Source: Blastopirellula sediminis
GTDB lineage: Bacteria; Planctomycetota; Planctomycetia; Pirellulales; Pirellulaceae
DNA length: 64,000 bases
Direction: 5' to 3'
Assembly (NCBI RefSeq): GCF_020966755.1
Contig: NZ_JAJKFT010000004.1
Location: 1,426,001 to 1,490,000, forward strand
In this document: positions 1 through 64,000 of the stretch, piece after piece
How positions within the stretch are numbered: position 1 is the first letter of the stretch
How the letters are laid out: each line of letters opens with the position of its first letter
Notes under the pieces: model-generated
The model's database searches: none
Told to the model about the DNA's origin: nothing
The model's input: only the letters and a program-made list of their open reading frames with translations
Program-made: the position numbers and the translations under genes

Positions 1-1333
1 CTTCCGCGTTGCCGTTCAAGATGTCCTGGATTTGCTCCCCGGTGCGGTAATACAGCGTCTGGGCGCCCAGAATAATTCCGCGGGTCTTCTTCCCTTTCAT
101 CGGAAATTCCAGCGTCTTGTCCTTGCGTTCGCCGGTACCGGTGCCGAATTCGGCCTGGGGAAGGCCGCGATCTTTCAATTCGTCATCATCCGGCAGATCA
201 ATGCCGTCCATGCCAACGGTGTAATAGATCGCAGTAATCATGCCGATTTCCTTCGATGCGCCGAGCGAAGCCGCAACCGACTCAGAACTTGGTACGATCT
301 TGAATTCGTCGTAGTACTGGGTCGAGGTTGGACGATCGTTGTTATCTCGTTCGATCACGTGCCAGCCAAGGATTTTGCGGCTGCCGCTGTTTCCCTCAAC
401 ATACCAGTGTCGCCACACTTCCGTGTCTTCTGGTTCTGCACGCACCTTGTCGATCGTGTTGACGCCGTCAACGTAGAGGAGCATGAAGATCGGTTCGTCC
501 CCTTGATTCTCAACTTTCAGTTGATATGTCTCGTCCGGGTTTAGTTCGACCACATACTGCTTGCCTTGAATGCCGTAGACGGGTTGCGGCTGACGCTCTT
601 GCCCATCGACGATCACCTTTAGCATGTAGGGAAAGTCGGCGATATCCTGCGGATGTTCCAACTCGTCCTTAATGCGAGCGTATTGCCATTCTTCCCAGCG
701 ATAGCCTTGTCCGAACGCTTTGGCTCCTTCGAGATCGATCCCGTCGTTGACCAGTTTTCCATTTTCCCAGTGCCGCAACTGCCAACTTGCTCCGCCATAA
801 GCCATCTTGCTCAAGGTGCGAGTGTCAGTGAAATCCTGCGAATAGGCCGACGAGTTATCGCTCGCGTCGATCATTTCCGCATTGATGAAATCGTGTTGGG
901 GATTGTTGCCCTCGATAACGCTAATCTGGTTCAGGTTCGCTACTTCGTCGTGCGTCAAAGTTACGATCGCGTCGAGCCCGAGTTTCTTCGAGATGTCCTT
1001 AAGATCATCTGGGTCCGCGATATCCAAACCGCCGCGGGCCTTAATCGCAGAGCGAAGGCTACGCTCTTGGACGACCTGAAACTTGCCTCGATAGGCGCCT
1101 TGGTTCGAGGCACTAACCAGCTTCTTGTAAAGTTCTTGGCTCATTACGGCCCCGCGGGCGCCTAATTCGCCGGTGTTTGATTCGATGTCGCCACGACGAT
1201 TAACGACGTTTGGCATAACAGCGACCCGCCGATACCCCTTATCTACCATCGCTTTCGCGATTTCGTTCGCCTCATCAGCCATGGCGACTCCGCCGATGAC
1301 CAGCGACAGGCAAGCTGCAATTAACGTCTTCAT
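1..1333 (-). CDS. Secreted protein with LpoB/FlgO-like N-terminal region (3' end outside window)
   Basis: The reading frame is open from an ATG at 1333 down to base 1, giving 444 visible residues with no stop, so the C-terminus lies outside the window. The first ~20 residues form a signal peptide (MKTLIAA.., hydrophobic core, cleavage near AMA|DE). Residues ~25-115 have the layout of the LpoB/CsgG/FlgO-type fold: a strand (RRVAVMP), a helix with ELYKKL, then VVQERSL and a final LGLDAIVTLT strand. The middle part is rich in Trp and charged residues, and a later segment (VVELNPDETYQLKVEN) looks like a beta-sandwich of the kind found in planctomycete exported proteins. It is transcribed divergently from the beta-barrel gene. 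Export is well supported. The fold match is by eye and no function is assigned. Confidence 0.72.
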   Translation of the reverse strand, partial: MKTLIAACLSLVIGGVAMADEANEIAKAMVDKGYRRVAVMPNVVNRRGDIESNTGELGARGAVMSQELYKKLVSASNQGAYRGKFQVVQERSLRSAIKARGGLDIADPDDLKDISKKLGLDAIVTLTHDEVANLNQISVIEGNNPQHDFINAEMIDASDNSSAYSQDFTDTRTLSKMAYGGASWQLRHWENGKLVNDGIDLEGAKAFGQGYRWEEWQYARIKDELEHPQDIADFPYMLKVIVDGQERQPQPVYGIQGKQYVVELNPDETYQLKVENQGDEPIFMLLYVDGVNTIDKVRAEPEDTEVWRHWYVEGNSGSRKILGWHVIERDNNDRPTSTQYYDEFKIVPSSESVAASLGASKEIGMITAIYYTVGMDGIDLPDDDELKDRGLPQAEFGTGTGERKDKTLEFPMKGKKTRGIILGAQTLYYRTGEQIQDILNGNAE

Positions 1334-1843
1334 TGGACTACATACTCCCGAAAAGCTGACCGTTTGCTCAATGTTCACGGTGGTGAACTACTTTTGAATG
1401 GGCAAAAGAGATTGGAATGAGACACCTTGGGCGAAAAAATCATCATCCCATAAATTCACCTAGATGCATCACCGCCAGGGGGGATTCACGAAGTGGTTAT
1501 TCCTGGGGGTAAGAGTTGAGTCTATGCCCATCAGCGGAGATTTCCAGGGCAATTTCACGATTTTACTGGAGTTAGGGAGCAAAACGATCGTCTGGCCCCG
1601 CCCGCCGGGGTAATCGTCACCGTCGTTATAGTCCTCCGCAAAACCGTTAACCCACTAACTACACTGGGGAGTTGGGAAACTTCCGGAAGTTCTGGATTAC
1701 GGACCGACTACCCTTAATGCAGGGGACGCCGCGCGCCGAAATATCTTGTGACGGATCGGTGTTCAAACATGTCCCGCCATGAACGCTCGTTCCACTTTCC
1801 AACCCAGTCTGTCGGCATGAAGCCGTTAGGAGAAAGTGCAAGC
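1334..1843. other. Divergent intergenic region
   Basis: About 510 bases separate two divergently transcribed exported-protein genes, so both promoters should lie here. I see no convincing -35/-10 pair, RNA gene or repeat. The short open frames on both strands have no ribosome-binding site and are not believed. A Shine-Dalgarno (AGGAGA, 1828-1833) at the right end belongs to the beta-barrel gene. Confidence 0.5.
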
Positions 1844-3229
1844 ATGGATCGCCAAGGATTTCTGACTCGGAGCTCAATCGAGCGATGGCTCACCAAGACT
1901 GCCGGTGCGGCAGCATTGCTCGCAGCCATGATGGGGGAAGCTCCGGCGCAGGAATTGAAACCTGCAATGATCGCTCCCGCGTCTTACAACGCCGCCGCCG
2001 TCTGCCCCCTGTGCCGTCGCCGCGGCGGTTGCGATTGCTATCCAATCGCTCCCACTCCGCCGCCGGTCACTGGCAAAGTCGGAGACATGGAAGGTGATAT
2101 GGGCTCGGCCGACAATGGGATGGGAAATCCCATTGAAGATCGCATCGTCGACCAATATGACACGCAATCGCCAGTACAGAATTACACAAACTACGATACT
2201 GTGGCGAACACGTCACAGCCTTTAAGCCAGACGATGGTTGGGGATCTCTTTGGATCTGGTGCAGCTTTTCCACTCTATGATTACTATGACGATATTGTTG
2301 GCTATTCAACCGTCCCGGTTGGAGCTGGCGATCGCATATTCAAACCGTCTGAAAACTCTTCGCCAGTTCCTCAGACGCGATTTTTCTTTAGCTACCATCA
2401 TTTCGATAACGCGTTGCAGCCTACGAATATCGATGGCGTGCAGCGATTTATGGACGTAAATCGGTTCGTCTTCGGATTCGAAAAGGCGAATGCGGATCGT
2501 ACCGCATCCATTGAATTCCGAGCTCCTTTTGCGGCAGGTATGGCGCCCGACCAGGTCTACGGCGTTCCCTCCGCAGGATCGGCTTTTGGCAATATCACCG
2601 TGACTCCGAAGGTTGTGCTCTACCAGAATTCCAGCACGCTATATTCCCTCGGACTGGGTGTTTCACTTCCCACAGCAAACGACGCGACGCTTTGGTTCAA
2701 TGGTAGCCCCTTAGTGCGCTACAACAACGATTCCGTACACTTGATTCCTTTCCTTGGTATGTACCACCACGATGCTGAATCCGCTTGGTACACGATTTCC
2801 TATTTGTCGCTCGACTGCGATGTTAACGGTAGCCGCGTAGACACCGTTTACGATGGGACTTCTGGCGTTTACCAAGATCAAACGGTGATGCACGCGGACT
2901 TTGCATTGCTCTGCGATCTTTACGTAAATCCGAATGCGTCGTTTCTGACTCGCGTGACGCCGTTGATCGAGCTGCACTATACGACTGCGTTGCAAGACTC
3001 GGACGTCGTCTATGATTCCGTCATGGAGGAAGTCGTGACGAACCCCTTTGGCCGTTACGACGTGTTGAATTTGACGGCGGGTACCCACGTGATGTTGGGA
3101 GCCCATTCGACAGTGACCTTCGCCGCTGTCACCAAGTTGGTCGACGACAACTGGGAAGTCCCAATGTTTAACACGAGAGGCGATTTTCCTGATGTAGAAC
3201 TCGCCCTGCAATACAACTTCCGCTTCTAA
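1844..3229 (+). CDS. Exported outer-membrane beta-barrel-like protein
   Basis: The protein has 461 residues from the ATG at 1844. This start is chosen over the upstream in-frame ATG at 1748 because AGGAGA (1828-1833) sits about ten bases ahead of it and because it places a signal peptide at the N-terminus (charged MDRQGFLTRSS.., hydrophobic GAAALLAAMM, APAQ|E cleavage). A Cys-rich patch follows (CPLCRRRGGCDCYP, about residues 48-61). The rest is alternating short amphipathic strands rich in Tyr, Phe and Asn, and the chain ends in LQYNFRF with a terminal Phe, the usual beta-barrel assembly signal. Similar barrels are abundant in Pirellulaceae. Substrate or role cannot be told. A clear intrinsic terminator follows at 3265-3304. 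Confidence 0.75.
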   Translation: MDRQGFLTRSSIERWLTKTAGAAALLAAMMGEAPAQELKPAMIAPASYNAAAVCPLCRRRGGCDCYPIAPTPPPVTGKVGDMEGDMGSADNGMGNPIEDRIVDQYDTQSPVQNYTNYDTVANTSQPLSQTMVGDLFGSGAAFPLYDYYDDIVGYSTVPVGAGDRIFKPSENSSPVPQTRFFFSYHHFDNALQPTNIDGVQRFMDVNRFVFGFEKANADRTASIEFRAPFAAGMAPDQVYGVPSAGSAFGNITVTPKVVLYQNSSTLYSLGLGVSLPTANDATLWFNGSPLVRYNNDSVHLIPFLGMYHHDAESAWYTISYLSLDCDVNGSRVDTVYDGTSGVYQDQTVMHADFALLCDLYVNPNASFLTRVTPLIELHYTTALQDSDVVYDSVMEEVVTNPFGRYDVLNLTAGTHVMLGAHSTVTFAAVTKLVDDNWEVPMFNTRGDFPDVELALQYNFRF

Positions 3230-3264
3230 GCAAAGTTAGAAATCAGGATCTTAGACGCATTGCG

Positions 3265-3304
3265 CCCCTCGATGACTTGCCGGTTATCGAGGGGCTCTTT
3301 ATTT
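3265..3304 (+). terminator. Intrinsic terminator after the beta-barrel gene
   Basis: A 9-bp perfect stem (CCCCTCGAT at 3265-3273 with ATCGAGGGG at 3286-3294), a 12-base loop and a T-rich tail (CTCTTTATTT). It lies between two convergent genes and may serve both strands. Confidence 0.8.
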
Positions 3305-3308
3305 GGAT

Positions 3309-6300
3309 TTAGTAGTCGACCAGCGGCAGGTAACCTAGTTCGGTATTGCTGACCGTGGGAGTTTGTCGTCCCTTGGTCTCAGCGGCTTCGGCAAGGGAAG
3401 GAACGCGCGTGAGGACATAGTTCGTCAATTCGCGAAGTTCGATGGTGCGATCCTTGTTTTGCGAGTCTCCATGTCCGTCGGCGAATCCTTGTAGACTTTC
3501 GAGCACCGCTTGCGTGAAGAGTCCATGAGCGAACGCCTTCGATTGATACGAAGACTGTCCAAGACTACAACCGGTAATGACCATCGTCTCTCGTTGACGC
3601 AATGGACGAACGGCGTATTTAAGGCTGTCCGCGGTTTTCGCCATATCGCTTGCTTTCAGACGAGGAGTGTCCGCCTCAAAGCATGTGTCGATCATAAAGA
3701 TTTTGCGGCATGGCAAATCGGCGATTTGACGGATAGTCGACCATGGAATCGAATGATCCAAACCGGCCGCCGCACGAGCGCCATTTGCGTTTCCCGTATT
3801 TTCAATCGCATCGATCGTTATGAAGTAGTATTCCGGATTTTCTCGGTTGGCGACCTTGGTTGCGCCATGCCCCGCGACATATACGATCAGCACATCGCGC
3901 GGATCAATCGACTGAAACTGCGACTGTAATTGGTCAGGAAGTTGATCGATCGACTCCTTCGTCACTTTTTGATCAAACATCAATGAGATGTTATCTTGCG
4001 CTAGTCTGAAGTGACGCGTCGCTCCCCCCTGGAGCAGCCCCAATACATCGCTAACGTCATCCCGACAATACTCCAGCTTTAAACGGCCGGGGTAGTCGTT
4101 TGCGGCGATGCCGACGTAGTAGAGATTCGGCTTGTACGGTGTGGTCTTCGCCCGAACCGAGACTCGGGCATCGGAATAATCGCCAACCGAGTTGCCCGAC
4201 TTTTGCGACGCAACGACCCGCACGAGATTTCTTTCATTGGGGGGAACCACATTCCAGGTTAGCGTTACGACATTTCCATGGATGTCCTTCTTTTTGGGCT
4301 TCTGAGCCGGTATGCCGTTCACATAAAGCGCCAGTTCGTAGTTGTCGATATCCTCCTCATTGGTGAACACAAAGTTCGCTTTCGCTTCGATCGTTCTCCC
4401 GGAGGCAAGTTGCTCGTTCGGCAAGGGACTTTCGATTTCGACTCGCGGCAGACGCTTCACGACCGGCGACACTCCGTCTTGCAAATCGGTCGGAAGTTGT
4501 TGCTTGGCCGTTTGAAAAGCGGCTGGTAAACTTCGCGCCGTCAAAAGGTTCTTCATTACCTCCGGCTTTTCGAGTTCCCGACGAAATCGGTCAGCTTGAA
4601 AAAAGCGGGCTACAGGATGGTCGTGCTTGTCGTTCAGTATCCAGCCGATAAGCTCGTCGCCCCCGGCGGACGCGTTGTAGAATCCCTGGGGCGTCCACAT
4701 TACCCACTCGTTACGATTGTCCAACACGAGACTGGCGACCGGCTCCCATGCAGGTTTTAACAGGATTGCCTGCGATCGCCGATCGCCTGGCTTCTGGACC
4801 GACAGAATCACCGTTTGCCACAGCTTCGTATTTTCGAGAGCGCGAAACATCCCGTCAGCAGTATTTGCTTCTGCGAATCCCCCATTCCCTTCGTAGACGA
4901 CTTTCAGAATTTCATCACCCGGATTAATTCCTCGACGAGCGATGATTCCAGCGGAATCGACGCCGCCGACCGTAAGGGTATTGGCGCCCTTTTTCCGAAA
5001 AACGGCGCCCCAACCTGCTTCCTGGCTAAACTCTCTTCCCGGCGCATTCAATCCATTGAGGCTCCAGATTTTCGCCGAACCATCGACCGAAGCGGAAGCC
5101 AGGTAGCGTCCATCGGCGGAAACGCAGAGCGACGTAACTTGGCCATAATGGTCACGAAAGTGTCGCAGCAGCCGACATTCGTTGGCGACGCTGACGGAAT
5201 ACACGAAGATCCCGTGTTGCGACGTGCCAATTGCAATTGCGTACGGAGCGCCGGTCGCGTCTGAGATCCAGGCGTAGCATTCCGCTAAGCCTTGTAGAGA
5301 AGGGTCTAGGTGAATCAGCTTCCGCACCGCGCCGTTTCTCAATTCGACCGAATAGTCGCTATTGGAGCGGGTGACGCGCCAATTCGACGCGTTGTCGCTT
5401 CCCGAACGCCATTTTCCCAGATTGGCGGCCGGGTCATAAATCTGGACTTCTTTCAGGTCGAATCCATGCGTCAATTTGGCGTCGAGAGTTTCCCAGGAGT
5501 CTTCCGTTGGAATCGTCGACATTCCTAATCTGTACGTCGAATTGGAATCGAACGCGACGCGATATAGCTTGCGAGTACTACCGGCAATCGGTACCGGCGA
5601 TCCGTCGGTAAACGGACGGCTCAGGAAATTCCCTTGGTCGTCCTTCAAGGGAAATAGGGAGATTGATCCATCGTCGGAAGGAGTCGCAAAGCAACTTCCA
5701 TCCGGACTGACGGCAGACGCCAATAAATGATCGCCGGTCGCCAGCTTCAATTCGTCGAGCTTTCTACGACCGCTCAAATCCCAAAGTTCAACATAGGCGT
5801 CGCCAGTTTCGTTTTTCATCGTCGTGACAAACAACCTTTGGGAGGATGCGAAGGCGAGCGTCGCGACGACTCGCCCTGTTCGTAACAGACGGGCCGTGGT
5901 CGACCCAACGTCGCTCCAGTAGTAGAGATTGCCCGCACGATCGGCCGAAGCCCAAACGCCGGAATCTGGCGCCTTCGCGATCGCATGTACCGCACCAACA
6001 TGAATCTGTTTTCGAGTCTCCAAACGCTTGCTCGTCAAATCGTAAGTCGCGACATACCAGCGATCCTTGTCTCCCTGATTCGTCGCTACCGCAACGGTAT
6101 TGTTAGAAAGAAAAACAGCGGGCCGATTGCCCATCAAGCGTCCACCGAGGGGCGGCAGATCTTGCTTCGCGGTCCAATTGGTGGTTTCCCAAATTTTCGA
6201 TACCCCATCATTGCTGACGGAGATGAGATGACGACCGTCCGGGGAAAATGCAAGCGAACAGACCGTATTTTTATGCCCAGGTAGTCGGTAGGCCCATTGA

Positions 6301-6713
6301 TGCGTGCGCAGATCGTAGATCTGAATATCGCCGCCGGTATCTCTCGCTCCGTATCCACCAATTGCTACATATTCTCCTCCGGGGGAAATGGCGAGTGCGT
6401 AGATAAAACCACGCGAGCTGCGAGATATCTCCCAAAACAGCCTGCCAGACAACGTCGGACGCAACTGTTTGTTCGCTCCCTCGCGTGTCAGGCCCCAAAT
6501 GCTGACGAATTTGTCCGATCCCCCCGATAGCAATTGTCCGGAGTCAGGCGTAAACGCCAGCGACTGAACCACTCCCACCGGACCATTGCCCGTCAGTAAG
6601 AATCGCGGTGGTCCTTCTTGTCCCCAACTGGGGACTGACAGTGCCGTCAGGACCAGTGTTGCGACCACTCCCCCCGATAAAATACGGGTCGGGAAAAGAG
6701 ACTGCTGGCGCAT
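3309..6713 (-). CDS. WD40-repeat / PDZ / caspase-like (C14) exported protein
   Basis: This 1134-residue protein starts with a signal peptide (hydrophobic SGGVVATLVLTALSVPSWG). Residues ~35-570 hold WD40 repeats with recurring SPDGR and SIWGL/KIWSL endings, in two blocks. Around 585-660 is a PDZ-like segment (GIIARRGINPGDEILKV). A beta-sandwich-like linker precedes the C-terminal caspase p20-like domain (~865-1110): strand YYVGIAANDY, catalytic His in YVAGHG (about 949) and catalytic Cys in MIDTC (about 1010). Both dyad residues are present, so protease activity is plausible. The gene is divergent from the ECF sigma factor and kinase, suggesting a shared signalling module. WD40-caspase fusions are known in planctomycetes. 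The target is unknown. Confidence 0.85.
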   Translation of the reverse strand: MRQQSLFPTRILSGGVVATLVLTALSVPSWGQEGPPRFLLTGNGPVGVVQSLAFTPDSGQLLSGGSDKFVSIWGLTREGANKQLRPTLSGRLFWEISRSSRGFIYALAISPGGEYVAIGGYGARDTGGDIQIYDLRTHQWAYRLPGHKNTVCSLAFSPDGRHLISVSNDGVSKIWETTNWTAKQDLPPLGGRLMGNRPAVFLSNNTVAVATNQGDKDRWYVATYDLTSKRLETRKQIHVGAVHAIAKAPDSGVWASADRAGNLYYWSDVGSTTARLLRTGRVVATLAFASSQRLFVTTMKNETGDAYVELWDLSGRRKLDELKLATGDHLLASAVSPDGSCFATPSDDGSISLFPLKDDQGNFLSRPFTDGSPVPIAGSTRKLYRVAFDSNSTYRLGMSTIPTEDSWETLDAKLTHGFDLKEVQIYDPAANLGKWRSGSDNASNWRVTRSNSDYSVELRNGAVRKLIHLDPSLQGLAECYAWISDATGAPYAIAIGTSQHGIFVYSVSVANECRLLRHFRDHYGQVTSLCVSADGRYLASASVDGSAKIWSLNGLNAPGREFSQEAGWGAVFRKKGANTLTVGGVDSAGIIARRGINPGDEILKVVYEGNGGFAEANTADGMFRALENTKLWQTVILSVQKPGDRRSQAILLKPAWEPVASLVLDNRNEWVMWTPQGFYNASAGGDELIGWILNDKHDHPVARFFQADRFRRELEKPEVMKNLLTARSLPAAFQTAKQQLPTDLQDGVSPVVKRLPRVEIESPLPNEQLASGRTIEAKANFVFTNEEDIDNYELALYVNGIPAQKPKKKDIHGNVVTLTWNVVPPNERNLVRVVASQKSGNSVGDYSDARVSVRAKTTPYKPNLYYVGIAANDYPGRLKLEYCRDDVSDVLGLLQGGATRHFRLAQDNISLMFDQKVTKESIDQLPDQLQSQFQSIDPRDVLIVYVAGHGATKVANRENPEYYFITIDAIENTGNANGARAAAGLDHSIPWSTIRQIADLPCRKIFMIDTCFEADTPRLKASDMAKTADSLKYAVRPLRQRETMVITGCSLGQSSYQSKAFAHGLFTQAVLESLQGFADGHGDSQNKDRTIELRELTNYVLTRVPSLAEAAETKGRQTPTVSNTELGYLPLVDY

Positions 6714-6832
6714 GGGACGTCTCGAAATATGGATGAAATTTTATGCTAGACGTGTTATTCTAGGTCCTTTCAGGGGGTATAGCAACAAAAGCCGGGCCGG
6801 CTTGTTTCGCATCCAATCAAGGCGCAGCAAAT

Positions 6833-7438
6833 ATGCACGGAGAGTCGAGCGAAGAAGAAATTCAGGCGTTCATCCAAGGAGATCCGGACGCCATTGAGCA
6901 GATGTGGGACGCGTATCGGGACCGTCTATTCGCGCTCGCCAAGCGGAAGCTCGGCGCCAAGCAATCGCGCGTCGCTGATGAGGAAGATGTCGCGATCAGC
7001 GCCTTCACCAGCATGGTCCGCATGGCGAACGAAGGAAAGCTTGAGAAGATCGCCGACCATCAGGACCTCTGGGGACTTTTCGCAACGGTCGTCGTGCGCA
7101 AAGCTTACGCGCGGATCCGCTACAACAAGGCTGCGAAACGGGGCGGCGGCGCCGTGCGCGGCGAGTCGATCTTTGAGAACCCGGCCGCCGGCGCCGAACG
7201 AAACGGCCTGGCCCAGTTCGACGCCGAACAGTTGACGCCGGAGACCGAAGCGATCGCCGAAGAAGAATTTTGCCGCTTGCTTTCGAAGCTGACCGACGTC
7301 GAGCGTGAGATCGCCCTCATGAAAATGGAGGGAAGTACGAACGAGGAAATCGCTGAAAAATTGAATTGCTCGACACGGCGAATTACTCGAAAATTAACCC
7401 TGATCCGGGAGCGGTGGGCGGACGAGAGCCAGACATGA
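6833..7438 (+). CDS. ECF-type RNA polymerase sigma factor
   Basis: The 201-residue protein has sigma region 2 in the first half (IEQMWDAYRDRLFALAKRKL.. then EEDVAISAF) and region 4 at the C-terminus (LTDVEREIALMKMEGSTNEEIAEKL followed by a recognition helix CSTRRITRKL). This matches the planctomycete ECF sigma-70 family. Its stop overlaps the start of the following kinase gene by four bases (ATGA), so the two are translationally coupled; in this lineage such kinases are thought to control the partner sigma factor. No anti-sigma factor gene is adjacent. Confidence 0.92.
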   Translation: MHGESSEEEIQAFIQGDPDAIEQMWDAYRDRLFALAKRKLGAKQSRVADEEDVAISAFTSMVRMANEGKLEKIADHQDLWGLFATVVVRKAYARIRYNKAAKRGGGAVRGESIFENPAAGAERNGLAQFDAEQLTPETEAIAEEEFCRLLSKLTDVEREIALMKMEGSTNEEIAEKLNCSTRRITRKLTLIRERWADESQT

Positions 7439-10400
7439 GCGGAAGCAAGGGCAAGCTTCAGGCGTTAGGCAAGATTGACGCGATCTGCGATCAATTTGAA
7501 CAGGCGTGGAGCGTCAAATCGCCGGCCAACCCGGTCGATTTCGTCGCCGATCTTTCGGGAGAGGATCGCCGCGCAGCGCTCGCCGAATTGTTCTTGCTCG
7601 ATCATGAGTTGCGGCTGAAATTCAATCTGAATTGCTCGATCCAGTATTACCGCGAGCGTTTTCCCGCCGAACAAAGCGTCATCGAAGGCTTGGCTCAAGA
7701 GCTGGAAGCGACGTTACCGCCGTCGCAAGGGAGCGACCTCGTTTCGACCCGTCACATCTTTTTCTCTCCCGGCGACGAAGGTATCCCGGTCACCTCGCTT
7801 TCGGAGGGAATGATCGTCGGCAACTGCGAGATCATTCGCGAACTGGGACGAGGAGGTATGGGGGTCGTCTTTCTCGCGCGGCAACTGAGCGCTCATCGAA
7901 ACGTCGCCCTGAAGATCGTTCGGCCCGACTATATCGAGTCGTTGACGGAAAGCGATCGCGAGTCGCTGATCGACCGGTTTCAAAACGAAGTGATCGCCGC
8001 TACCCGCGTCGAACACCCAAACGTGATCGCCATCTACGAAGTTGGGAAGTTCGGCTCGTCCCCCTACTTTACGATGCAGTTCGCCGCCGGCGAAGCGCTC
8101 TCGAGGAAGTTGCGGAAAGGTCCGCTCGATTCGGAAACGGCCGCGCGCTACTTGCTGCAAGTCGCCCATGGCGTTTACGCGGCGCATCAACGGAATATTT
8201 TGCACCGCGACTTGAATCCGAGAAACATCCTCTTCGACGACGCATCCGACCGGGCGCTCGTGGCCGACTTCGGCCTCGCCAAGCTGCTGGACGGCGCTTT
8301 GACGCGAACCAACGACGGGGCGCTGATGGGATCTCCTCCCTATATGGCGCCGGAGCAAGTTGCGGACAGCGCCAACGTGACGACCGCCGCCGACGTCTAT
8401 GGCCTCGGAGCGACTCTCTATCACATGCTGACGGGGCGTCCTCCTTTTCTCGCCGCAAGTCCCTCGGCGACGCTCTACCAGGTGGTCAATGATCATCCGG
8501 TGCTGCCGCGCGAACTCAACCAAAGTTTGGCGCGGGATATCGAAACGATCTGCATGAAGTGCTTGCACAAAGAGCCCCGCATGCGATATACGTCGGTTGC
8601 GGCCCTGGCGGACGACTTGCAAAGGTTCCTCGATAACCGACCGATCGTCGCTCGGCCGATCAGCTCGATGGAGCGATTGTGGCGTTGGTGCCTCCTCAAC
8701 CAAGGAACCGCAATCGTTTTCGTCTGCATTATGACGTTGCTGACGATCGCTTGCTTGATCGCGTCGAACCGGTATATCGTCGCCAGCCGGAATCAGATTC
8801 TCGCTGAGCAGCGCCAAGCGGAGTCGTTGCGGTACTTTCAACTGACGTCTCAGCTCGCCGAGGAAACGGTTGAGTGGATCTCGCAGGACCCTCGGCTTCG
8901 CGCTCATGGCCTGGAAGAAGCGCGCCGAGTCCAGTTGGAGCGTGCGGCTCGTTGCTACGAACAACTGGCGCTCATACGCTCGGAAGACCCCGAGCTTCTA
9001 GAATCGCAGGCCGCCGCTTTTTTGCAGCTCGGAAAGATTAATCTCAATCTTCAAGAGTTCTCCAAGGCGGAAGTCGCTCTCCGGCAATCGCTTCGCGTTC
9101 TCGATTCGATCGTCGATTCGTCCAGCGTCGACCCGCGCATCTCTTCCGAAGCGTACGCCACGCTGGGGGACGTACTGCTGAACGTCGGAAAGCTCGAAGA
9201 CGCCGAGGCGAGTTACCTGCTTGCCCGTACGCAACGTGAAGCGTCGCTCGCCAAAAATCCCACCGATCGCCAGGCGATTATCGACGTGGCGAAGAGTCTC
9301 AGCGATTCGGGACGAATCCTGGAAACGCGCGAAGCGTTTGTCGATGCAGAGAGAGAATACGAGAGCGCTATCGCACTCTTTCAAAGCGAAACGATGCAGT
9401 CCAACCGCACTCATGACGAGTATCTGGCGCAAGCGAAGTTGCAGTCCGATTTAGCGCGGGTATTAGCGCGTCAGGAACGACTGGAGGAGAGCGTCTCGGC
9501 CAATCGCACTGCGCAGCAGATCGCTCAAGAGTTGTTGAGGGCGCTCGATCGTGATCCTGATGTGCAAGAGCTGATCGTCGCCTGCCAGAACAATCTGGCT
9601 GATTTGTTTCAGCGACTTGGCCGTTCCGAGGAAGCGGAGAACGAGTATCTAGCGGTCATCCAGACATTGCGTCAGATGACCACGACCCATCCTGACGTCG
9701 ACTACTACGGTCGCAACTTGGCGCTTACGCAGCACAATCTGGCCAGCGTCTACATGGAGAACGACAAGCTGGAGGAAGCTCGTCAGCAGCAACAACTCGC
9801 TATCGACTTATTAGCTTCGCTAGTTCAGAAGCGACCGGAGTCGATCGATTTTCGACATCACTTGAGCCGCGCTCAACTGCTGCTGGCGAACATCTTGCTA
9901 TCGCTGGATCAAGCGGCCGAGGCGATCGCTACGCTTGGCTTCGCTTCTGAGGAACTAGAACAGCTTTCGCACGATCACCCGGACGTCGTCGATTTTCAAC
10001 GCGATCGCGCTCAGTGCTACGGCATTTTGGCCAACATTCGCCTTGATGAATCGGACTTTGTCGAAGCGAAACGACTGCTGCAAAGCGCACTGACGGCGCT
10101 GCAGTTCGCCTTGGACTCGCCCGACTGCTTTGAGGCGAAGCAAGACGTCGCGGCGTTATACGTTCGCCTTGGCGGACTTGATCTCATGACGGACGATATC
10201 AGCGCTGCGACTGCCGAATTTCAAAAGGCGAGTGCGCTCTATGCAAATCTGCGGGAGACCGGCGACTCGGTCTACCTGCAACAAGCCGACGCAATCACGC
10301 ACCAAAATCTCAGCCGGCTCTATTTCGATCGAGAAGAATGGACGAAGGCGACGGAACACGCCGCGCAGTCGATTCAGTTGTTGGAATCTTTGCATCAGAT

Positions 10401-11139
10401 GGAGGGAGGAGAGAACTTCGCTGACGACCTTTTAGATGAATATTGCTATTTGACGACGTTGCCGACGGAGTCGCTACGATCGGCGGCGCTGAATAAAGGT
10501 TCGGTCTTAGTCACGCAATTGGTAGAAAGCGACGCATCGTCCCGTTACGCCGCGATTCATTGGCAGATGTATACGAAATTGGCCGAAGGGGCGCTGCAAA
10601 AAGACGGAGACCGCTCAGCCGCATTGCAACATTACTCGACGGCGTTGGTCATCGCTGACCGCTTTTGCCAGGCGAACCCGCAAGACGAAAACGCGCGACA
10701 CCGACTGTTTCGCGTCTACCAGGCCCGTGGACGAATTCAGACCGAAATGGGCAAGCTGGACAACGCCCTGGCCGATCTGAAACAAGCGGTGAAGTACGCA
10801 GACGACGCGAGTTCGCAATTTGCGAAAGTTCAGCTTGCCTGCGGTTTGGCTCGCTTGAAACAGTGGACCGAAGCCGATCGAATCGCTGGGGAGCTTGTCG
10901 CTTCAACCGATTCCCAGTCGATGCTGGAAATGGCCCGCTTCCACTGTTTGGCGGCAGCCGGACGAAACAAGGAAACGTCCGCTCGGACGGAATCCCATCT
11001 TCAGCAGGCGATCAAAACGCTGACCCCGATGATTCAACACGACGATCAGCTATCCAAAACGCTGGAATCGGACGACGAGTTTTCGGTTCTGTTAGCCGCC
11101 GATGTCTGGAAGTCGACCTTCGGCTTGAAAAAGGAATAG
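7435..11139 (+). CDS. Membrane Ser/Thr protein kinase with C-terminal TPR domain
   Basis: I take the ATG at 7435 (1234 residues) because it overlaps the sigma-factor stop in an ATGA junction; the upstream ATG at 7366 lies inside that gene. A short N-terminal region precedes a Hanks-type kinase domain (~125-400): glycine loop GRGGMG (about 137), VALK lysine, catalytic loop HRDLNPRN (about 256) and DFGLA (about 277). The usual Lys of HRDLKP is Asn here, while Asp, Asn and DFG are kept. One membrane segment lies at ~423-443 (IVFVCIMTLLTIACLIAS), followed by about 750 residues of TPR-like helical repeats. This puts the kinase in the cytoplasm and the TPRs outside the membrane. It probably acts on or with the coupled ECF sigma factor. 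Confidence 0.92.
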   Translation: MSGSKGKLQALGKIDAICDQFEQAWSVKSPANPVDFVADLSGEDRRAALAELFLLDHELRLKFNLNCSIQYYRERFPAEQSVIEGLAQELEATLPPSQGSDLVSTRHIFFSPGDEGIPVTSLSEGMIVGNCEIIRELGRGGMGVVFLARQLSAHRNVALKIVRPDYIESLTESDRESLIDRFQNEVIAATRVEHPNVIAIYEVGKFGSSPYFTMQFAAGEALSRKLRKGPLDSETAARYLLQVAHGVYAAHQRNILHRDLNPRNILFDDASDRALVADFGLAKLLDGALTRTNDGALMGSPPYMAPEQVADSANVTTAADVYGLGATLYHMLTGRPPFLAASPSATLYQVVNDHPVLPRELNQSLARDIETICMKCLHKEPRMRYTSVAALADDLQRFLDNRPIVARPISSMERLWRWCLLNQGTAIVFVCIMTLLTIACLIASNRYIVASRNQILAEQRQAESLRYFQLTSQLAEETVEWISQDPRLRAHGLEEARRVQLERAARCYEQLALIRSEDPELLESQAAAFLQLGKINLNLQEFSKAEVALRQSLRVLDSIVDSSSVDPRISSEAYATLGDVLLNVGKLEDAEASYLLARTQREASLAKNPTDRQAIIDVAKSLSDSGRILETREAFVDAEREYESAIALFQSETMQSNRTHDEYLAQAKLQSDLARVLARQERLEESVSANRTAQQIAQELLRALDRDPDVQELIVACQNNLADLFQRLGRSEEAENEYLAVIQTLRQMTTTHPDVDYYGRNLALTQHNLASVYMENDKLEEARQQQQLAIDLLASLVQKRPESIDFRHHLSRAQLLLANILLSLDQAAEAIATLGFASEELEQLSHDHPDVVDFQRDRAQCYGILANIRLDESDFVEAKRLLQSALTALQFALDSPDCFEAKQDVAALYVRLGGLDLMTDDISAATAEFQKASALYANLRETGDSVYLQQADAITHQNLSRLYFDREEWTKATEHAAQSIQLLESLHQMEGGENFADDLLDEYCYLTTLPTESLRSAALNKGSVLVTQLVESDASSRYAAIHWQMYTKLAEGALQKDGDRSAALQHYSTALVIADRFCQANPQDENARHRLFRVYQARGRIQTEMGKLDNALADLKQAVKYADDASSQFAKVQLACGLARLKQWTEADRIAGELVASTDSQSMLEMARFHCLAAAGRNKETSARTESHLQQAIKTLTPMIQHDDQLSKTLESDDEFSVLLAADVWKSTFGLKKE

Positions 11140-11156
11140 TCGCTCTTCGCGTCGAG

Positions 11157-13364
11157 TTACTTCTTGGCGTTCGCGACAGGAATCATAAGTCGGAATCCGA
11201 TGTCGTCAGCGCCTGACGCTTTTTCCGTGGCTCGCCAGGTAACGCGAGCGTCGTCGCTCGACTTGGCGAAACTGCAGCCGCGAATTGCATGTTGATCTGC
11301 GAAGGAGGCGGCTTGGGCCTGTTCGCCATGTCCGGGGGCGTAAATGTCGCTGCACCACTCGGCGACGTTTCCTAACAGGTGCGAAAGTCCGGTCGGGGTC
11401 GCTCCGCTCGGGAGCGAATCAACCGCCACGGGGCCAGCGATATCCGAACCGAAGAAGAGATTCGCGTGCTCCATGTCGAGCATCGGAGATCCCCACGGGT
11501 AAGGAAAGCCCGCGCCTTCAGCCCCACGAGCGGCGAACTCCCATTCGACTTCGGTTGGCAGGTCTCCGCCGGCCCAGTTGCAGAAGGCTTGCGACGCCTC
11601 CCAAGAGACGTCCCGAATCGGCTGATTCGCGGCCGATCCCGCTTCTCCCCAGGTAGTCAGCCAAGCTCCTTCCTGGAACTGCTTCGTCGCCTCCGCGAAC
11701 TGCTCAAACTGTTCGTTCGTCGTTTCGGTCGTCGCCAAATAATAAGGTCGCTCCGGCAGACGGTCTTCGGCCGCCAATTCGCCAGGCTGCAAATCCCCTT
11801 CCACTCCGTATTTGAAGTTGGCAGGCTTGATCAATACCAGGACCAGCGGCGCCTTCTCGGCCAGCGCGACAACCTCAATCCGCGTCGGCAGATTCAACTC
11901 AGGATCGATCTCGGCGTCTTTGACGCCTCGCACTTGGGTCGGCAACGCCGGCCTGGGGTCGGGCATTTCGTTCCCCTGATCTTGTCGCTGAACCAATTGG
12001 AAAGGCCCCAGCGGCAGTTCGTTGACCGATTGCACCTTGAGCACTGGCTCTAAGCTTTTATACCCCTCTTTGCTGATCAACGCTTTGTGCTCACCGACCG
12101 GAATGTTGTAGTACTTTCCAAGCTTGGTTTGACCGGCGGACTCAATCTCCTGTCCGTCGATCGAAATGATGGCGTCGTCGGGCGTCACCTTGATATGAAC
12201 TTCGACTAGTTCTTCGCTAGGAAATTTCGCTATTTCCTCGTTTTGAACTTCCGTAATTTCCTCCGGATGTCTCGCAGCACGTAGCTTTAACCCAACAATG
12301 ACCGCTCCAATCAGGATCAGGGCGCAGAGCGGGTAGAGTACGTACGGCTTGCCCAGGAAATCGTTGAGCGATTGGGACGACTTGGCAGAGGGCTTCGCCG
12401 GAGACGACTTCGCGGAAGACGTCGTGCCTGAACGCGTTGGCGCGGTGGAAGCGGCAGCGGCGGCAGTTGCCGTGGCCGCGTTCGTTGACGTCGGCTTCGA
12501 AGCCGATTCCGCCGGCTTGCTGACCGGTTCGGCGGCGACTTCGAAACTCTTGATCGGCACGTCGCGCAGCAGGTCAAGCGCCTTCTGAGCCGTCGCCGGT
12601 CGTTCGGCGACATGTTTCTTCGTCATTTTTTCGATGACCGTCGCCAGATCGTCGGGGATGCCCGGGGCGATCTGACGGATCGGCGGCAACTCGTCGTCGG
12701 ACGTGTGCCAGCGCATCCACGCGGTATTGGCGTCGATGGCGCCAACTCCGGTTCCAGGGAAGAGCGAGTCGAAACTAGGGCCTTTCAACAATTCCAGCGC
12801 CGTAAACCCAAGACAATAAAGATCGAGCGCCGGACCGAACGGGCCGAACTCCGACTTAAGGAGTTCCGGCGCCAGGTATTTCATGCTGCCGGTCGGGACA
12901 CGAATCTCGGCGTCGACGCCAACCTCTTCAAAATCGCTCAACTTGACCCGGCCTTCGCTGTTGATCAGCAAATTGGAAGGTCGGACTTTGCCGTGGAGCT
13001 TTCCTTTTCGGTGCAAAAAGTTGAGCGCCCTAAGTACTTGTTGCAGGACGCTACGAACCAGGTCGAACGACAACGGACCTTGCGCAACCTTGTCGGCAAG
13101 GGTTCCTTCCATCATTTCCATCACAATCCAGCCGCGACTGCGGTCGACGCTGTAGACCGTCAGGATGTTCTCATCTTGGTGCTGGGCAAGGAATTGGGCC
13201 TCTTTCAGGAACTGTTCCAGCATCCGTTCGTCGCGCTGCGCCTGCGGAGAAAGTTGCTTGACGGCGACCTGTCGGTTGAGTGTCAGATCATGGGCCCGAT
13301 ACACAATGGTATTTTCCCCACGACCAATTTCCTCGAAAGTCTCAATCGAGTTTGGCGAGCTCAT
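11157..13364 (-). CDS. Pseudokinase-PEGA-FGE/SUMF1 fusion membrane protein
   Basis: The 735-residue protein has an N-terminal protein-kinase fold (~8-265) with GRGENT and VAVK. The catalytic loop reads HGKVRPSN in place of HRDLKPSN and the metal-binding motif reads DFE, so the catalytic Asp is lost and I call it a pseudokinase. An Ala/Ser/Thr-rich linker leads to a membrane segment (~330-350, LCALILIGAVIVGL), then a PEGA-type beta domain (DDAIISIDG..VGEHKALISKEGY, ~390-430), then a formylglycine-generating-enzyme-like (FGE-sulfatase) domain (~530-735: TTNEQFEQF, VSWEASQAFCNWAG, LPTEVEWEFAARG, GNVAEWCSD, GFRLM). It converges on the kinase gene. FGE-like domains here may bind ligand rather than modify sulfatases. 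Confidence 0.88.
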   Translation of the reverse strand: MSSPNSIETFEEIGRGENTIVYRAHDLTLNRQVAVKQLSPQAQRDERMLEQFLKEAQFLAQHQDENILTVYSVDRSRGWIVMEMMEGTLADKVAQGPLSFDLVRSVLQQVLRALNFLHRKGKLHGKVRPSNLLINSEGRVKLSDFEEVGVDAEIRVPTGSMKYLAPELLKSEFGPFGPALDLYCLGFTALELLKGPSFDSLFPGTGVGAIDANTAWMRWHTSDDELPPIRQIAPGIPDDLATVIEKMTKKHVAERPATAQKALDLLRDVPIKSFEVAAEPVSKPAESASKPTSTNAATATAAAAASTAPTRSGTTSSAKSSPAKPSAKSSQSLNDFLGKPYVLYPLCALILIGAVIVGLKLRAARHPEEITEVQNEEIAKFPSEELVEVHIKVTPDDAIISIDGQEIESAGQTKLGKYYNIPVGEHKALISKEGYKSLEPVLKVQSVNELPLGPFQLVQRQDQGNEMPDPRPALPTQVRGVKDAEIDPELNLPTRIEVVALAEKAPLVLVLIKPANFKYGVEGDLQPGELAAEDRLPERPYYLATTETTNEQFEQFAEATKQFQEGAWLTTWGEAGSAANQPIRDVSWEASQAFCNWAGGDLPTEVEWEFAARGAEGAGFPYPWGSPMLDMEHANLFFGSDIAGPVAVDSLPSGATPTGLSHLLGNVAEWCSDIYAPGHGEQAQAASFADQHAIRGCSFAKSSDDARVTWRATEKASGADDIGFRLMIPVANAKK

Positions 13365-13462
13365 CGAAGGTGTTCTCCACGTCGTCGTTTTTAGCGTGCT
13401 TTAGTCGAACTCCGACGTAGGGCACTAGGAAATCCCCGCCAGAATCGGCAAGCGATTGTCTT

Positions 13463-13468
13463 TATAAT
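13463..13468 (+). promoter_or_regulatory. Possible -10 element ahead of the pilus operon
   Basis: A perfect TATAAT lies about 100 bases upstream of the first pilus gene in a ~200-base divergent gap. No good -35 stands 17 bases upstream, so this is only a candidate. Confidence 0.3.
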
Positions 13469-13569
13469 GTCCGACTTCCACGTAAACTAGACATTCAATA
13501 GGGAAATCCTTATGCGATGTCGGCCGCATATTCCATTTGCGGCGACGGTTCTTCGGAAGAGCGAACCCT

Positions 13570-14688
13570 GTGAATTCAAAAGAGATTTACGCGCGGACTA
13601 CTCGACATTTCCTGGCGCCGATTATCCCGTTGCTGGATGATCCATCGGTCAGTGAAGTGCTGATCAATGGCTGCGACGTCGTTTATTACGAGAAGGCTGG
13701 TCGGCTTCATCTTTCCGATTGCAAGTTCGAGAGCGAGGCGGCGCTGCAAGCCGCTGCCCGCAACATCGCCGAATTTGCGAACCGCACGATTGACGGCGCC
13801 AATCACAGCGCCGACGCGCGTTTGCCCGACGGCTCACGCGTACACATCATCGTCCCCCCAAGCTCCCGCAACGGCATCTGTCTTTCGATTCGCAAATTCC
13901 AGCGATCGTCGTTCGATTTAAGTCGTTTGGTAGAGGGCGGTTCGATGACGTCGGAGGCGCGAGAGTTTCTTACCCTCGCAGTCGCGCTGCATAAAAACAT
14001 TGTCATCGCCGGGGGGACAGGCTCCGGAAAGACGTCGCTCTTGAACGCCTTGTCGGCTGAAATCCCGGAATACGAACGAATCGTCGTGATCGAGGATAGT
14101 TCGGAGCTGCAATTGCGTCAGCCGCATACGGTTTACCTGGAAGCTCAGCCGGCTCGGCCCGATGGAACCGGGCAAGTGACGATCCGCGACTTGTTCGTCG
14201 ATTCGCTCCGGATGCGGCCTGACCGCATCGTCGTGGGCGAAGTCCGGCGGGGGGAAGCACTCGACCTGATCCAATCGATGATTTCCGGTCACGCCGGGGC
14301 GCTCACGACGGTCCATGCGACTACCGCTCGAGACGCCGCGGTCCGCCTGGAAACGCTGAGTCTGATGAGCGACGTGTCGCTTCCGGTTCATGTCGCCCGC
14401 ACGATGGTCGCGTCTGCGATCCACCTGATCGTGCAGATCGGACGTTTTCCCGATGGCAGCCGACGCCTGAAGGCGATCAGCGAGTGCCTGGGGATGGATG
14501 AGCGAGGAGAATACGTCTTCCAAGATCTGTACGTCTTTCACGCGAGCGGTACGGACGAAGCGGGAAAGGTTACTGGGGAGCTGGCATTTACCGGGATTCA
14601 GCCTCAGTTTCGGCGGGAAGTCATCGAGCAGGGAATGGCCGATCGGCTCGATCTGACTCGAAGCGTCTTCCTAAGTCCGGACCCCTAG
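13570..14688 (+). CDS. cpaF: CpaF/TadA-type secretion ATPase (first copy)
   Basis: The protein is a hexameric type II/IV secretion ATPase that would energise Tad pilus assembly at the inner membrane. The GTG at 13570 (372 residues) is preferred: GGAAGAG (13555-13561) lies eight bases ahead, whereas the upstream TTG at 13537 has no ribosome-binding site. Motifs are Walker A GGTGSGKT (about 147), Asp box DSSEL, Walker B/His box region RMRPDRIVVGEVR, and HAGALTTVHA. It is shorter than the second ATPase at 21512 and lacks the FHA and long helical N-terminus. It opens the pilus operon and is followed after 188 bases by the pilin. Confidence 0.9.
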   Translation: MNSKEIYARTTRHFLAPIIPLLDDPSVSEVLINGCDVVYYEKAGRLHLSDCKFESEAALQAAARNIAEFANRTIDGANHSADARLPDGSRVHIIVPPSSRNGICLSIRKFQRSSFDLSRLVEGGSMTSEAREFLTLAVALHKNIVIAGGTGSGKTSLLNALSAEIPEYERIVVIEDSSELQLRQPHTVYLEAQPARPDGTGQVTIRDLFVDSLRMRPDRIVVGEVRRGEALDLIQSMISGHAGALTTVHATTARDAAVRLETLSLMSDVSLPVHVARTMVASAIHLIVQIGRFPDGSRRLKAISECLGMDERGEYVFQDLYVFHASGTDEAGKVTGELAFTGIQPQFRREVIEQGMADRLDLTRSVFLSPDP

Positions 14689-14876
14689 GAAAAAATAGTC
14701 GTGCAGGGGGGTGTGTTGCGGTGATGCCCTTGATTATTTTGATGAATTCCAACGAAAAGGTGTCTGGCTAACGGATCGGCTTGCCATGTAGCTGATGTGC
14801 GGAGAACGCACGATGGATTACTTAAAAACACGCCCCAAGGCGTTCACCAAAAGCTTCATTAACGCGGAGTACGACA

Positions 14877-15053
14877 ATGTTGACCCAGATGAAAAGCGCG
14901 GTAGACAAGTTCCACAACGACGAAGATGGCATCGAGGCCCTGCAGGTCGTCATGATCGTCGCATTGGCCGCGATTATCTTGATCGCCTTCATGACGCTTG
15001 GCGACAAAGTGATCCAATGGATGCAGGAGAGAGTCCAAGAGTTGATGGGATAG
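14877..15053 (+). CDS. flp: Flp-type type IVb pilin
   Basis: A 58-residue prepilin. A short charged leader ends DEDG, then IEALQVVMIVALAAIILIAF, with Glu at +2 of the mature chain and a hydrophobic helix, and a short amphipathic tail ending in LMG. The G|IEALQ junction is the expected prepilin-peptidase site. A GCGGAG ribosome-binding site lies about nine bases ahead. The 188-base leader upstream is the longest gap in the operon, so an extra promoter for the abundant pilin is likely. The peptidase gene begins four bases after the stop. Confidence 0.9.
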   Translation: MLTQMKSAVDKFHNDEDGIEALQVVMIVALAAIILIAFMTLGDKVIQWMQERVQELMG

Positions 15054-15057
15054 TCGC

Positions 15058-15795
15058 ATGTCTAGCGAAACTGCGAACGCCGCTAATGATCTGCCAGAGC
15101 GATCCAATCGCCTGGCGACGCTTTGGCGGATCGGTTGGCTTTTGCCGGCGGTCGCCTTGGCGGTCGCAGCGACGCTGACGCTGGTTCCACTGCAAGGGGG
15201 CTGGAAGACAGGCGGCGGATTGATGCTGCTGATCGCGGTTGCGATCGCAGCATTCACCGATATTCGGCAACGCCGGATCTATAACTGGCTCACCTATCCG
15301 TTATTCCTTTGGGCTTTGGGATTGAATCTTGTCGCCAGCATTGGTTGGCCGCAAGAAGGGACGGCGGCGTTCGCATTTACAGAGGCGATCCCCGTTGGTC
15401 CTGCAGCGCTCGGAGCGATTGGGATTGGCCAATCGCTAAGCGGCGCCGCGACCTGTTTCACGATTTTGCTGGTCGCTTACTTGCTTTCCGGCGGGGGCGC
15501 CGGCGACGTCAAGATTGCGGCTTGTATTGGGGCTTGCCTCGGAATGAGAGCCGGCCTGTTCGCTTTGATCACGTGCTACCTGGCGGCTGCCGCCGTCTGC
15601 GTCGTCTGGTCGATGTGGAAGCATGGCCCGGTGAAAATTGGCGTCGGCTTCGCTCGTAAGGCGGCCGCGATCCTCATTCCCGGATTCGTCGCCCCTCCGG
15701 ATCAGGATCAAACCTTGTTGTTGGAGAAGCCGGTTCCCCTGGGACCGTTCTTCGCCTTGGGCAGCATTGTCGCTCTTTCCGGAGTTATCTCGTGA
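15058..15795 (+). CDS. cpaA: Prepilin peptidase, A24 family (CpaA/TadV-like)
   Basis: The 245-residue membrane protein has about six hydrophobic segments. The two catalytic Asp motifs of A24 aspartic peptidases are visible: AFTDIRQRRI (Asp about 68) and GGGAGDVKI (GxGD, Asp about 151). It would cleave the leader of the Flp pilin encoded four bases upstream and of the pseudopilin-like proteins downstream. The stop overlaps the next start (TGATG). Confidence 0.9.
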   Translation: MSSETANAANDLPERSNRLATLWRIGWLLPAVALAVAATLTLVPLQGGWKTGGGLMLLIAVAIAAFTDIRQRRIYNWLTYPLFLWALGLNLVASIGWPQEGTAAFAFTEAIPVGPAALGAIGIGQSLSGAATCFTILLVAYLLSGGGAGDVKIAACIGACLGMRAGLFALITCYLAAAAVCVVWSMWKHGPVKIGVGFARKAAAILIPGFVAPPDQDQTLLLEKPVPLGPFFALGSIVALSGVIS

Positions 15796-15962
15796 TGCGA
15801 GTGAGGAGGAGCGAAAAACGACGCGGCGCCATGTCTTTGGAAGTCGCCCTAACGACGGGCCTTTTGGTTCCTTTGGCGGCGGCCCTCTTTTACATGGGAT
15901 TGCAGATTTACCAATACCTGTTCGACATCACTTCCACCCTGGTCGGTTGGCCCTATCCATAA
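15795..15962 (+). CDS. Small pseudopilin/TadE-like protein
   Basis: This 55-residue protein is too short for routine gene calls but is well placed: its ATG overlaps the peptidase stop by one base and the next gene follows in 21 bases. The N-terminus is very basic (MRVRRSEKRRG), followed by AMSLEVALTTGLLVPLAA, a hydrophobic helix with Glu five residues after the Gly, like a class III prepilin or TadE leader. It ends VGWPYP. I infer a minor pilin or TadE-like subunit. Confidence 0.65.
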   Translation: MRVRRSEKRRGAMSLEVALTTGLLVPLAAALFYMGLQIYQYLFDITSTLVGWPYP

Positions 15963-15983
15963 CCTTGGCGGTCTGTTCTAGCA

Positions 15984-16718
15984 ATGTTCGCTTCTCCCTA
16001 CGAACTCGTACGATCGGTCGAAGCGATTTGGATCACCTGGTTCATCAGCGTCGCCATCTTCGTCTGGATAACGCGACAAGCGATCCGGCGCCAACCTTGG
16101 CGACGACTGCGGCGGCTGAACAATAACGAGACCGGAGGAGCCTACACCCTTTCGTTGGTTTTAATCGTCCCCTTCTACACGCTCTTGATCTGCGTCATCG
16201 CCGAGACGACGCTAATCCTGACGGTCAAGACCGGCACCATCTATGCCGCCTACCAGGCGTGCCGCGCCGGCGTCGTTTGGTCGTCGGCCGCATCCTGGGG
16301 CGAAACGCAGTCCAAAATGCGCCAAGCGGCGGTCGAATCGATGGTGCCCTTCGCCAGCGGAACGCAGGGGAAAGGAAAGTCGGGGACGGAATCGGCTCAG
16401 GCGCGACGCTACCTGGACGCCTACCAAGAGTACGCCAAGACCCCAGGAAAACGAAGCTACCTGGCCGCCAAGTATCGCTACGCCGAGAAATACGTCTCGA
16501 TCAGCAGCGATGGTCCGCCGGCCGAGTGGCATTCGGATCTGGAGGTGACGATTCAATACGAGTTCCCGTTTACAACGCCAGGCGCCGGGATGATTCTCGG
16601 CAAGAAGAACGCCGACGGTCGATATTGCTTGTCGATCATCAGCAAGGCGAAGTTGCAAAACGAAGGTCCTAAAAACGCCCAACAGCGAACAGGAATTCGA
16701 TATGCATCGCCTGATTAA
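15984..16718 (+). CDS. TadE-like pilus assembly protein
   Basis: The 244-residue protein has an N-terminal membrane segment (WITWFISVAIFVWI), a basic stretch, and then the TadE/G-like signature NETGGAYTLSLVLIVPFYTLLICVI (about 47-71), a Gly before a hydrophobic helix. The rest is an extracytoplasmic region without recognised domains. Two membrane segments are more than in classic TadE. It overlaps the next gene by 17 bases in another frame, which argues for coupled translation. Probably a minor pseudopilin. Confidence 0.75.
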   Translation: MFASPYELVRSVEAIWITWFISVAIFVWITRQAIRRQPWRRLRRLNNNETGGAYTLSLVLIVPFYTLLICVIAETTLILTVKTGTIYAAYQACRAGVVWSSAASWGETQSKMRQAAVESMVPFASGTQGKGKSGTESAQARRYLDAYQEYAKTPGKRSYLAAKYRYAEKYVSISSDGPPAEWHSDLEVTIQYEFPFTTPGAGMILGKKNADGRYCLSIISKAKLQNEGPKNAQQRTGIRYASPD

Positions 16719-19254
16719 CGACATTCGCGTTCTCTTCGCGGAAATCTACGATCCGCCTGCAGCGGCGCGCAGCGCGTCTGCTCGCCAACTACTTGCTGGT
16801 GAGGACGGAAAGCTGACGCTCGCGACGATCTTTGTAATTCTCGCCCTCTTGGTCATGACCAGTTTCGTGGGGAACTCCGGCAACGCGGTCAAGGAAAAGA
16901 TTGAGATGCAAAACGCGGCCGACGCCGCCGCGTTCAGCAGCGCTCTTTGGATGGCCCGCGGCCTGAACGCGATCACGGCGACCAATCATCTGCTGGGCGA
17001 ATTGACGGCGGTCTGCGTCGTTCATGAGGCGCTCGGCGGTCCCGAGTTGGACGCCTACGGCAATGATGGGTGGACAGACAATGACGCCAAAACGATGAAC
17101 ACGAGAATTCGAGGCCTGGTCAACCCCGACCTCGCTCAAGTGACGCGATACTCGCCCTATTGGCAGGCGATGTTAAAACCGATCAACCAAGCGGACGATT
17201 ATTTCCTTAAGAACTTCATCGTCAAAGAGATCGCGAGCGAGGATGAGAAGTTCCATGCCGGCGCTACTATTTACGACGCCAAGATCAACCTGAAGCGCGA
17301 GACGTTCTCGAATCTCACGATGAAGTCGATCGCCAACGCCGGCTACTTCGTGCCGCCGTTCATTGGCCCCTTTCCGGTCGGTATCGTCACTGCGGCGATC
17401 GCTTCCGGCGTTCATTTCTACGCCGAACTGCAACTGATTCAGATCTTGAAGGAGTGGTACGTCATCAAGGCGATCGAGTTGGCGGCGCTCAGCATGGCCA
17501 AGCTCAAAGACCCGATCGAATCGCAAGCGCTCCCGACGTTGGCGAAGTTCGCCGAGGCGATTGGTCGCAGTAAAGCGTCGGGCGGAGCAAGCCTGGTTGC
17601 GATGCGCGTCGACCAGGAATTGCAAGGCCTCGGCGGATCTCTGAACGCCGAACTTTCGTTTTATCCGACCAAGCGGACGCTGACGCTGCCGGTCGAATTG
17701 GAACCGCCGCTGAAGCTGCAAGGAAAGGCAGGCTGGAAAGAACAAGAGCCTCCGCCGATTGATCAAGGGTTGTTGGACAAAGTGGAGGAAATGCGAGCGG
17801 AGGCGAACTCGAATGATCGAGATGCGCTGCGAAAGCGCTCGCAAAAAATTCGCGAAATTGAAGCCCTCAATGAGAAAGAGCGTAAGGCCCAAGAGAAAAA
17901 GGAAAAGGCGGAAGAGGACCTGAAGAAGAAGCAAGAGGCGAAGGAAAAGGACGAGGCCGAATCGCCCCCCAAAAAAGACCCCGACCGGGACAAAGAGATT
18001 CAGGATCTCGAGCAGGAACTGGACGACCTCGACGAGGAGATTAAAGAAAACGCGGAGAAACGACTGGAGCTGATCAAAGAACTTCGCTTGGAAAAGTACG
18101 CCGGCGACAAAGAAAATCCATCGTCTGGCGATCCGCACGAAGAATTGGACGAGAACGCTCCGAAAATGCCCGATCAAAGACACATTGATGCGAGTGCGAG
18201 AATGAAAGGGCGGAAAGCGATTGAGGAGCAGATCTCCATCCTGACGTCGCAAAAGAGCTCGCTCCAAAAGATGGTAAACGACGACAAGCTGGAGCTTAAG
18301 CCTGAGGAGGAGCGGCGTCTGAAGGTTTCGTTGAAGCAAACGCAAAACATGCTAGATATCCGCCAGAAAGAGCTGCAATACAGCGGCCAAACCGCCAAAG
18401 AAGAGATTATGGAGTTTTACACCACCTCCGGCGGAAATCCGACGATCAAGAATCTAGGCAAAATTGACGTCGATTCGACGATGCTGAAATACAGTCAGTG
18501 GGTTCGCGCAAGTTACCCCTACGTAGATGCGTTTCGCTCCGGCATCCTTTCTATGTTCGAGGAGCAACTTCCCAAATCACGAGCCGCCGAGTCGTTTCAG
18601 CGCTATTGCGATCACTTTTCGATGGTCAAGCCGCTTCAGTACCGGACTGGAAAGGGATGGGAAAAGGCCTCTGCACCCGCGTTGAACTGGCGCGACAAGT
18701 CGGGGCGCGAGCCGCTCGCCATGGTGGTGATGAAGTCGACCTATTCCGGAAACCAATCGCATAAGGGGCGTGAGCCCTGGATTAAGGACGAACGACTCGC
18801 CGAACGGTACTTCACGGTCGTCGGTTTCGCTTATCGCCCCGCCGAAGAGAGCGTTTTCAGCGCAAACGTTTTCGCCAACTCCCATCCCGGCGGTACTTTC
18901 GCCTACGCACAAGGGATGGTCTACAACGCCAATGAACAAGTCGAACCGCCGACGTCGCCCGGTTCGACGCAACCGAATGTCGGCTGGGATACTCTTAATT
19001 GGGAGTCGCCGGTTCGTGCGCCGGAGCAGGGGAGTGGAAACGCCCGGACCGGCGCAGTCTGGCCGTGGGAGTTTTTCTCCGGCAACGCGATAAATAGCAA
19101 TGAAGCGCGGGTCCAATTAAATTGGCAAGCGAAACTGGTCCCTGTGACGGAGACCCGAATCGGGGACGCTCGCAAGGAAAAGTCGGTCGACGGCGACGTC
19201 CGGAAGCTCTTGGACAAGTCGAAGAAGAACCTGCGTAACCTGGTGACGCACTGA
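16702..19254 (+). CDS. TadG-like pilus protein with long charged coiled coil
   Basis: The 850-residue protein carries a TadE/G-like membrane segment near residues 35-60 (GKLTLATIFVILALLVMTSFVG) and the putative flp-pilus-assembly motif NAADAAAFSSALWMARGLNAI (about 70-90). Residues ~350-560 are dominated by Lys/Glu-rich heptads (EKKEKAEEDLKKKQ and the like), a predicted long coiled coil not typical of TadG. The C-terminal ~250 residues look globular and secreted. It overlaps the TadE-like gene by 17 bases and ends one base before the next gene. It could be an envelope-spanning strut or anchor for the pilus. Confidence 0.75.
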   Translation: MHRLINDIRVLFAEIYDPPAAARSASARQLLAGEDGKLTLATIFVILALLVMTSFVGNSGNAVKEKIEMQNAADAAAFSSALWMARGLNAITATNHLLGELTAVCVVHEALGGPELDAYGNDGWTDNDAKTMNTRIRGLVNPDLAQVTRYSPYWQAMLKPINQADDYFLKNFIVKEIASEDEKFHAGATIYDAKINLKRETFSNLTMKSIANAGYFVPPFIGPFPVGIVTAAIASGVHFYAELQLIQILKEWYVIKAIELAALSMAKLKDPIESQALPTLAKFAEAIGRSKASGGASLVAMRVDQELQGLGGSLNAELSFYPTKRTLTLPVELEPPLKLQGKAGWKEQEPPPIDQGLLDKVEEMRAEANSNDRDALRKRSQKIREIEALNEKERKAQEKKEKAEEDLKKKQEAKEKDEAESPPKKDPDRDKEIQDLEQELDDLDEEIKENAEKRLELIKELRLEKYAGDKENPSSGDPHEELDENAPKMPDQRHIDASARMKGRKAIEEQISILTSQKSSLQKMVNDDKLELKPEEERRLKVSLKQTQNMLDIRQKELQYSGQTAKEEIMEFYTTSGGNPTIKNLGKIDVDSTMLKYSQWVRASYPYVDAFRSGILSMFEEQLPKSRAAESFQRYCDHFSMVKPLQYRTGKGWEKASAPALNWRDKSGREPLAMVVMKSTYSGNQSHKGREPWIKDERLAERYFTVVGFAYRPAEESVFSANVFANSHPGGTFAYAQGMVYNANEQVEPPTSPGSTQPNVGWDTLNWESPVRAPEQGSGNARTGAVWPWEFFSGNAINSNEARVQLNWQAKLVPVTETRIGDARKEKSVDGDVRKLLDKSKKNLRNLVTH

Positions 19255-19255
19255 T

Positions 19256-19852
19256 ATGACGATGGGCAAGCGAAAACCTGGATCGGCTCGATCTCGCGAA
19301 GGCGTTGCGACGCTGGAATTCGTCATGGTCTTTCCGCTGTTGACCTTTTTGATGATCGCGATCATCTGGCTCGGGTATTTTTGCGCCGGTCAAGCGTCGG
19401 TCACCATATCGGCCCGGAACGACGCCTGGCGGATGCGACACGGTTCCGGTTCAGGAGCGAGCGGCGCCGCGCAAGGAGAGTCCCCCTTCAACTTCGCAAC
19501 TTCCAATCGTTGGACGAAGGATGCGACTTCAACCGTCAACGTAAGCGCCGTTTTTGATTCCATCGCTCAGCCGAAATCGCATCACACCATTACCGGAGGT
19601 TCCTGGGATCACAACGCCGTCGATATGAACCGTCCACCCAACTGGGCGCTCTACGCAAAGGTTGGCGCCAGCGCAAAAACGGCAAACGTCCAATCCAAAA
19701 TGCCCGACGGTTTGTTCAGCAGCGGCCTAAATGCCGATGCGAATACGGCGATTGACTTGGCGCTCGACTATATCGGGGGGCAAAAGGTGTTGGGAAAAGA
19801 GATTTCCGACTTGCTGAAACCCCTGGAAGACATCTTCAAGCGGCTCAAATAG
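19256..19852 (+). CDS. TadE-like minor pseudopilin
   Basis: The 198-residue protein has a basic leader with SREGVATLEFVMVFPLLTFLMI: Gly, then the hydrophobic helix with Glu at +5, the canonical TadE signature. The remainder is a small extracytoplasmic domain rich in Ser, Ala and Asn. The start lies just after the stop of the preceding gene. Confidence 0.82.
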   Translation: MTMGKRKPGSARSREGVATLEFVMVFPLLTFLMIAIIWLGYFCAGQASVTISARNDAWRMRHGSGSGASGAAQGESPFNFATSNRWTKDATSTVNVSAVFDSIAQPKSHHTITGGSWDHNAVDMNRPPNWALYAKVGASAKTANVQSKMPDGLFSSGLNADANTAIDLALDYIGGQKVLGKEISDLLKPLEDIFKRLK

Positions 19853-19882
19853 CTGAGTTCAATTCTGCAAAGTACGCGCACC

Positions 19883-20707
19883 ATGAACGAGACCTGGAAA
19901 TCACGACTTTGGAGCTTCGCCAAGTATGGCGGACGGCTCGTCGTGATTGCGCTCATGGTGGCGATGATCGCGAGCACCGCCCGCACCTATTACCGATGGC
20001 TGCAACCAACGCCGGAGTTGGCGGCGGCTACTCCCGTCGCTCCGCCGTTGCCGATTGAAGTCCTCCATTCGCTGCCGGCGGACGGCTACTGGACGTTCCA
20101 AGAGACCCCGTGGCGGTTTCGCCAGACGGAAGTAAGAGCGACTGACTTTGAAGATCATTTGAAAGGGTTGGCCGGTGCGGCGACCGGCTCCGATGGTCCG
20201 ACCGAATTGGATGACGCAATTCTTCCCATTCTCGATACGGCCAAAGTTATCGGTCACCCTGTGACGCCGGATGTCCAGAATTATCCTGTCGCCGGACCGA
20301 TTACGATGCACTTTTTGGTTCGGCAACTCGCGACGCGTCGCCAGGTGTTGGCGGTGCTGTTAGAGGTCCCGTCCGAAAGCGGACCGATGATCCTGGAGTT
20401 GTCGCTGCGCGGTCCGGAGGTCGACGCCGACTCGAAAGCTCACTTGCTGCCGCTGCCGAGCACCGCCTCCCGGATGATGGCCCGCTGGTCCGATGAGGGA
20501 GACTTGGTGCTGGAATGCGTAAGCGTCGCGCAGCCCCTCGAGGATCTGAAACGCCAATGGATCGCAGAAGACCCGTCCATTCATGAACTGGACGCCAATC
20601 TTGGAGAAATCGAAGGCTGTTTGTTAGAGCGTCGCCGAGAGCGCATTTTCGTCTTTCGAACCTCTGGCTCTGGCGACAGCCTTGTTTTGGTGAAGTTGCC
20701 AAGTTAG
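19883..20707 (+). CDS. Single-pass membrane protein of the pilus operon, unknown
   Basis: The 274-residue protein has one N-terminal membrane anchor (~18-37, LVVIALMVAMIASTA) and an extracytoplasmic region with a Pro/Ala linker and then a mixed alpha/beta domain. I do not recognise a family. Its position between a TadE-like gene and the CpaB-like gene makes a role in pilus assembly likely. It could stand in for a missing envelope component such as TadD or CpaD, but no sequence feature shows that. Confidence 0.7.
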   Translation: MNETWKSRLWSFAKYGGRLVVIALMVAMIASTARTYYRWLQPTPELAAATPVAPPLPIEVLHSLPADGYWTFQETPWRFRQTEVRATDFEDHLKGLAGAATGSDGPTELDDAILPILDTAKVIGHPVTPDVQNYPVAGPITMHFLVRQLATRRQVLAVLLEVPSESGPMILELSLRGPEVDADSKAHLLPLPSTASRMMARWSDEGDLVLECVSVAQPLEDLKRQWIAEDPSIHELDANLGEIEGCLLERRRERIFVFRTSGSGDSLVLVKLPS

Positions 20708-20758
20708 TTCATTCTAATTGAGTATTCCAACCTAGTTTTTCGCCCCGTCGAGCCGCCC

Positions 20759-21502
20759 ATGAGTCACACTCTGAAGTTCCTCATCGCCGTCGTTATTGGC
20801 ATCGTCGCCGCCGGACTTAACTGGTTCTATCTCAATTCCAAAACCTCTCCCCGTCAGTACGTTATCGCCAAAGCGGACATCAAGCAGGGTGATCCCATCA
20901 CGGACGATCAACTCGACAAGGTCGAGATCGCCGGCGACAAGTCGAAGCTCGACAAGTCGTTTATCCCGTATGAAAGTCGCGAGATCCTGACAGGGCAAAC
21001 TGCTCCCCGCGACTACCAACAGGGGGACGTCTTCTTCTATCGCGACCTGACTCCGCCGAAGATCGTTACGAAGTATCGGGAACTCGGGCCCTACCGCGTG
21101 ATTAGCGTCGGCAGCCGTTTTTCGGAGTCAATCAAGCAGGGAGAATCCTCCGCTGGAGGAAACGAAGACACGGTCACGATCGCGGTGAAATGGCCTCCCG
21201 AAAAGCCGACCTTGCGTCTCATGGATATTACGCGACACGGACGGACCGATGACGAATTGGAAGACAAGGAAGCTCAGATCGATCGCGTCCTCGTTTGTCC
21301 CCCTCCGAAAGACGCCCCTGCCTATACGGCCAACACCGACGTCAACTTGGGACTCGCGACCAACGAAAGAGCGGCCTTCATTTCGCTCGATGGAATCGAC
21401 AATGTCCCCCGGGTGCTCCAAATTGGTCAATGGATCGGTTTCGTGGTGCTGGATGACGCGTCATCCACGGCGCTGGAAATTGAGAGCGACAGCAACGAAT
21501 AG
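20759..21502 (+). CDS. cpaB: CpaB/RcpC-like pilus assembly protein with SAF domain
   Basis: The 247-residue protein has an N-terminal membrane segment (LKFLIAVVIGIVAAGLNWFYL) followed at ~35-105 by an SAF-type beta-clip: YVIAKADIKQGDPITDDQL.. and a second half QTAPRDYQQGDVFFYRDL. This is the architecture of CpaB/RcpC, a periplasmic Tad component that contacts the secretin in known systems. No secretin gene is visible nearby. The next gene starts nine bases after the stop. Confidence 0.78.
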   Translation: MSHTLKFLIAVVIGIVAAGLNWFYLNSKTSPRQYVIAKADIKQGDPITDDQLDKVEIAGDKSKLDKSFIPYESREILTGQTAPRDYQQGDVFFYRDLTPPKIVTKYRELGPYRVISVGSRFSESIKQGESSAGGNEDTVTIAVKWPPEKPTLRLMDITRHGRTDDELEDKEAQIDRVLVCPPPKDAPAYTANTDVNLGLATNERAAFISLDGIDNVPRVLQIGQWIGFVVLDDASSTALEIESDSNE

Positions 21503-21511
21503 GCTACTCCG

Positions 21512-23389
21512 ATGAAGGTTTGGTACAACAACGTCGTCGACCCCAATCGCCAGGTGAAGGATGTCGAAGGAAATCGCATCCGCATCGGCCGGGCGCCCTA
21601 TAACGAGATCGTCCTCGACAGTCCCTATATCGCTGAGGAAGCGGCGGTTCTCTACCGTCGCGGATCTTCCTGGGAACTGGTCGCGCTCGGTCTCAATGGC
21701 CTGAAAGTAGGCGATCGTCAGCTCTACAACGGCGAAAGCTGCAAAGTCGCCACCAACAATCAGATCGCCATCTTTCCGTTCTCGCTAACGCTGGACTTGC
21801 CGTGCGAGGAAGCGGTTACCAAGGCCGAACAGCGTGCCGCGCTCGATCAGACCGCTTCCAAGTTGATTAGCGACGTCCACCTCGAACTCCTCAATCGCCG
21901 CGATATGGAGTTGGAAGCGAAGGGAGGCAAAGCGGAATCGGTCGAGAGCCTCTGGACGCTGGAACAGGACCTGGAACTGATCGCGAAAGAACAAAAGCTC
22001 TTTACCGGCAAGCTAATCGAACATGTCGCCGCCTACGGCATGCGCGATCGACTACTGTCCGATCTATGCGAGATCTTGCCAGAACACGGGGATACGGGGC
22101 TTTATGGAAAGCGTCACTGGAGTCGTCTCGTTTCGGTCGTTCCCGAGCGTGAGCAAGAACTAGATCGGACTGCAGAGTATCTCCGGAAGTCGCTGAAGCT
22201 TCACGAGCTGACCGATCTGAGCGCGAAGATCGACGTTGTGGAACGAAGCTTCTGGGATAAATGGGAAGCGATCGGCGGCGGGATCCATAAAGACTTTATC
22301 CAGTATATGGCGCTCCGTTTCGTCAAGAAATCGATCAAGGACATCGTCTTTGGCTACGGTCCGCTCGAAGACCTGCTGCGACTTCCGACGATTTCGGAAA
22401 TCATGGTGGTCGATCGAGAGCACATCTATATCGAACGCAACGGCGTGCTCGAAAACTCCGGTCGGCGATTCACCTCGGACGCGGTGATTGAGGCGATTAT
22501 TCAGCGGATCGTTTCTCGCGTCGGACGTCGCATCGACAAATCGTCGCCGCTGGTCGACGCCCGACTGTCGGACGGGAGCCGCGTCAACGCCGTGATTCCG
22601 CCGCTCGCCGTCAGCGGTCCTTGCATCACCATTCGCAAGTTTCCCTATCGCAAACTGCTGATTGACGATCTGGTCGCTAAGAAGGCGCTGTCGCGCAGCG
22701 TCGCCGAATTTTTTCGAGCCATCGTCCTGCATCGCTGCAACATTTTGATCTCAGGGGGAACCGGAACGGGAAAGACCACCCTGCTCAACTGCATGAGCGA
22801 TTTTATTCCTGATCGCGAACGGATCGTCACCGTGGAAGACACGGCCGAATTGCAGCTGAATAAAGAGCACGTCGTTCGCATGGAGACGAAGGAATCGAAC
22901 ATCGAAGGGAAGGGGGCGTACACGATTCGAGATCTCGTAAAGAACTCGCTCCGCATGCGTCCTGACCGCATCGTCGTCGGCGAATGTCGTGGGCCCGAGG
23001 CGCTCGACATGTTGCAAGCGATGAACACCGGGCATGACGGCTCGATGACGACGATTCACGCCAACAACACCGGCGACGCGATTCGCCGCTTGGAAGTCCT
23101 GGTGCAAATGGCGGCCGACTTGCCTCTGGAAGCGATTCATCAGCAAATCGCGTCCGCGATTGATATCGTCATTCAGCTTCGCCGCATGCGAAATGGCCGC
23201 CGCGTCGTCTGCCAGGTTTCGGAGTTGGTCGGATTAAATCCGACGACCAAGCAGCTGATGATCCGCGATTTGTTCCTGTGGGACGACGCGACCGAAGATG
23301 GAATTCAAGCGACCGGGCACGTTCCCTCGTTCATGAACGAGCTGATCGAGACTGGTCGACTAACGCTTGACGGACTCTACCTTCACTAA
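21512..23389 (+). CDS. FHA-CpaF/TadA fusion secretion ATPase (second copy)
   Basis: The 625-residue protein begins with an FHA-like domain (~18-95: GNRIRIGRAPYNEIVLDSPYIAEEAAVLYRR, then LNGLKVGD), followed by a helical region and a full CpaF-type ATPase (~230-600). Walker A GGTGTGKTT lies near 415, Asp box DTAEL, RMRPDRIVVGECRG and HDGSMTTIHANN follow. FHA domains bind phosphothreonine, so kinase control of pilus extension is an inference. It leads a cluster with TadB, TadC and another FHA-like protein and is clearly distinct from the FHA-less ATPase at 13570. Confidence 0.92.
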   Translation: MKVWYNNVVDPNRQVKDVEGNRIRIGRAPYNEIVLDSPYIAEEAAVLYRRGSSWELVALGLNGLKVGDRQLYNGESCKVATNNQIAIFPFSLTLDLPCEEAVTKAEQRAALDQTASKLISDVHLELLNRRDMELEAKGGKAESVESLWTLEQDLELIAKEQKLFTGKLIEHVAAYGMRDRLLSDLCEILPEHGDTGLYGKRHWSRLVSVVPEREQELDRTAEYLRKSLKLHELTDLSAKIDVVERSFWDKWEAIGGGIHKDFIQYMALRFVKKSIKDIVFGYGPLEDLLRLPTISEIMVVDREHIYIERNGVLENSGRRFTSDAVIEAIIQRIVSRVGRRIDKSSPLVDARLSDGSRVNAVIPPLAVSGPCITIRKFPYRKLLIDDLVAKKALSRSVAEFFRAIVLHRCNILISGGTGTGKTTLLNCMSDFIPDRERIVTVEDTAELQLNKEHVVRMETKESNIEGKGAYTIRDLVKNSLRMRPDRIVVGECRGPEALDMLQAMNTGHDGSMTTIHANNTGDAIRRLEVLVQMAADLPLEAIHQQIASAIDIVIQLRRMRNGRRVVCQVSELVGLNPTTKQLMIRDLFLWDDATEDGIQATGHVPSFMNELIETGRLTLDGLYLH

Positions 23390-23406
23390 AACGCGCGAAA
23401 GAACCA

Positions 23407-24246
23407 ATGATCCCCGTGATATCGACAGTCCTGGTCTTCGTAGCGGCGTTTCTGTGCGCTACGTCGCTGAAGAGCGTCTGGGATGGAATCACGAGTCGCT
23501 ATATCGCCGACTTGGAGAAGTCGCTCGACTCCCTGTCGATCGATCGCTCGCACATTCCGACCATTCTGCGCTGGTGGGGTATTTCCCTGATCGCCGTCAT
23601 CGTGATCCTCGGCATCTTGATGCGTATGCCTCCGCTGGCCTTGGGCGCCGCCTATCTGGTCTTCGTAAGTCCCCGCTTGATCCTGGAGATGTTGATTGAG
23701 CGACGAAAGACGAAACTGCGCGATCAAATGGTCGGCGCAACCGTCGCGATCGCCAACGGATGTCGAGCCGGACTCTCCCTCGCCCAGGCGTTAGAAGAGG
23801 CGGCGCGAGAGATTCCGGAGCCGCTCGCATTTGAGTTCCGCCGAATTACCAACGAATACAACTGCGGTCGACCTCTGGCCGAAGCGATTCAATCTGCGAA
23901 AGAGCGTCTCAACCTCGACAGCTTTACGTTGTTCGCCATGTCCCTGCTCGTCACTATCGAACGGGGCGGAAAGCTGACGGAGTCTTTGGAGCGAATCAGT
24001 CAAAGTCTGCAGGAATCGCAACGACTTGAGCGAAAACTGGCCGCCGAAACGGCCAGCGGCCGCAACGTTGTGATGTTGCTGACGGCCTTTCCGTTTTTGT
24101 TCTTAGGCTTCGTCTTCATCACGAAACCGCAGGACACCATGTTGGTTTTTCAATCGCTGGTCGGCCAGATCATCATGTTGGTCGTGATGATCCTGGTTTA
24201 CGTCAGCGTGCGGTGGAGCAACTCGATCCTGAAGCTGGAGTTGTAA
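23407..24246 (+). CDS. tadB: TadB-like inner-membrane platform protein (GspF superfamily)
   Basis: The 279-residue protein has N-terminal membrane segments, a cytoplasmic GspF/T2SSF domain (MVGATVAIANGCRAGLSLAQALEEAAREI, then GKLTESLERISQSL) and two C-terminal membrane helices. This is the inner-membrane platform that works with the CpaF ATPase. It starts 17 bases after the ATPase gene and precedes TadC. Confidence 0.9.
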   Translation: MIPVISTVLVFVAAFLCATSLKSVWDGITSRYIADLEKSLDSLSIDRSHIPTILRWWGISLIAVIVILGILMRMPPLALGAAYLVFVSPRLILEMLIERRKTKLRDQMVGATVAIANGCRAGLSLAQALEEAAREIPEPLAFEFRRITNEYNCGRPLAEAIQSAKERLNLDSFTLFAMSLLVTIERGGKLTESLERISQSLQESQRLERKLAAETASGRNVVMLLTAFPFLFLGFVFITKPQDTMLVFQSLVGQIIMLVVMILVYVSVRWSNSILKLEL

Positions 24247-24282
24247 TCCCCTTCGCGGAGGAGCCAACGTAACGAGAATCTC

Positions 24283-25194
24283 ATGTCGCAATTTCAGATA
24301 ATTAGTTCGTTGTTACTTGGACTGGCCGGCTTCGGTTTGGCCTGGACGCTGCTTGACGTCCTGACCCGGCCGCGGCTCGCTCGACCTGGGCAAAACAAGT
24401 TTGAACTTACGCGACGCCAAGCGGTCCGCCAGAACAACAGCATCTATCGCTGGTTTGAGCCGCTAATCGACGAGTGGGCCGCAAGCGGTTCGCTGATGGC
24501 GCCGGAACGACGCGAACAACTCGAGCGGCAAGTCCGCATCGCGAGCGAACGCAATCTGGGAACGCCTGACGAGTTTCTGGCGACCAAGATTATTGAAGGC
24601 ATCCTGATCGGCCTCGGCTTTGCGATTGTGGGAGCGCTCGCGGGGTTTTGGCTCATCGGGCTGGTCGCAGGCGCCTTTATCGCAGTCAGTTACTCCGAAC
24701 TTTCTCGCAGCACCATTTCCGATCGCGCCACCAGGCGGATGATGCGGATTCGTTTGCGACTGCCGCATGCGATTGAGCTCGTTTGCTTGATGATGGAAGC
24801 AGGGGCCGGTTTTCAAGATAGTCTGGAAACGGCCGTTCGAGAGAATGTCGACCATCCGCTGGGACAAGAGCTCAACGTCGTCGTTCAACAAATCGCCGCC
24901 GGGCGAACGCGTCACGACGCGCTGGCCGACTTCCAGCAGCGGCTAAGCGACGAAGACGTCTCTGAGCTGGTATTCGCGATCAATAAGGGAGAAGAGTTAG
25001 GAACTCCCTTGGCCGTCACGCTTCGAAACCAATCGGAGCAGATGCGTCTCAAGCGATCGCAGTGGGGAGAAAAAGCGGCCGGCGAAGCGCAAGTGAAGAT
25101 CGTCTTTCCAGGCATGCTGATCATGATCGCTTGCCTGCTGGTGATCGTTACGCCGCTCATTTATCCGCTGGTGAATTCGATTTTTGGAATTTAA
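24283..25194 (+). CDS. tadC: TadC-like inner-membrane platform protein (GspF superfamily)
   Basis: The 303-residue protein has an N-terminal helix, paired membrane segments at ~105-145 and a GspF domain (LPHAIELVCLMMEAGAGFQDSLETA, DVSELVFAINKGEELGTPL), ending in a hydrophobic helix (IVFPGMLIMIACLLVIVTPL). Its relation to the preceding protein is the usual TadB/TadC pair. Confidence 0.9.
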   Translation: MSQFQIISSLLLGLAGFGLAWTLLDVLTRPRLARPGQNKFELTRRQAVRQNNSIYRWFEPLIDEWAASGSLMAPERREQLERQVRIASERNLGTPDEFLATKIIEGILIGLGFAIVGALAGFWLIGLVAGAFIAVSYSELSRSTISDRATRRMMRIRLRLPHAIELVCLMMEAGAGFQDSLETAVRENVDHPLGQELNVVVQQIAAGRTRHDALADFQQRLSDEDVSELVFAINKGEELGTPLAVTLRNQSEQMRLKRSQWGEKAAGEAQVKIVFPGMLIMIACLLVIVTPLIYPLVNSIFGI

Positions 25195-25222
25195 GTTCGA
25201 CCTAGACGAGGCCGCGTGAGCC

Positions 25223-25984
25223 ATGCCTGCATTTGTTGTGATTACCTCCGGTATTACCGCCGGTCACCGACAGTGGATTGAATCGCCGGTTCTCCGGGTC
25301 GGCAGCGACAGCTCGTGCGGGGTCGTCGTGCCGTCGCTAGAATTGGCGCCCCATGCGGGAACGCTCGAATACCGCAGCGGTCAATACTTCGTCTACAACA
25401 AGAGTCTCCATGCGCAGACTGTCGGCCAAACGGAGTTAAAGCCGATGGGCTCGTGCGTTTGGCAGCCGGGACAAGTCTGGCTGCTTGCATCCGATGCGAC
25501 GCTGATGTTGGAAGTGGAAGGGGATCCGGCGCCTTGTCGAGAGCAGGTCGATACGCTTCCCTCGGTTCTCGAGGAGGAAGATGACGATTCGTATCCAGCC
25601 GAGAAGGCCGACGATCAGGAAACGGAAGCGAAGCCCTCCCTCAACACCGGACAATTGATCCAAGTCGGCGTCATCATTCTTTGCGTAATCGGGTCGGTCG
25701 CGCTACTGATGCAAGACCAATTGAAGGACAAAACGCCGCGCGCTGACTTACCGACGCTGAAGGAGATCGTCGACCAGAGCCAAGCAGGCTTGCCTAACGA
25801 AACGCGGATGTTGCAGTACGCGATGGCGATGAAACTGCGCGATCGTCCCGAGGATGCGAAACGCTGGTTCTACGAGCTGCGAGATCGGCTACTCGTACGC
25901 CAAGCGACGCTTCGGCAGCAAAACGAGCCCGATTCGATCCCCATGCTCGACTTTACCCTGGCTCAACTTGAACAGGTTGAATGA
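25223..25984 (+). CDS. FHA-like single-pass membrane protein ending the pilus operon
   Basis: The 253-residue protein has an N-terminal FHA-like beta domain (~3-95: GHRQWIESPVLRVGSDSSCGVVVPS), an acidic linker, a membrane segment near 145-165 (IQVGVIILCVIGSVALLM) and a helical tail. Together with the FHA-CpaF fusion it suggests phospho-dependent regulation of the pilus. It is the last gene of the operon; the sequence after it is degraded. Confidence 0.72.
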   Translation: MPAFVVITSGITAGHRQWIESPVLRVGSDSSCGVVVPSLELAPHAGTLEYRSGQYFVYNKSLHAQTVGQTELKPMGSCVWQPGQVWLLASDATLMLEVEGDPAPCREQVDTLPSVLEEEDDDSYPAEKADDQETEAKPSLNTGQLIQVGVIILCVIGSVALLMQDQLKDKTPRADLPTLKEIVDQSQAGLPNETRMLQYAMAMKLRDRPEDAKRWFYELRDRLLVRQATLRQQNEPDSIPMLDFTLAQLEQVE

Positions 25985-26089
25985 CCAACAATACCGCTGG
26001 CATTCCACTCGTGTGGAGCCAGGGCAGCGCAACCAGCGCTCGGGGGTCTTGTTCCTAAGGTCGGACATCGAGATTCCGAAGTTGTTTGA

Positions 26090-26404
26090 CTTCAGACGCA
26101 GCTACTCAATCTCCGTCTTCTCGAAGAGATCGACTCCAACGCCTGGGAAGTGAAAGCCCAAGAGCTACGAGACGAAGAAGCAGAGCTACGACTTCAGATG
26201 GAGCGTTGCAGTGGTGATTGGATCGACATTGCGATGAAAGCGTTTGAACTTTCGCAAAGCCTGAAAGAGATGTGGGGTTCGGCGGATTAGGTTGCGAAAC
26301 GTAGAATCCTCGAAATCACCTGTCTGAGCGGCAAACTCGATGGCGTAACTCTTTACGTCACAATGAAAAAGCCCTTTGACCTGTTGGCCAAAGGGCTTTC
26401 TTAA
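26090..26404 (+). pseudogene. Decayed C-terminus of a serine recombinase
   Basis: One frame, without a start, encodes the typical C-terminal coiled coil and tail of large serine recombinases: LLNLRLLEEIDSN, ELRDEEAELRLQ, MKAFELSQSLKEMW, then VAKRRILEI and MKKPFDLLAKGLS. An in-frame TAG at 26288-26290 interrupts it (expected Tyr), and a TGA at 26087 closes the frame upstream. The catalytic domain is absent. It lies between the pilus operon and the tRNA fragment, so it is probably a relic of an earlier integration. Confidence 0.75.
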
Positions 26405-26407
26405 AAA
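26368..26407. terminator. Strong intrinsic terminator
   Basis: An 11-bp perfect stem (26368-26378 with 26389-26399; AAAGCCCTTTG / CAAAGGGCTTT), a 10-base loop and then CTTAAAAAAA. A-rich flanks on both sides let it work in both directions. It overlaps the end of the recombinase relic and sits just downstream of the minus-strand tRNA fragment. Confidence 0.8.
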
Positions 26408-26452
<45 letters not shown>

Positions 26453-26880
26453 GCTGCCCTGAAAGCCCTGCCAAATTCACCTGAAACCGTGAACTGGTCG
26501 TAGTTTACGAAAACCGGATTGGTGACGCAAGTCATCGCAAATAATGGCGTTTTTTCTCGGGAAAATCGCGTATCCGGAATCGAAAGTGCGTATAAGTGCG
26601 TAGTCATACTCTCGCGTGCTCCGGCTTATCGAGGCGGCCGCTTGTGATCGACTAGTTCGGCCGCGGACGATGTCAGGGAGCTCTATTGGGTGTGTCGGCG
26701 AGAGGGCTTTTCGAGGCCACGAAGCTTCGTTCTAGCGTTGAGAACTGTGGTCAGGAAGTCCATTTACTGATCCGTTAGGCCAGGAAATTGGTGAAGCAAA
26801 TTCTGGCAAATTATTTGCCATTTTCTAAAATGAAGCAGTTGGAAAAATAGCACCGCCCAACGCGTAAAGGTAAAACGAAG
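26453..26880. other. Non-coding segment next to the attachment site
   Basis: About 430 bases without a credible gene. AAGTGCGTA occurs twice at a 10-base interval (26584-26592 and 26594-26602), with a third GCGTA at 26568. These could be integrase arm sites, but there are too few to be firm. The rest shows no structure I can name. A weak ribosome-binding site (AAAGG) at the right end serves the next gene. Confidence 0.4.
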
Positions 26881-27294
26881 ATGCTGTATGAATTTGACAA
26901 GGAGCAGCGACTCCGGATTCACGTTATCGAAAGAAGGCTGAGCGAGTTGTCAGGTGGGGATGTTGCTGCTGCTCGCACCTTGGCAGAATACGCAATTCAG
27001 TGCACTTCGAAGGTTCTTTTTAAATTCCGAATGGGTTCAATTTCAGGCGGCGATTTTTGCGTCGTCTACTCGAACCAAGGTCGTGACAACGATTGGCTGC
27101 GCGGAACCTTCAGGGATTGCATTTCAGCTGATTGCCAGATTCTTGCGGAAGTCGGTTGCAATTATGGTGAAAAAGTGATTCACATGCCGCAACTTGATGA
27201 TGTTGCCGCGACTTATTCATTTCTGTTTCTCCTGGTCGGTGATGGCTCTAGCCTAGAAGACGACTTGCGCGAACTCTGGGTTAGGGGGCATTAA
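26881..27294 (+). CDS. Hypothetical protein at the island edge
   Basis: The 137-residue protein has no recognised domain. The N-terminal third is helical and charged (EQRLRIHVIERRLSELSGGDVAAART); the rest looks mixed alpha/beta. There is no signal peptide or membrane segment. The composition is more AT-rich than the pilus genes. An AAAGG lies ten bases before the ATG. It is the first intact gene right of the tRNA fragment and is likely island cargo. Confidence 0.55.
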   Translation: MLYEFDKEQRLRIHVIERRLSELSGGDVAAARTLAEYAIQCTSKVLFKFRMGSISGGDFCVVYSNQGRDNDWLRGTFRDCISADCQILAEVGCNYGEKVIHMPQLDDVAATYSFLFLLVGDGSSLEDDLRELWVRGH

Positions 27295-27415
27295 AATTCT
27301 GAAGTCCCCTGGCAGGAAGATATGAGATTTCCTTGGATTCGCCGACGAGCAATTCGGCTCTTGGGGGCAATCGAAATGGATCGAAATTTCAGTGGAGTTG
27401 TCGTCGCATCGTCTC

Positions 27416-27916
27416 TCAAACGTCAACTTCCGCTTCCAATTCGCTGATACCAAGTTCGACCTTCAAATCCTCGACAGCGATTCGGAACGGGTCATAGATG
27501 GGAATCTCTTGCCCGACGATCTCGAACGTGACAACGAGAGTGTAGTTGGCGACGTTTTCAGGATCAGTACTCCAGCCTTTGTGACCTCGAACCGCTATAC
27601 AAAAGTCCTGTGGGAGCTGGTTGGACTTAATGATCGCCCAGTCCTTCTGGACCGTACCGATATTTCGACGAACCTTGGGGATCTGGCCATCGGACGAGCG
27701 GGCATGGATCATCCAGGGAAGGCTGACGCCTTCGCGAATGGCGTCTTCATCATGTTATGGCCACATCGCCCCCTGTTCCACGACCGGCAGCGATCGGTCA
27801 AGCGAGATCCATTCCTCAACCGGTTTCAGGCCTGCCCAGTATCTGGTGGTTTGTTGTAGTTGCGATTCTTCTTGTCGCAGCCTGGCACTGGGTTTCATCG
27901 TTCTTTCAATGACCTC
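27416..27916 (-). pseudogene. Degraded C-terminal fragment, possibly of an S8 subtilase-type protein
   Basis: A continuous minus-strand frame reads EVIERTMKPSARLR.. TTRYWAGLKPVEEW .. then an in-frame TAA at 27755-27757, then HDEDAIREGVSLPW .. VRRNIGTVQKDW .. LPQDFCIAVRGHKGW .. VTFEIVGQEIPIYDPFRIAVE. Both sides of the stop read like parts of one protein. There is no start or catalytic region. The C-terminal motifs resemble, from memory, the tail of island-borne S8 family proteases; that identity is tentative. It is probably the remnant of a lost cargo gene. Confidence 0.5.
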
Positions 27917-28158
27917 TTAGGGCACGCTTTCGATCTCACTAGTTGGCTTGTGACTTCGCTAAAAGATCAAAAGTGGTTTTTAGCTCTAAGGCGACGCTCT
28001 TGGCTTGTTGATGTGATACCTGATTGATCGGCATTCGACCGCGGCAAAGGGCTTATTCGCCGATTCTCTTTTCTGGTGAATGTGTAGGAAGATCACCACC
28101 GAAGCTCGGGCGATCGCCTATCCTCTAGGTACAGGAAACCTCAACCCGGTCGCACGGA

Positions 28159-28647
28159 ATGCATTTACTCCAATCCCAAACCTGTCTGGGGCCGAGTCCA
28201 ATGCTTACCGCATCTAAAAAGAAAGCTATTCAAGAGTCTCTCCAGCAACTGTCACTGGCCCAGTCGTCGGCCGTAACTCAGATCGAGGCGATCATTGCGA
28301 CGCTTCTGGCGACGTTAGATCTGGAACCCTCAGGAATTGCGCCCAGACCTTCAACGCCATTACCCAACGCAAACGCAGCCAGGTTCTCCGTTACTTGGGA
28401 CGGCAAGGAGTGCTCACTGGGGAACACACGCCTCTTCTGGCTGTTTCATCGACTGGCGTCGAGCGCCAACCAATACGTGACGCATGAAGAGCTGCTCGAA
28501 TCGGTTTGGCACGGTGAACGAAGCGAGTCGACGGTCCGAGGCGCGGTAAAGCGTCTCCGCGATCAGCTGGCCGCGGCTGGGATGATGGACCTAGCCAAAG
28601 CGGTCGATGGAACGGTCACGGGGTACTACGGTTTGATTTTTGTTTGA
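28159..28647 (+). CDS. Winged-helix (OmpR/PhoB-type) DNA-binding protein
   Basis: The protein has up to 162 residues; the start could also be the ATG at 28201. An N-terminal helical segment is followed by a C-terminal winged-helix domain (~75-160): FSVTWDGKECSLGN, LFWLFHRLASSANQYVTHEELLESVW, recognition helix region STVRGAVKRLRDQL and a terminal wing. This is the Trans_reg_C-like fold without a receiver domain. The gene lies directly upstream of four tandem 11-bp repeats and the serine recombinase, so it is likely the regulator of that recombinase, perhaps with itself. Confidence 0.75.
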   Translation: MHLLQSQTCLGPSPMLTASKKKAIQESLQQLSLAQSSAVTQIEAIIATLLATLDLEPSGIAPRPSTPLPNANAARFSVTWDGKECSLGNTRLFWLFHRLASSANQYVTHEELLESVWHGERSESTVRGAVKRLRDQLAAAGMMDLAKAVDGTVTGYYGLIFV

Positions 28648-28659
28648 AAAAATCCCCAA

Positions 28660-28703
28660 ATCAAACGCAGATCAAACGGGCATGAAACGGGGATCAAACG
28701 CCC
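28660..28703 (+). repeat. Four tandem 11-bp repeats (candidate operator)
   Basis: Four contiguous units of 11 bases: ATCAAACGCAG, ATCAAACGGGC, ATGAAACGGGG, ATCAAACGCCC. The core ATCAAACG recurs at exactly one helical turn. They lie 66-110 bases before the recombinase start and just after the winged-helix gene. PhoB/OmpR-type winged helices bind direct repeats of about 11 bases, so this is the natural operator of the neighbouring regulator (inference). Confidence 0.7.
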
Positions 28704-28769
28704 CTGGCGCATGATAGAGGTCAGACGTAGTTCTCGACTCTCTTTTTTCCGCACCAGGAGGTGAAGACG

Positions 28770-30344
28770 ATGGTCCCAGCTTCGATCGAACACGCATCAA
28801 ACTCGGATCAAAAGCCCAGCGAGAAGAAACGTGCTGCCCAGTACGTCCGCATGTCAACGGAGCACCAGCAGTACTCGACCCTCAATCAGGAAGACATTAT
28901 CCGTGAATATGCCGAGCGACGTGGGTTCGAGATCGTGCGAACCTACGCGGATGAAGGCAAGAGCGGGCTCAGCGTCGCCGGTCGCGACTCGTTACGCCGG
29001 CTGATTGCCGACGTCCAGGAGCTTCGCGCCGACTTCGACGTGATACTCGTCTATGACGTGAGCCGTTGGGGACGGTTCCAAGATGCCGACGAAAGCGCCT
29101 ACTACGAATACCTGTGCAAGCGGGCCGGCATTGAGGTCCACTACTGCGCCGAGCAGTTCGAGAACGATGGCGGACCTACCTCGACGATTATCAAGAGCGT
29201 TAAGCGAGCGATGGCCGGCGAATATAGTCGTGAGCTGTCATCAAAGGTCTTCAAGGGGCAGTGTCGGCTGATCGAACTTGGGTTCCGACAAGGGGGAGCG
29301 CCGGGGTTCGGCCTGAGGCGAATGCTGATCGATCAGGGCGGGCAGTCGAAATCCATCCTGAACCGTGGCGAATACAAAAGCTTGCAGACCGATCGCGTCA
29401 TCCTCGTCCCCGGGCCTCCTGACGAGGTGGTGGTGGTCCGGGAGATTTACGATCTCTTCGTCCGGAAGGGGAAACGAGAGGGTGAAATTGCGGGCCTGCT
29501 GAATAGCCGCGGGATTACTACCGATTACGGACGTCAGTGGAATCGTGGAACGGTCGCCCAGGTGCTGACAAACGAGAAGTACATCGGCAATAACGTCTAC
29601 AATCGTACGTCGTTCAAGTTGAAGCGAAAGCACGTCGTCAACTCGCCTGAGATGTGGGTCCGGGCGGATGGTGCCTTTGAGCCGATCGTTCCCCCTGATC
29701 TCTTTTTCACTGCCCAGGGGATCGCCCAAGAGCGAAATCGGCGATTTTCCGACGACGAGCTGATTGAGCGACTAAAGCTCTTGGCTAGTCGCCATCCGAC
29801 CCTTTCTGCGGCGATCATCGACTCGGCGGACGACATTCCGACTTCCTCGACCTTCCGTTCGCGATTTGGGAGCCTGATCCGGGCGTACCGCCTGGCTGGC
29901 TATACGCCGGAGCGAGACTATCGCTATCTCGAAATCAATCGCCATCTCCGGGAGCTGTACCCCGACCTTGTTGCCGACGTCGTCCAGCGATTGGATGCCG
30001 TGGGGGCGTCCGTCACGCGGGACGCGACATCGGATTTGTTGCTGATCAACGGCGAGTACAGCGCCTCGATGGTGTTGTCGCGATGCCGCCAGACGCCGGC
30101 CGGGGCGCTCCGCTGGTGGATTAAGTTTGACGAACGCATTGCTCCTGACATCACGATCTTGGTCCGCATGGACCCTGAAAACGAGGTGGCTACGGACTAC
30201 TACCTCTTCCCGCTAATGGATCTGGCTGAGCCGAAAGTCTTGCTTTGCGAGACCAACGGCGCGTTTCTGGATACCTACCAGTTCGACAATTTGGACTATT
30301 TTGCCCAACTTGCCGCACGCAGCCGAATTGAGGTGGCCGCATGA
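28770..30344 (+). CDS. Large serine recombinase
   Basis: The 524-residue protein starts at the ATG at 28770, with the strong Shine-Dalgarno AGGAGGTG at 28756-28763; the GTG inside that motif at 28761 is rejected. A resolvase catalytic domain (~20-165) carries the nucleophile in YVRMSTEHQQ (Ser about 29), then YADEGKSG, VYDVSRWGRF. A recombinase domain follows (GGAPGFGLRRM, EIAGLLNSRGI, GTVAQVLTNEKYIGNNVYNR), and then a long C-terminal region. It would catalyse integration or excision of the element or a nested one. The ATG of a broken RepB-like gene overlaps its stop. Confidence 0.9.
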   Translation: MVPASIEHASNSDQKPSEKKRAAQYVRMSTEHQQYSTLNQEDIIREYAERRGFEIVRTYADEGKSGLSVAGRDSLRRLIADVQELRADFDVILVYDVSRWGRFQDADESAYYEYLCKRAGIEVHYCAEQFENDGGPTSTIIKSVKRAMAGEYSRELSSKVFKGQCRLIELGFRQGGAPGFGLRRMLIDQGGQSKSILNRGEYKSLQTDRVILVPGPPDEVVVVREIYDLFVRKGKREGEIAGLLNSRGITTDYGRQWNRGTVAQVLTNEKYIGNNVYNRTSFKLKRKHVVNSPEMWVRADGAFEPIVPPDLFFTAQGIAQERNRRFSDDELIERLKLLASRHPTLSAAIIDSADDIPTSSTFRSRFGSLIRAYRLAGYTPERDYRYLEINRHLRELYPDLVADVVQRLDAVGASVTRDATSDLLLINGEYSASMVLSRCRQTPAGALRWWIKFDERIAPDITILVRMDPENEVATDYYLFPLMDLAEPKVLLCETNGAFLDTYQFDNLDYFAQLAARSRIEVAA

Positions 30345-30492
30345 AAGAACGTCGCGATTCCCATATCTGAAGTCGCTTTTGGACAACGCTCGGCTCGTTC
30401 GGTACCTGGCTGGCAATTATGCCGAACTGTTGACGGAATTCCAGCGGACGGTGGAATCTAGAACCGTGGCGGATTTGCCACTAGGAGGATGA
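30341..30492 (+). pseudogene. Remnant of a RepB/ParB-like partition gene
   Basis: The ATG at 30341 overlaps the recombinase stop (ATGA) but its frame ends after nine codons. In another frame, from about 30355, the sequence reads PYLKSLLDNARLVRYLAG.. ELLTEFQRTVE and stops at 30492, like the C-terminal end of RepB-type partition proteins often found beside such recombinases. I infer an internal deletion with frameshift that left only the two ends. Confidence 0.45.
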
Positions 30493-30673
30493 GTTGCTAT
30501 TGAAGTGCTGAGTCGTGAATGATCAGCGCCGCTATCCGTTAAGCCGTCGAGCAGTTGCAGCCGCCCCACGGCGTCGAGCGAGCAGCTCCCCGCCGTCCGT
30601 TTGCCCCTGGATGCAGGTGATTAGAGAGCTTGCAACGTCTGTAAAAAAATGGAGAGCAGGATAAATCGCTGTC

Positions 30674-32302
30674 CTACCCGCCAAATTTTTCCGCTAAGGC
30701 AGTCGTAGGATCGGATTTCGTTTCAACCAAGCCTAAGAACTCGTCGAATCTGTTCAGCCTGGACTCAACGACCTTCGAAATCTTTTCTGAGATCGATTCC
30801 GCTTCTTCCGTGCGAAGTTGACGCGTACGAAAATAGATCGTCTTGTCGAGGCTACCGGTCAACTTGATTTCCGAGGAATCGTACCTTCTAAATATCTCCT
30901 CAGAAACGGCTTGGGGATCAAGTCCGAGCTTTCTTATCGCTCGCGCAATACTTCCAGTTCTCGTGGCACTGCTTAGAGAACGAAGGAAATTTCTCGCGTC
31001 TTCGCTGACGGCGCTAAGTGGTTTGAGCCAGGCCGGCCCCCTGGCTAACACCTTAATCGCTCCGAGGTGAACAAAGGCGTAGAACAAGGCATATTCATCT
31101 TCCTTTCCCTGAAACTCAGTCCAAGGATTAATCGACTTTAGATCGCTACTCACCGAATCGAACAAGCTATTCCAAACTTCTTCGATTTGCGTTGGTTCCC
31201 TGAGTGCCGATTCGATCATTTCCCTCTGTATTCGGCCATTTGAATTGCAGTAGAGCAATCTGCCAAAAGCGGGCTTCTGATCTCGACCCGCTCGACCGAC
31301 TTCCTGGTAGTACTGCTCAATTGACTCGGGCAGCAAATAGTGGACTACACCGCGAATGTCTGGTATGTCAACGCCCATTCCAAATGCACCTGTAGCGAAT
31401 ACGACATCGATTTCACCAGTTTGGAATGCGGATATAGTTTCATCTTTCTCCCTCAGCGACAGGGCTGCATCAAATGGCTTACAGCGGTGCCCGAGTTGCT
31501 CGAAGTATGCCGATAACGCTCGAGTTCCATTCGCCTTACTTTTGATACGGTGGGCGTATACTATAACCTTTTCTCCGCGATGCTCTTCGAGCAACACCTC
31601 GAGCGCGTCATGCTTTTCTTTGCTGTCCTTAAAGGTCGTAAACGACAGGTCAAGATTTGTGCGAAGCATGTTCTCACTACGCACAATGGCAGTTCGATTC
31701 AGTCGAAAGTCGTTTAGGATCTCGCCTTGACTTGTTTCATCAAGTGTCGCAGTTAGGCATAACACTGTCGGCCACGCGTCGCGACCAAAACTGCGGTCGA
31801 ACACACCTGGAAGGCATTTATAGGGAGGTCGGAAATCATGTCCCCATTGGCTAATGCAGTGCGATTCGTCAATTGCGAGCAGGGAAATTCGACTCCGATG
31901 CTTGGATAGCAGGTATTCTATATACCCATCAGTCTCCATTCGTTCAGGCGACACGAAAAGGAAACCGGCCCCACTGTCCCATCGAAACTTTTTCAATTGG
32001 TCCTGAGCCTGTCTCGCATCAGTTGCGCCACCAAGGGAAAGGACGTTCGCCCCCGACTGAATTAAGTTAGCGGCCTGCTGCTGCATTAAGGCGATTAAAG
32101 GGGAAATGACTACGCCGACTTTGCCAGATGCCAATACTGGCAATTGATACGCAAGCGATTTCCCCATGCCAGTGGGCATGAGCAGGAGTGTTGACTCGCC
32201 TTTCCACAGGCGATCAATGGCTTCCCTCTGGCAATCTCGAAAGCCAGCGATGTCGGGATAGAAATGCCTGAGAGCGTTTTCTGGAGCAACGTTGCTTATC
32301 AT
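30674..32302 (-). CDS. RecQ-like DEAD/DEAH helicase
   Basis: The 542-residue SF2 helicase has RecQ motifs: GFRDCQREAIDRLW (motif 0), PTGMGKS (about 41), DESHCISQWGHDFRPPY (about 142), SATL-equivalent LCLTATLD, ATGAFGMGVDIPDI and QEVGRAGRDQKP. The C-terminal ~150 residues lack the Cys-rich zinc site and HRDC of housekeeping RecQ. Its ATG overlaps the stop of the preceding gene by four bases. It closes a three-gene operon with an unknown protein and a NERD helicase next to the BREX locus, which suggests a defence role. Confidence 0.88.
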   Translation of the reverse strand: MISNVAPENALRHFYPDIAGFRDCQREAIDRLWKGESTLLLMPTGMGKSLAYQLPVLASGKVGVVISPLIALMQQQAANLIQSGANVLSLGGATDARQAQDQLKKFRWDSGAGFLFVSPERMETDGYIEYLLSKHRSRISLLAIDESHCISQWGHDFRPPYKCLPGVFDRSFGRDAWPTVLCLTATLDETSQGEILNDFRLNRTAIVRSENMLRTNLDLSFTTFKDSKEKHDALEVLLEEHRGEKVIVYAHRIKSKANGTRALSAYFEQLGHRCKPFDAALSLREKDETISAFQTGEIDVVFATGAFGMGVDIPDIRGVVHYLLPESIEQYYQEVGRAGRDQKPAFGRLLYCNSNGRIQREMIESALREPTQIEEVWNSLFDSVSSDLKSINPWTEFQGKEDEYALFYAFVHLGAIKVLARGPAWLKPLSAVSEDARNFLRSLSSATRTGSIARAIRKLGLDPQAVSEEIFRRYDSSEIKLTGSLDKTIYFRTRQLRTEEAESISEKISKVVESRLNRFDEFLGLVETKSDPTTALAEKFGG

Positions 32303-33282
32303 GCTGGTATCCCGAAACTGTCGTGAGCACGCATCGTCTTCATGTCATCAAGATGCTCAGCACAGACGGCTTCCAAAAAGCGTTCTACGTAGACATAGCG
32401 GCGCTGATCATCTACGCCAAATCCCTGCTCAGCTGCTTTGGAGGATATCCATCGGTAGATGCGAAGTAGATAGAGCGAAAACACGTCGTACGGATACCAA
32501 TAGTTCTGGTCCATCACGAAGCTCCCGTTCGCCGCTTTAGTCTCGTCGTTGATCATCAAGAATTCGGAAGAATCGCTGATCATCCCAAACGACTTCCTGC
32601 CGGAGAGGAAATAGAGCCCGAATAAGGCGAATCGCCCAAGCTGGGGCATTCTTTGGGGGTCCTTGTGAAACAGTACGATCGTCTTGATGCCCATTCCAAT
32701 GACTCCCGGGATATTCAGATTCTCGTCATCATTGATTGGAGCCAATTGGAATTCGGCTGGTGCGTTGTAACTCTTGTAGGCGACAACCGAGTGGTTCGCG
32801 GACCACTCGTCATAGAAATCCAGGACGTTTGTGAACACCGCGAGCAAGTCCGCTGGACGAGCCAGCCGAAATTTCTTCTGCCACTCCTTAAGCTCCTTGT
32901 TTGATTGGCGTAAGGTTCTGGCAATCACGGGTAGCTCGCGGGTCATCAAATGCTTGAACGCATTTGGATCTTCTTCGTATTCCTCGATTGCTCCTTCGTC
33001 GAAGAACTCTCGATACTTTGCAGCTTCACTTTCAAACTCTTCTACAGCGACGTCAAAAGCACTCACAAGCAAAACGCCGTCAGCTTGTGTGCTCGGTTCT
33101 TGCTGAACTCTGGCACCTAGGATCTCAATGACGTCACTAGCAGGCGGTCGGAGGCGATCGAGAAACTTCTGCCAATACACCGGAAGTCCAGTTGCAATTT
33201 CGTTCCACACGTCTTCAATGTGTCTCAAATCCCTGGCGAGTTCGAATTCGGCGTTATCAGTTCGCGCAATCGATCGAAACAT
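32299..33282 (-). CDS. Unknown protein of the helicase trio
   Basis: The 327-residue protein has no domain I recognise. It is mostly helical, with an acidic stretch (EEFESEAAKYREFFDEGAIEEYEED, split here only for description), and no signal peptide, membrane segment or Walker motif. The gene starts directly at the stop of the NERD helicase gene and its own stop overlaps the RecQ start, so the three are translationally coupled. It may be the specificity or adaptor subunit of the helicase pair. Composition is AT-richer than the BREX genes. Confidence 0.7.
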   Translation of the reverse strand: MFRSIARTDNAEFELARDLRHIEDVWNEIATGLPVYWQKFLDRLRPPASDVIEILGARVQQEPSTQADGVLLVSAFDVAVEEFESEAAKYREFFDEGAIEEYEEDPNAFKHLMTRELPVIARTLRQSNKELKEWQKKFRLARPADLLAVFTNVLDFYDEWSANHSVVAYKSYNAPAEFQLAPINDDENLNIPGVIGMGIKTIVLFHKDPQRMPQLGRFALFGLYFLSGRKSFGMISDSSEFLMINDETKAANGSFVMDQNYWYPYDVFSLYLLRIYRWISSKAAEQGFGVDDQRRYVYVERFLEAVCAEHLDDMKTMRAHDSFGIPA

Positions 33283-34980
33283 TTAGGACTCTCCTATCTT
33301 GACGCTTAATAGTCTCGAAATTGTCTTCCAGTGGGTGCGACGCTTTTCCGACTTGCCGAATACCTCAATCGCTGGCTTTAGGTTCGCCTCATTCGTCGTT
33401 GTGATGATATGGACGGCGAGTCGCGCCCTCGAACATGCGATATATAACAGTTTCCGCCAGTCTGTATCATCGGCCTGTTCGAAGTCGACGTCGACAACGA
33501 ACACGTGCATTGCTTCCAATCCTTTGAAGCGGCGCGTCGTATTAAAAGTTATACGCCCCGGTTCGGGAGTTTCGGCTGTTTTCGCTCGGAATACAGAATC
33601 GCGAAAGCCGCTATTCTCAATAGTCTTTAGCGACAAAATGGCAATCTCGTTTGCGGGAACCGCATCCTGATCGAGCAACGTATTTACAAGTCGATTCAAT
33701 AACGACCTTGCCGCCTCGATCGTCGGCACCGGATAAATTGTAGGTTTAGGGCCATCGAGCCCTTGGCTTTCCCCGACTTTTATTCCGGCCGACTTGTATG
33801 CCAATTTGCAGACTTGGTCGCTGTTTCGACAGTTCTTGGTAAGCGTTAGTCGACATGGAATATCATTTAGCCACGCCGCGTCGCGATCGTTTTGTACTGC
33901 CTGAAATGGATCGTAGAACACGTAGAATGCACCGCGTAATTGAAAATGCAGCCTCAGCATGTCTAGCCAGTCCGTCACAAAGTCCTGGGCTTCATCAATG
34001 ACAAGATGGGTGTAAGGCATTGCAACGCCGTCACAGAGATATTCGAGAAGTCGCTGAACACACGAGTCCAAGTCTCCGTGTGGCCCAACGATTTCCCGCG
34101 CAAAACCATGAAAGCTACGATAAGATACGTTCGCTTGACGGTGAGTCTCTTGGAGGTGTTTGCTTAGGGCCGAATTGAAACAAAGAAAGAGAACGGGTTC
34201 GTGGGGGGTCGCTAGGCGTCGTGCCTTTTCAATAGCAAGCAATGTCTTTCCTGTTCCAGCAGGCCCAACTATTGCGGCCTCCATTTGCTGATCCAAATAC
34301 CCTATTACCCTGGCTTGCTCTTGAGTTAACCGGACCATTTCATCGAGCCACTCTTCTGTCGTCTTGCGGACAGAATGAACAAGCGAAAAGGTCGGACAGA
34401 GCGTTCTTCGAAGGTCAATTGTTCGGTCCCCGGGAGGCCTTGAATTCCGCACACTGTTCTTCCAAAAACTGAACGCTTTTAAGATCGCATTTTCCGGATT
34501 GGACAAATGTGTCGAATCCAGGGTCGTTTCGTCCGGGTAGCTCATTGGCAAATGAGTACGATCGACGATGAGTTGATCAGGGAACCACACTGCATGACAG
34601 ACGAGAGTCGCATCCGATCCAGCAAAACGAGTTTTTAGCTCTTCGAGAATTCGGAATTTGGTTCGGTTTGCTTGTTCCTCTGGCCAGATTTTTTCTTCGT
34701 GGCCGCTTTTTCTGTTCTTCTGATACCATTGCCCGTCTTCGCAGCGGATTTCGCCTCCCTTTACTTCAACAACAAGTATGCCGAATTGCGGATGAATGAC
34801 GACGAAGTCGCCTTCACCTTGGGGCCGGTTTATATTCGGGTTCCAGCTGCCAGCATGAATCCATCGAAGCGAGTGCAATACGACGATTTCATCTGGTAGC
34901 GATCGCAGGGCACGAAAGACACGTTCCTCTCCTTGACTTCCATGGAAGTCGTTGGGAATCGGAGGAATCATTTGAGCCAT
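33283..34980 (-). CDS. NERD-domain SF1 (UvrD-like) helicase
   Basis: The 565-residue protein has an N-terminal NERD nuclease-related domain (~12-135: GSQGEERVFRALRSL, EGDFVVIHPQFGILVVEVKGG, with Glu-Val-Lys) and an SF1A helicase core: Q-motif LTQEQARVIGYLD, Walker A GPAGTGKT (about 237), DEAQD (about 327), FKGLEAMHV and ACSRARLAVHI. The nuclease-like core residues (D..EVK) are present. It is the first gene of the trio, with about 190 bases to the BREX helicase gene upstream. NERD-helicase proteins occur in several anti-phage contexts. Confidence 0.85.
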   Translation of the reverse strand: MAQMIPPIPNDFHGSQGEERVFRALRSLPDEIVVLHSLRWIHAGSWNPNINRPQGEGDFVVIHPQFGILVVEVKGGEIRCEDGQWYQKNRKSGHEEKIWPEEQANRTKFRILEELKTRFAGSDATLVCHAVWFPDQLIVDRTHLPMSYPDETTLDSTHLSNPENAILKAFSFWKNSVRNSRPPGDRTIDLRRTLCPTFSLVHSVRKTTEEWLDEMVRLTQEQARVIGYLDQQMEAAIVGPAGTGKTLLAIEKARRLATPHEPVLFLCFNSALSKHLQETHRQANVSYRSFHGFAREIVGPHGDLDSCVQRLLEYLCDGVAMPYTHLVIDEAQDFVTDWLDMLRLHFQLRGAFYVFYDPFQAVQNDRDAAWLNDIPCRLTLTKNCRNSDQVCKLAYKSAGIKVGESQGLDGPKPTIYPVPTIEAARSLLNRLVNTLLDQDAVPANEIAILSLKTIENSGFRDSVFRAKTAETPEPGRITFNTTRRFKGLEAMHVFVVDVDFEQADDTDWRKLLYIACSRARLAVHIITTTNEANLKPAIEVFGKSEKRRTHWKTISRLLSVKIGES

Positions 34981-35171
34981 TGTTCACAGCACCTTTCGTT
35001 TTCACGGTGATTCTCTGATGATCTATTGCTGCCGATGTGTGTGCTGACGGTTGTGTATATAAATGAGTTGGATTGTGCTCCCGAGAATTCGAATCTTGTG
35101 CAAAGCACGTCATCAGGTAAGTGGTCCAGAATCTGTATTCGGTCTATTGTCGCGGTGAATATCGCGTAAAG

Positions 35172-37274
35172 TCAATGAACTAGAAATTTCACCCGCTCCT
35201 CAAATACTCGTCGCGTCGCATCTGGCTCGCGAAGTCGGCACTGGAGCATCTCGATTGCCAATTCTGCCGGCAAGCATTCACTGAACTTCAGGCCATCTAT
35301 AGCCGCGTCTTCCACAACCGGTCGCATTTCCGCAACGTCATGCTGACGGATTGCCTCGATGGCCTGTTCGACATCTTGTTGTTTCAGCGATGGCTCAAAG
35401 GTCAATGTGAAGCTGTCGTGCTTGACCTTTGTGTTGGTGGACAGCGACAGTGCGTGAGAAAGCGTCGCATTGGCGCGAAACCCTCCGAATGTCCACCATT
35501 CCACTTCGCCAGCTCCAGCGAGAATGGCTACTGTGGAGTCGGGGGCGACCCAGGCAAACTCCTGGCGAATCTCCGCAATACGCTCAGCGGCGCGGCGCGA
35601 CCAGTATTCTTCCGAATTGTCCGTCGCCAAGACACGCTTGATCGCTTGGGCCATGCGAAAGCCAAGTCCTTGGCCTTCGCCCATCCAGCGGCTTCGCCCT
35701 GTCGCGTCGGTCGGTTCGACGTAGGCCATACGTCGGCTCCAGTCGATATGGTTGACCTTCCAGGCTCGTCCCCCTAGAAGCAAGATCCGCGGACCTTCAT
35801 GCTTGCCAAGGAATGTCATGATGTCGACGTAACCAATTTCCTGGCGACCGTGCAAAATGGAAAAAATTGGCGGCGACATAAACACGGAGAATAGCTCTAA
35901 GAAGTTTCGCCGGCCGTAGGTGGATTCTCCCTCTTTGCCCATGGCAAGGATGCCAGCGTCTTCCCACAGGATTTCGCGTTCGAGCATTGAGGACACGAGG
36001 TATTCAACCTTTTCGGGCGGAATCGTTTGAAAGCCTGGGACCCCTTTTAGCCAACTAAACCACTCGGCGCGGCCGATGCCGCTTTCTTGCAGCGTCAGCG
36101 CCATCAATTGCTGGGCAAGCACATGGATCGGCATCGGAGGCGGCTCAATCGGCTCTACGTAGCCCTCCCTCCAGAGGTTTATCAGCGCGGATGCCTGAAC
36201 TAGCGTCTCATCTTTGGTCGCTAGGAATAGGCAGTTGCGCATCGTTCCGGATCGCCGACCGGTTCTTCCCATTCTCTGCAGAAAGCTCGAGACCGTGGGG
36301 GGAGAGTCGATCTGAATAACTCGGTCCAGGTTACCAACGTCGATTCCTAGCTCAAGAACGCTCGTCGCCACAATTACGCAGTCATCACGTGAAGCGAACG
36401 CCTCTTCGGCTTGATGTCGCTGGTCTTGGCTTAGGGAGCTGTGGGTCACGAACGTGGTGACTTGCAGGTTCCGCAATTCCGTAGCGAGTTGTTCAGCTCG
36501 TGATCGGCTATCTACGAACGCCAAGCGTTTTTCACCCCGATGCAGTCGCGAAATTACGAGCGCGGCATTTTGTAGTGAACCGACGAAGTCAAGCTGAACG
36601 TCGGCCTGGCCGCCGCCAGAGGATGGGGGCAAGAAAACATCTCGTGGTCCCTTGCATGATCCTGCGAGCCAGCCTGATAGCGTCTCCGGGTTTCCGACCG
36701 TCGCGGATAGACCGAGGCGCTGTAACTCTCGACCGGCCAACTTCGAGATTCGCTCAAGCACCGATAGCAGGTGCCAGCCGCGATCGTCCCCAGCGAATGC
36801 ATGAATTTCGTCGACTATAACGACTTGGAGGTTGGCGAAAAGACTTCGACTGTCCACACTCGGTGAATCGAGCATGACTTCGAGTGATTCTGGCGTCGTT
36901 AGTAGGCAGTCAGGCGGTTCTCGGAGGATCTTTTTGCGGGCAGTTGGTTTGACGTCGCCATGCCAAAGGGCGGATCGCCGGCCGAGAAGGGTGCTGTACC
37001 GCTGCAACCGAACATCAAGATTGTTGAGGAGCGCTTTGATTGGACAAAGATAGAGGACGCTCAGCCCTGTCCAGCCCTCGGTCAACATCCGGGAGACGAC
37101 GGGAAAGAACGCCGCTTCCGTCTTACCGCCAGCCGTTGGGGCTAGCACGATCAAGTGCTGACCGTCGAGGATTGGAGAAATCACCGCTTCCTGAAAAGGG
37201 CGCAGCTCGCGCCAGCCGAGGCTGTTCACGATGTGGTGCTGTAATGCAGGGTGGAGGCGGTCGAAGCTGCTCAC
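35172..37274 (-). CDS. brxHI: BREX type 2 Lhr-like helicase BrxHI
   Basis: The 700-residue SF2 helicase has APTAGGKTEA (about 41), VDEIHAFAGDDRG (about 153), GLSATVGNP, ATSVLELGIDVGNLDRVIQ and QRMGRTGRRSGT motifs of the Lhr group. It is the last gene of the BREX operon, overlapping brxD by four bases. BrxHI accompanies PglW/X/Y/Z in type 2 BREX, where its exact role is unclear. Confidence 0.88.
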   Translation of the reverse strand: MSSFDRLHPALQHHIVNSLGWRELRPFQEAVISPILDGQHLIVLAPTAGGKTEAAFFPVVSRMLTEGWTGLSVLYLCPIKALLNNLDVRLQRYSTLLGRRSALWHGDVKPTARKKILREPPDCLLTTPESLEVMLDSPSVDSRSLFANLQVVIVDEIHAFAGDDRGWHLLSVLERISKLAGRELQRLGLSATVGNPETLSGWLAGSCKGPRDVFLPPSSGGGQADVQLDFVGSLQNAALVISRLHRGEKRLAFVDSRSRAEQLATELRNLQVTTFVTHSSLSQDQRHQAEEAFASRDDCVIVATSVLELGIDVGNLDRVIQIDSPPTVSSFLQRMGRTGRRSGTMRNCLFLATKDETLVQASALINLWREGYVEPIEPPPMPIHVLAQQLMALTLQESGIGRAEWFSWLKGVPGFQTIPPEKVEYLVSSMLEREILWEDAGILAMGKEGESTYGRRNFLELFSVFMSPPIFSILHGRQEIGYVDIMTFLGKHEGPRILLLGGRAWKVNHIDWSRRMAYVEPTDATGRSRWMGEGQGLGFRMAQAIKRVLATDNSEEYWSRRAAERIAEIRQEFAWVAPDSTVAILAGAGEVEWWTFGGFRANATLSHALSLSTNTKVKHDSFTLTFEPSLKQQDVEQAIEAIRQHDVAEMRPVVEDAAIDGLKFSECLPAELAIEMLQCRLREPDATRRVFEERVKFLVH

Positions 37275-38590
37275 AGGTCCAACTCTATTTCATCTACGTC
37301 GCTCGCCCCCATGGCCTGACGTTCCACGGCGGTCATTTCGTTATCGCTCATCGTTAGCGTATAGTGCACGCGCGGGTCAAAGTCCGGGTGTTGATCGATG
37401 CGGTCCAGTACATCCGTCACCAACTTCTTCAGGAATATCCGTGGTGCGACGCCAACCTTTCCGCCAAGCTTACCAGCAACGGCTTCTGCTAGATCTTGGA
37501 CGTAGGCGTCATCGCACATACTGGAGATTCGATCCGGGGAATGGGAGTGTTGCTCGTAAATGTCCCTGACCTTGCAGCCGACCAGACGCAACCGTTCCAA
37601 GCTGAAACCAGGCAAGCGGATCTGAGGGGCGCGGGGATTGTCGAATCGCGAATCCGTTTGAAAATCAACATGTAGCCGTTGAGCCAGCGGCTCCAGGCGT
37701 TGAATTCCTTGGGGGCCTTCATAAAAAGCCGGAGTACCGGTGATGAGCAGGTAAAGGCCAGGAAATCGCCCGGAGTCAACCTCGTCGATCAGTTGTCGCA
37801 GAGCGTTCAGGCTCTTATCACGTACGTCGCTCCGAACCCGTTGGATCGTTTCGACCTCATCCAGGATTAGCAAGAGGCCTGGACTCCCAGAGTCGCGGAG
37901 GACGATCAGTACGCCTTGAAGGAAGCTCAACGCCCCAAAGTGATCGATGTCCCCCTTCACGCCGCACGCTCGCTTGGCCCCCGCAGAGACGTTAGGTTGG
38001 CCTGCGAGCCAGGCCAGTATCCCTTCGGCGATTGCCTGGTCGCCGGCCGCTTGAGCCTGTCGGTAGCCACGTAATGCGGCGCTAAAGGTCGGAGCGGTGC
38101 TGCTGACCTTGGCCAATCGCTGCTCAAGTAATTCGTTTGTACGCTCGATCAAGGCCTGTTGGTCGTTCGGATCGACCGTTCCCTCGGCGAGAGCATCTTC
38201 TTCTAAGGCGTAGAACCAGCCATCGACGATGTTGCGCCAAGCTCCCTGCGGAGTGTCAGCGGTTGATAGCCGCTCCATCAATCGTCGGTACACCGTTTCT
38301 AGCCGGTGCAGCGGCGTTTCCGTCTCAGATACCTGTACCTCGGCTGACGCGAAGCCCTTTTTGCGGGCTCGGTCGGCCATCCAGCGCGAAAAGAATGTCT
38401 TACCGCAACCATATTCGCCGCGAACCGCTTTAAATACGCTGCCGAGAGAAGCGACTTTGTCCAGCTCCTCGTCCAAAACTGGCTCATAGCCGCCGAGTCC
38501 CACCGCGAACGCGTCCAGGCTATTGCGCGGAACGGTTCCGCGACGCAGCGCGTCAATGATCTCTTGCCGGCGTTGAGGGCTAATGCTCAT
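37271..38590 (-). CDS. brxD: BREX ATP-binding protein BrxD
   Basis: The 439-residue P-loop protein has Walker A GEYGCGKT (about 57) and Walker B LLLILDEVET (about 235). The opening (RRGTVPRNSLDAFAVGLGGYEPVLDEEL, paraphrased as a BrxD-type N-terminus) and length fit BrxD. It sits between pglZ (three-base gap) and brxHI (four-base overlap). Confidence 0.88.
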   Translation of the reverse strand: MSISPQRRQEIIDALRRGTVPRNSLDAFAVGLGGYEPVLDEELDKVASLGSVFKAVRGEYGCGKTFFSRWMADRARKKGFASAEVQVSETETPLHRLETVYRRLMERLSTADTPQGAWRNIVDGWFYALEEDALAEGTVDPNDQQALIERTNELLEQRLAKVSSTAPTFSAALRGYRQAQAAGDQAIAEGILAWLAGQPNVSAGAKRACGVKGDIDHFGALSFLQGVLIVLRDSGSPGLLLILDEVETIQRVRSDVRDKSLNALRQLIDEVDSGRFPGLYLLITGTPAFYEGPQGIQRLEPLAQRLHVDFQTDSRFDNPRAPQIRLPGFSLERLRLVGCKVRDIYEQHSHSPDRISSMCDDAYVQDLAEAVAGKLGGKVGVAPRIFLKKLVTDVLDRIDQHPDFDPRVHYTLTMSDNEMTAVERQAMGASDVDEIELDL

Positions 38591-38593
38591 TGG

Positions 38594-41287
38594 TTACTCC
38601 ACTAGGTCGAACTGCTTGAGCAGGATGCTGCGATTCAGCTCGACCGTTTCCGAGGCGTCATCACGACGTAGGACGTCGTAGCCGTCAACGTTCAAAACTC
38701 GTTCCGCCTTCGCCAAAAGTCCAGGCAGTCGAACCTTGGGTACCTCAAGCGTTCGCGCTAACGCCACGCTAGTCATCTTTCCTCCCCGTTCATCCAAGGA
38801 GGAAAGTAGCCGAGCGAAGATTTCATCGGTAGGAACCCCGCGTCCGGCAAACCGCTTTTGATCTTCAAAGACCGGACTGGCAAGCAAATTCGACACCCAC
38901 TGCGGTAAGGCAGCGTCAGCGACGGCCAATCGCGGCTTGTCCTCCATATCGAACAGGGTATCGATAGGCTTCGAGGCCACCGGCTTAAGTTTCGGAACTG
39001 GCTTCTCCGCTGTCGGAATTTTCGCCGCCGACGATGCATCCCACCAGTCTGGCGTATCGATGAGCTGCTCGCTCCAACCTTGGGGGAAGCTGTCCGTGCT
39101 GGCCATAACCGCGATCGGGACGATCATTTCCTGCGGCGATAGTCCGCCGTGATAACCGTTCTTCTTCATTCCATAGCGGACTCGCTCGCTCCAAGGAGCG
39201 ATCAACTGGTGACCGTTCGTCAGAACTCGTGACCCTTTCACGAACAGCTCATCGTTCCCAGGGCTGCCTTTTGCGCTGCGCCAACGTTCCCCACCCGCCA
39301 AGTCTTCTTTGAATGGGCGTCCTTCCGCCTGGCAGTCCAAGACGTGGCCATGATCGCTCACCAGCACCACCAGCCGGCGCGCAATCCGAGCTTCATGAAG
39401 CAGGGCGGGCAATACCTTAATCTCGTCACGGGACCAGCGCGTGTCAATTTGCTCCCCTTTGAGCAAATGATCATCGACGGCATTCACGACGACGCCCACG
39501 ACGCGCCGATGCGTCGAGGCGATTTCTTTCCGAACCTCCGCAGCCAACACCGAGTCATCCGATTCCTGCTGAAGTCCCGCCTTGTGGAAAAGGACTGGGG
39601 GCGAACCGCTTCTGGAGTGCTCAAGCAGGCCAGGGTGCTTGGCAAACCCGATTTTCTCATCCTCTTGCGTCCCCTGGCTCCGCTTTCCGCACAAGAGGCT
39701 GGTCCGAGAAAACTCGGTTACAGAGGGGATCGTGGCCACGCCGGGCCGATTCATGTCGCGACCTGGCTCCGCGAGCAGAATCCAGTCATGTTTCGTCACG
39801 TCGGCAAGCAGCTCGCGGCAAACGGCCGTGCTCATGCCGTCAATTACGATTACTAGGACCATCGCCTCAGCGGCAAGCGGAGCGACAATCTCATCCAGGA
39901 TTTTCTCAACAGGGATTACCTGGTCGCCGTGCGAATTCGCCGCCGTCCAGTCAACAAGCAGCTTTCCAAAGGATTGGCTTTGCTGCTCACGGACGTCGCG
40001 AACACGGTTAAACAGTCGGGCGTAACCTTCCGAAAGTTCACGGATGGGATCGCCACTGCGAAGGCTAAGGCGAGCCCAGTCGACGAACCCTCCCTCATGA
40101 AGCTGTTTGTCAGCCGCTTCGGCGAAGGACTTAGGCTCATTCGGGCCATGCTCATCCTGATTGGCCAGCCAGCGCATCAGACGCAGCGCCATTTCGATTC
40201 TCTCGACGCGCCGGATCTCCGAAGCGGACTGGTCGTGGAGGCTTACCTGCTTCTGTGTCGCCACCAAATCTTCGAGGCGATTCCAGTTGCCTTGATCCAA
40301 GATACCAGACAGCGTTTCCCCCACGCTCACCAATCGCTGGTCGAAACCAAGCGAGGAGGTGTCAGACAAATGTGCCCAACCTTCTGCCTGGATGTCGCAC
40401 AGGATCTTATCGGCCCGTTGGATCGTCTGGTGATAGCTCTTAGGGGCCGTGTGCCGCAGGCTGCGAACAACCTCGGTCGCAGCGGTGCTCCAGCGTTGCA
40501 TCTGTTCGGTATCGGGCGACTTGCCCCCCAAGAAACGTTCCTCTAGCTTTCCAGTCGCCTTTTCCAGTTTGCCCAGGGCCGAAGGATGGTAGACAACGGC
40601 AGCAGCCAAGCCCAAGGGAACCGCATCCGCTCGATCCAGCTTCTCGATGCAATGCAAAACCGTCTTCGCGGCCGGCCCCGCTTTCTCCGCCAACCAATTT
40701 GCCGCACCTTGTCGGAAGGCGTCCGGGCGACGTCGAAATTCGCTCGTCGCGTCGGCATCCAGCGACCACTTCAGCAGTGAAGTCAGGTCCGGGGCCTCGG
40801 CGCGAAAGCCGATCGCCCCTTCCAGCAGCAACGGCCAGACTGTCTCGGAATCGAGGAATCCGCCTCGCGCAGCTGGAAAACCGTCAGCAGGATTCAGCTC
40901 TAGCAGCGCTTCCGCAATCCAGGCTTGTTTCGTCAGCCGAGGATCGACGGCGTGGGCATCGAACAACGATCGCACGATTTGCCAAGGATCGATCGGAAAC
41001 AGCTTCCGTTTTGCCAATCGCAGCATAACGTCTTCGCCAAGGTCATGTTCGTCCAGACCGGTAATCAGAACTTTCGTGACCCCTTCGTCCGTTGGCTGCC
41101 GTAGCGCGATCCGAAACGAAAGCGGCGAGTCGCATTGGTGAATGGAATAGCCCTGTTCGCCATCGTATTTGATCGCTTCTCCGGTCCATCGCCCGGCCGA
41201 ATGGATACCAATCGGGTCTTCACGCGAAACCTTCTGACGGATCGCGGCGACTTGCGCTTTAATTTGGCTGAAGGAAGGTGCCGTCAT
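38594..41287 (-). CDS. pglZ: BREX-2 phosphatase-like protein PglZ
   Basis: The 897-residue protein has the PglZ alkaline-phosphatase-like core: VIVIDGMSTAVC (about 476), ATIPSVTEFSRTSLLCG and LVSDHGHVLDC (about 642), the metal-binding Asp/His set. N-terminal helical regions and a C-terminal winged-helix-like end complete the type 2 architecture. PglZ is essential in known BREX systems. The gene is spaced two bases from pglY and three from brxD. Confidence 0.92.
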   Translation of the reverse strand: MTAPSFSQIKAQVAAIRQKVSREDPIGIHSAGRWTGEAIKYDGEQGYSIHQCDSPLSFRIALRQPTDEGVTKVLITGLDEHDLGEDVMLRLAKRKLFPIDPWQIVRSLFDAHAVDPRLTKQAWIAEALLELNPADGFPAARGGFLDSETVWPLLLEGAIGFRAEAPDLTSLLKWSLDADATSEFRRRPDAFRQGAANWLAEKAGPAAKTVLHCIEKLDRADAVPLGLAAAVVYHPSALGKLEKATGKLEERFLGGKSPDTEQMQRWSTAATEVVRSLRHTAPKSYHQTIQRADKILCDIQAEGWAHLSDTSSLGFDQRLVSVGETLSGILDQGNWNRLEDLVATQKQVSLHDQSASEIRRVERIEMALRLMRWLANQDEHGPNEPKSFAEAADKQLHEGGFVDWARLSLRSGDPIRELSEGYARLFNRVRDVREQQSQSFGKLLVDWTAANSHGDQVIPVEKILDEIVAPLAAEAMVLVIVIDGMSTAVCRELLADVTKHDWILLAEPGRDMNRPGVATIPSVTEFSRTSLLCGKRSQGTQEDEKIGFAKHPGLLEHSRSGSPPVLFHKAGLQQESDDSVLAAEVRKEIASTHRRVVGVVVNAVDDHLLKGEQIDTRWSRDEIKVLPALLHEARIARRLVVLVSDHGHVLDCQAEGRPFKEDLAGGERWRSAKGSPGNDELFVKGSRVLTNGHQLIAPWSERVRYGMKKNGYHGGLSPQEMIVPIAVMASTDSFPQGWSEQLIDTPDWWDASSAAKIPTAEKPVPKLKPVASKPIDTLFDMEDKPRLAVADAALPQWVSNLLASPVFEDQKRFAGRGVPTDEIFARLLSSLDERGGKMTSVALARTLEVPKVRLPGLLAKAERVLNVDGYDVLRRDDASETVELNRSILLKQFDLVE

Positions 41288-41289
41288 CG

Positions 41290-44200
41290 CTACGCGTCGC
41301 CTCCCGATTCAATCACCCAACTTAGATTCACGCGAACCGTCTTGCCGCCTGCTCCCTTCTGCTCTAGATCGCCCAGCAACTTTTTGGCTGCTTCCAGAGT
41401 CAGGCCTTCTTGCGAACCTTGCTCAACAAGCTTGTCCTTGCTTTTAGGCAACGGTTTCACGGGTGGGGCCGCAATCGGCGTCTCTACTACTGGCTGAACC
41501 TTCGCCAGCTGCTTTTCCAAAAGCCGCATCGCCTGCGAATGCGCTGTCTTTAGGGCGGGAGCAAGTGATATGACATGCTCGTCGCTGGCAAGCGCCTTGT
41601 CCACTTCTCCCAGAATCCGTTGTGCTTCCGATTGATACTCTTCCGGAAGTTTGCGGATCAGCTCAAACGTCTGCCAGCCTGCGGTGTCTAGGTTCCCTTC
41701 CAGCTCCGCCGCCTTGGCGACGCACTCGCCCATCGACGCCTCGCTCGTCTCGATCGTCGCTGTGGCCAACGTCTTGACGATCGCACCAGAGTCCGCAGCG
41801 CACAACTTACCAACCAATACCTGCGTCGCATTGGCGGTTTTCATGCGGTCGGTCGATTCCGACGAAATCCCAAACTCCGCCATGCGCTGTTTTAAGAGCT
41901 GAGCATACGCCTGACACGCTTTCTGCACCGCGGCGGCCTTCGTCTTGCAGCCGCTGGAGAGCTGGCTGACGTTGCCGGCGCTCAGTAGCTTCAGGCCGGC
42001 TTCACCAAAGATGCTGCCGGCACGCTTCAGGGCAATCTCCCAGTCCGCGGCTTCCGGCAGGTTCTCTTTGCGGAGTTCACACTCGTCCGGGATCTTGGTA
42101 AGGGAAGCGTCCGAGTAGGGCCCGCCATGCTGATAGAACGACTGGCTGGTTTGCGCCGCGTACATCAGAATGACCAGGTTCTCCGCCTCTTTCGGCAGCC
42201 CCATTGGCTTTGGATCATTGATCCATTCGCGTAGCTTACGGACCGAAATCGCCCCGCCTGCTTCGGCTGTTTTCCGGCCAAAATGCATCTTCCAATGCTG
42301 TCCCAGCACGAAGTGGGTCGCATCAGTCCCCATCTCGCCCAGCAGCAGCGGCACAGCGATCTGGCGCACGATCGGCCGCATCGTCTTGTCGATCGCCAGG
42401 CGGCCATCGGTCGTCTGCGTTGCCGGCAAGATCTGCTCGTAGACCTTCTTTATCGAATTCGACTTGATCTCGGTCTCGAAGTGCGGCGCAGCGGGAAATT
42501 CGTGCTCCAGCGCCTGGCTCAGCAAGTGCTGCATCGCGCCGGCTAGGTTGGGTGCGACCGGAGGACGCGGAATAAATCCTGGCGAGAGCGACATATAGTG
42601 CTCGGCCAAGTCCAAATCGTGCGTCGTATCGAGCGATCCCTGCATGACCGACTCCAGGCCATACGCCGAATCCAGGTGGTTCTGGACTCGCTGGCGCAGT
42701 TGGCTCCGTTGGCTATCCAGGACCGACTTTGCCGCCTGTTGATCTTGGGGCGAAAGGTGGCTGGAGTATTGCCCAAACCGTTCCCCGGTCAGGATATGTT
42801 CCAAGATCACCAGCATTCCCAGGTCCTTCTGCGCCTCCAGGCTGAAGAACGAAGGGACCCAGCACATCGTCTTGCCCCCTTCAGGTTGGATTTGCAGGAA
42901 CTGCTGGATCTTGCTCAGGTCGTCCCGCGGACCATGCCCAGGCTCATCAAACGGGAAGTCAATGATCAACTTCCAGTCTTCATCGTCATTCTCCAGCGAT
43001 GACGGCGGCAACTCGCGAATGTTCTTGAACAGCACCTTGCAGTTGCGTTTCGTGTTGCGCCACCAGAACTCATGGAATTGCTCGAACTCGCCCTCTCCCT
43101 GAATGCCGACCTGCTCGAACAGCATCTGCCGAACGCGGCGAATCCGATTCCCCTGGTTATCTTCGCGCCGGGCCTGCTCGATGATGCTTTCGGTATCAAC
43201 GCCAGAAAGCTGGACCGTAATCGTCGGGTTGGCTTCTTCACCAATACGGATTTCGCCAACGCTCGCCGCCCAGGTCTTGCAGCGGCGTAGCACTTCGGCC
43301 GCTTCTTTGCCTTTGATCGGTGATTGAATCGTCCCATGATTCAATGCCGACAGCTTCTCCGCGGTGAGTGCCCGCAGCGACTCCACCTCCGGCACCAGCG
43401 CCGAAAGCAGCAACGTCTTGATCAATCGGTCGTCATTCCGAAACGCGCTGCGTTTCGGATCATCGTAGGGAAGCTCTTCCACATCCTCGCGGCGCATCCC
43501 ATGTTGTTTTTCCAAGACCGGTAACAGCTTCTGATGGTAGAGCCGCTTGGCGTTGTCAAAGTGGATCGCCATTTCCTGGCTGAACGCCTCGTCGCCGTGC
43601 GCCACCACGTCGAAGAGATCCCCAACCGGGATCAATTCGCCCAGCTTCAGCGTATCCCGGTGGTCGACCAGCAGCTTTAACATCACCTTCAGGGCGGTCC
43701 GCTCACGCTGCAACACGCTGGAGACCGCGATCAGCGTCTGCACCAGGGCCGGGCTGAACGGATAAACCTGACGAAACATCTGCCGATCCCCTTCGCGGGT
43801 CAGCAGGATGTCCATCACGTTGTCCTTCATCTTGATCGTCTGCTCGAAAGCCGCGTCCATTTCTCCCTTGGCGGCGCTACTTCGGCATTTCAAGACGCGT
43901 TTCTCAGCGATCGCCGGCAGGTTGCGGTCTTCCAGGGTGATCGTGTCGAATCGCCCCTGTTGCCAGTCGAGTGAATCGCTGAAGCCGAGCTTTTCCGCCC
44001 CCGGCACATGGTCGCCAACCAGGTCTCGCAGGTCACGCTGTCGGGCGACAAAGCTGATCAGTGGGATCGGCCGCTCCGCCGACTGCGCTTCGACCAAGTT
44101 TGTCAGCTTCGCCGCTTCCCGTTTGACGAACCCCAGATCGGCCGAGTTCGTCGCCAGCCACAGGATCAATTCGTCCAAAAACAGGATCAGCGCATCGTAA

Positions 44201-44970
44201 CCTTGGCTCTTCGCATGTTGGCTAATCAGCGACAGCCCTTTGTCGAACCGCACGAAACTTCCGCCCCGATGGCTCATCACTTCGGCATGCGAAGAGGCGA
44301 CGCTCTTCAGCAGCGCACTGACTAGCCGTAGGTGCTCTTCCGAGTCAGGCGGGGCCGCCGCGGCCGCTTCAAACGAATCCGCGTCCCAGGCCGCTTCCAG
44401 GTCTCCCCAGCCTCCGCCACCTCCTTGTCCTTCATTCAGCCGCTTGAAAAACAGCTCGTCGCCGTAGTTCTGACGCTCCGCCTTCACCTGTTCGATGATC
44501 GCCGTCGAGACGTAGACCGGAGGAGTCGGAGCCTCCGGGTGCAGGCTCCGCATGAACTCAACGTAGTTCCCCAGCACGCCCGACTCCATGTCGTGCGCCC
44601 CGATCATGTGATACGGCACCAGCAGAAACTTCTTGCCCGCCAGCCACTCGTTGTGCTTCTGGATGACGCTGGCCAGTTCCGGAATCCCCCGCGCAGCCGC
44701 GTTCCCTTGCAGAATTAGATGCAGTACCGCCATGAAATGGCTCTTACCGCTACCGAAGCTGCCGTGCAGGAAGGTCGCCTTGCTGGTCCGGTTCTGCAGC
44801 GCGCTGCGGATGAAGGAAAGGGCTGAGTCGTAGCATTTGGCCAACTCCGGCGTCACGACGTAATTGTCGAGCACCACCTCTGGGCGTTTAATGTCTTCGG
44901 CCAAGCGAAGGACGAAATCCCCTTTTTGCAGGTCTTCGGGGATGTCGATTAGTTCTTTGATTAGGGTCAT
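41290..44970 (-). CDS. pglY: BREX-2 P-loop ATPase PglY
   Basis: The 1226-residue ATPase has Walker A GSFGSGKSH (about 70) and Walker B ILFLDELILWL (about 260), the large BrxC/PglY-type fold and a long helical C-terminus. The length matches PglY (about 1200-1300). It follows the inserted AAA-PIN pair after a 110-base gap, in which a new promoter may lie, and is tightly joined to pglZ. Confidence 0.92.
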   Translation of the reverse strand: MTLIKELIDIPEDLQKGDFVLRLAEDIKRPEVVLDNYVVTPELAKCYDSALSFIRSALQNRTSKATFLHGSFGSGKSHFMAVLHLILQGNAAARGIPELASVIQKHNEWLAGKKFLLVPYHMIGAHDMESGVLGNYVEFMRSLHPEAPTPPVYVSTAIIEQVKAERQNYGDELFFKRLNEGQGGGGGWGDLEAAWDADSFEAAAAAPPDSEEHLRLVSALLKSVASSHAEVMSHRGGSFVRFDKGLSLISQHAKSQGYDALILFLDELILWLATNSADLGFVKREAAKLTNLVEAQSAERPIPLISFVARQRDLRDLVGDHVPGAEKLGFSDSLDWQQGRFDTITLEDRNLPAIAEKRVLKCRSSAAKGEMDAAFEQTIKMKDNVMDILLTREGDRQMFRQVYPFSPALVQTLIAVSSVLQRERTALKVMLKLLVDHRDTLKLGELIPVGDLFDVVAHGDEAFSQEMAIHFDNAKRLYHQKLLPVLEKQHGMRREDVEELPYDDPKRSAFRNDDRLIKTLLLSALVPEVESLRALTAEKLSALNHGTIQSPIKGKEAAEVLRRCKTWAASVGEIRIGEEANPTITVQLSGVDTESIIEQARREDNQGNRIRRVRQMLFEQVGIQGEGEFEQFHEFWWRNTKRNCKVLFKNIRELPPSSLENDDEDWKLIIDFPFDEPGHGPRDDLSKIQQFLQIQPEGGKTMCWVPSFFSLEAQKDLGMLVILEHILTGERFGQYSSHLSPQDQQAAKSVLDSQRSQLRQRVQNHLDSAYGLESVMQGSLDTTHDLDLAEHYMSLSPGFIPRPPVAPNLAGAMQHLLSQALEHEFPAAPHFETEIKSNSIKKVYEQILPATQTTDGRLAIDKTMRPIVRQIAVPLLLGEMGTDATHFVLGQHWKMHFGRKTAEAGGAISVRKLREWINDPKPMGLPKEAENLVILMYAAQTSQSFYQHGGPYSDASLTKIPDECELRKENLPEAADWEIALKRAGSIFGEAGLKLLSAGNVSQLSSGCKTKAAAVQKACQAYAQLLKQRMAEFGISSESTDRMKTANATQVLVGKLCAADSGAIVKTLATATIETSEASMGECVAKAAELEGNLDTAGWQTFELIRKLPEEYQSEAQRILGEVDKALASDEHVISLAPALKTAHSQAMRLLEKQLAKVQPVVETPIAAPPVKPLPKSKDKLVEQGSQEGLTLEAAKKLLGDLEQKGAGGKTVRVNLSWVIESGGDA

Positions 44971-45080
44971 TGTATGGATGCTAAGAAATTTTCCATGAGG
45001 TCGCGTCTGGCTAAAAAGACTCAGCGTTTTGCGGATTTAACAAATCGTTTGCCAGCGAAGTCGAAGTGAGCACTATCGCG

Positions 45081-45572
45081 TTATTCATTGAATTGCTCGG
45101 GGCAAAGAAAACGAACCTGCACTCCAACTTGATTCAATGCGTCCCTAGCGTGCCACCAATCGGAATCCGTCGCGTTCAGTATGGGCGGCGCGTATTGACT
45201 CTTTAGGGCGACCACAACAAACTTTCTGTCCGAAAGGTCAAAATCGGCCAAGCCCTCGTCATCGGGAAACTCCTCGAAACCCTTCGGATTGCCGTTCAGT
45301 GGTGTTACCTCGACCATCTCACAGTGGTCGGGATTTCCTTGGTTGTCAAAAATCCATTTCATGAAGAAGTCCCCCACGCCAGGTTGGCCTGCCAAACTGA
45401 GGTTGTTCATGTATTCCTGCATGATGTGGTAGAAATTGTCGATGCAAACGATTCCGTTGCGAGCCTCTTCCAACGCGGCAACGCACTTAAGTACACACGT
45501 CGGCGAGGCTTGCGGACAATTAATCTCGTTGGCGGCGATAGCCACGTTGGTATCAACTACGTACGCATTCAT
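45081..45572 (-). CDS. PIN-like nuclease partner of the AAA ATPase
   Basis: The 163-residue protein begins AYVVDTNVAIAAN, the first PIN motif with its Asp, followed by a Glu-rich helix and a later FDLSDRKFVVVAL and ATDSDWWHAR supplying further acidic residues. Four well-placed acidic positions make a metal-dependent nuclease plausible. The ATG overlaps the ATPase stop (ATGA). There is no antitoxin-like partner other than the ATPase. It probably cleaves RNA or DNA when the ATPase is triggered. Confidence 0.72.
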   Translation of the reverse strand: MNAYVVDTNVAIAANEINCPQASPTCVLKCVAALEEARNGIVCIDNFYHIMQEYMNNLSLAGQPGVGDFFMKWIFDNQGNPDHCEMVEVTPLNGNPKGFEEFPDDEGLADFDLSDRKFVVVALKSQYAPPILNATDSDWWHARDALNQVGVQVRFLCPEQFNE

Positions 45573-46930
45573 GGCATTTCTTTCAATCTTCGTTTCATTG
45601 CGGCGTCAGTGATTGCCTTCATCTCTTCGAACTCGTCGCCAAAGAAATCTTTCGGCCAATTCTTAATGTTGCCGAAAATGTCTAGCTCCAATCTCGAAAG
45701 TCGGGAATGACCTTCGTCTGTGTCGCAGAAGTACAACGCCACATCTTGGCTTGACAGCGTCTCCTCGGCAATTCGTCTCTGAAGTCGTCGAAGAAGGTGC
45801 TCGCTGTGGCTTTCTAATATGATCTGTATGTTGCGGGTCTGTATCGCATTGATGAAAACATCCGCCAATCCCGTTTGAACCATGGGATGCAGATGAATTT
45901 CGGGCTGCTCCAGCACCACTACCGAACCTTCAGGAACGTAATAACACAGAACCAGGACGGGCAAGATTTGCGAGACGCCAAAGCCTACGTCCGTGATTGA
46001 GACCTCAGCGGATTTGGGGCCCTTTCGGACTTTTACCTCATAGAAATTGCTGTTCTTGGAAATCCGCTTCACTGAAAACGAGTGAATCAACCCTAATTCC
46101 TTGAGCCAATATGCAACTTGCTCTTCGAGAGTTTTCTTTTTTTTGTATCTTCCTGGATCGATATACGGTCCACGGGCTCGGGAGGATAGTAAGGCGTCGA
46201 CCGCACGCTCGCCACGCTGCCCCATGTCGTCTGGTTCCGCTCCGGACCAGGTATAGGCACGTTTGGGAAACTCCCGAAGTGGCCCAAGGTAATAAAGCCG
46301 CTTGAACAACTCCTCGAATTCGAGTTGTAGGTCCGCTAAAAAGCTCGCATTCTGGTAGTAGGAGAAGACTTGGTCTGGAAATCCGTAGAATTTGGTCGGA
46401 GCTGGTAGGTCCCAAGCTCGTCCTTGCATTCTCTTCAGCTTGAAATCGCCTTTGGATTTAAGGTTGTACTTTCCGTTGGCTACTCCCTTTTTTTCCATAG
46501 TGAATTCTTCCGAATCCAATGTGTACGTAACAGAATCAACTCTTGGCAGATTTTCCCTTGTGCTGCTCAGCTTGCAATTCAATGACATTTGATCGCCGGA
46601 GAAGAGCACGGCTTTCTTTTTCGACGGATTGATTACGTCAAGCGCCTTTGGCAAAGTCCAGGTAAGCTCGAATTCCATGCCCGAGGAAGGTTGGTGCTGA
46701 TATACGAGGTCGTTAAAGCTTCCCAACTGGACGAGGCTTTTCTCACCACCAACCTCTAGAACCAACGCTCGGTCTGTCGATTCCGTCGTTTGCCGAAGCA
46801 TAAGTAACAATTGCAAGATGCTCGATTTGCCGGAGCTATTTGTCCCGAACAACCCGGTAATTGACGAGAGTCTCATCCGGTTAATTCGTGACCATGACTT
46901 GAAGTTCGTGGCTGATAGTTCGGTGATCAT
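45569..46930 (-). CDS. AAA15/OLD-like ATPase with DUF3696
   Basis: The 453-residue ABC/SMC-like AAA protein has Walker A GTNSSGKSS (about 30-38), signature-region text, Walker B VVLEQPEIHLHP (about 345) and the DUF3696 tail (ESHSEHLLRRLQRRIAEE, then WPKDFFGDEF). It is translationally coupled to the PIN gene and lies between pglX and pglY, where type 2 BREX normally has no extra gene. Composition is AT-richer than the BREX genes, suggesting later acquisition. Confidence 0.85.
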   Translation of the reverse strand: MITELSATNFKSWSRINRMRLSSITGLFGTNSSGKSSILQLLLMLRQTTESTDRALVLEVGGEKSLVQLGSFNDLVYQHQPSSGMEFELTWTLPKALDVINPSKKKAVLFSGDQMSLNCKLSSTRENLPRVDSVTYTLDSEEFTMEKKGVANGKYNLKSKGDFKLKRMQGRAWDLPAPTKFYGFPDQVFSYYQNASFLADLQLEFEELFKRLYYLGPLREFPKRAYTWSGAEPDDMGQRGERAVDALLSSRARGPYIDPGRYKKKKTLEEQVAYWLKELGLIHSFSVKRISKNSNFYEVKVRKGPKSAEVSITDVGFGVSQILPVLVLCYYVPEGSVVVLEQPEIHLHPMVQTGLADVFINAIQTRNIQIILESHSEHLLRRLQRRIAEETLSSQDVALYFCDTDEGHSRLSRLELDIFGNIKNWPKDFFGDEFEEMKAITDAAMKRRLKEMP

Positions 46931-47050
46931 CGCTAGATGTCTTCCTTATTGGTTGGCCAATTAGCCCAATGGAGCAGTGCTTCCCTTTGAGACTTCCGCG
47001 TGAATGCAAATTGACATGTTTTGGCCGTAGTTCGTTCGACGAGCTTGTGA

Positions 47051-50000
47051 TTAACTATTCGCTTTCTTGGTGCCGCGTTTAGCTTTTTTCGCCGGAACCC
47101 ACGCGCGCACTTCCTCCACCGTCATCCCCAGCCCCTTGGCTTCTTCGGCCACAAACCCTTCAAACACTTCGTCCATCCGCTGGCCGTAGGTTTCGTCGAC
47201 TTCGTGGTGCCATTGTTTTAGCCAGGGGAGGAGTTCGACGATGCTGGCTAGTAGCGGGACTAGGCGGGGATCGTCTCGGCCGCCGTGGCGTTCTTGGACG
47301 TCGACGAAGTAGGCGCTGATCGCTTGCGCTTGTTGCAAATGGTTGTAGCCGGCCCAGGCCAGCATCAGGGTTCCATCGGGGCCGTCGCAGTGGGGGAAGC
47401 TGATCCAGCGTTCTTTGGGGACGTCCAGTTTGCCGCGGAGCGCCCAGTAGCGGGCTCCGCCGCTGGAGAGGAAGTCGCCGCTGGTGTACTTCGGCGGGAC
47501 CGGGATCGCCAGAATCGCGTCGAGGTTGCGGTCGTCCGCCCGGGCAGACTGCGGCGTCTCGGTCTGCCACTTGGCGATCTGCTGCCGCTGCTCGTCGGTC
47601 AGGTCGTAGTCAGCAAGCGAAACCTCCTCGCCGGCCCGCAGCTTGTCTTCCAGCCGCTGAAGCTGCCAGGTGTTCTCCCATTCGGCCCGCTTCCGCAATC
47701 CGGCCGGCTTGTAGCGCAGGACCGGCAGCAGCGGGACCTGCTCTCCCTGCACCAGCTCCACGACTAGTCGCTGAACGTCGAAGGCAGGATCGTCGCGGTA
47801 GACCTGGCCGACTTCCATGAACTCGCTGTCATGCCGTGCCGCATCAGCGAGCCTGGCGATCGAAATCAACTCGACGTCGAACTTGGCGGTCGGCTTCCCT
47901 TCGTCGTTCATTCGCCCGTCGAGGTCGAAGTAGCTTTCTAGGCGATTGACGAGCCACATCTGACAAGCGTCCGCCAGTTCATTTTCTGAACGCTGATGGT
48001 TAAACAGGCCCTGGCGACCAATCCAGCGGCGCTTGTACATCGAACTTTCGATAAGGCGCAATTCTTTACTGTTGCGAATTGCTTCGATTCGGCGACTCCA
48101 AAGGTCCTGGATCGCTTGAGACCAAGCGTTAGGAATAGAGTCGGGTACAGCGAATCCGTCCTCGTTATTGTTTACGACCATGCAAAACGGTCTGTCGCCA
48201 GGAGTCATTTCCTCCAATGTGAATGAGACCTCCGTCCCAACCAACGAATCATCGACTAAGTCAAACATGCGATAGGTCGCAAAGTCCAGCTGTTCTTGTA
48301 AAAAGACCTGTTCGGACCGAATTCGACGACGTTTTGCGGTTGCATCCTTCCAACGCGACCGGATTGAGTCCGCGTCGGTGATAACACCGCTTAGTATTTC
48401 GTCCGGTGAGAATGATGCAAACTGCTGAGTGAGATCGTCAATTCTTTGGCTTAGGTGAAGAACTCGTTTCCGCAGTTCTCCATCGACCCAAGTGGATGGG
48501 ATCGGCATTTTTCCAAGGGCTGTCCCATTGAACGCATACGGCACTTTGGCTTTCGATTCGATCCGAATACCGTCGCCCCCCATCATTTGCTTTTGATGGC
48601 ATACCTGTTTCATCCAAAAGCAGGCAGTAGAGCTGTTTAAAAGTCCCAGTAGAGTAAGATGATCTTCCGCGGTGGTACCTTCCGGCAATTTGATAACAGG
48701 GGCAGTACGGTTAAACACCTTTCCGCCGCGATCCAGAACGAAGTGATTGTGAGTGGCGACTTCACCGTAAGTGATCGACAATGGAGTCCGGAACCGATGA
48801 GGAAGCCATTGTCCATACTCAAACCACTTCATTCCTGCTTGCACTTTGGTTTTCCCTCCAAACATTAGCGTATTCGCGAGCGTAGTTCGGCTTTGCCATA
48901 AAAATCGAAGAGACAAATGAGCGAGCGAATCCGAGATGGGCTTCCCATCGTCTTTGTAAGGAAAAACCAAGTGATCCCCGCTCTCTGTATGCCAATCTCG
49001 AACTTCATCCCCCGAAACGTATCGTCGATGCTCGTTCGTACTTAACATGCTGCGACGCATCGTATTAGGCGGGTTTACATAAATATCATCGCCTTGCGTT
49101 GATGCCGTTCTGCCTATCGATTCGACATGTTTTTGTAGAAAAGAGCGTGCGGAGTCTTCGAGTCGTAATCGTAGTTCAGCAGCTCCCCCACCACCGATCG
49201 ACCACGGGTGCGAATGAAACAGTTCTCTTTCGGAATCTCGGACGCTAATGAAATCGCTTTCGGTGTCGGCCTGGTCGAGTTGTTTCAATATTGCAGTCCA
49301 TACCATTCCCTTGGCCGGATCGTCTGGTGTGCTCGGTTCGCCCCGAATTCCCATCGCCGTTCGGATGGTAGTAGATTTCGGAATTCGGTTTCGTCCAAGC
49401 AGGATTACAGTTGGAGTGCCGTGGCCCGGAACGAACGCCCCACTTGTGTCGATTACGTGCGTCAGGTCGATTTTTGGGAAAAACGATTCGATCAGCTTTT
49501 TGCCAAACTCTCGTTTCATAAAGCTATTTGCAGTAATTTGGCCGATATACCCGGAGGTTGGATCTTCGTTGCTTGCCAAACGAAACAGCAGCTCCATGAA
49601 TGGCACGGCCAACGAGTACTGCATATGGCAGGTTTCTGGGTAGAGCTGGCGATACGCTTGGCCGGCTGCGCGGTCCTTGGGGGTAATATACGGTGGATTG
49701 GCAACCACACAGTGATAGGTGCCACTGCGAAGAATCTGTCGCAACTCCGCCGCGTCTTCCGTAGCGAAATAGTGAGCCTCGTCGGTCCAGTCCCCAAGCG
49801 TCTTCTGCTTAGCGCGACCGTGAAACAACGAATCCCCTATCGCAAGCCGGAACTCATAGCCGGGGGAGTTGCCTAGTCGCTTTATTCCCTCTGCTTGCAT
49901 TGCCGCGAGAAGCAAGCGAAACCGGGCGATCGCAATTGCGAACGGATTAACGTCGACGCCATGCACGCTGAGTAAGGCGCGTCCGACTAGCTCCCTTACT

Positions 50001-50809
50001 TTGGTACCCGGCTCCTGCTTCTGCCACCGAGCCAAAATCCGCTTGAACGCTCCCAACAGAAAATGCCCGCTGCCGCAGGCCGGGTCGATCATTTTGAACC
50101 CTTCCGGCTTGGCGTCGAGCCCGAACTCGTCCAGGGCTGGTTCCAGCGTCCGATCGAGAATAAACTCTTCGACGAAGTCAGGCGTTTGCAGCAGGGCATA
50201 CTTCTTCCGCGCCGCTTCGCTCAGGTCTTGGTACAAGTCGCCCAGGAAGCGGGTGTTCCAGTCGGGATCGGTGAAGTCGTGGATCAGCTCGCCGCTGTTG
50301 GCGTCGATCTTTTGAAAGAACTTCAGCAGTTCGCCGGCCGCATCCGGTCCCAGCCAATTGGGAAGCTGCCGCAGCGGATTGTGCTGGCCAAAGACGTCCC
50401 GTGTGCCTGGCAGGTCGGCCAACTGATCGAACACGGCGACCAGGTATTCCCGGTCGGTCAGCTTGGCCCGCTCGGGATCTTGAAAGAAGAGGATATGCTC
50501 ATCCCGGGCCTGCTGGAGCCGTTTGCCCGGCCCGGCAATCTTGGGCGGATCGATCAGCGCGTTGTCTTCCAGAAAGCGAACGAAGACGCAAGACAACACC
50601 CAAGCCGCCGCCGTCTGCGTAATCGCATCGGACCGCCAGGTCTCATAGTTCAAAGCGGTCCGCTCCGCCTTCTTCGCCCGAGCATACTCCTCGCGCAGCG
50701 TCTTCCCGACTTCGGGAACGTCCGAAGATTTACTCCGCTCCAGCAAGTCAGCTTCGAGCTTTTTGAGGAGCGATTGGAGATCAGAAAGTAGGGCTTGGCG
50801 GTTGATCAT
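47051..50809 (-). CDS. pglX: BREX-2 adenine-specific methyltransferase PglX
   Basis: The 1252-residue class I methyltransferase has DPACGSGHFLL (SAM motif I, about 241) and NPPY (motif IV, about 370), with a helical N-terminal region and a large C-terminal specificity part. PglX methylates host DNA at a BREX site. By eye the segment about 48.0-49.9 kb is AT-richer than both ends and may be a swapped specificity region. The start is ATG at 50809, directly next to the repeats of the inserted cassette. Confidence 0.92.
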   Translation of the reverse strand: MINRQALLSDLQSLLKKLEADLLERSKSSDVPEVGKTLREEYARAKKAERTALNYETWRSDAITQTAAAWVLSCVFVRFLEDNALIDPPKIAGPGKRLQQARDEHILFFQDPERAKLTDREYLVAVFDQLADLPGTRDVFGQHNPLRQLPNWLGPDAAGELLKFFQKIDANSGELIHDFTDPDWNTRFLGDLYQDLSEAARKKYALLQTPDFVEEFILDRTLEPALDEFGLDAKPEGFKMIDPACGSGHFLLGAFKRILARWQKQEPGTKVRELVGRALLSVHGVDVNPFAIAIARFRLLLAAMQAEGIKRLGNSPGYEFRLAIGDSLFHGRAKQKTLGDWTDEAHYFATEDAAELRQILRSGTYHCVVANPPYITPKDRAAGQAYRQLYPETCHMQYSLAVPFMELLFRLASNEDPTSGYIGQITANSFMKREFGKKLIESFFPKIDLTHVIDTSGAFVPGHGTPTVILLGRNRIPKSTTIRTAMGIRGEPSTPDDPAKGMVWTAILKQLDQADTESDFISVRDSERELFHSHPWSIGGGGAAELRLRLEDSARSFLQKHVESIGRTASTQGDDIYVNPPNTMRRSMLSTNEHRRYVSGDEVRDWHTESGDHLVFPYKDDGKPISDSLAHLSLRFLWQSRTTLANTLMFGGKTKVQAGMKWFEYGQWLPHRFRTPLSITYGEVATHNHFVLDRGGKVFNRTAPVIKLPEGTTAEDHLTLLGLLNSSTACFWMKQVCHQKQMMGGDGIRIESKAKVPYAFNGTALGKMPIPSTWVDGELRKRVLHLSQRIDDLTQQFASFSPDEILSGVITDADSIRSRWKDATAKRRRIRSEQVFLQEQLDFATYRMFDLVDDSLVGTEVSFTLEEMTPGDRPFCMVVNNNEDGFAVPDSIPNAWSQAIQDLWSRRIEAIRNSKELRLIESSMYKRRWIGRQGLFNHQRSENELADACQMWLVNRLESYFDLDGRMNDEGKPTAKFDVELISIARLADAARHDSEFMEVGQVYRDDPAFDVQRLVVELVQGEQVPLLPVLRYKPAGLRKRAEWENTWQLQRLEDKLRAGEEVSLADYDLTDEQRQQIAKWQTETPQSARADDRNLDAILAIPVPPKYTSGDFLSSGGARYWALRGKLDVPKERWISFPHCDGPDGTLMLAWAGYNHLQQAQAISAYFVDVQERHGGRDDPRLVPLLASIVELLPWLKQWHHEVDETYGQRMDEVFEGFVAEEAKGLGMTVEEVRAWVPAKKAKRGTKKANS

Positions 50810-50811
50810 TT

Positions 50812-50968
50812 TGGAGCGGTCAGCGGTTAGCGGTCAGGTATCAGCTTTCAGCGGTCAGGGGATAAGGTTTCAGCGATCAGCAGTCAGCTGTCAGCCAGAG
50901 GGGAGAGGACTTAAGGTGGGTCCTGATCCCAATCCTGAAAGCTGACTGCTGATCGCTGAAAGCTAATC
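50812..50968. repeat. Left repeat cluster of the four-helix-bundle cassette
   Basis: The 150-base cluster is built of TCAGC/GCTGA words. A perfect 21-base inverted repeat pairs 50868-50888 with 50941-50961 (TTTCAGCGATCAGC.. and its complement). TCAGCGGTCAGGG at 50848-50860 is matched in reverse orientation on the other side of the gene. Spacing is irregular, so it is not a CRISPR. Confidence 0.8.
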
Positions 50969-50972
50969 GCGA

Positions 50973-51338
50973 TTAGCGATTGTCCTTGGTTCGGAGCTTC
51001 TGGATAAATGCGGAGAGCATTTTCTTCACTTCGCAAGTTTGTTGGTTTAGTTGTTCATAATTGGGTTGTTCGAGCATGTTGAGATCGCGAGCGAGCAGTA
51101 GGTGGTATTCGAGTTCACTGGCGGAACCGGTTGCGATTTCGAGGAATCGACGTAGTTCGTTGTCGCCGTTTCGCCCGCATCCTTCGGCGATATTGGCGGG
51201 AATCGATGAACTCGATCGACGCATCTGGCTTTTCAATCCAAATCTCTCTTCGCGCGGAAAGTTGGAAGTCGCAGAGTAAATCGCCAGCGTAAGCTGGTGA
51301 CTCTTCTCCCAGACTTGAAGATCGCGGAATGCTTTCAA
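50973..51338 (-). CDS. Four-helix-bundle protein (23S rRNA intervening-sequence family)
   Basis: The 121-residue protein has the family pattern: FRDLQVWEKSHQLTLAIY, FPREERFGLKSQMRRSSSSIPANIAEGCGR, FLEIATGSASELEYHLLLARDL. It is all helical. Such genes are frequently mobile and found between repeats in planctomycetes and cyanobacteria; no catalytic activity is known. Here it sits inside the BREX operon between pglW and pglX, flanked by inverted repeats. Confidence 0.92.
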   Translation of the reverse strand: MKAFRDLQVWEKSHQLTLAIYSATSNFPREERFGLKSQMRRSSSSIPANIAEGCGRNGDNELRRFLEIATGSASELEYHLLLARDLNMLEQPNYEQLNQQTCEVKKMLSAFIQKLRTKDNR

Positions 51339-51354
51339 TGTCGGTGTTCCTCTT

Positions 51355-51520
51355 TGACTTTTAGCTGTCAGCTTTCAGCACTCAGCTTCTCTTGTTTTGC
51401 TCCTAAACGTTCATGTTCGCCAGCATTGCGTCTCTTCATTCTTCCCTGACAGCCGATTGCTGACCACTGACAGCTCTCCACTATCCCCCTGACCGCTGAT
51501 CGCTAAAAGCTGACAGCTCT
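51355..51520. repeat. Right repeat cluster of the four-helix-bundle cassette
   Basis: Again TCAGC/GCTGA-rich words, including CCCTGACCGCTGA at 51487-51499, the inverse of 50848-50860. The cluster runs across the stop codon of pglW (51481), so the last residues of PglW (ELSAFSDQRSGG) are encoded by repeat sequence. Confidence 0.8.
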
Positions 51521-54500
51521 CCCTTAGCCCGGTGCAAATTCTGAATCCAGCTCTCGGGCACGCGCGCTCGCTGTCCCGGTCCAATTAACGGTACCGGCTT
51601 GCCATCGATCATCGCCTGGCTATCGCCGGGCAGGAGGAGCCACAATCCGGGAATCCCACCGGGACGCCCGACCTTCTGCGAGAGACGGCTGAGTAGGTCC
51701 ATCTGCCCGTACCGTGCGAGCATGCCGGGATACGCGAGAAGCATCGTTTTCTCCGCCGCCAGCAAATCTTTCTCGACGCTAGGCATCGTTCTGCTGACCA
51801 GCATCATCAGCTTGTCCCAGTCTCCTTGGTTGGGCTGGGTGTCGGTGTTCAAGACCAGATCCCACTGGACCTTGGCCTTCTCGGCGGTCGCCTGAAGCGA
51901 ATCGAGGAAGAGCCCCTCGAAGTCGACGGGCTGCAAGGGGAAGCGGCGGCAAAGTTCTTCACGGGCACGCTCGTAGTATTTTGGGTTCACCAACAAGGCG
52001 AGGAACGCCCCTTCTTGAGCGGATCGCTGCAACCGTTCTTCAAACTGCCGCGCGTCGGCGACCTCGGGCGTAACGTCGCCGGCCGCCAGATGGCTGGAGT
52101 TGGTGGGGCGGCGAATGGCGGTTTCGGTGCCGCTGGTGACGGCGCTGAATTCTCGCACGGTGCTGATGTAGCTGCCGACGCCATTTTTGCTGGTCGGGTC
52201 CCAGCGGAATTCAAAGCCGCCTTGTCGAAGCAGTTCGTCGAGCGCTTCGCCTTGCGGGAGGGGAGCCGCTTCGGGATAGCGGCCGCTGACTCGGTCTTGA
52301 ATTTGTTCGACAGTGAGTTGCTTTTGACCCAGGAGCGCCCCTTGCGAAAGCTTGAGGGCACGAGCCGCGTCCATGCCGCGGGGGTAGAGTTCTTGCCGGC
52401 TGGAGAGCGCCGCCTGTTTGGAGGCTTCGGCGGCTAAGCGGACCAGCCGAGCGTCGGTCAGGGGAATCGTGGACGCCGCGGAGATTTGTCGCAGGCGTTC
52501 GACCACCCGGGCTGGAGCAAGGAGCGGGTCTTCGGTCGCGATCTTGTCGGCGACTTCTCCCAGGCGGATCGCGTAACTGGCAAGTTCGGCGTTGAGCGAA
52601 ATCAGGACGGAGTCTTCATCGCGGCGAACGAGATAGCGAGGCTCGGCCATCGAGCGTTCGACTTCGGTGGCGGCGCGAACGACTGCCTGGGCGAGCTGCG
52701 TGCGGAGCGGTTCGTCGTGCGTTGACCCGCGGGCGACGAGAATCGCGTCTCCCAACTCGCGAGCCGACATGACGCCGCCGTGGACGCGAAGGGTATCAGC
52801 GAGATCGGCGCGAAGGCGGCTTAGCGGGCCGTACTTGGCCCAACGCTCCCGGAGCTTACCGACAAATTGCCCAACCCGGGCACGCGTGATCCCAAGTTTC
52901 TCGGCAACATTCGTTTGGCTAATCCAGGCGTCCCCGTTCTCCGACTCAAAGCCGAGCAGTAGCTGAACCGTTTGCTGGAAGTTGTCGCCATCCGCACTGC
53001 CTGTTTTGCGGAGGCGATCGGCGAGAAGGTCAACGCTCAGACTGCCGGCGTCAATCGTTTCGTCTTCGTCGGTGCTGCTGTCGGGAACGAGTTGTTGCCC
53101 TCCATCGGGCTGCCCAAGCCGCTGGCGGAGAATCTTGACGGCGGCGGCGATCTCGCGACGAGTTTTGTTGCCGACGCCACGCAAGCGGAGCAGCCGTCGC
53201 ATGGGAACGGTCAGCAGGTCTTCGACGGTGAGGATGTTGGCGCGATCGAGTGCGTTAGTGGCGCGAGTTCCGAGGCCGAGTTCTGTGATATGGGTATCAA
53301 AGGTAACGTCGGACAGGAGTTCTTGCAGCGTCGCTTCGTCGGCATGACCGGAGAGTGGGCCGCTCTCGTCGAGTCCTTCAAAGCATTGTCGCCAGGATCG
53401 CAGCATGTCCTCGGCGTTATCGAAGCGGGCTTTTGTGTCGCGACGAAACGCTTTGCGGAAAAATGCCTGGAGCGAATCGCGAAGGCCCATCTCGAACAGC
53501 TCGGCGTCGATGGTGATTTCGACATCCGAGGCGAGATGGGATGGATCGGTGGTGCCGTCGCCCCAGACTGGAAGCGTTCCGGTCGCCATCTCGTAGAGGG
53601 TAATTGCGGCGGCGTAACGCTCGGCGTGTAAGTCCCAGCGGGGCGGTTTGCGGAGCGGAAGGAGCGGATCAAGGTACCCGGTCGTGCCGGCGCGGATGTT
53701 TTCGGCCGGCGTTCGCGAAAGGGAGAAGTCGAACAGGACCAGGTGGAGCTTGTTGGCGCGGCCAACCATGCCGACCGTGATGTTGTCTGGCTTGATATCG
53801 CGGTGGGGTATGCCTTGCTCTTCGAGGTAGTTCACAACGCCGAGCAGGTCTTCACCAAACCGATGGAGCAGATCGATATGGAGTCGGCCTTCTTTCCGCA
53901 TCCGCTGACCGAGAGTCTCGATCAGGCGTTTTTCCTTTTCGGCATAGACGGGACGCATCAGGAAACCGAAGTACTGACCGACTTCCAGCAGCTCGACGAC
54001 GTCAACGATGCACGCGTGCCGCATTTCCTGTTTGCGGAGGACGTCGGCTTCGTCCTTCAGCCGGGCATTGTGATCGGGATCGTTGGCGACCTTGAGGATA
54101 AAGTCTTGACCTTCCCTTTCAACCAGCAGGCCCACGGAGGAGGCCCCTTGGCCAAGCCGGCGAACAACCTTGTATCCGCCTGGCAAGAGATCGCCGATCT
54201 GAGCACGCGACGGATCTTCGACGTAGTCGTGATCATCTGACGTGAGAGCATTCTCGAATAAGTCGAGATGCTCAAGGAATTCGCCAATCGTCCCCATCCG
54301 ATCGGGAACAACTGGGTGAGTGGCCAGACGAATCATCTCTTGGAGCCACTCGTCGGCCCCGTTGAGAACGGAACTGATCTGAAGGCCTTTGGTTTCGCGT
54401 AGCTTCTCGCTGAGTTCGACGGCGTTGGCGGCAGGAACGACGCCGGAGAAAATGTGATACGCGATCGCGCCGAGCGAGAATACGTCAAGCTGTTCGCCGG

Positions 54501-55737
54501 AGTTAGCGTCAGTCAAAGCCTCCGGGGCCATGTAACCGGTCGCGGCGTCATCGACCAGGCGATCGATATGCGACGTGGCCGTAACGCCACGCGACACTCC
54601 GACCGAGGTCGTTCCTTCACGATAGCCGATCTGCCAATTGAAGATCTTGATCCGGGGAGCTTTGTTGTTGTGGGTGGTGACCAGGATGCTTTGCGGGCAG
54701 AGTCCGCGATGAATTACCTTCTTTTCATGCGCGTAGGCGATGACCTCGGCGATCTGGCGAACGAGATCGAGCTGAACGTCAACGCTGAGATCGCCTTGGC
54801 GTTGGCTCAGATAGTGGTCGAGCCGGATGCTGGAAGGATCGTGTTCAAAGAGTAGGGCTGGGCCTAGCTCGTGCTCGGTGAACCCAGACGCGCGGAGGAT
54901 GCCGGGATGCTCTAGGGTTTCTAGGATTTGGTATTCGCGCTGGGCCGCACGCTGGATCTTGTTGCGATCGTCTGCTGAAGCTTCAAGACGGACCAGGTAG
55001 AGCCGGACGCGACGCTTGCTATTTTCGATCTGCGTGTGCGACGCTTGCCAGTCTTGGTAGCCTGGGCCTTCGTCGATCAGCTGTTCAAGCAGGTAGTCAT
55101 TAACTTTGCGCATCCGCTGCGATGGACGAATGCCCGCCTGGTCCATCGCCTGGCTGACGACTTTCGCCATCGGGCGGTCGTGCGTTCCCTTGGCGTAGGA
55201 TTCGACGCCGGGGCACTCGCGTCGCAAAAGGGCAGCCATGATCCCTTGCCGGGCCGGCTTGTCGCCGGAGGCTGGGCGATCACGGAGACAGACCCGGAGT
55301 CGTGCATTACCCTGGAGTTCGTTCCGCAGTTCGGGAGCGGAGCAGAATACGAGAGCCTCTACAAATGGCGGCTGCCCCTTCTTCTTGAAGGCCTTTTGAC
55401 GTTGAAGGAGGGAGCGGAGCTTTTTCGCCTTCAGGTTGGCGGAAACGAGCGGATTGTCGACGGTAGAGTACTTGCCGTCCGTGTCCCAAGTCCAGGTACC
55501 GGCGTCGCCTAAGAGCCGCCCAGGGCGACTTTTGATTTCAACGAGGAAGAAGCCCTGCGGCGTGAAGACGAGCAGGTCGACTTCGTTGATGCTGCCGTCG
55601 TCAGCGATGAACTCGAAATTGGCCCAAGCCCGGTAGGGATCGTGAGAGGGAAATTGCTCGCGCACGAAGTCCAGGGCATCCCGTTCCCAGGAGTACTTCG
55701 ATTCAGCGACCGTCGTCCAGTTGTTCGTTTTTGCCAT
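51481..55737 (-). CDS. pglW: BREX-2 Ser/Thr kinase PglW
   Basis: The 1418-residue protein is multi-domain: an N-terminal NERD domain (~15-150, EVDLLVFTPQGFFLVEIKSRPG), a first kinase-like domain (~250-500) with a degenerate catalytic loop HRGLCPQS (about 340), and a second complete kinase (~530-800) with GQGASS, HRDIKPDN (about 643) and DFS. A helix-hairpin-helix/alpha-CTD-like segment (LLRLRGVGNKTRREI, ~870) and a sigma-type helix-turn-helix (VAEKLGITRARVGQFVGKL, ~980) follow. Kinase activity is expected from the second domain. The C-terminal dozen residues are repeat-encoded. It heads the operon after a small regulator. Confidence 0.92.
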   Translation of the reverse strand: MAKTNNWTTVAESKYSWERDALDFVREQFPSHDPYRAWANFEFIADDGSINEVDLLVFTPQGFFLVEIKSRPGRLLGDAGTWTWDTDGKYSTVDNPLVSANLKAKKLRSLLQRQKAFKKKGQPPFVEALVFCSAPELRNELQGNARLRVCLRDRPASGDKPARQGIMAALLRRECPGVESYAKGTHDRPMAKVVSQAMDQAGIRPSQRMRKVNDYLLEQLIDEGPGYQDWQASHTQIENSKRRVRLYLVRLEASADDRNKIQRAAQREYQILETLEHPGILRASGFTEHELGPALLFEHDPSSIRLDHYLSQRQGDLSVDVQLDLVRQIAEVIAYAHEKKVIHRGLCPQSILVTTHNNKAPRIKIFNWQIGYREGTTSVGVSRGVTATSHIDRLVDDAATGYMAPEALTDANSGEQLDVFSLGAIAYHIFSGVVPAANAVELSEKLRETKGLQISSVLNGADEWLQEMIRLATHPVVPDRMGTIGEFLEHLDLFENALTSDDHDYVEDPSRAQIGDLLPGGYKVVRRLGQGASSVGLLVEREGQDFILKVANDPDHNARLKDEADVLRKQEMRHACIVDVVELLEVGQYFGFLMRPVYAEKEKRLIETLGQRMRKEGRLHIDLLHRFGEDLLGVVNYLEEQGIPHRDIKPDNITVGMVGRANKLHLVLFDFSLSRTPAENIRAGTTGYLDPLLPLRKPPRWDLHAERYAAAITLYEMATGTLPVWGDGTTDPSHLASDVEITIDAELFEMGLRDSLQAFFRKAFRRDTKARFDNAEDMLRSWRQCFEGLDESGPLSGHADEATLQELLSDVTFDTHITELGLGTRATNALDRANILTVEDLLTVPMRRLLRLRGVGNKTRREIAAAVKILRQRLGQPDGGQQLVPDSSTDEDETIDAGSLSVDLLADRLRKTGSADGDNFQQTVQLLLGFESENGDAWISQTNVAEKLGITRARVGQFVGKLRERWAKYGPLSRLRADLADTLRVHGGVMSARELGDAILVARGSTHDEPLRTQLAQAVVRAATEVERSMAEPRYLVRRDEDSVLISLNAELASYAIRLGEVADKIATEDPLLAPARVVERLRQISAASTIPLTDARLVRLAAEASKQAALSSRQELYPRGMDAARALKLSQGALLGQKQLTVEQIQDRVSGRYPEAAPLPQGEALDELLRQGGFEFRWDPTSKNGVGSYISTVREFSAVTSGTETAIRRPTNSSHLAAGDVTPEVADARQFEERLQRSAQEGAFLALLVNPKYYERAREELCRRFPLQPVDFEGLFLDSLQATAEKAKVQWDLVLNTDTQPNQGDWDKLMMLVSRTMPSVEKDLLAAEKTMLLAYPGMLARYGQMDLLSRLSQKVGRPGGIPGLWLLLPGDSQAMIDGKPVPLIGPGQRARVPESWIQNLHRAKGELSAFSDQRSGG

Positions 55738-55777
55738 CGATTCTTCGCAGCCCTACGAGCGAATTCAGGGCAAGACT

Positions 55778-55993
55778 TCACTTCGCCTTGCGTTTTGGCG
55801 TTTGTTGTGCGGACTGGGCAAGCTCGAGCAGGACTTGCTCCAAGTCTTCGCGCTTATAAAGGCGGTATCCGTTGATCGGGTGCCGGTGCTCAGGAATCTT
55901 TCCCTCTGCTCCCCACTTCCGAACCGTGTTTGGAGCAACGCCCAAGATTTCCGAGGCCTCATGGACCTTCACATACATTTCTTTGACGCTCAC
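55778..55993 (-). CDS. MerR/excisionase-type helix-turn-helix protein
   Basis: The protein has 71 residues from the GTG at 55993 (GGGGA seven bases ahead); the frame is open to an ATG at 56026 and an internal ATG at 55978 is possible. The motif VHEASEILGVAPNTVRKWGAEGKIPEHRHPING, read in parts, is the helix-turn-helix plus wing of the MerR/Xis-like family, followed by a basic tail. It lies 40 bases before pglW on the same strand and probably regulates the BREX operon. Confidence 0.75.
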   Translation of the reverse strand: MSVKEMYVKVHEASEILGVAPNTVRKWGAEGKIPEHRHPINGYRLYKREDLEQVLLELAQSAQQTPKRKAK

Positions 55994-56298
55994 AGCGGGT
56001 CCCCATGTCGCCCTAAGGAGTGGCATCTCTCAATGGTGCAAACTTTACCAACACCTGCACCAAGGAGCAATTAGGTGGGGGTGATTTTAGCGGAAACGGG
56101 CCGGTTAGGGGCACGGCTCGAGATGCTCCGCAAATTGGAGATTCGTCGAGCTAAATCTTGGCCGTTTTCGCGTCAAGAAACATGAACGCCGCGGCCTTAG
56201 CTGCTGGCGACAACACCTCAACCCTGGATCGGACATCAGATCGTCGATTCGGGGCTTTTGCATTTCTTGTCCGTTCCAATTTCCAAGGGAGGTTACCT

Positions 56299-56667
56299 AT
56301 GTCCCACATCGTCCGAATTCAAACCGAGGTCCGTGACCCCGTAGCGGTCAGCGCTGCCTGTGAGCGGCTCAAGCTGCCCCAGCCGTCGCAGGGCGTTTTC
56401 AAGTTGTTTTCGGCTCAGGCGGCCGGCCTGGGGATTGAGCTGCCTGGCTGGCGGTACCCGGTGGTCTGCGATACGGCCAACGGGCATGTTCACTTCGACA
56501 ACTACGGCGGCCGCTGGGGCGAGCAAGCCCGGCTGGACGCGTTTCTTCAGGCGTATGCCGTCCAGAAGGCCTCGCTGGAGGCGAGGCGTCGGGGGCATAC
56601 AGTCCTTGAGCAGCCGCTGGAGGATGGCTCGATCAAGTTGACCGTCCAGATCGGAGGTGCCGCGTGA
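56299..56667 (+). CDS. DUF1257 (Ycf35-like) protein
   Basis: The 122-residue protein starts at the ATG at 56299, with GGGAGG six bases ahead; the frame is open further upstream but lacks a ribosome-binding site. It matches DUF1257: MSHIVRIQTEVRDP, LKLPQP, GIELPGWRYPVVCDT, FDNYGGRWGEQ. The family is related to chloroplast/cyanobacterial Ycf35. It overlaps the DUF2997 gene by four bases and begins the cassette that also carries a Ycf46-like ATPase. Function unknown. Confidence 0.85.
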   Translation: MSHIVRIQTEVRDPVAVSAACERLKLPQPSQGVFKLFSAQAAGLGIELPGWRYPVVCDTANGHVHFDNYGGRWGEQARLDAFLQAYAVQKASLEARRRGHTVLEQPLEDGSIKLTVQIGGAA

Positions 56668-56858
56668 GCAAGACCATCGAAATCATCGTCGCGCCGGATG
56701 GCGGGACTCGCGTTGAGACCAAGGGCTTCACCGGGGCCGACTGTCGCCAGGCAAGCCAGTTTGTGGAATCGGCGTTGGGGCAGCGAACTGGCGAGGAGCT
56801 GACTGGGGCATTTTACCAGCAGACGGAGAGCGAACAGGTGCGGCAGCAGAACTACTGA
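56664..56858 (+). CDS. DUF2997 protein
   Basis: The 64-residue protein reads TIEIIVAPDGGTRVETKGFTGADCRQASQFVE, a match to DUF2997 (small beta-alpha protein usually beside DUF1257). It is translationally coupled to the DUF1257 gene by ATGA-type overlap. Confidence 0.85.
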   Translation: MSKTIEIIVAPDGGTRVETKGFTGADCRQASQFVESALGQRTGEELTGAFYQQTESEQVRQQNY

Positions 56859-56902
56859 TTGCCACCCAGAATTCAAAACTACTTTTTAAAAGGAGGCATG
56901 CA

Positions 56903-58387
56903 TTGAACCTGCGAGAACAACTTTCGGAATACGTCCGAGCCTGCTTTACCGGGGCCTGGATCGAATCGCACGAGCACCAGGAGGCCATCGCCGAGATTGC
57001 CCAGCTTTGTCGCGACGAGGGCTGGGTGATGACGCATTGGGATATTGAGTGCGGATTTCAAGCTGAGGGCCAAGGCAGCCAGGAGTCAGCTGCGGGCGAT
57101 CCGCTGACGGCAGTGCGAGCGGCGGGGGCGATGGCGTCGCCCGATCAAACGAGTCTGCTGGTGCTCCAGAACTTCCACCGGTTCGTTGGCTCCGCCGAGG
57201 TCATCCAGGCCCTCAGCCGGCAGATCGTGGCCGGCAAGCAGACTCGGACGATTTTGATCGTTCTGGCACCGATCACGCAAATCCCACCCGAACTCGAAAA
57301 GATGTTCGTGGTGCTGGAGCACGCCCTGCCGGATCGCCAGCAGATCCTGGAGATTGCCCGCGGGATCGCGACGGAGCCGGGAGAGCTGCCGGAAGATCCG
57401 GCCCTCCAGCAAATCCTGGACGCCGCGGCGGGCCTGACGCGGGTGGAGGCGGAGAATGCGTTCAGCCTCTCGCTCGTTCGCCAGCAGCAAGTCACGGCCG
57501 ATACGATCTGGGGGCTGAAATCGCAGTCGCTTCTGAAGGGCGGATTGGTGTCGCTGCATCGCGGCACGCAGGACTTCGACGGCCTGGGAGGTATGGCGGC
57601 GTTGAAGGCGTTTACCAGGCGGGTGTTGCGGCAGCCAAGCCGTGACAATCCGCGAAAGCGGGCTCGCGGCGTTCTGTTGCTGTCGCCACCTGGTTGCGGC
57701 AAGTCCGCGTTCTGTAAGGCGCTTGGGAAGGAGGTCGGTCGGCCTGTTTTGATTCTAGACGTCGGCAGTCTCATGGGGTCGCTCGTCGGTTTGTCGGAAG
57801 AGCGAACACGTCAGGCGCTGCGGATCATCGACGCCATGGCTCCGGCTGTGGTGATGATCGACGAGGTCGAAAAGGCTTTTGCCGGCGTCAATGGCATCGG
57901 CGATTCCGGCGTCGCTTCGCGAATGTTCGGCATGTTTTTGTCGTGGTTGAATGATCACGAGTCGGACGTCTTTGTGGTTTGCACTGCAAACGACGTCTCG
58001 AAGCTGCCGCCAGAGTTCGCACGAAGTGAACGATTCGATGGCGTCTTCTTTCTCGACCTGCCCAGCCGCGAAGAAAAGGATCGCATCTGGGCCATTTATC
58101 GCGATCTGTATGAGATTGATTCCGACCAATCACGACCAGACGACGCCCACTGGACCGGGGCTGAGGTGAAGTCTTGCTGCCGCTTGGCGGCATTGCTGGA
58201 TCTTCCGTTGGCCCAGGCCGCGGAGAACGTGGTGCCTGTCGCCGTAACGGCCGCGGAGTCGATCGAAGGGCTCCGCGCTTGGGCAAGCGGTCGCTGCCTT
58301 TCAGCCAGCCAGCCTGGCATCTTTCAACACAAGAGCGAAGCCCCGAAGTCGAGGCGTCGCGTCAGCCGCGATCCCTCGGCCAACTAG
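56903..58387 (+). CDS. Ycf46-like AAA+ ATPase
   Basis: The 494-residue protein starts at TTG 56903: AGGAGG lies at 56891-56896, and the nearby ATG (56898) is in another frame and stops after two codons. An N-terminal domain (~1-220) of degenerate P-loop type (LLVLQNFHRFV) precedes a classical AAA core: GGMAALKAFTRR, SPPGCGKS (Walker A, about 261), VVMIDEVEKAF (Walker B, about 316), TANDVSKLPPEF (sensor 1) and arginine finger region SERFDG. This is the Ycf46 architecture. An intrinsic terminator follows before the next gene. Confidence 0.88.
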   Translation: MNLREQLSEYVRACFTGAWIESHEHQEAIAEIAQLCRDEGWVMTHWDIECGFQAEGQGSQESAAGDPLTAVRAAGAMASPDQTSLLVLQNFHRFVGSAEVIQALSRQIVAGKQTRTILIVLAPITQIPPELEKMFVVLEHALPDRQQILEIARGIATEPGELPEDPALQQILDAAAGLTRVEAENAFSLSLVRQQQVTADTIWGLKSQSLLKGGLVSLHRGTQDFDGLGGMAALKAFTRRVLRQPSRDNPRKRARGVLLLSPPGCGKSAFCKALGKEVGRPVLILDVGSLMGSLVGLSEERTRQALRIIDAMAPAVVMIDEVEKAFAGVNGIGDSGVASRMFGMFLSWLNDHESDVFVVCTANDVSKLPPEFARSERFDGVFFLDLPSREEKDRIWAIYRDLYEIDSDQSRPDDAHWTGAEVKSCCRLAALLDLPLAQAAENVVPVAVTAAESIEGLRAWASGRCLSASQPGIFQHKSEAPKSRRRVSRDPSAN

Positions 58388-58411
58388 CTGCAACACTTAT
58401 TTCATTTCAGC

Positions 58412-58453
58412 AAGCCGGCAATGTCTCCCAGGAGGTGTTCGCCGGCTTTTTTT
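58412..58453 (+). terminator. Intrinsic terminator/hairpin ahead of the DUF3150-like gene
   Basis: Stem AAGCCGGC (58412-58419) with GCCGGCTT (58441-58448), then a T-run to 58453. It ends 14 bases before the next start codon. Confidence 0.8.
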
Positions 58454-58466
58454 ATGGAGAACCCTT

Positions 58467-59402
58467 ATGTCTACGATGCTTGATGAACGCCGATCGCAAT
58501 CGCCGCCTGAGCGGCTGCGGATGACCATGGCGGCGGCACGCCTCAGTTTTACCTGGCTAGGCGTCCGCAAGTCCCTCAATCCGCAGCAGCGGGACCAGGC
58601 GGCTGACTCGTTTGGTGCGGAGGGGAAATTCGTTTCGGCGGCGAAGAAGTTGCTCGACACGAATCACCCGAAGTTCAAGGAAGTGACCGCCATTCGTGGA
58701 CGGGCCATTTCGTATTGGAAGGGGGTGTCGCTGCCCTTTCCGGAGACCGGCATTCGCCTAATCCGGCAGGACATGATCAACGAGTTCGACGGCCAGATCG
58801 ACCGCTTTCGCGAAGAGCTGGACGACGCTGTGGCCGAGCTGGATCGACACTACGACGAACTGCGAAGTGCGGCCCGAGATCGCCTGGGAGATCTTTTCGA
58901 CTGGAACGATTACCCGCCATCGCTGGTCGGAGCGTTTGCGATCGAAAGGGACTATCCGTCCGTCGACGCGCCGGCCTATTTGCGGCAGATCAATCCGGAA
59001 TTGTACGAGGCCGAATGCCGGCGCATGCAGTCCCGGTTTGAGGAGGCGGTGGAGCTGGCCGAACAGGCCTTCACAGGGGAATTGGCCCAGCTCGTCGACC
59101 ACATGACCGAGCGGCTTAGCGGCCAGATCGATGGCAAGCCGAAAGTCTTCCGCGACTCGGTCGTCACGAATCTCAGCGATTTCTTCAGCAAGTTCCGCCA
59201 GTTGAACGTCCGCTCCAACGAGCAGCTCGATCAATTGGTCGAGCAGGCTCAGAACGCTGTACGCGGTGTTGAGCCGCAGCAGCTGCGGGACGATCAAACG
59301 CTGCGTCAACGTGTCGCCAGCCAGATGTCCGCAGTCCAGGCCAGCCTGGACCAATTGCTGGTCGATCGCCCTCGCCGCAACATCCTTCGCCGGCCTCGCT
59401 AA
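58467..59402 (+). CDS. DUF3150-like helical protein
   Basis: The 311-residue, largely alpha-helical protein contains WLGVRKSLNPQQRDQAADSFG, VSLPFPETGIRLI, EFDGQIDRFREELDDAVAEL and LERPYPS-like text (ERDYPSVDAP). The pattern matches DUF3150 proteins that accompany MoxR-type ATPases in phages and mobile elements, although the match is by eye. A GGAG lies eight bases before the ATG. It ends just before the next small gene. Confidence 0.65.
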   Translation: MSTMLDERRSQSPPERLRMTMAAARLSFTWLGVRKSLNPQQRDQAADSFGAEGKFVSAAKKLLDTNHPKFKEVTAIRGRAISYWKGVSLPFPETGIRLIRQDMINEFDGQIDRFREELDDAVAELDRHYDELRSAARDRLGDLFDWNDYPPSLVGAFAIERDYPSVDAPAYLRQINPELYEAECRRMQSRFEEAVELAEQAFTGELAQLVDHMTERLSGQIDGKPKVFRDSVVTNLSDFFSKFRQLNVRSNEQLDQLVEQAQNAVRGVEPQQLRDDQTLRQRVASQMSAVQASLDQLLVDRPRRNILRRPR

Positions 59403-59413
59403 AGGAGCCGGTC

Positions 59414-59659
59414 ATGCAGATTGTTGTCAGACCAGACGGCTCGACAAATTGCATTTATGGCGAGTTCGTGGATCTCAGGGCGTTGGGCAAACTGGCGATC
59501 GCTCGCGGAAGCCATGTCGAGCCCACGGCGGATGGCCAATGGACCGCGGACATGTCCCCTGTAGACGGACCGATCCTAGGACCGTTTCCAAGTCGTAGCG
59601 AGGCCCTCGACGCCGAACGCGCCTGGTTGGAAGAGCACTGGCTCCCCAACGCTCCTTAG
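59414..59659 (+). CDS. Small conserved-looking cassette protein
   Basis: The 81-residue protein starts with AAAGGAG seven bases ahead (59401-59407). It reads IVVRPDGSTNCIYGEFVDLRALG, then an acidic tail with EHWLPNAP. It looks like a beta-rich small domain. No family recognised. It follows the DUF3150-like gene by 11 bases and is followed by two hairpins. Confidence 0.7.
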   Translation: MQIVVRPDGSTNCIYGEFVDLRALGKLAIARGSHVEPTADGQWTADMSPVDGPILGPFPSRSEALDAERAWLEEHWLPNAP

Positions 59660-59685
59660 GCCTCTCTCCTTTTCTCAACTTCTTG

Positions 59686-59708
59686 CGCCCCTTCGGGCGG
59701 TGTTTTTA
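59686..59708 (+). terminator. Intrinsic terminator 1 after the 81-residue gene
   Basis: Stem CGCCC (59686-59690) with GGGCG (59695-59699), CTTC loop, followed by GTTTTTAT. Confidence 0.65.
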
Positions 59709-59710
59709 TC

Positions 59711-59740
59711 ACGCCGCCTCGGACTCGGGGCGGCGTTTTC
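59711..59740 (+). terminator. Intrinsic terminator 2, ahead of the 56-residue gene
   Basis: Stem ACGCCGCC (59711-59718) with GGCGGCGT (59729-59736), then TTTTC. It ends about 20 bases before the next start codon. Confidence 0.7.
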
Positions 59741-59759
59741 TCACTTTTGGAGATTACGC

Positions 59760-59930
59760 ATGACGCAAATACAGATCAACGAACTCGTCGCCGCCGCAAC
59801 CGGAGATGACCTTCGCGAAATTCGCCGACATGGCTTTCAAATCGTCGGAATGCATGAATTCGACCTGGACGAAGAAGCTGTTCCGCAGCTCGTCGACTGG
59901 GACGAGGTTGATCGGCGGCGATACGCCTAG
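59760..59930 (+). CDS. Small acidic cassette protein
   Basis: The 56-residue protein starts at 59760 (ATG) with GGAG nine bases ahead. It reads QIQINELVAAATGDDLREIRR, HEFDLDEEAVPQLVDWDEVDRR; highly acidic near the end. No family recognised. It is bracketed by hairpins at 59711 and 59963. Confidence 0.62.
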   Translation: MTQIQINELVAAATGDDLREIRRHGFQIVGMHEFDLDEEAVPQLVDWDEVDRRRYA

Positions 59931-59962
59931 AGCTTCCGCCAACCGTCAGTAGCCGATTTCAC

Positions 59963-59994
59963 AACGCCATCGCAACTGAGCCGTGGCGTTTTTT
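59963..59994 (+). terminator. Intrinsic hairpin ahead of the clamp-like gene
   Basis: Stem AACGCCA (59963-59969) with TGGCGTT (59984-59990), then TTTTT. It ends about 22 bases before the next start codon. Confidence 0.65.
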
Positions 59995-60015
59995 CCACAA
60001 CAAGGACCATGCAAG

Positions 60016-60834
60016 ATGATCACGATATCAGGGACTGTACTTCACCAACTACGCACCATCGTGCGTAAGGGGCTTGGCGTCAGCAAACGGCGTCCCGGCC
60101 CCAACATCAATTTCGACGCGAATCATGCTGGCTTGCGAATTCGCGTCATCACCGACAACAGCAGGATCGAGCATTTTGTTGCTGGCCAATTCGCGTCATG
60201 CAAATTTGCGGCCTCATTTGATCTGTTCCGTGAGTGCGACGCCGGCAAGGCGTCCGAGGTCTCCATTCAACCGGAAGGCGACCAGGTGGTCGCTTCGTGG
60301 GTTCAGGCTGGAATTCCTCAGACGGTTCGATCGCCGGTCCAAGAACCGGACGACGTACCCACGACGCCGGATTCGTGGTCTTCTAATTCCGAAGAGTTGC
60401 TCACCGCGATCCAAACTGCGTGCGGCACAACCGATCGGGAGTCTGGGCGTTATGCATTGAGCCATCTCCGGCTCCGGGGAAGCGACGGACAAATCGCCGC
60501 CACCGATGGCCGGCAACTGTTGGCCATCGGCGGTTTCGATTTTCCCTGGGAAGGTGAGATCCTGATGCCGGCCAGCAAGGTCTTCGATTGCGCGGATTTG
60601 AGCGGCCATCGAGGCGTCGACGTTGGCGTTGCAGGAGACTGGGCAGTCATCCGGACGGGGCCTTGGGCGCTGTGGCTGAAAATCGAGCGAACCAAGCGTT
60701 TTCCGGAGATCGATTCGATGCTCCAGGATTCATCGCAGGCCCCAACGCTTCTCACTGTCTCTGAGCCCGACGCCAAGTTTCTTCTGGATTCGCTGAAGCA
60801 CCTGCCCGGAGACCGGCAGGCCAGACGGCGATAG
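60016..60834 (+). CDS. Truncated DNA-clamp-like (DnaN-type) protein
   Basis: The protein has 272 residues from the ATG at 60016 (AAGGA ten bases ahead). Middle and C-terminal parts resemble DNA polymerase III beta-clamp proteins: YALSHLRLRGSDGQIAATDGRQLLAI, EILMPASKVF, VAGDWAVIRTGPWALWLKIE, KRFPEIDSML. The chain ends abruptly in GDRQARRR where the opposite-strand DUF927-like gene ends too, so its C-terminus is probably truncated. A role in replication or as a decoy clamp is inference. Confidence 0.55.
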   Translation: MITISGTVLHQLRTIVRKGLGVSKRRPGPNINFDANHAGLRIRVITDNSRIEHFVAGQFASCKFAASFDLFRECDAGKASEVSIQPEGDQVVASWVQAGIPQTVRSPVQEPDDVPTTPDSWSSNSEELLTAIQTACGTTDRESGRYALSHLRLRGSDGQIAATDGRQLLAIGGFDFPWEGEILMPASKVFDCADLSGHRGVDVGVAGDWAVIRTGPWALWLKIERTKRFPEIDSMLQDSSQAPTLLTVSEPDAKFLLDSLKHLPGDRQARRR

Positions 60835-61635
60835 CTCTTCCACGACGAGTCGCGTATTGGCGACTGCTCCGCGGGAAACGGTCTTACTTTTCCAAACTCC
60901 GTCACGCAGCCAACTGATCGTCAAGAATTCGGTTTCCTCGTCGATATCTTGTTGGCGGGCAGAAATAATCACAGGGGCAGGAATCGTGATCGCTTCCCCG
61001 CGACGAGCTACCCCTTCGGGAGTTACTATCCAACCAGTGGGGATCGCCAAGGATTCATCGACCGGTAGGTCCGAGAACATCTCGGCGAGCGTGCGATCGT
61101 CTCCCTCGTACCCGGCGTTGAGAAATCCGTCGAGTTCCCGCGAGATTCGCTTCGCGTGGCTTACGAGGTCTCGTTGGCTTTCTCCTTTGATGCCGAGTTC
61201 CCGCAGCCGTGAGAGGATGCGATTGCAGGCGACGTCGATCGCGTTTCGATAAAGCAAGGCCGCGGTTTCCAAAGAGACGACCTTAGCGACCTCGTAACGC
61301 TTAATGTCGTTGCCCCGGGGGATCAGTTGCAGAATGGCATCGAACAATGAGGATCGTGCGGTACACCCTTTGCCCGCGTGAAAAGCGACCTTTTCGTCGT
61401 GTGCGGCGAGAAACACCAAAGCCTCAAGGCGATCGTCGGCCGGCCATTTCAGTGCGGCCTTCAAAGATATAGCGACGTCACCGTAGTTGGACTGGAGTCG
61501 CTCATCGAGCTGGAGCCGGAACTCACGGTTACGAAGTTGCGAGATTTGAATCGTCTCGCGCTTCTTCGCGATCTGGAGTACGAGTTCCGGAGGTTTTGAC
61601 GTGACGGCGGCGTGCGGAGTGGGTACAATAGGCAT
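60730..61635 (-). CDS. Truncated DUF927-like element protein
   Basis: The protein has 301 residues from the ATG at 61635 (AGGA just upstream; the in-frame ATG at 61746 is less likely). An N-terminal helical region is followed by GWIVTPEGVARRGEA, PVIISARQQDIDEETEFLTISWLRDG.. VSRGAV, which matches the start of DUF927 helicase/primase-type domains of mobile elements, normally several hundred residues longer. After SGLPVSGQ the frame runs antisense through the clamp-like gene, so the true C-terminus is lost. Confidence 0.6.
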   Translation of the reverse strand: MPIVPTPHAAVTSKPPELVLQIAKKRETIQISQLRNREFRLQLDERLQSNYGDVAISLKAALKWPADDRLEALVFLAAHDEKVAFHAGKGCTARSSLFDAILQLIPRGNDIKRYEVAKVVSLETAALLYRNAIDVACNRILSRLRELGIKGESQRDLVSHAKRISRELDGFLNAGYEGDDRTLAEMFSDLPVDESLAIPTGWIVTPEGVARRGEAITIPAPVIISARQQDIDEETEFLTISWLRDGVWKSKTVSRGAVANTRLVVEELSPSGLPVSGQVLQRIQKKLGVGLRDSEKRWGLR

Positions 61636-61715
61636 GTGTCCTGCCTTTAAAGGGTTATGGATTGAGCACTGGTCCAGAGATCTGCTTGGCGGCGTCTTGG
61701 ACAACGAAAAGACAT

Positions 61716-61744
61716 GAGACCGCCGCGGTATCCGCGGCGGTCTC
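61716..61744 (-). terminator. Strong hairpin after the DUF1580 gene
   Basis: Perfect 13-bp stem (61716-61728 with 61732-61744; GAGACCGCCGCGG / CCGCGGCGGTCTC), 3-base loop and a T-containing tail (ATGTCTTTTC) on the minus strand. It lies seven bases after the stop of the DUF1580 gene. Confidence 0.8.
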
Positions 61745-61750
61745 AACTAT

Positions 61751-62062
61751 TTAGGGGCGATCGCTTTTGAAGTCGCGAGGGCACACTTTGCCCATAGCCC
61801 GATCGATGGCTTTTTGTCTTTGGCGTTCGCTGCGCAAAGGGATCGGCTTCCCCTCAGCAACTGAGGTCATGCGCATCGAAAAGCGCTCCAACGCTTCGAC
61901 GCTTGTGTAGCGTCGCCCGCCAATCAAAGCAGATTCGAGCTTGACGCCGCGAATACCGTGGAGTCGCCAGCGGTGGAGGGTGCTGATATTCGGGCGACCT
62001 GGGAGACGCCGGGCGGCTTCGGCGAAAGAGAGGAGGCTCTCAGAAGAAATCTCAATGCTCAT
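61751..62062 (-). CDS. DUF1580 protein (excisionase-like DNA-binding)
   Basis: The 103-residue protein reads LLSFAEAARRLPG, STLHRWRLHGIRGVKLES, IGGRRYTSVEALERFS: the DUF1580 family, a planctomycete-restricted helix-turn-helix protein usually next to integrases. It probably regulates or directs excision of the element. It is followed by a strong terminator. Confidence 0.88.
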   Translation of the reverse strand: MSIEISSESLLSFAEAARRLPGRPNISTLHRWRLHGIRGVKLESALIGGRRYTSVEALERFSMRMTSVAEGKPIPLRSERQRQKAIDRAMGKVCPRDFKSDRP

Positions 62063-62125
62063 TTTTGTGGTCTCGCAATAAAACGCAGAACGCGAATAAC
62101 TGCGATTAGTTAAGCAAGAATGAGA

Positions 62126-62641
62126 TTAGGAGTCAGGTGTCAACTTAGTCGATAGTTGGGGGAAACCAGTCGCGGGTGACTGTAACAATTCCAAAGGTGG
62201 CGAATCTGGTCGATAGTAGCCGACGTTTCCTTTTCGCTGATTTGAAAGGCGTCCATTTTTCATCAGTTCTTTTAGTCCGCCTTTTTTGTAGAGGCGAGAT
62301 CCGTCGCCTCCACAAACCGCATCGGCTAGTTGTTGTTTCGTCATGTTTTTCCCGTTAAGCACTTTGAGTATTTCCCTTTGAAGCGGCGTGAGAAGTTCAA
62401 GGGTTGGCTCAGTGGCTTTTGAATACGCGACATCTTGTGATTGCGACGGACTTGCAATACCCAGAGCGAGGCAGTCGCGAATGCGGCGATCGAGATCAAT
62501 CGTCTGGTTAGCAATCGTCGCAATATGTGGTAGCTGAGCCGGATCATCTCTGAGGTCCTGTTCGGGAGTGTCAACGACGCTTGCGAGCGTTTCCCTGATC
62601 GGCATCCATGGCTTATTCAAGGCAATGCGAGCAAGGTCCAC
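62126..62641 (-). CDS. Hypothetical element protein with possible winged helix
   Basis: The protein has up to 171 residues from a GTG start with GAGG close upstream; ATG codons further in are possible. An N-terminal helical region precedes ELLTPLQREILKVL, MTKQQLADAVCGGDGSRLYKKGGLKELMKNG, NQRKGNVGYYRP, which resembles a winged-helix domain. Regulator of the element is the best guess. It starts 18 bases after the preceding gene. Confidence 0.6.
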   Translation of the reverse strand: MDLARIALNKPWMPIRETLASVVDTPEQDLRDDPAQLPHIATIANQTIDLDRRIRDCLALGIASPSQSQDVAYSKATEPTLELLTPLQREILKVLNGKNMTKQQLADAVCGGDGSRLYKKGGLKELMKNGRLSNQRKGNVGYYRPDSPPLELLQSPATGFPQLSTKLTPDS

Positions 62642-62659
62642 GACCTCAGGTTGGCTATC

Positions 62660-63202
62660 TCAGCCTTGTTCAACTAAATCCGCAGATCGTCGCAATACTT
62701 CTTTCAATGAGATCGCGCTTCCAAGTTGCGCTTTATCTTTGGTGATTGAAAGTTTCAAGCGGAAGCGTGCAACAGCGGCCCCTAACTCTTGCCAAGGCTT
62801 CATCGGCCCTACGATGGTCTCTGAAAGAGACATCAGTTGAGACCATTCCGGATAGCCCTTTGAACTGGACTCGTGGAAGAAATGGTACTCGGTATATTTC
62901 CGGCCTTTGGGCGTCTTGCGAGGTTGAGTGAGTTCTACAAGCTTCCGGCAGGCTATCTGGATCTTTTTCGCGGTCGTACTTGTAATTTCTGCCTTCAGTA
63001 TCTCGAGTGAGTCTGTGATTTCCGCCACCGCATTTGGTACGGCATTGACTGTACCCTGCTCGCCGCGGAAGAAACCGCACAAGACTTGCCACTTTCGGAT
63101 GAACACACAATCGTGCCCAAGCACATAAGCTGCCCAAGGTTTTAGGTTTGGCGAGGGTGACGTCTGCACCGCAGCCTGGTCAACCGAATTCTTCCCGTTC
63201 AT
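62660..63202 (-). CDS. Hypothetical element protein
   Basis: The 180-residue protein has no recognised domain. It is largely helical and basic in the centre (KKIQIACRKLVELTQPRKTPKGRKYTEYHF, read in parts). It is co-oriented with the integrase and lies between it and the regulator genes. Confidence 0.55.
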   Translation of the reverse strand: MNGKNSVDQAAVQTSPSPNLKPWAAYVLGHDCVFIRKWQVLCGFFRGEQGTVNAVPNAVAEITDSLEILKAEITSTTAKKIQIACRKLVELTQPRKTPKGRKYTEYHFFHESSSKGYPEWSQLMSLSETIVGPMKPWQELGAAVARFRLKLSITKDKAQLGSAISLKEVLRRSADLVEQG

Positions 63203-63313
63203 TTGGTCGCTTGCACTAGGTCAAGATCAGCCAATTTGAGCACTCGTGAGAACCGAGCGTAACTGGCAAATCGCCGAGGAGCAAGCGACGGAGACAAAAT
63301 TCAGCGGGCGGAT

Positions 63314-64000
63314 TTACCCGACTTTTCGCGCGATTTCCTCCGCGAGGGTGAGGTCTCGTTCAGCGTAAACCTGCGTGATGTCCGCGGACGCATGTCCACA
63401 GATAACTTGGGCGGCCTCTAGCCCAAATTGATGCCGAATATCCGTGGCGGCTGTATGACGCAGTTGATTCGGGTGCCAATGTGGGATCGGTTCAGGCTTG
63501 CCTGGGCGTTCCTTGTTGGCCCGCACGACGGCACGTGCAATCGCACGGCGATAGCTATCCTTGGAATAAGAAGTCTTGGGCGAGCGGCGTTTGACCTGTT
63601 TTACGTTGGTCCCAGGTCGATTGCCGTAGTTGATAGGCGTCACGCGTCGGCGATGCAGTTCCGCTCGGCGGATTACCTCCGAATCGCGAGGCGAAAAGCA
63701 ATGCGATTCCAGGCCGCGCTCGAGGTAGGGGGCAAGCACTTCCTGGGCCTGTGGTCCGATGAAGATAACGCGTTGGCGGCCATGGTGCTCGGTCTTGTGG
63801 GTCTCGGGAACGTATCGCCAGACCGGTTGACTACGGTCGATGTCGATGGGACGTAGGCTGCAAATTTCGCCTGGACGAGCGGCAGTCAATCGTTGAATGC
63901 GAATCATGTCGGCGACGACGGAAGGGAGGAACGGCAGTGTCGCGTCGACGACTGCATCCGCGACCGGCAGGATCGGCTCCGTTTCCGGTGCCGTGGTTCG
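63314..64000 (-). CDS. Tyrosine recombinase/integrase (5' end outside window)
   Basis: The frame is open to the last base with no stop, so the gene continues to the right. The catalytic domain is visible: arginine in AARPGEICSL, then HPNQLRHTAATDIR (HxLRH), and VYAERD (nucleophile Tyr), with the intervening GHASADITQ box. This integrase is the likely driver of the element that ends at the tRNA fragment at 26.4 kb. Its position near the right end matches the usual order, with an intact tRNA expected further right. Confidence 0.92.
   Translation of the reverse strand, partial: RTTAPETEPILPVADAVVDATLPFLPSVVADMIRIQRLTAARPGEICSLRPIDIDRSQPVWRYVPETHKTEHHGRQRVIFIGPQAQEVLAPYLERGLESHCFSPRDSEVIRRAELHRRRVTPINYGNRPGTNVKQVKRRSPKTSYSKDSYRRAIARAVVRANKERPGKPEPIPHWHPNQLRHTAATDIRHQFGLEAAQVICGHASADITQVYAERDLTLAEEIARKVG

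Follow-up and report, generated by a model that had tools for sequence, protein, structure and literature searches.

An orphan protein paired with a RecQ-like helicase as the candidate core of a proposed helicase-nuclease immune module beside a BREX locus of Blastopirellula sediminis

Introduction

Helicase-nuclease immunity is an established theme, and a run of three genes in Blastopirellula sediminis, encoding two helicases (one with a nuclease-related NERD domain) and an orphan protein (Mid) between them, raises the question of whether it represents a further system of this kind and, if so, which of its parts is the conserved one. The genes lie beside a BREX locus in a stretch of 64,000 nucleotides (the window, to which coordinates without a locus name refer), and a sequence-only reading had proposed them as a candidate undescribed defence system; we found no paper describing the trio or a Mid-RecQ set in the open-access literature. 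On the evidence below we lean towards reading the trio as one form, that of clade A, of an undescribed helicase-nuclease immune module that would be built around a fixed core of Mid and the RecQ-like helicase.

Results

All three genes are on the minus strand, in the order NERD-SF1 helicase (33283-34980; 565 aa; the nuclease-motor partner of clade A), Mid (32299-33282; 327 aa; the orphan middle protein, whose gene defines the system) and RecQ-like SF2 helicase (30674-32302; 542 aa). The TAA stop of the NERD-SF1 gene is followed with a gap of 0 nt by the ATG of Mid, whose stop in turn shares 4 nt (ATGA) with the RecQ start; open reading frame coordinates and both junctions thus agree with the earlier description of three minus-strand genes joined end to end. 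Upstream, 191 nt (34981-35171, minus strand) separate the brxHI stop from the NERD-SF1 start, and the single weak sigma-70-like site at this gap (35175-35146) does not rise above shuffle expectation, so that a separate promoter for the trio is unsupported. On the other side, the gene for a large serine recombinase (28761-30344, plus strand; Resolvase and Recombinase domains, weak HNH_repeat) is convergent with the trio and lies outside the module; it had no match in the three same-genus genomes searched. Same-genus synteny with left- and right-flank proteins gave no usable shared neighbourhood, and we claim no empty site. A Trans_reg_C gene is also among the genes identified near the trio.

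Domain searches confirmed that the helicases are unlike and that one has a nuclease-related domain, as had been read from the sequence: one is NERD plus SF1, the other a RecQ-type SF2 enzyme. The 565-aa protein has an N-terminal NERD domain (aa ~14-119; Pfam E 6.5e-13), SF1-type helicase matches (Pfam UvrD_C_2, E 9.2e-10) and the SF1 helicase motifs GPAGTGKT and DEAQD. Its NERD domain shows the conserved acidic and ExK residues of the PD-(D/E)XK class, and E18, D58 and E72-x-K74, which we take to be catalytic, are invariant in 4/4 homologues. The best PADLOC match is RTasNERD-Hel, the DRT-associated NERD helicase (E 3e-52; aa 1-526 on 1-510 of 519), but none of the neighbouring genes identified in a scan of some of the window's ORFs (BrxHI, Mid, RecQ, recombinase and Trans_reg_C) encodes a reverse transcriptase, and the partners here are Mid and RecQ. 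With Nhi and Gabija GajB the protein has in common the logic of a nuclease and an SF1 helicase, and weak local matches (E 3.3e-8 and 2.9e-8, respectively). However, both matches take in pieces of the helicase only, that to Nhi (aa 207-366 on 172-305 of 470) falling short of full length, the OLD nuclease GajA does not adjoin (the trio-side neighbours are Mid and BrxHI, and the AAA protein at 45569-46930 has HEC-03B as its best match, not GajA), and the trio, unlike both, links a second helicase and Mid.

The 542-aa protein contains DEAD and Helicase_C domains (Pfam) and the RecQ-type core motifs MPTGMGKS, DESHCISQWGHDFRP and QEVGRAGRD; judged by sequence, the catalytic motifs of the NERD domain and of both helicases are intact. 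It passes the cut-off of the NCBIfam RecQ-family model TIGR00614 (261.8 bits vs 219.8) but scores well below that of canonical bacterial RecQ (TIGR01389; 280.5 bits vs 640.2). Pfam gave no match for RQC, zinc-binding or HRDC domains, and the C-terminal ~160 aa carry no assignment.

As for the 327-residue protein, the sequence-only reading had recognised no family, and indeed Pfam, PADLOC, PHROGs, NCBIfam and PDB held no convincing match. The window's Mid returned 0 matches in PADLOC (E<=0.001), in Pfam and NCBIfam (E<=0.1; the NCBIfam search covered the window's Mid only) and among PDB sequences (E<=1). When 16 members were searched, ten Pfam families appeared, each in a single member (best E 0.0038), and PADLOC gave Cas12f in two members (best E 3.9e-4) and PDC-S50 and AbiEi in one each; the Pfam matches are scattered, and we take both sets as chance. 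No PHROG matched at E<=0.01, and a Mid profile run against PDB retrieved just two designed miniproteins (E 2.6 and 3.4). The AlphaFold2 model of Mid is almost all-helical and confident (pLDDT 83.3, pTM 0.85), and Foldseek, a check the earlier reading had suggested, found no significant structural match to it in PDB or BFVD (best E 1.6 and 1.3; TM to query <=0.19 among the matches listed). These searches support the view that Mid belongs to no catalogued family of the libraries used.

The Mid loci found comprise clade A (n=5, the window's type) and clade B (n=12), and in 17/17 Mid lies directly 5' of RecQ, the two genes being at most 2 nt apart and overlapping by up to 23 nt. The distances for Mid track those for RecQ, both in 11 clade B loci (Mantel r 0.89, p 0.0002) and in the five clade A loci (r 0.94, p 0.036). 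NERD-SF1 stands 5' of Mid in four of the five clade A loci: besides the window, L004/L008, L006 and L007 have all three genes in this order, with a NERD-SF1 46-52% identical to that of the window, and the comparison of L006 with L007 revealed purifying selection on all three genes (dN/dS 0.059, 0.121 and 0.117), so that chance does not account for the arrangement. At L005 a clade A Mid-RecQ pair occurs with NERD absent from the locus and from the genome searched, so a nuclease is not always present. The 12 clade B loci (of which L013 and L014 have little upstream sequence) likewise yielded no close NERD-SF1, nor did the 10 genomes of clade B loci searched. The trio as first proposed therefore stands in part: far from being always apart, its genes co-occur in other genomes (Mid adjacent to RecQ throughout, the full trio at four loci), but it is not obligate, NERD-SF1 being confined to clade A. 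Judged from pairing, gene order and conservation in these sequences, Mid and RecQ together make up the conserved core, and the nuclease part varies by clade.

Of 294 genomes of the phylum, two have strong RecQ homologues (E<=1e-85), the same two that carry Mid. The 294 genomes also contain 14 further NERD homologues, with identities of just 28-34%. We considered whether the latter mark hidden Mid systems, and rejected this: 10/14 loci were taken, with 0 Mid matches among ORFs of at least 60 aa. At three loci the distant homologues adjoin DruE, DrmMI or DrmA-DrmB (the PADLOC scan of their neighbours covered L041, L043 and L049). DISARM, Druantia and ARMADA-type systems resemble the trio in combining large helicases with a nuclease and further partners within a single operon; the trio differs in being without DrmA/B/MI, DruE and YprA, and is flanked by BrxHI and the serine recombinase.

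In clade B, RecQ itself appears to carry the nuclease. All 11 complete clade B RecQs bear an SKSE/EPDFT/W[YF]WEHLG signature in a C-terminal extension, and this signature is absent from the window's RecQ. The extension has a predicted alpha-beta-beta-beta-alpha-beta core in a weak model (pLDDT 54.2, pTM 0.42), and Foldseek against PDB placed R2 endonuclease (prob 1.00), Bax1 (0.87-0.99), Can2 and McrC among its top matches, with nothing at E<=0.001; these top matches are mostly restriction-like nucleases in fold class. The extension is thus predicted from the model to be a PD-(D/E)XK nuclease, the activity of which is uncertain because the model is weak and the motif reads E-H-L at the place where E-x-K is expected. 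Archaeal XPB-Bax1 also unites an SF2 helicase with a PD-(D/E)XK nuclease partner; the resemblance is at fold level only, however, the helicase being of another family and Mid having no counterpart there.

In pairing a RecQ-type helicase with a dedicated protein in a two-gene operon, and in the C-terminal effector domain on the helicase (compare clade B), the module recalls RqlHI/PsyrTA. There, according to the available text of PMC4670107, the genotoxic RecQ-like helicase RqlH is held in check by RqlI, with which it interacts and shares one operon. Following this precedent, our RecQ-like helicase (with its nuclease) might be genotoxic and Mid mainly an antitoxin-like restraint released on infection, in keeping with the match of the window's RecQ to PADLOC PsyrT (E 5.2e-74, helicase core) and with Mid preceding RecQ at every locus, which is the usual antitoxin-first order. 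We nevertheless regard such a toxin-antitoxin pair as unlikely. The PsyrT match reflects the RecQ core in general; RqlH toxicity maps, in the same portion of PMC4670107, to a PRTase domain, for which the window's RecQ has no Pfam match (E<=0.1); and RqlI is described there as DprA-homologous and downstream of RqlH, whereas Mid lies upstream, has no DprA match and falls in no library family; the effector here would be a nuclease.

The neighbouring BREX locus (type 2; 35172-55737, on the minus strand like the trio) is complete, as the sequence-only reading had maintained. It consists of brxHI (35172-37274), brxD (37271-38590), pglZ (38594-41287), brxC/pglY (41290-44970) and pglX (47051-50809), all by PADLOC, and pglW (51481-55737), assigned by its NERD and kinase domains, with an HEC-03 pair (45081-46930) inside the locus; all are minus-strand genes. 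None of the three trio genes is a BREX component, and the locus serves as context. An accessory role, with the trio as the DNA-degrading arm of the neighbouring BREX or modification system and host methylation as the self mark, would fit its position on the brxHI strand 191 nt downstream, and also the DNA methyltransferase found upstream on the same strand in 3/4 NERD-bearing loci (PglX in the window, a methyltransferase ending 56 nt before NERD at L006, and Type I M + S at L007). Yet tblastn (E<=1e-5) found no BREX gene at the other Mid loci beyond helicase cross-matches, clade B pairs adjoin varied or no defence genes, and the BREX survey PMC12839542, in its available text, has no 'RecQ' and speaks of NERD in connection with PglW. 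An accessory role is thus quite improbable.

Clear defence genes (R-M, CBASS, pAgo, Mokosh or BREX) stand beside 6/17 Mid loci, a raw count from a partial neighbour scan without random-locus comparison: BREX and HEC-03 in the window, a methyltransferase and a CBASS cyclase at L006, Type I M + S at L007, pAgo and a C5 methyltransferase at L010, Type I R-M and MkoA at L017, and Type III R-M and CBASS at L018. The defence-like setting first noted in the window is supported by these loci. Near L004 and L016 there is just a defence-type helicase, and for nine of the 17 (L002, L005, L009, L011-L015 and L019) the neighbours inspected included no clear defence gene. RecQ-family and SF1 helicase-nuclease proteins are generally repair enzymes, and the combination of RecQ with a helicase-nuclease is like recombination machinery; a module for DNA repair or replication restart that moves horizontally and has no part in defence would suit the clade B loci L009, L011, L012 and L015, where the genes inspected nearby include none for defence. 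The rare and patchy spread, the six clear defence settings and the absence from three same-genus genomes speak against it, and we consider it very unlikely.

Discussion

In the immune module that we favour, RecQ would load on invading DNA (at ends, forks or gaps) and unwind it; Mid, presumably produced from the same transcript just ahead of RecQ, would bind RecQ and set when, or on what, it acts, as a sensor, a loader or a restraint; and the nuclease would then cut the DNA opened by RecQ. The clade A nuclease would work in trans, as NERD-SF1, also a second motor, and that of clade B in cis, fused to the RecQ C-terminus. This scheme entails a physical complex, a DNA target, a role for Mid and phage defence, all of which we infer. 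Whether Mid-RecQ stands more generally at the centre of a so far unrecognised immune system of prokaryotes, one that is present in several phyla as well as on a conjugative plasmid, with a new-fold family as the gate on a RecQ motor and a swappable nuclease (trans NERD-SF1 or cis PD-(D/E)XK), we hold to be evenly balanced. If true, this would be a new architecture, in which RecQ is tied to a dedicated family of unknown fold and its nuclease differs between clades, and the exchange, apparent from the sequences, would amount to a natural experiment separating the sensing part from the killing part. The clade B form, which occurs for example in Flavobacterium and Chitinophagaceae, has two genes only and is directly testable, and the Mid profile, not in PADLOC-DB of 2023, allows the system to be searched for specifically.

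Mid is rare and patchy in distribution, occurring in 1/147, 2/294, 1/395 and 1/339 genomes (the last two counts being the seed genomes). Single-sequence scans of the collection gave no relative and clade-specific viral scans nothing new, one refinding a known contig and the other returning none; a three-sequence Mid alignment yielded 14 relatives in the collection scan plus that one viral contig. No Mid was found in phages, and the one plasmid record with Mid is a conjugative plasmid. We count this spread, with its plasmid and viral contig, in favour of the immune module. Among the neighbours of Mid, L006 1033-2940 and 2-1069 were read by eye as HerA-like and NurA-like (Pfam: no match for 1033-2940), L007 5709-7328 has by eye a TIR-like end and in Pfam a sub-threshold DndB match, and ORFs in L013, L017, L005 and L019 were read by eye as serine recombinases.

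A conserved gene pair of Mid and a RecQ-like helicase

Three minus-strand genes adjoin in the window, encoding a NERD-SF1 helicase (33283–34980, 565 aa), the orphan protein Mid (32299–33282, 327 aa) and a RecQ-like SF2 helicase, here RecQ (30674–32302, 542 aa). The frames and their end-to-end joining are as the sequence-only reading had described them, the Mid start abutting the NERD stop and Mid and RecQ overlapping by 4 nt, and Pfam agrees with its account of two helicases around a protein of no family (NERD plus SF1-type helicase; DEAD plus Helicase_C; no match in Mid). RecQ scores above the RecQ-family cut-off and below the canonical RecQ equivalog in NCBIfam, with no Pfam match to RQC, zinc-binding or HRDC domains. 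Of the explanations we weighed, a repair role for the trio is the least probable.

Profile searches of Pfam, PADLOC, PHROGs and PDB gave no convincing match to Mid, the strongest family match being Cas12f (2 of 16 members, 3.9e-4). The confidently predicted structure (pLDDT 83.3, pTM 0.85) consists nearly entirely of helices, apart from a single short strand pair; Foldseek returned nothing significant from PDB or BFVD, and the putative new fold is new with respect to these two collections. Across 16 aligned sequences 38 columns are invariant, including GxGIK and a Q-N-Y/P-Y patch.

Mid is rare in the genome sets searched. Among 147 relatives the window's genome is the sole carrier, and the set of 294 genomes from the window's phylum contains two carriers. 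Two sets built around other seeds, of 395 and 339 genomes, have one carrier each, namely the seed genome. A scan of genome contigs with a three-sequence Mid alignment yielded 14 loci, and two further loci came from an Aulosira plasmid and a viral contig. After de-duplication (L003, L004 and L008 are one contig, as are L019 and L027), the set comprises 17 Mid loci: the window and, from other genomes or contigs, L002, L004–L007 and L009–L019. L008 is a Planctomycetota record, and its contig is also part of one of the same-phylum genomes, which places the window in Planctomycetota. These include close relatives, Mid identity being 97.5–98.1% among L002, L010 and L016; L006 and L007 are likewise near relatives, and L007, recorded as Leptolyngbya, may be misassigned in taxon because its trio almost matches that of the Phycisphaerae locus L006.

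Mid is followed immediately by RecQ, in the same orientation, at each of the 17 loci; the two genes overlap by 11 nt at 11 loci, by 4 nt at four (window, L005, L006 and L007) and by 23 nt at L019, and a 2-nt gap separates them at L004. Mid and RecQ distances co-vary across loci, and RecQ homologues at E≤1e-85 are found, among the 294 phylum genomes, solely in the two Mid carriers. By these sequence comparisons the two genes are a conserved pair, whose products may form a complex. An RqlHI-like arrangement, in which a toxic helicase is restrained, is an unlikely account of the pairing; we lean, with modest confidence, towards a Mid-gated RecQ motor, in which Mid would gate the helicase and an exchangeable nuclease would act on foreign DNA as the probable target.

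Candidate nucleases of the two Mid clades

The two Mid clades match each other in profile comparison with probability 100 and E 9.4e-49 and, at that level, are one family; the putative nuclease is clade-specific. Clade A (window, L004, L005, L006 and L007) has a RecQ of 542–561 aa, and NERD-SF1 directly precedes Mid at four of its five loci; at L005 no NERD was found within the 21-kb locus (best tblastn E 0.047) or, at E≤1e-5, in the genome. Clade B (L002 and L009–L019, 12 loci) gave no NERD match at E≤1 at any locus, the sequence before the Mid frame being just 1,035 nt at L013 and 1 nt at L014, and a distant NERD (29%, E 5.4e-26) was present in 1 of 10 clade B genomes searched.

The 11 complete clade B RecQs are longer (662–678 aa), and all end in a conserved region of the form SKSE...EPDFT...W[YF]WEHLG. 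AlphaFold2 modelled the last 302 residues poorly overall (pLDDT 54.2, pTM 0.42), with the final ~110 residues mostly at 63–90 and ordered as helix, three strands, helix, strand, helix. Of 269 Foldseek matches in PDB at E≤10, none reached E≤0.001. The R2 retrotransposon endonuclease ranked highest (4.4e-3, prob 1.00) together with the nuclease Bax1, followed by Can2/Cdn1, McrC, AbaSI, RecU, Cas4, TnsA and others; these proteins share the PD-(D/E)XK fold. Catalysis by this extension is unproven, because E-H-L occupies the position of the expected ExK.

Beyond Mid loci, a NERD homologue at E≤1e-20 occurs in 16 of the 294 phylum genomes, with at least 46% identity in the two Mid carriers only and 28–34% in the others. 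Mid was absent from all 10 distant NERD loci examined, three of which (L041, L043 and L049) place NERD-SF1 beside DruE/DrmMI, DruE and DrmA-DrmB, respectively; this suggests that NERD-SF1 is a recurrent partner of large defence helicases.

Defence setting of the Mid loci

Clear defence genes lie near the Mid pair at 6 of 17 loci, a count drawn from sampled neighbours and not set against random loci: BREX and HEC-03 (window), a methyltransferase and CBASS cyclase (L006), Type I M and S (L007), a C5 methyltransferase and pAgo (L010), HsdR, HsdM and MkoA (L017), and Type III Mod and Res with CBASS cyclase and NUDIX (L018). A DrmD/BrxHII-like helicase is divergent to NERD at L004, and a YprA-like helicase occurs at L010 and L016 (at L016 by blastp match to BrxHI); among the neighbours sampled, no clear defence gene was seen at the nine remaining loci. 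A defence role for the pair is consistent with this setting. In the literature searched, with subscription journals mostly outside it and defence catalogues up to PADLOC-DB 2.0.0 (2023), we found no description of a Mid-RecQ or NERD-Mid-RecQ set.

The full BREX locus that had been read beside the trio holds a complete type 2 gene set by PADLOC and domains, the type being assigned because of gene content and of PglW, a type 2 component according to PMC12839542. That the trio is an accessory of this BREX system seems distinctly unlikely. Inside this operon, pglX and brxC/pglY flank the candidate defence pair HEC-03A/HEC-03B (45081–46930, minus strand; PADLOC E 2.7e-42 and 1.2e-174).

At L010, a SLFN_AlbA_2-Piwi protein (16153–19521, minus strand) lies beside the clade B pair and matches a PADLOC pAgo model over its full length. 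Upstream of the L007 trio are mutually overlapping plus-strand genes (1904–7328) for a Type I methylase with HSDR_N, a specificity subunit and a DndB-like protein. In the window, a large serine recombinase (28761–30344, plus strand) with a weak HNH_repeat match is convergent to the trio and had no matches in three same-genus genomes; two minus-strand genes encode a WD40-caspase protein (3309–6713) and a fusion of a protein kinase with an FGE-sulfatase domain (11157–13364).
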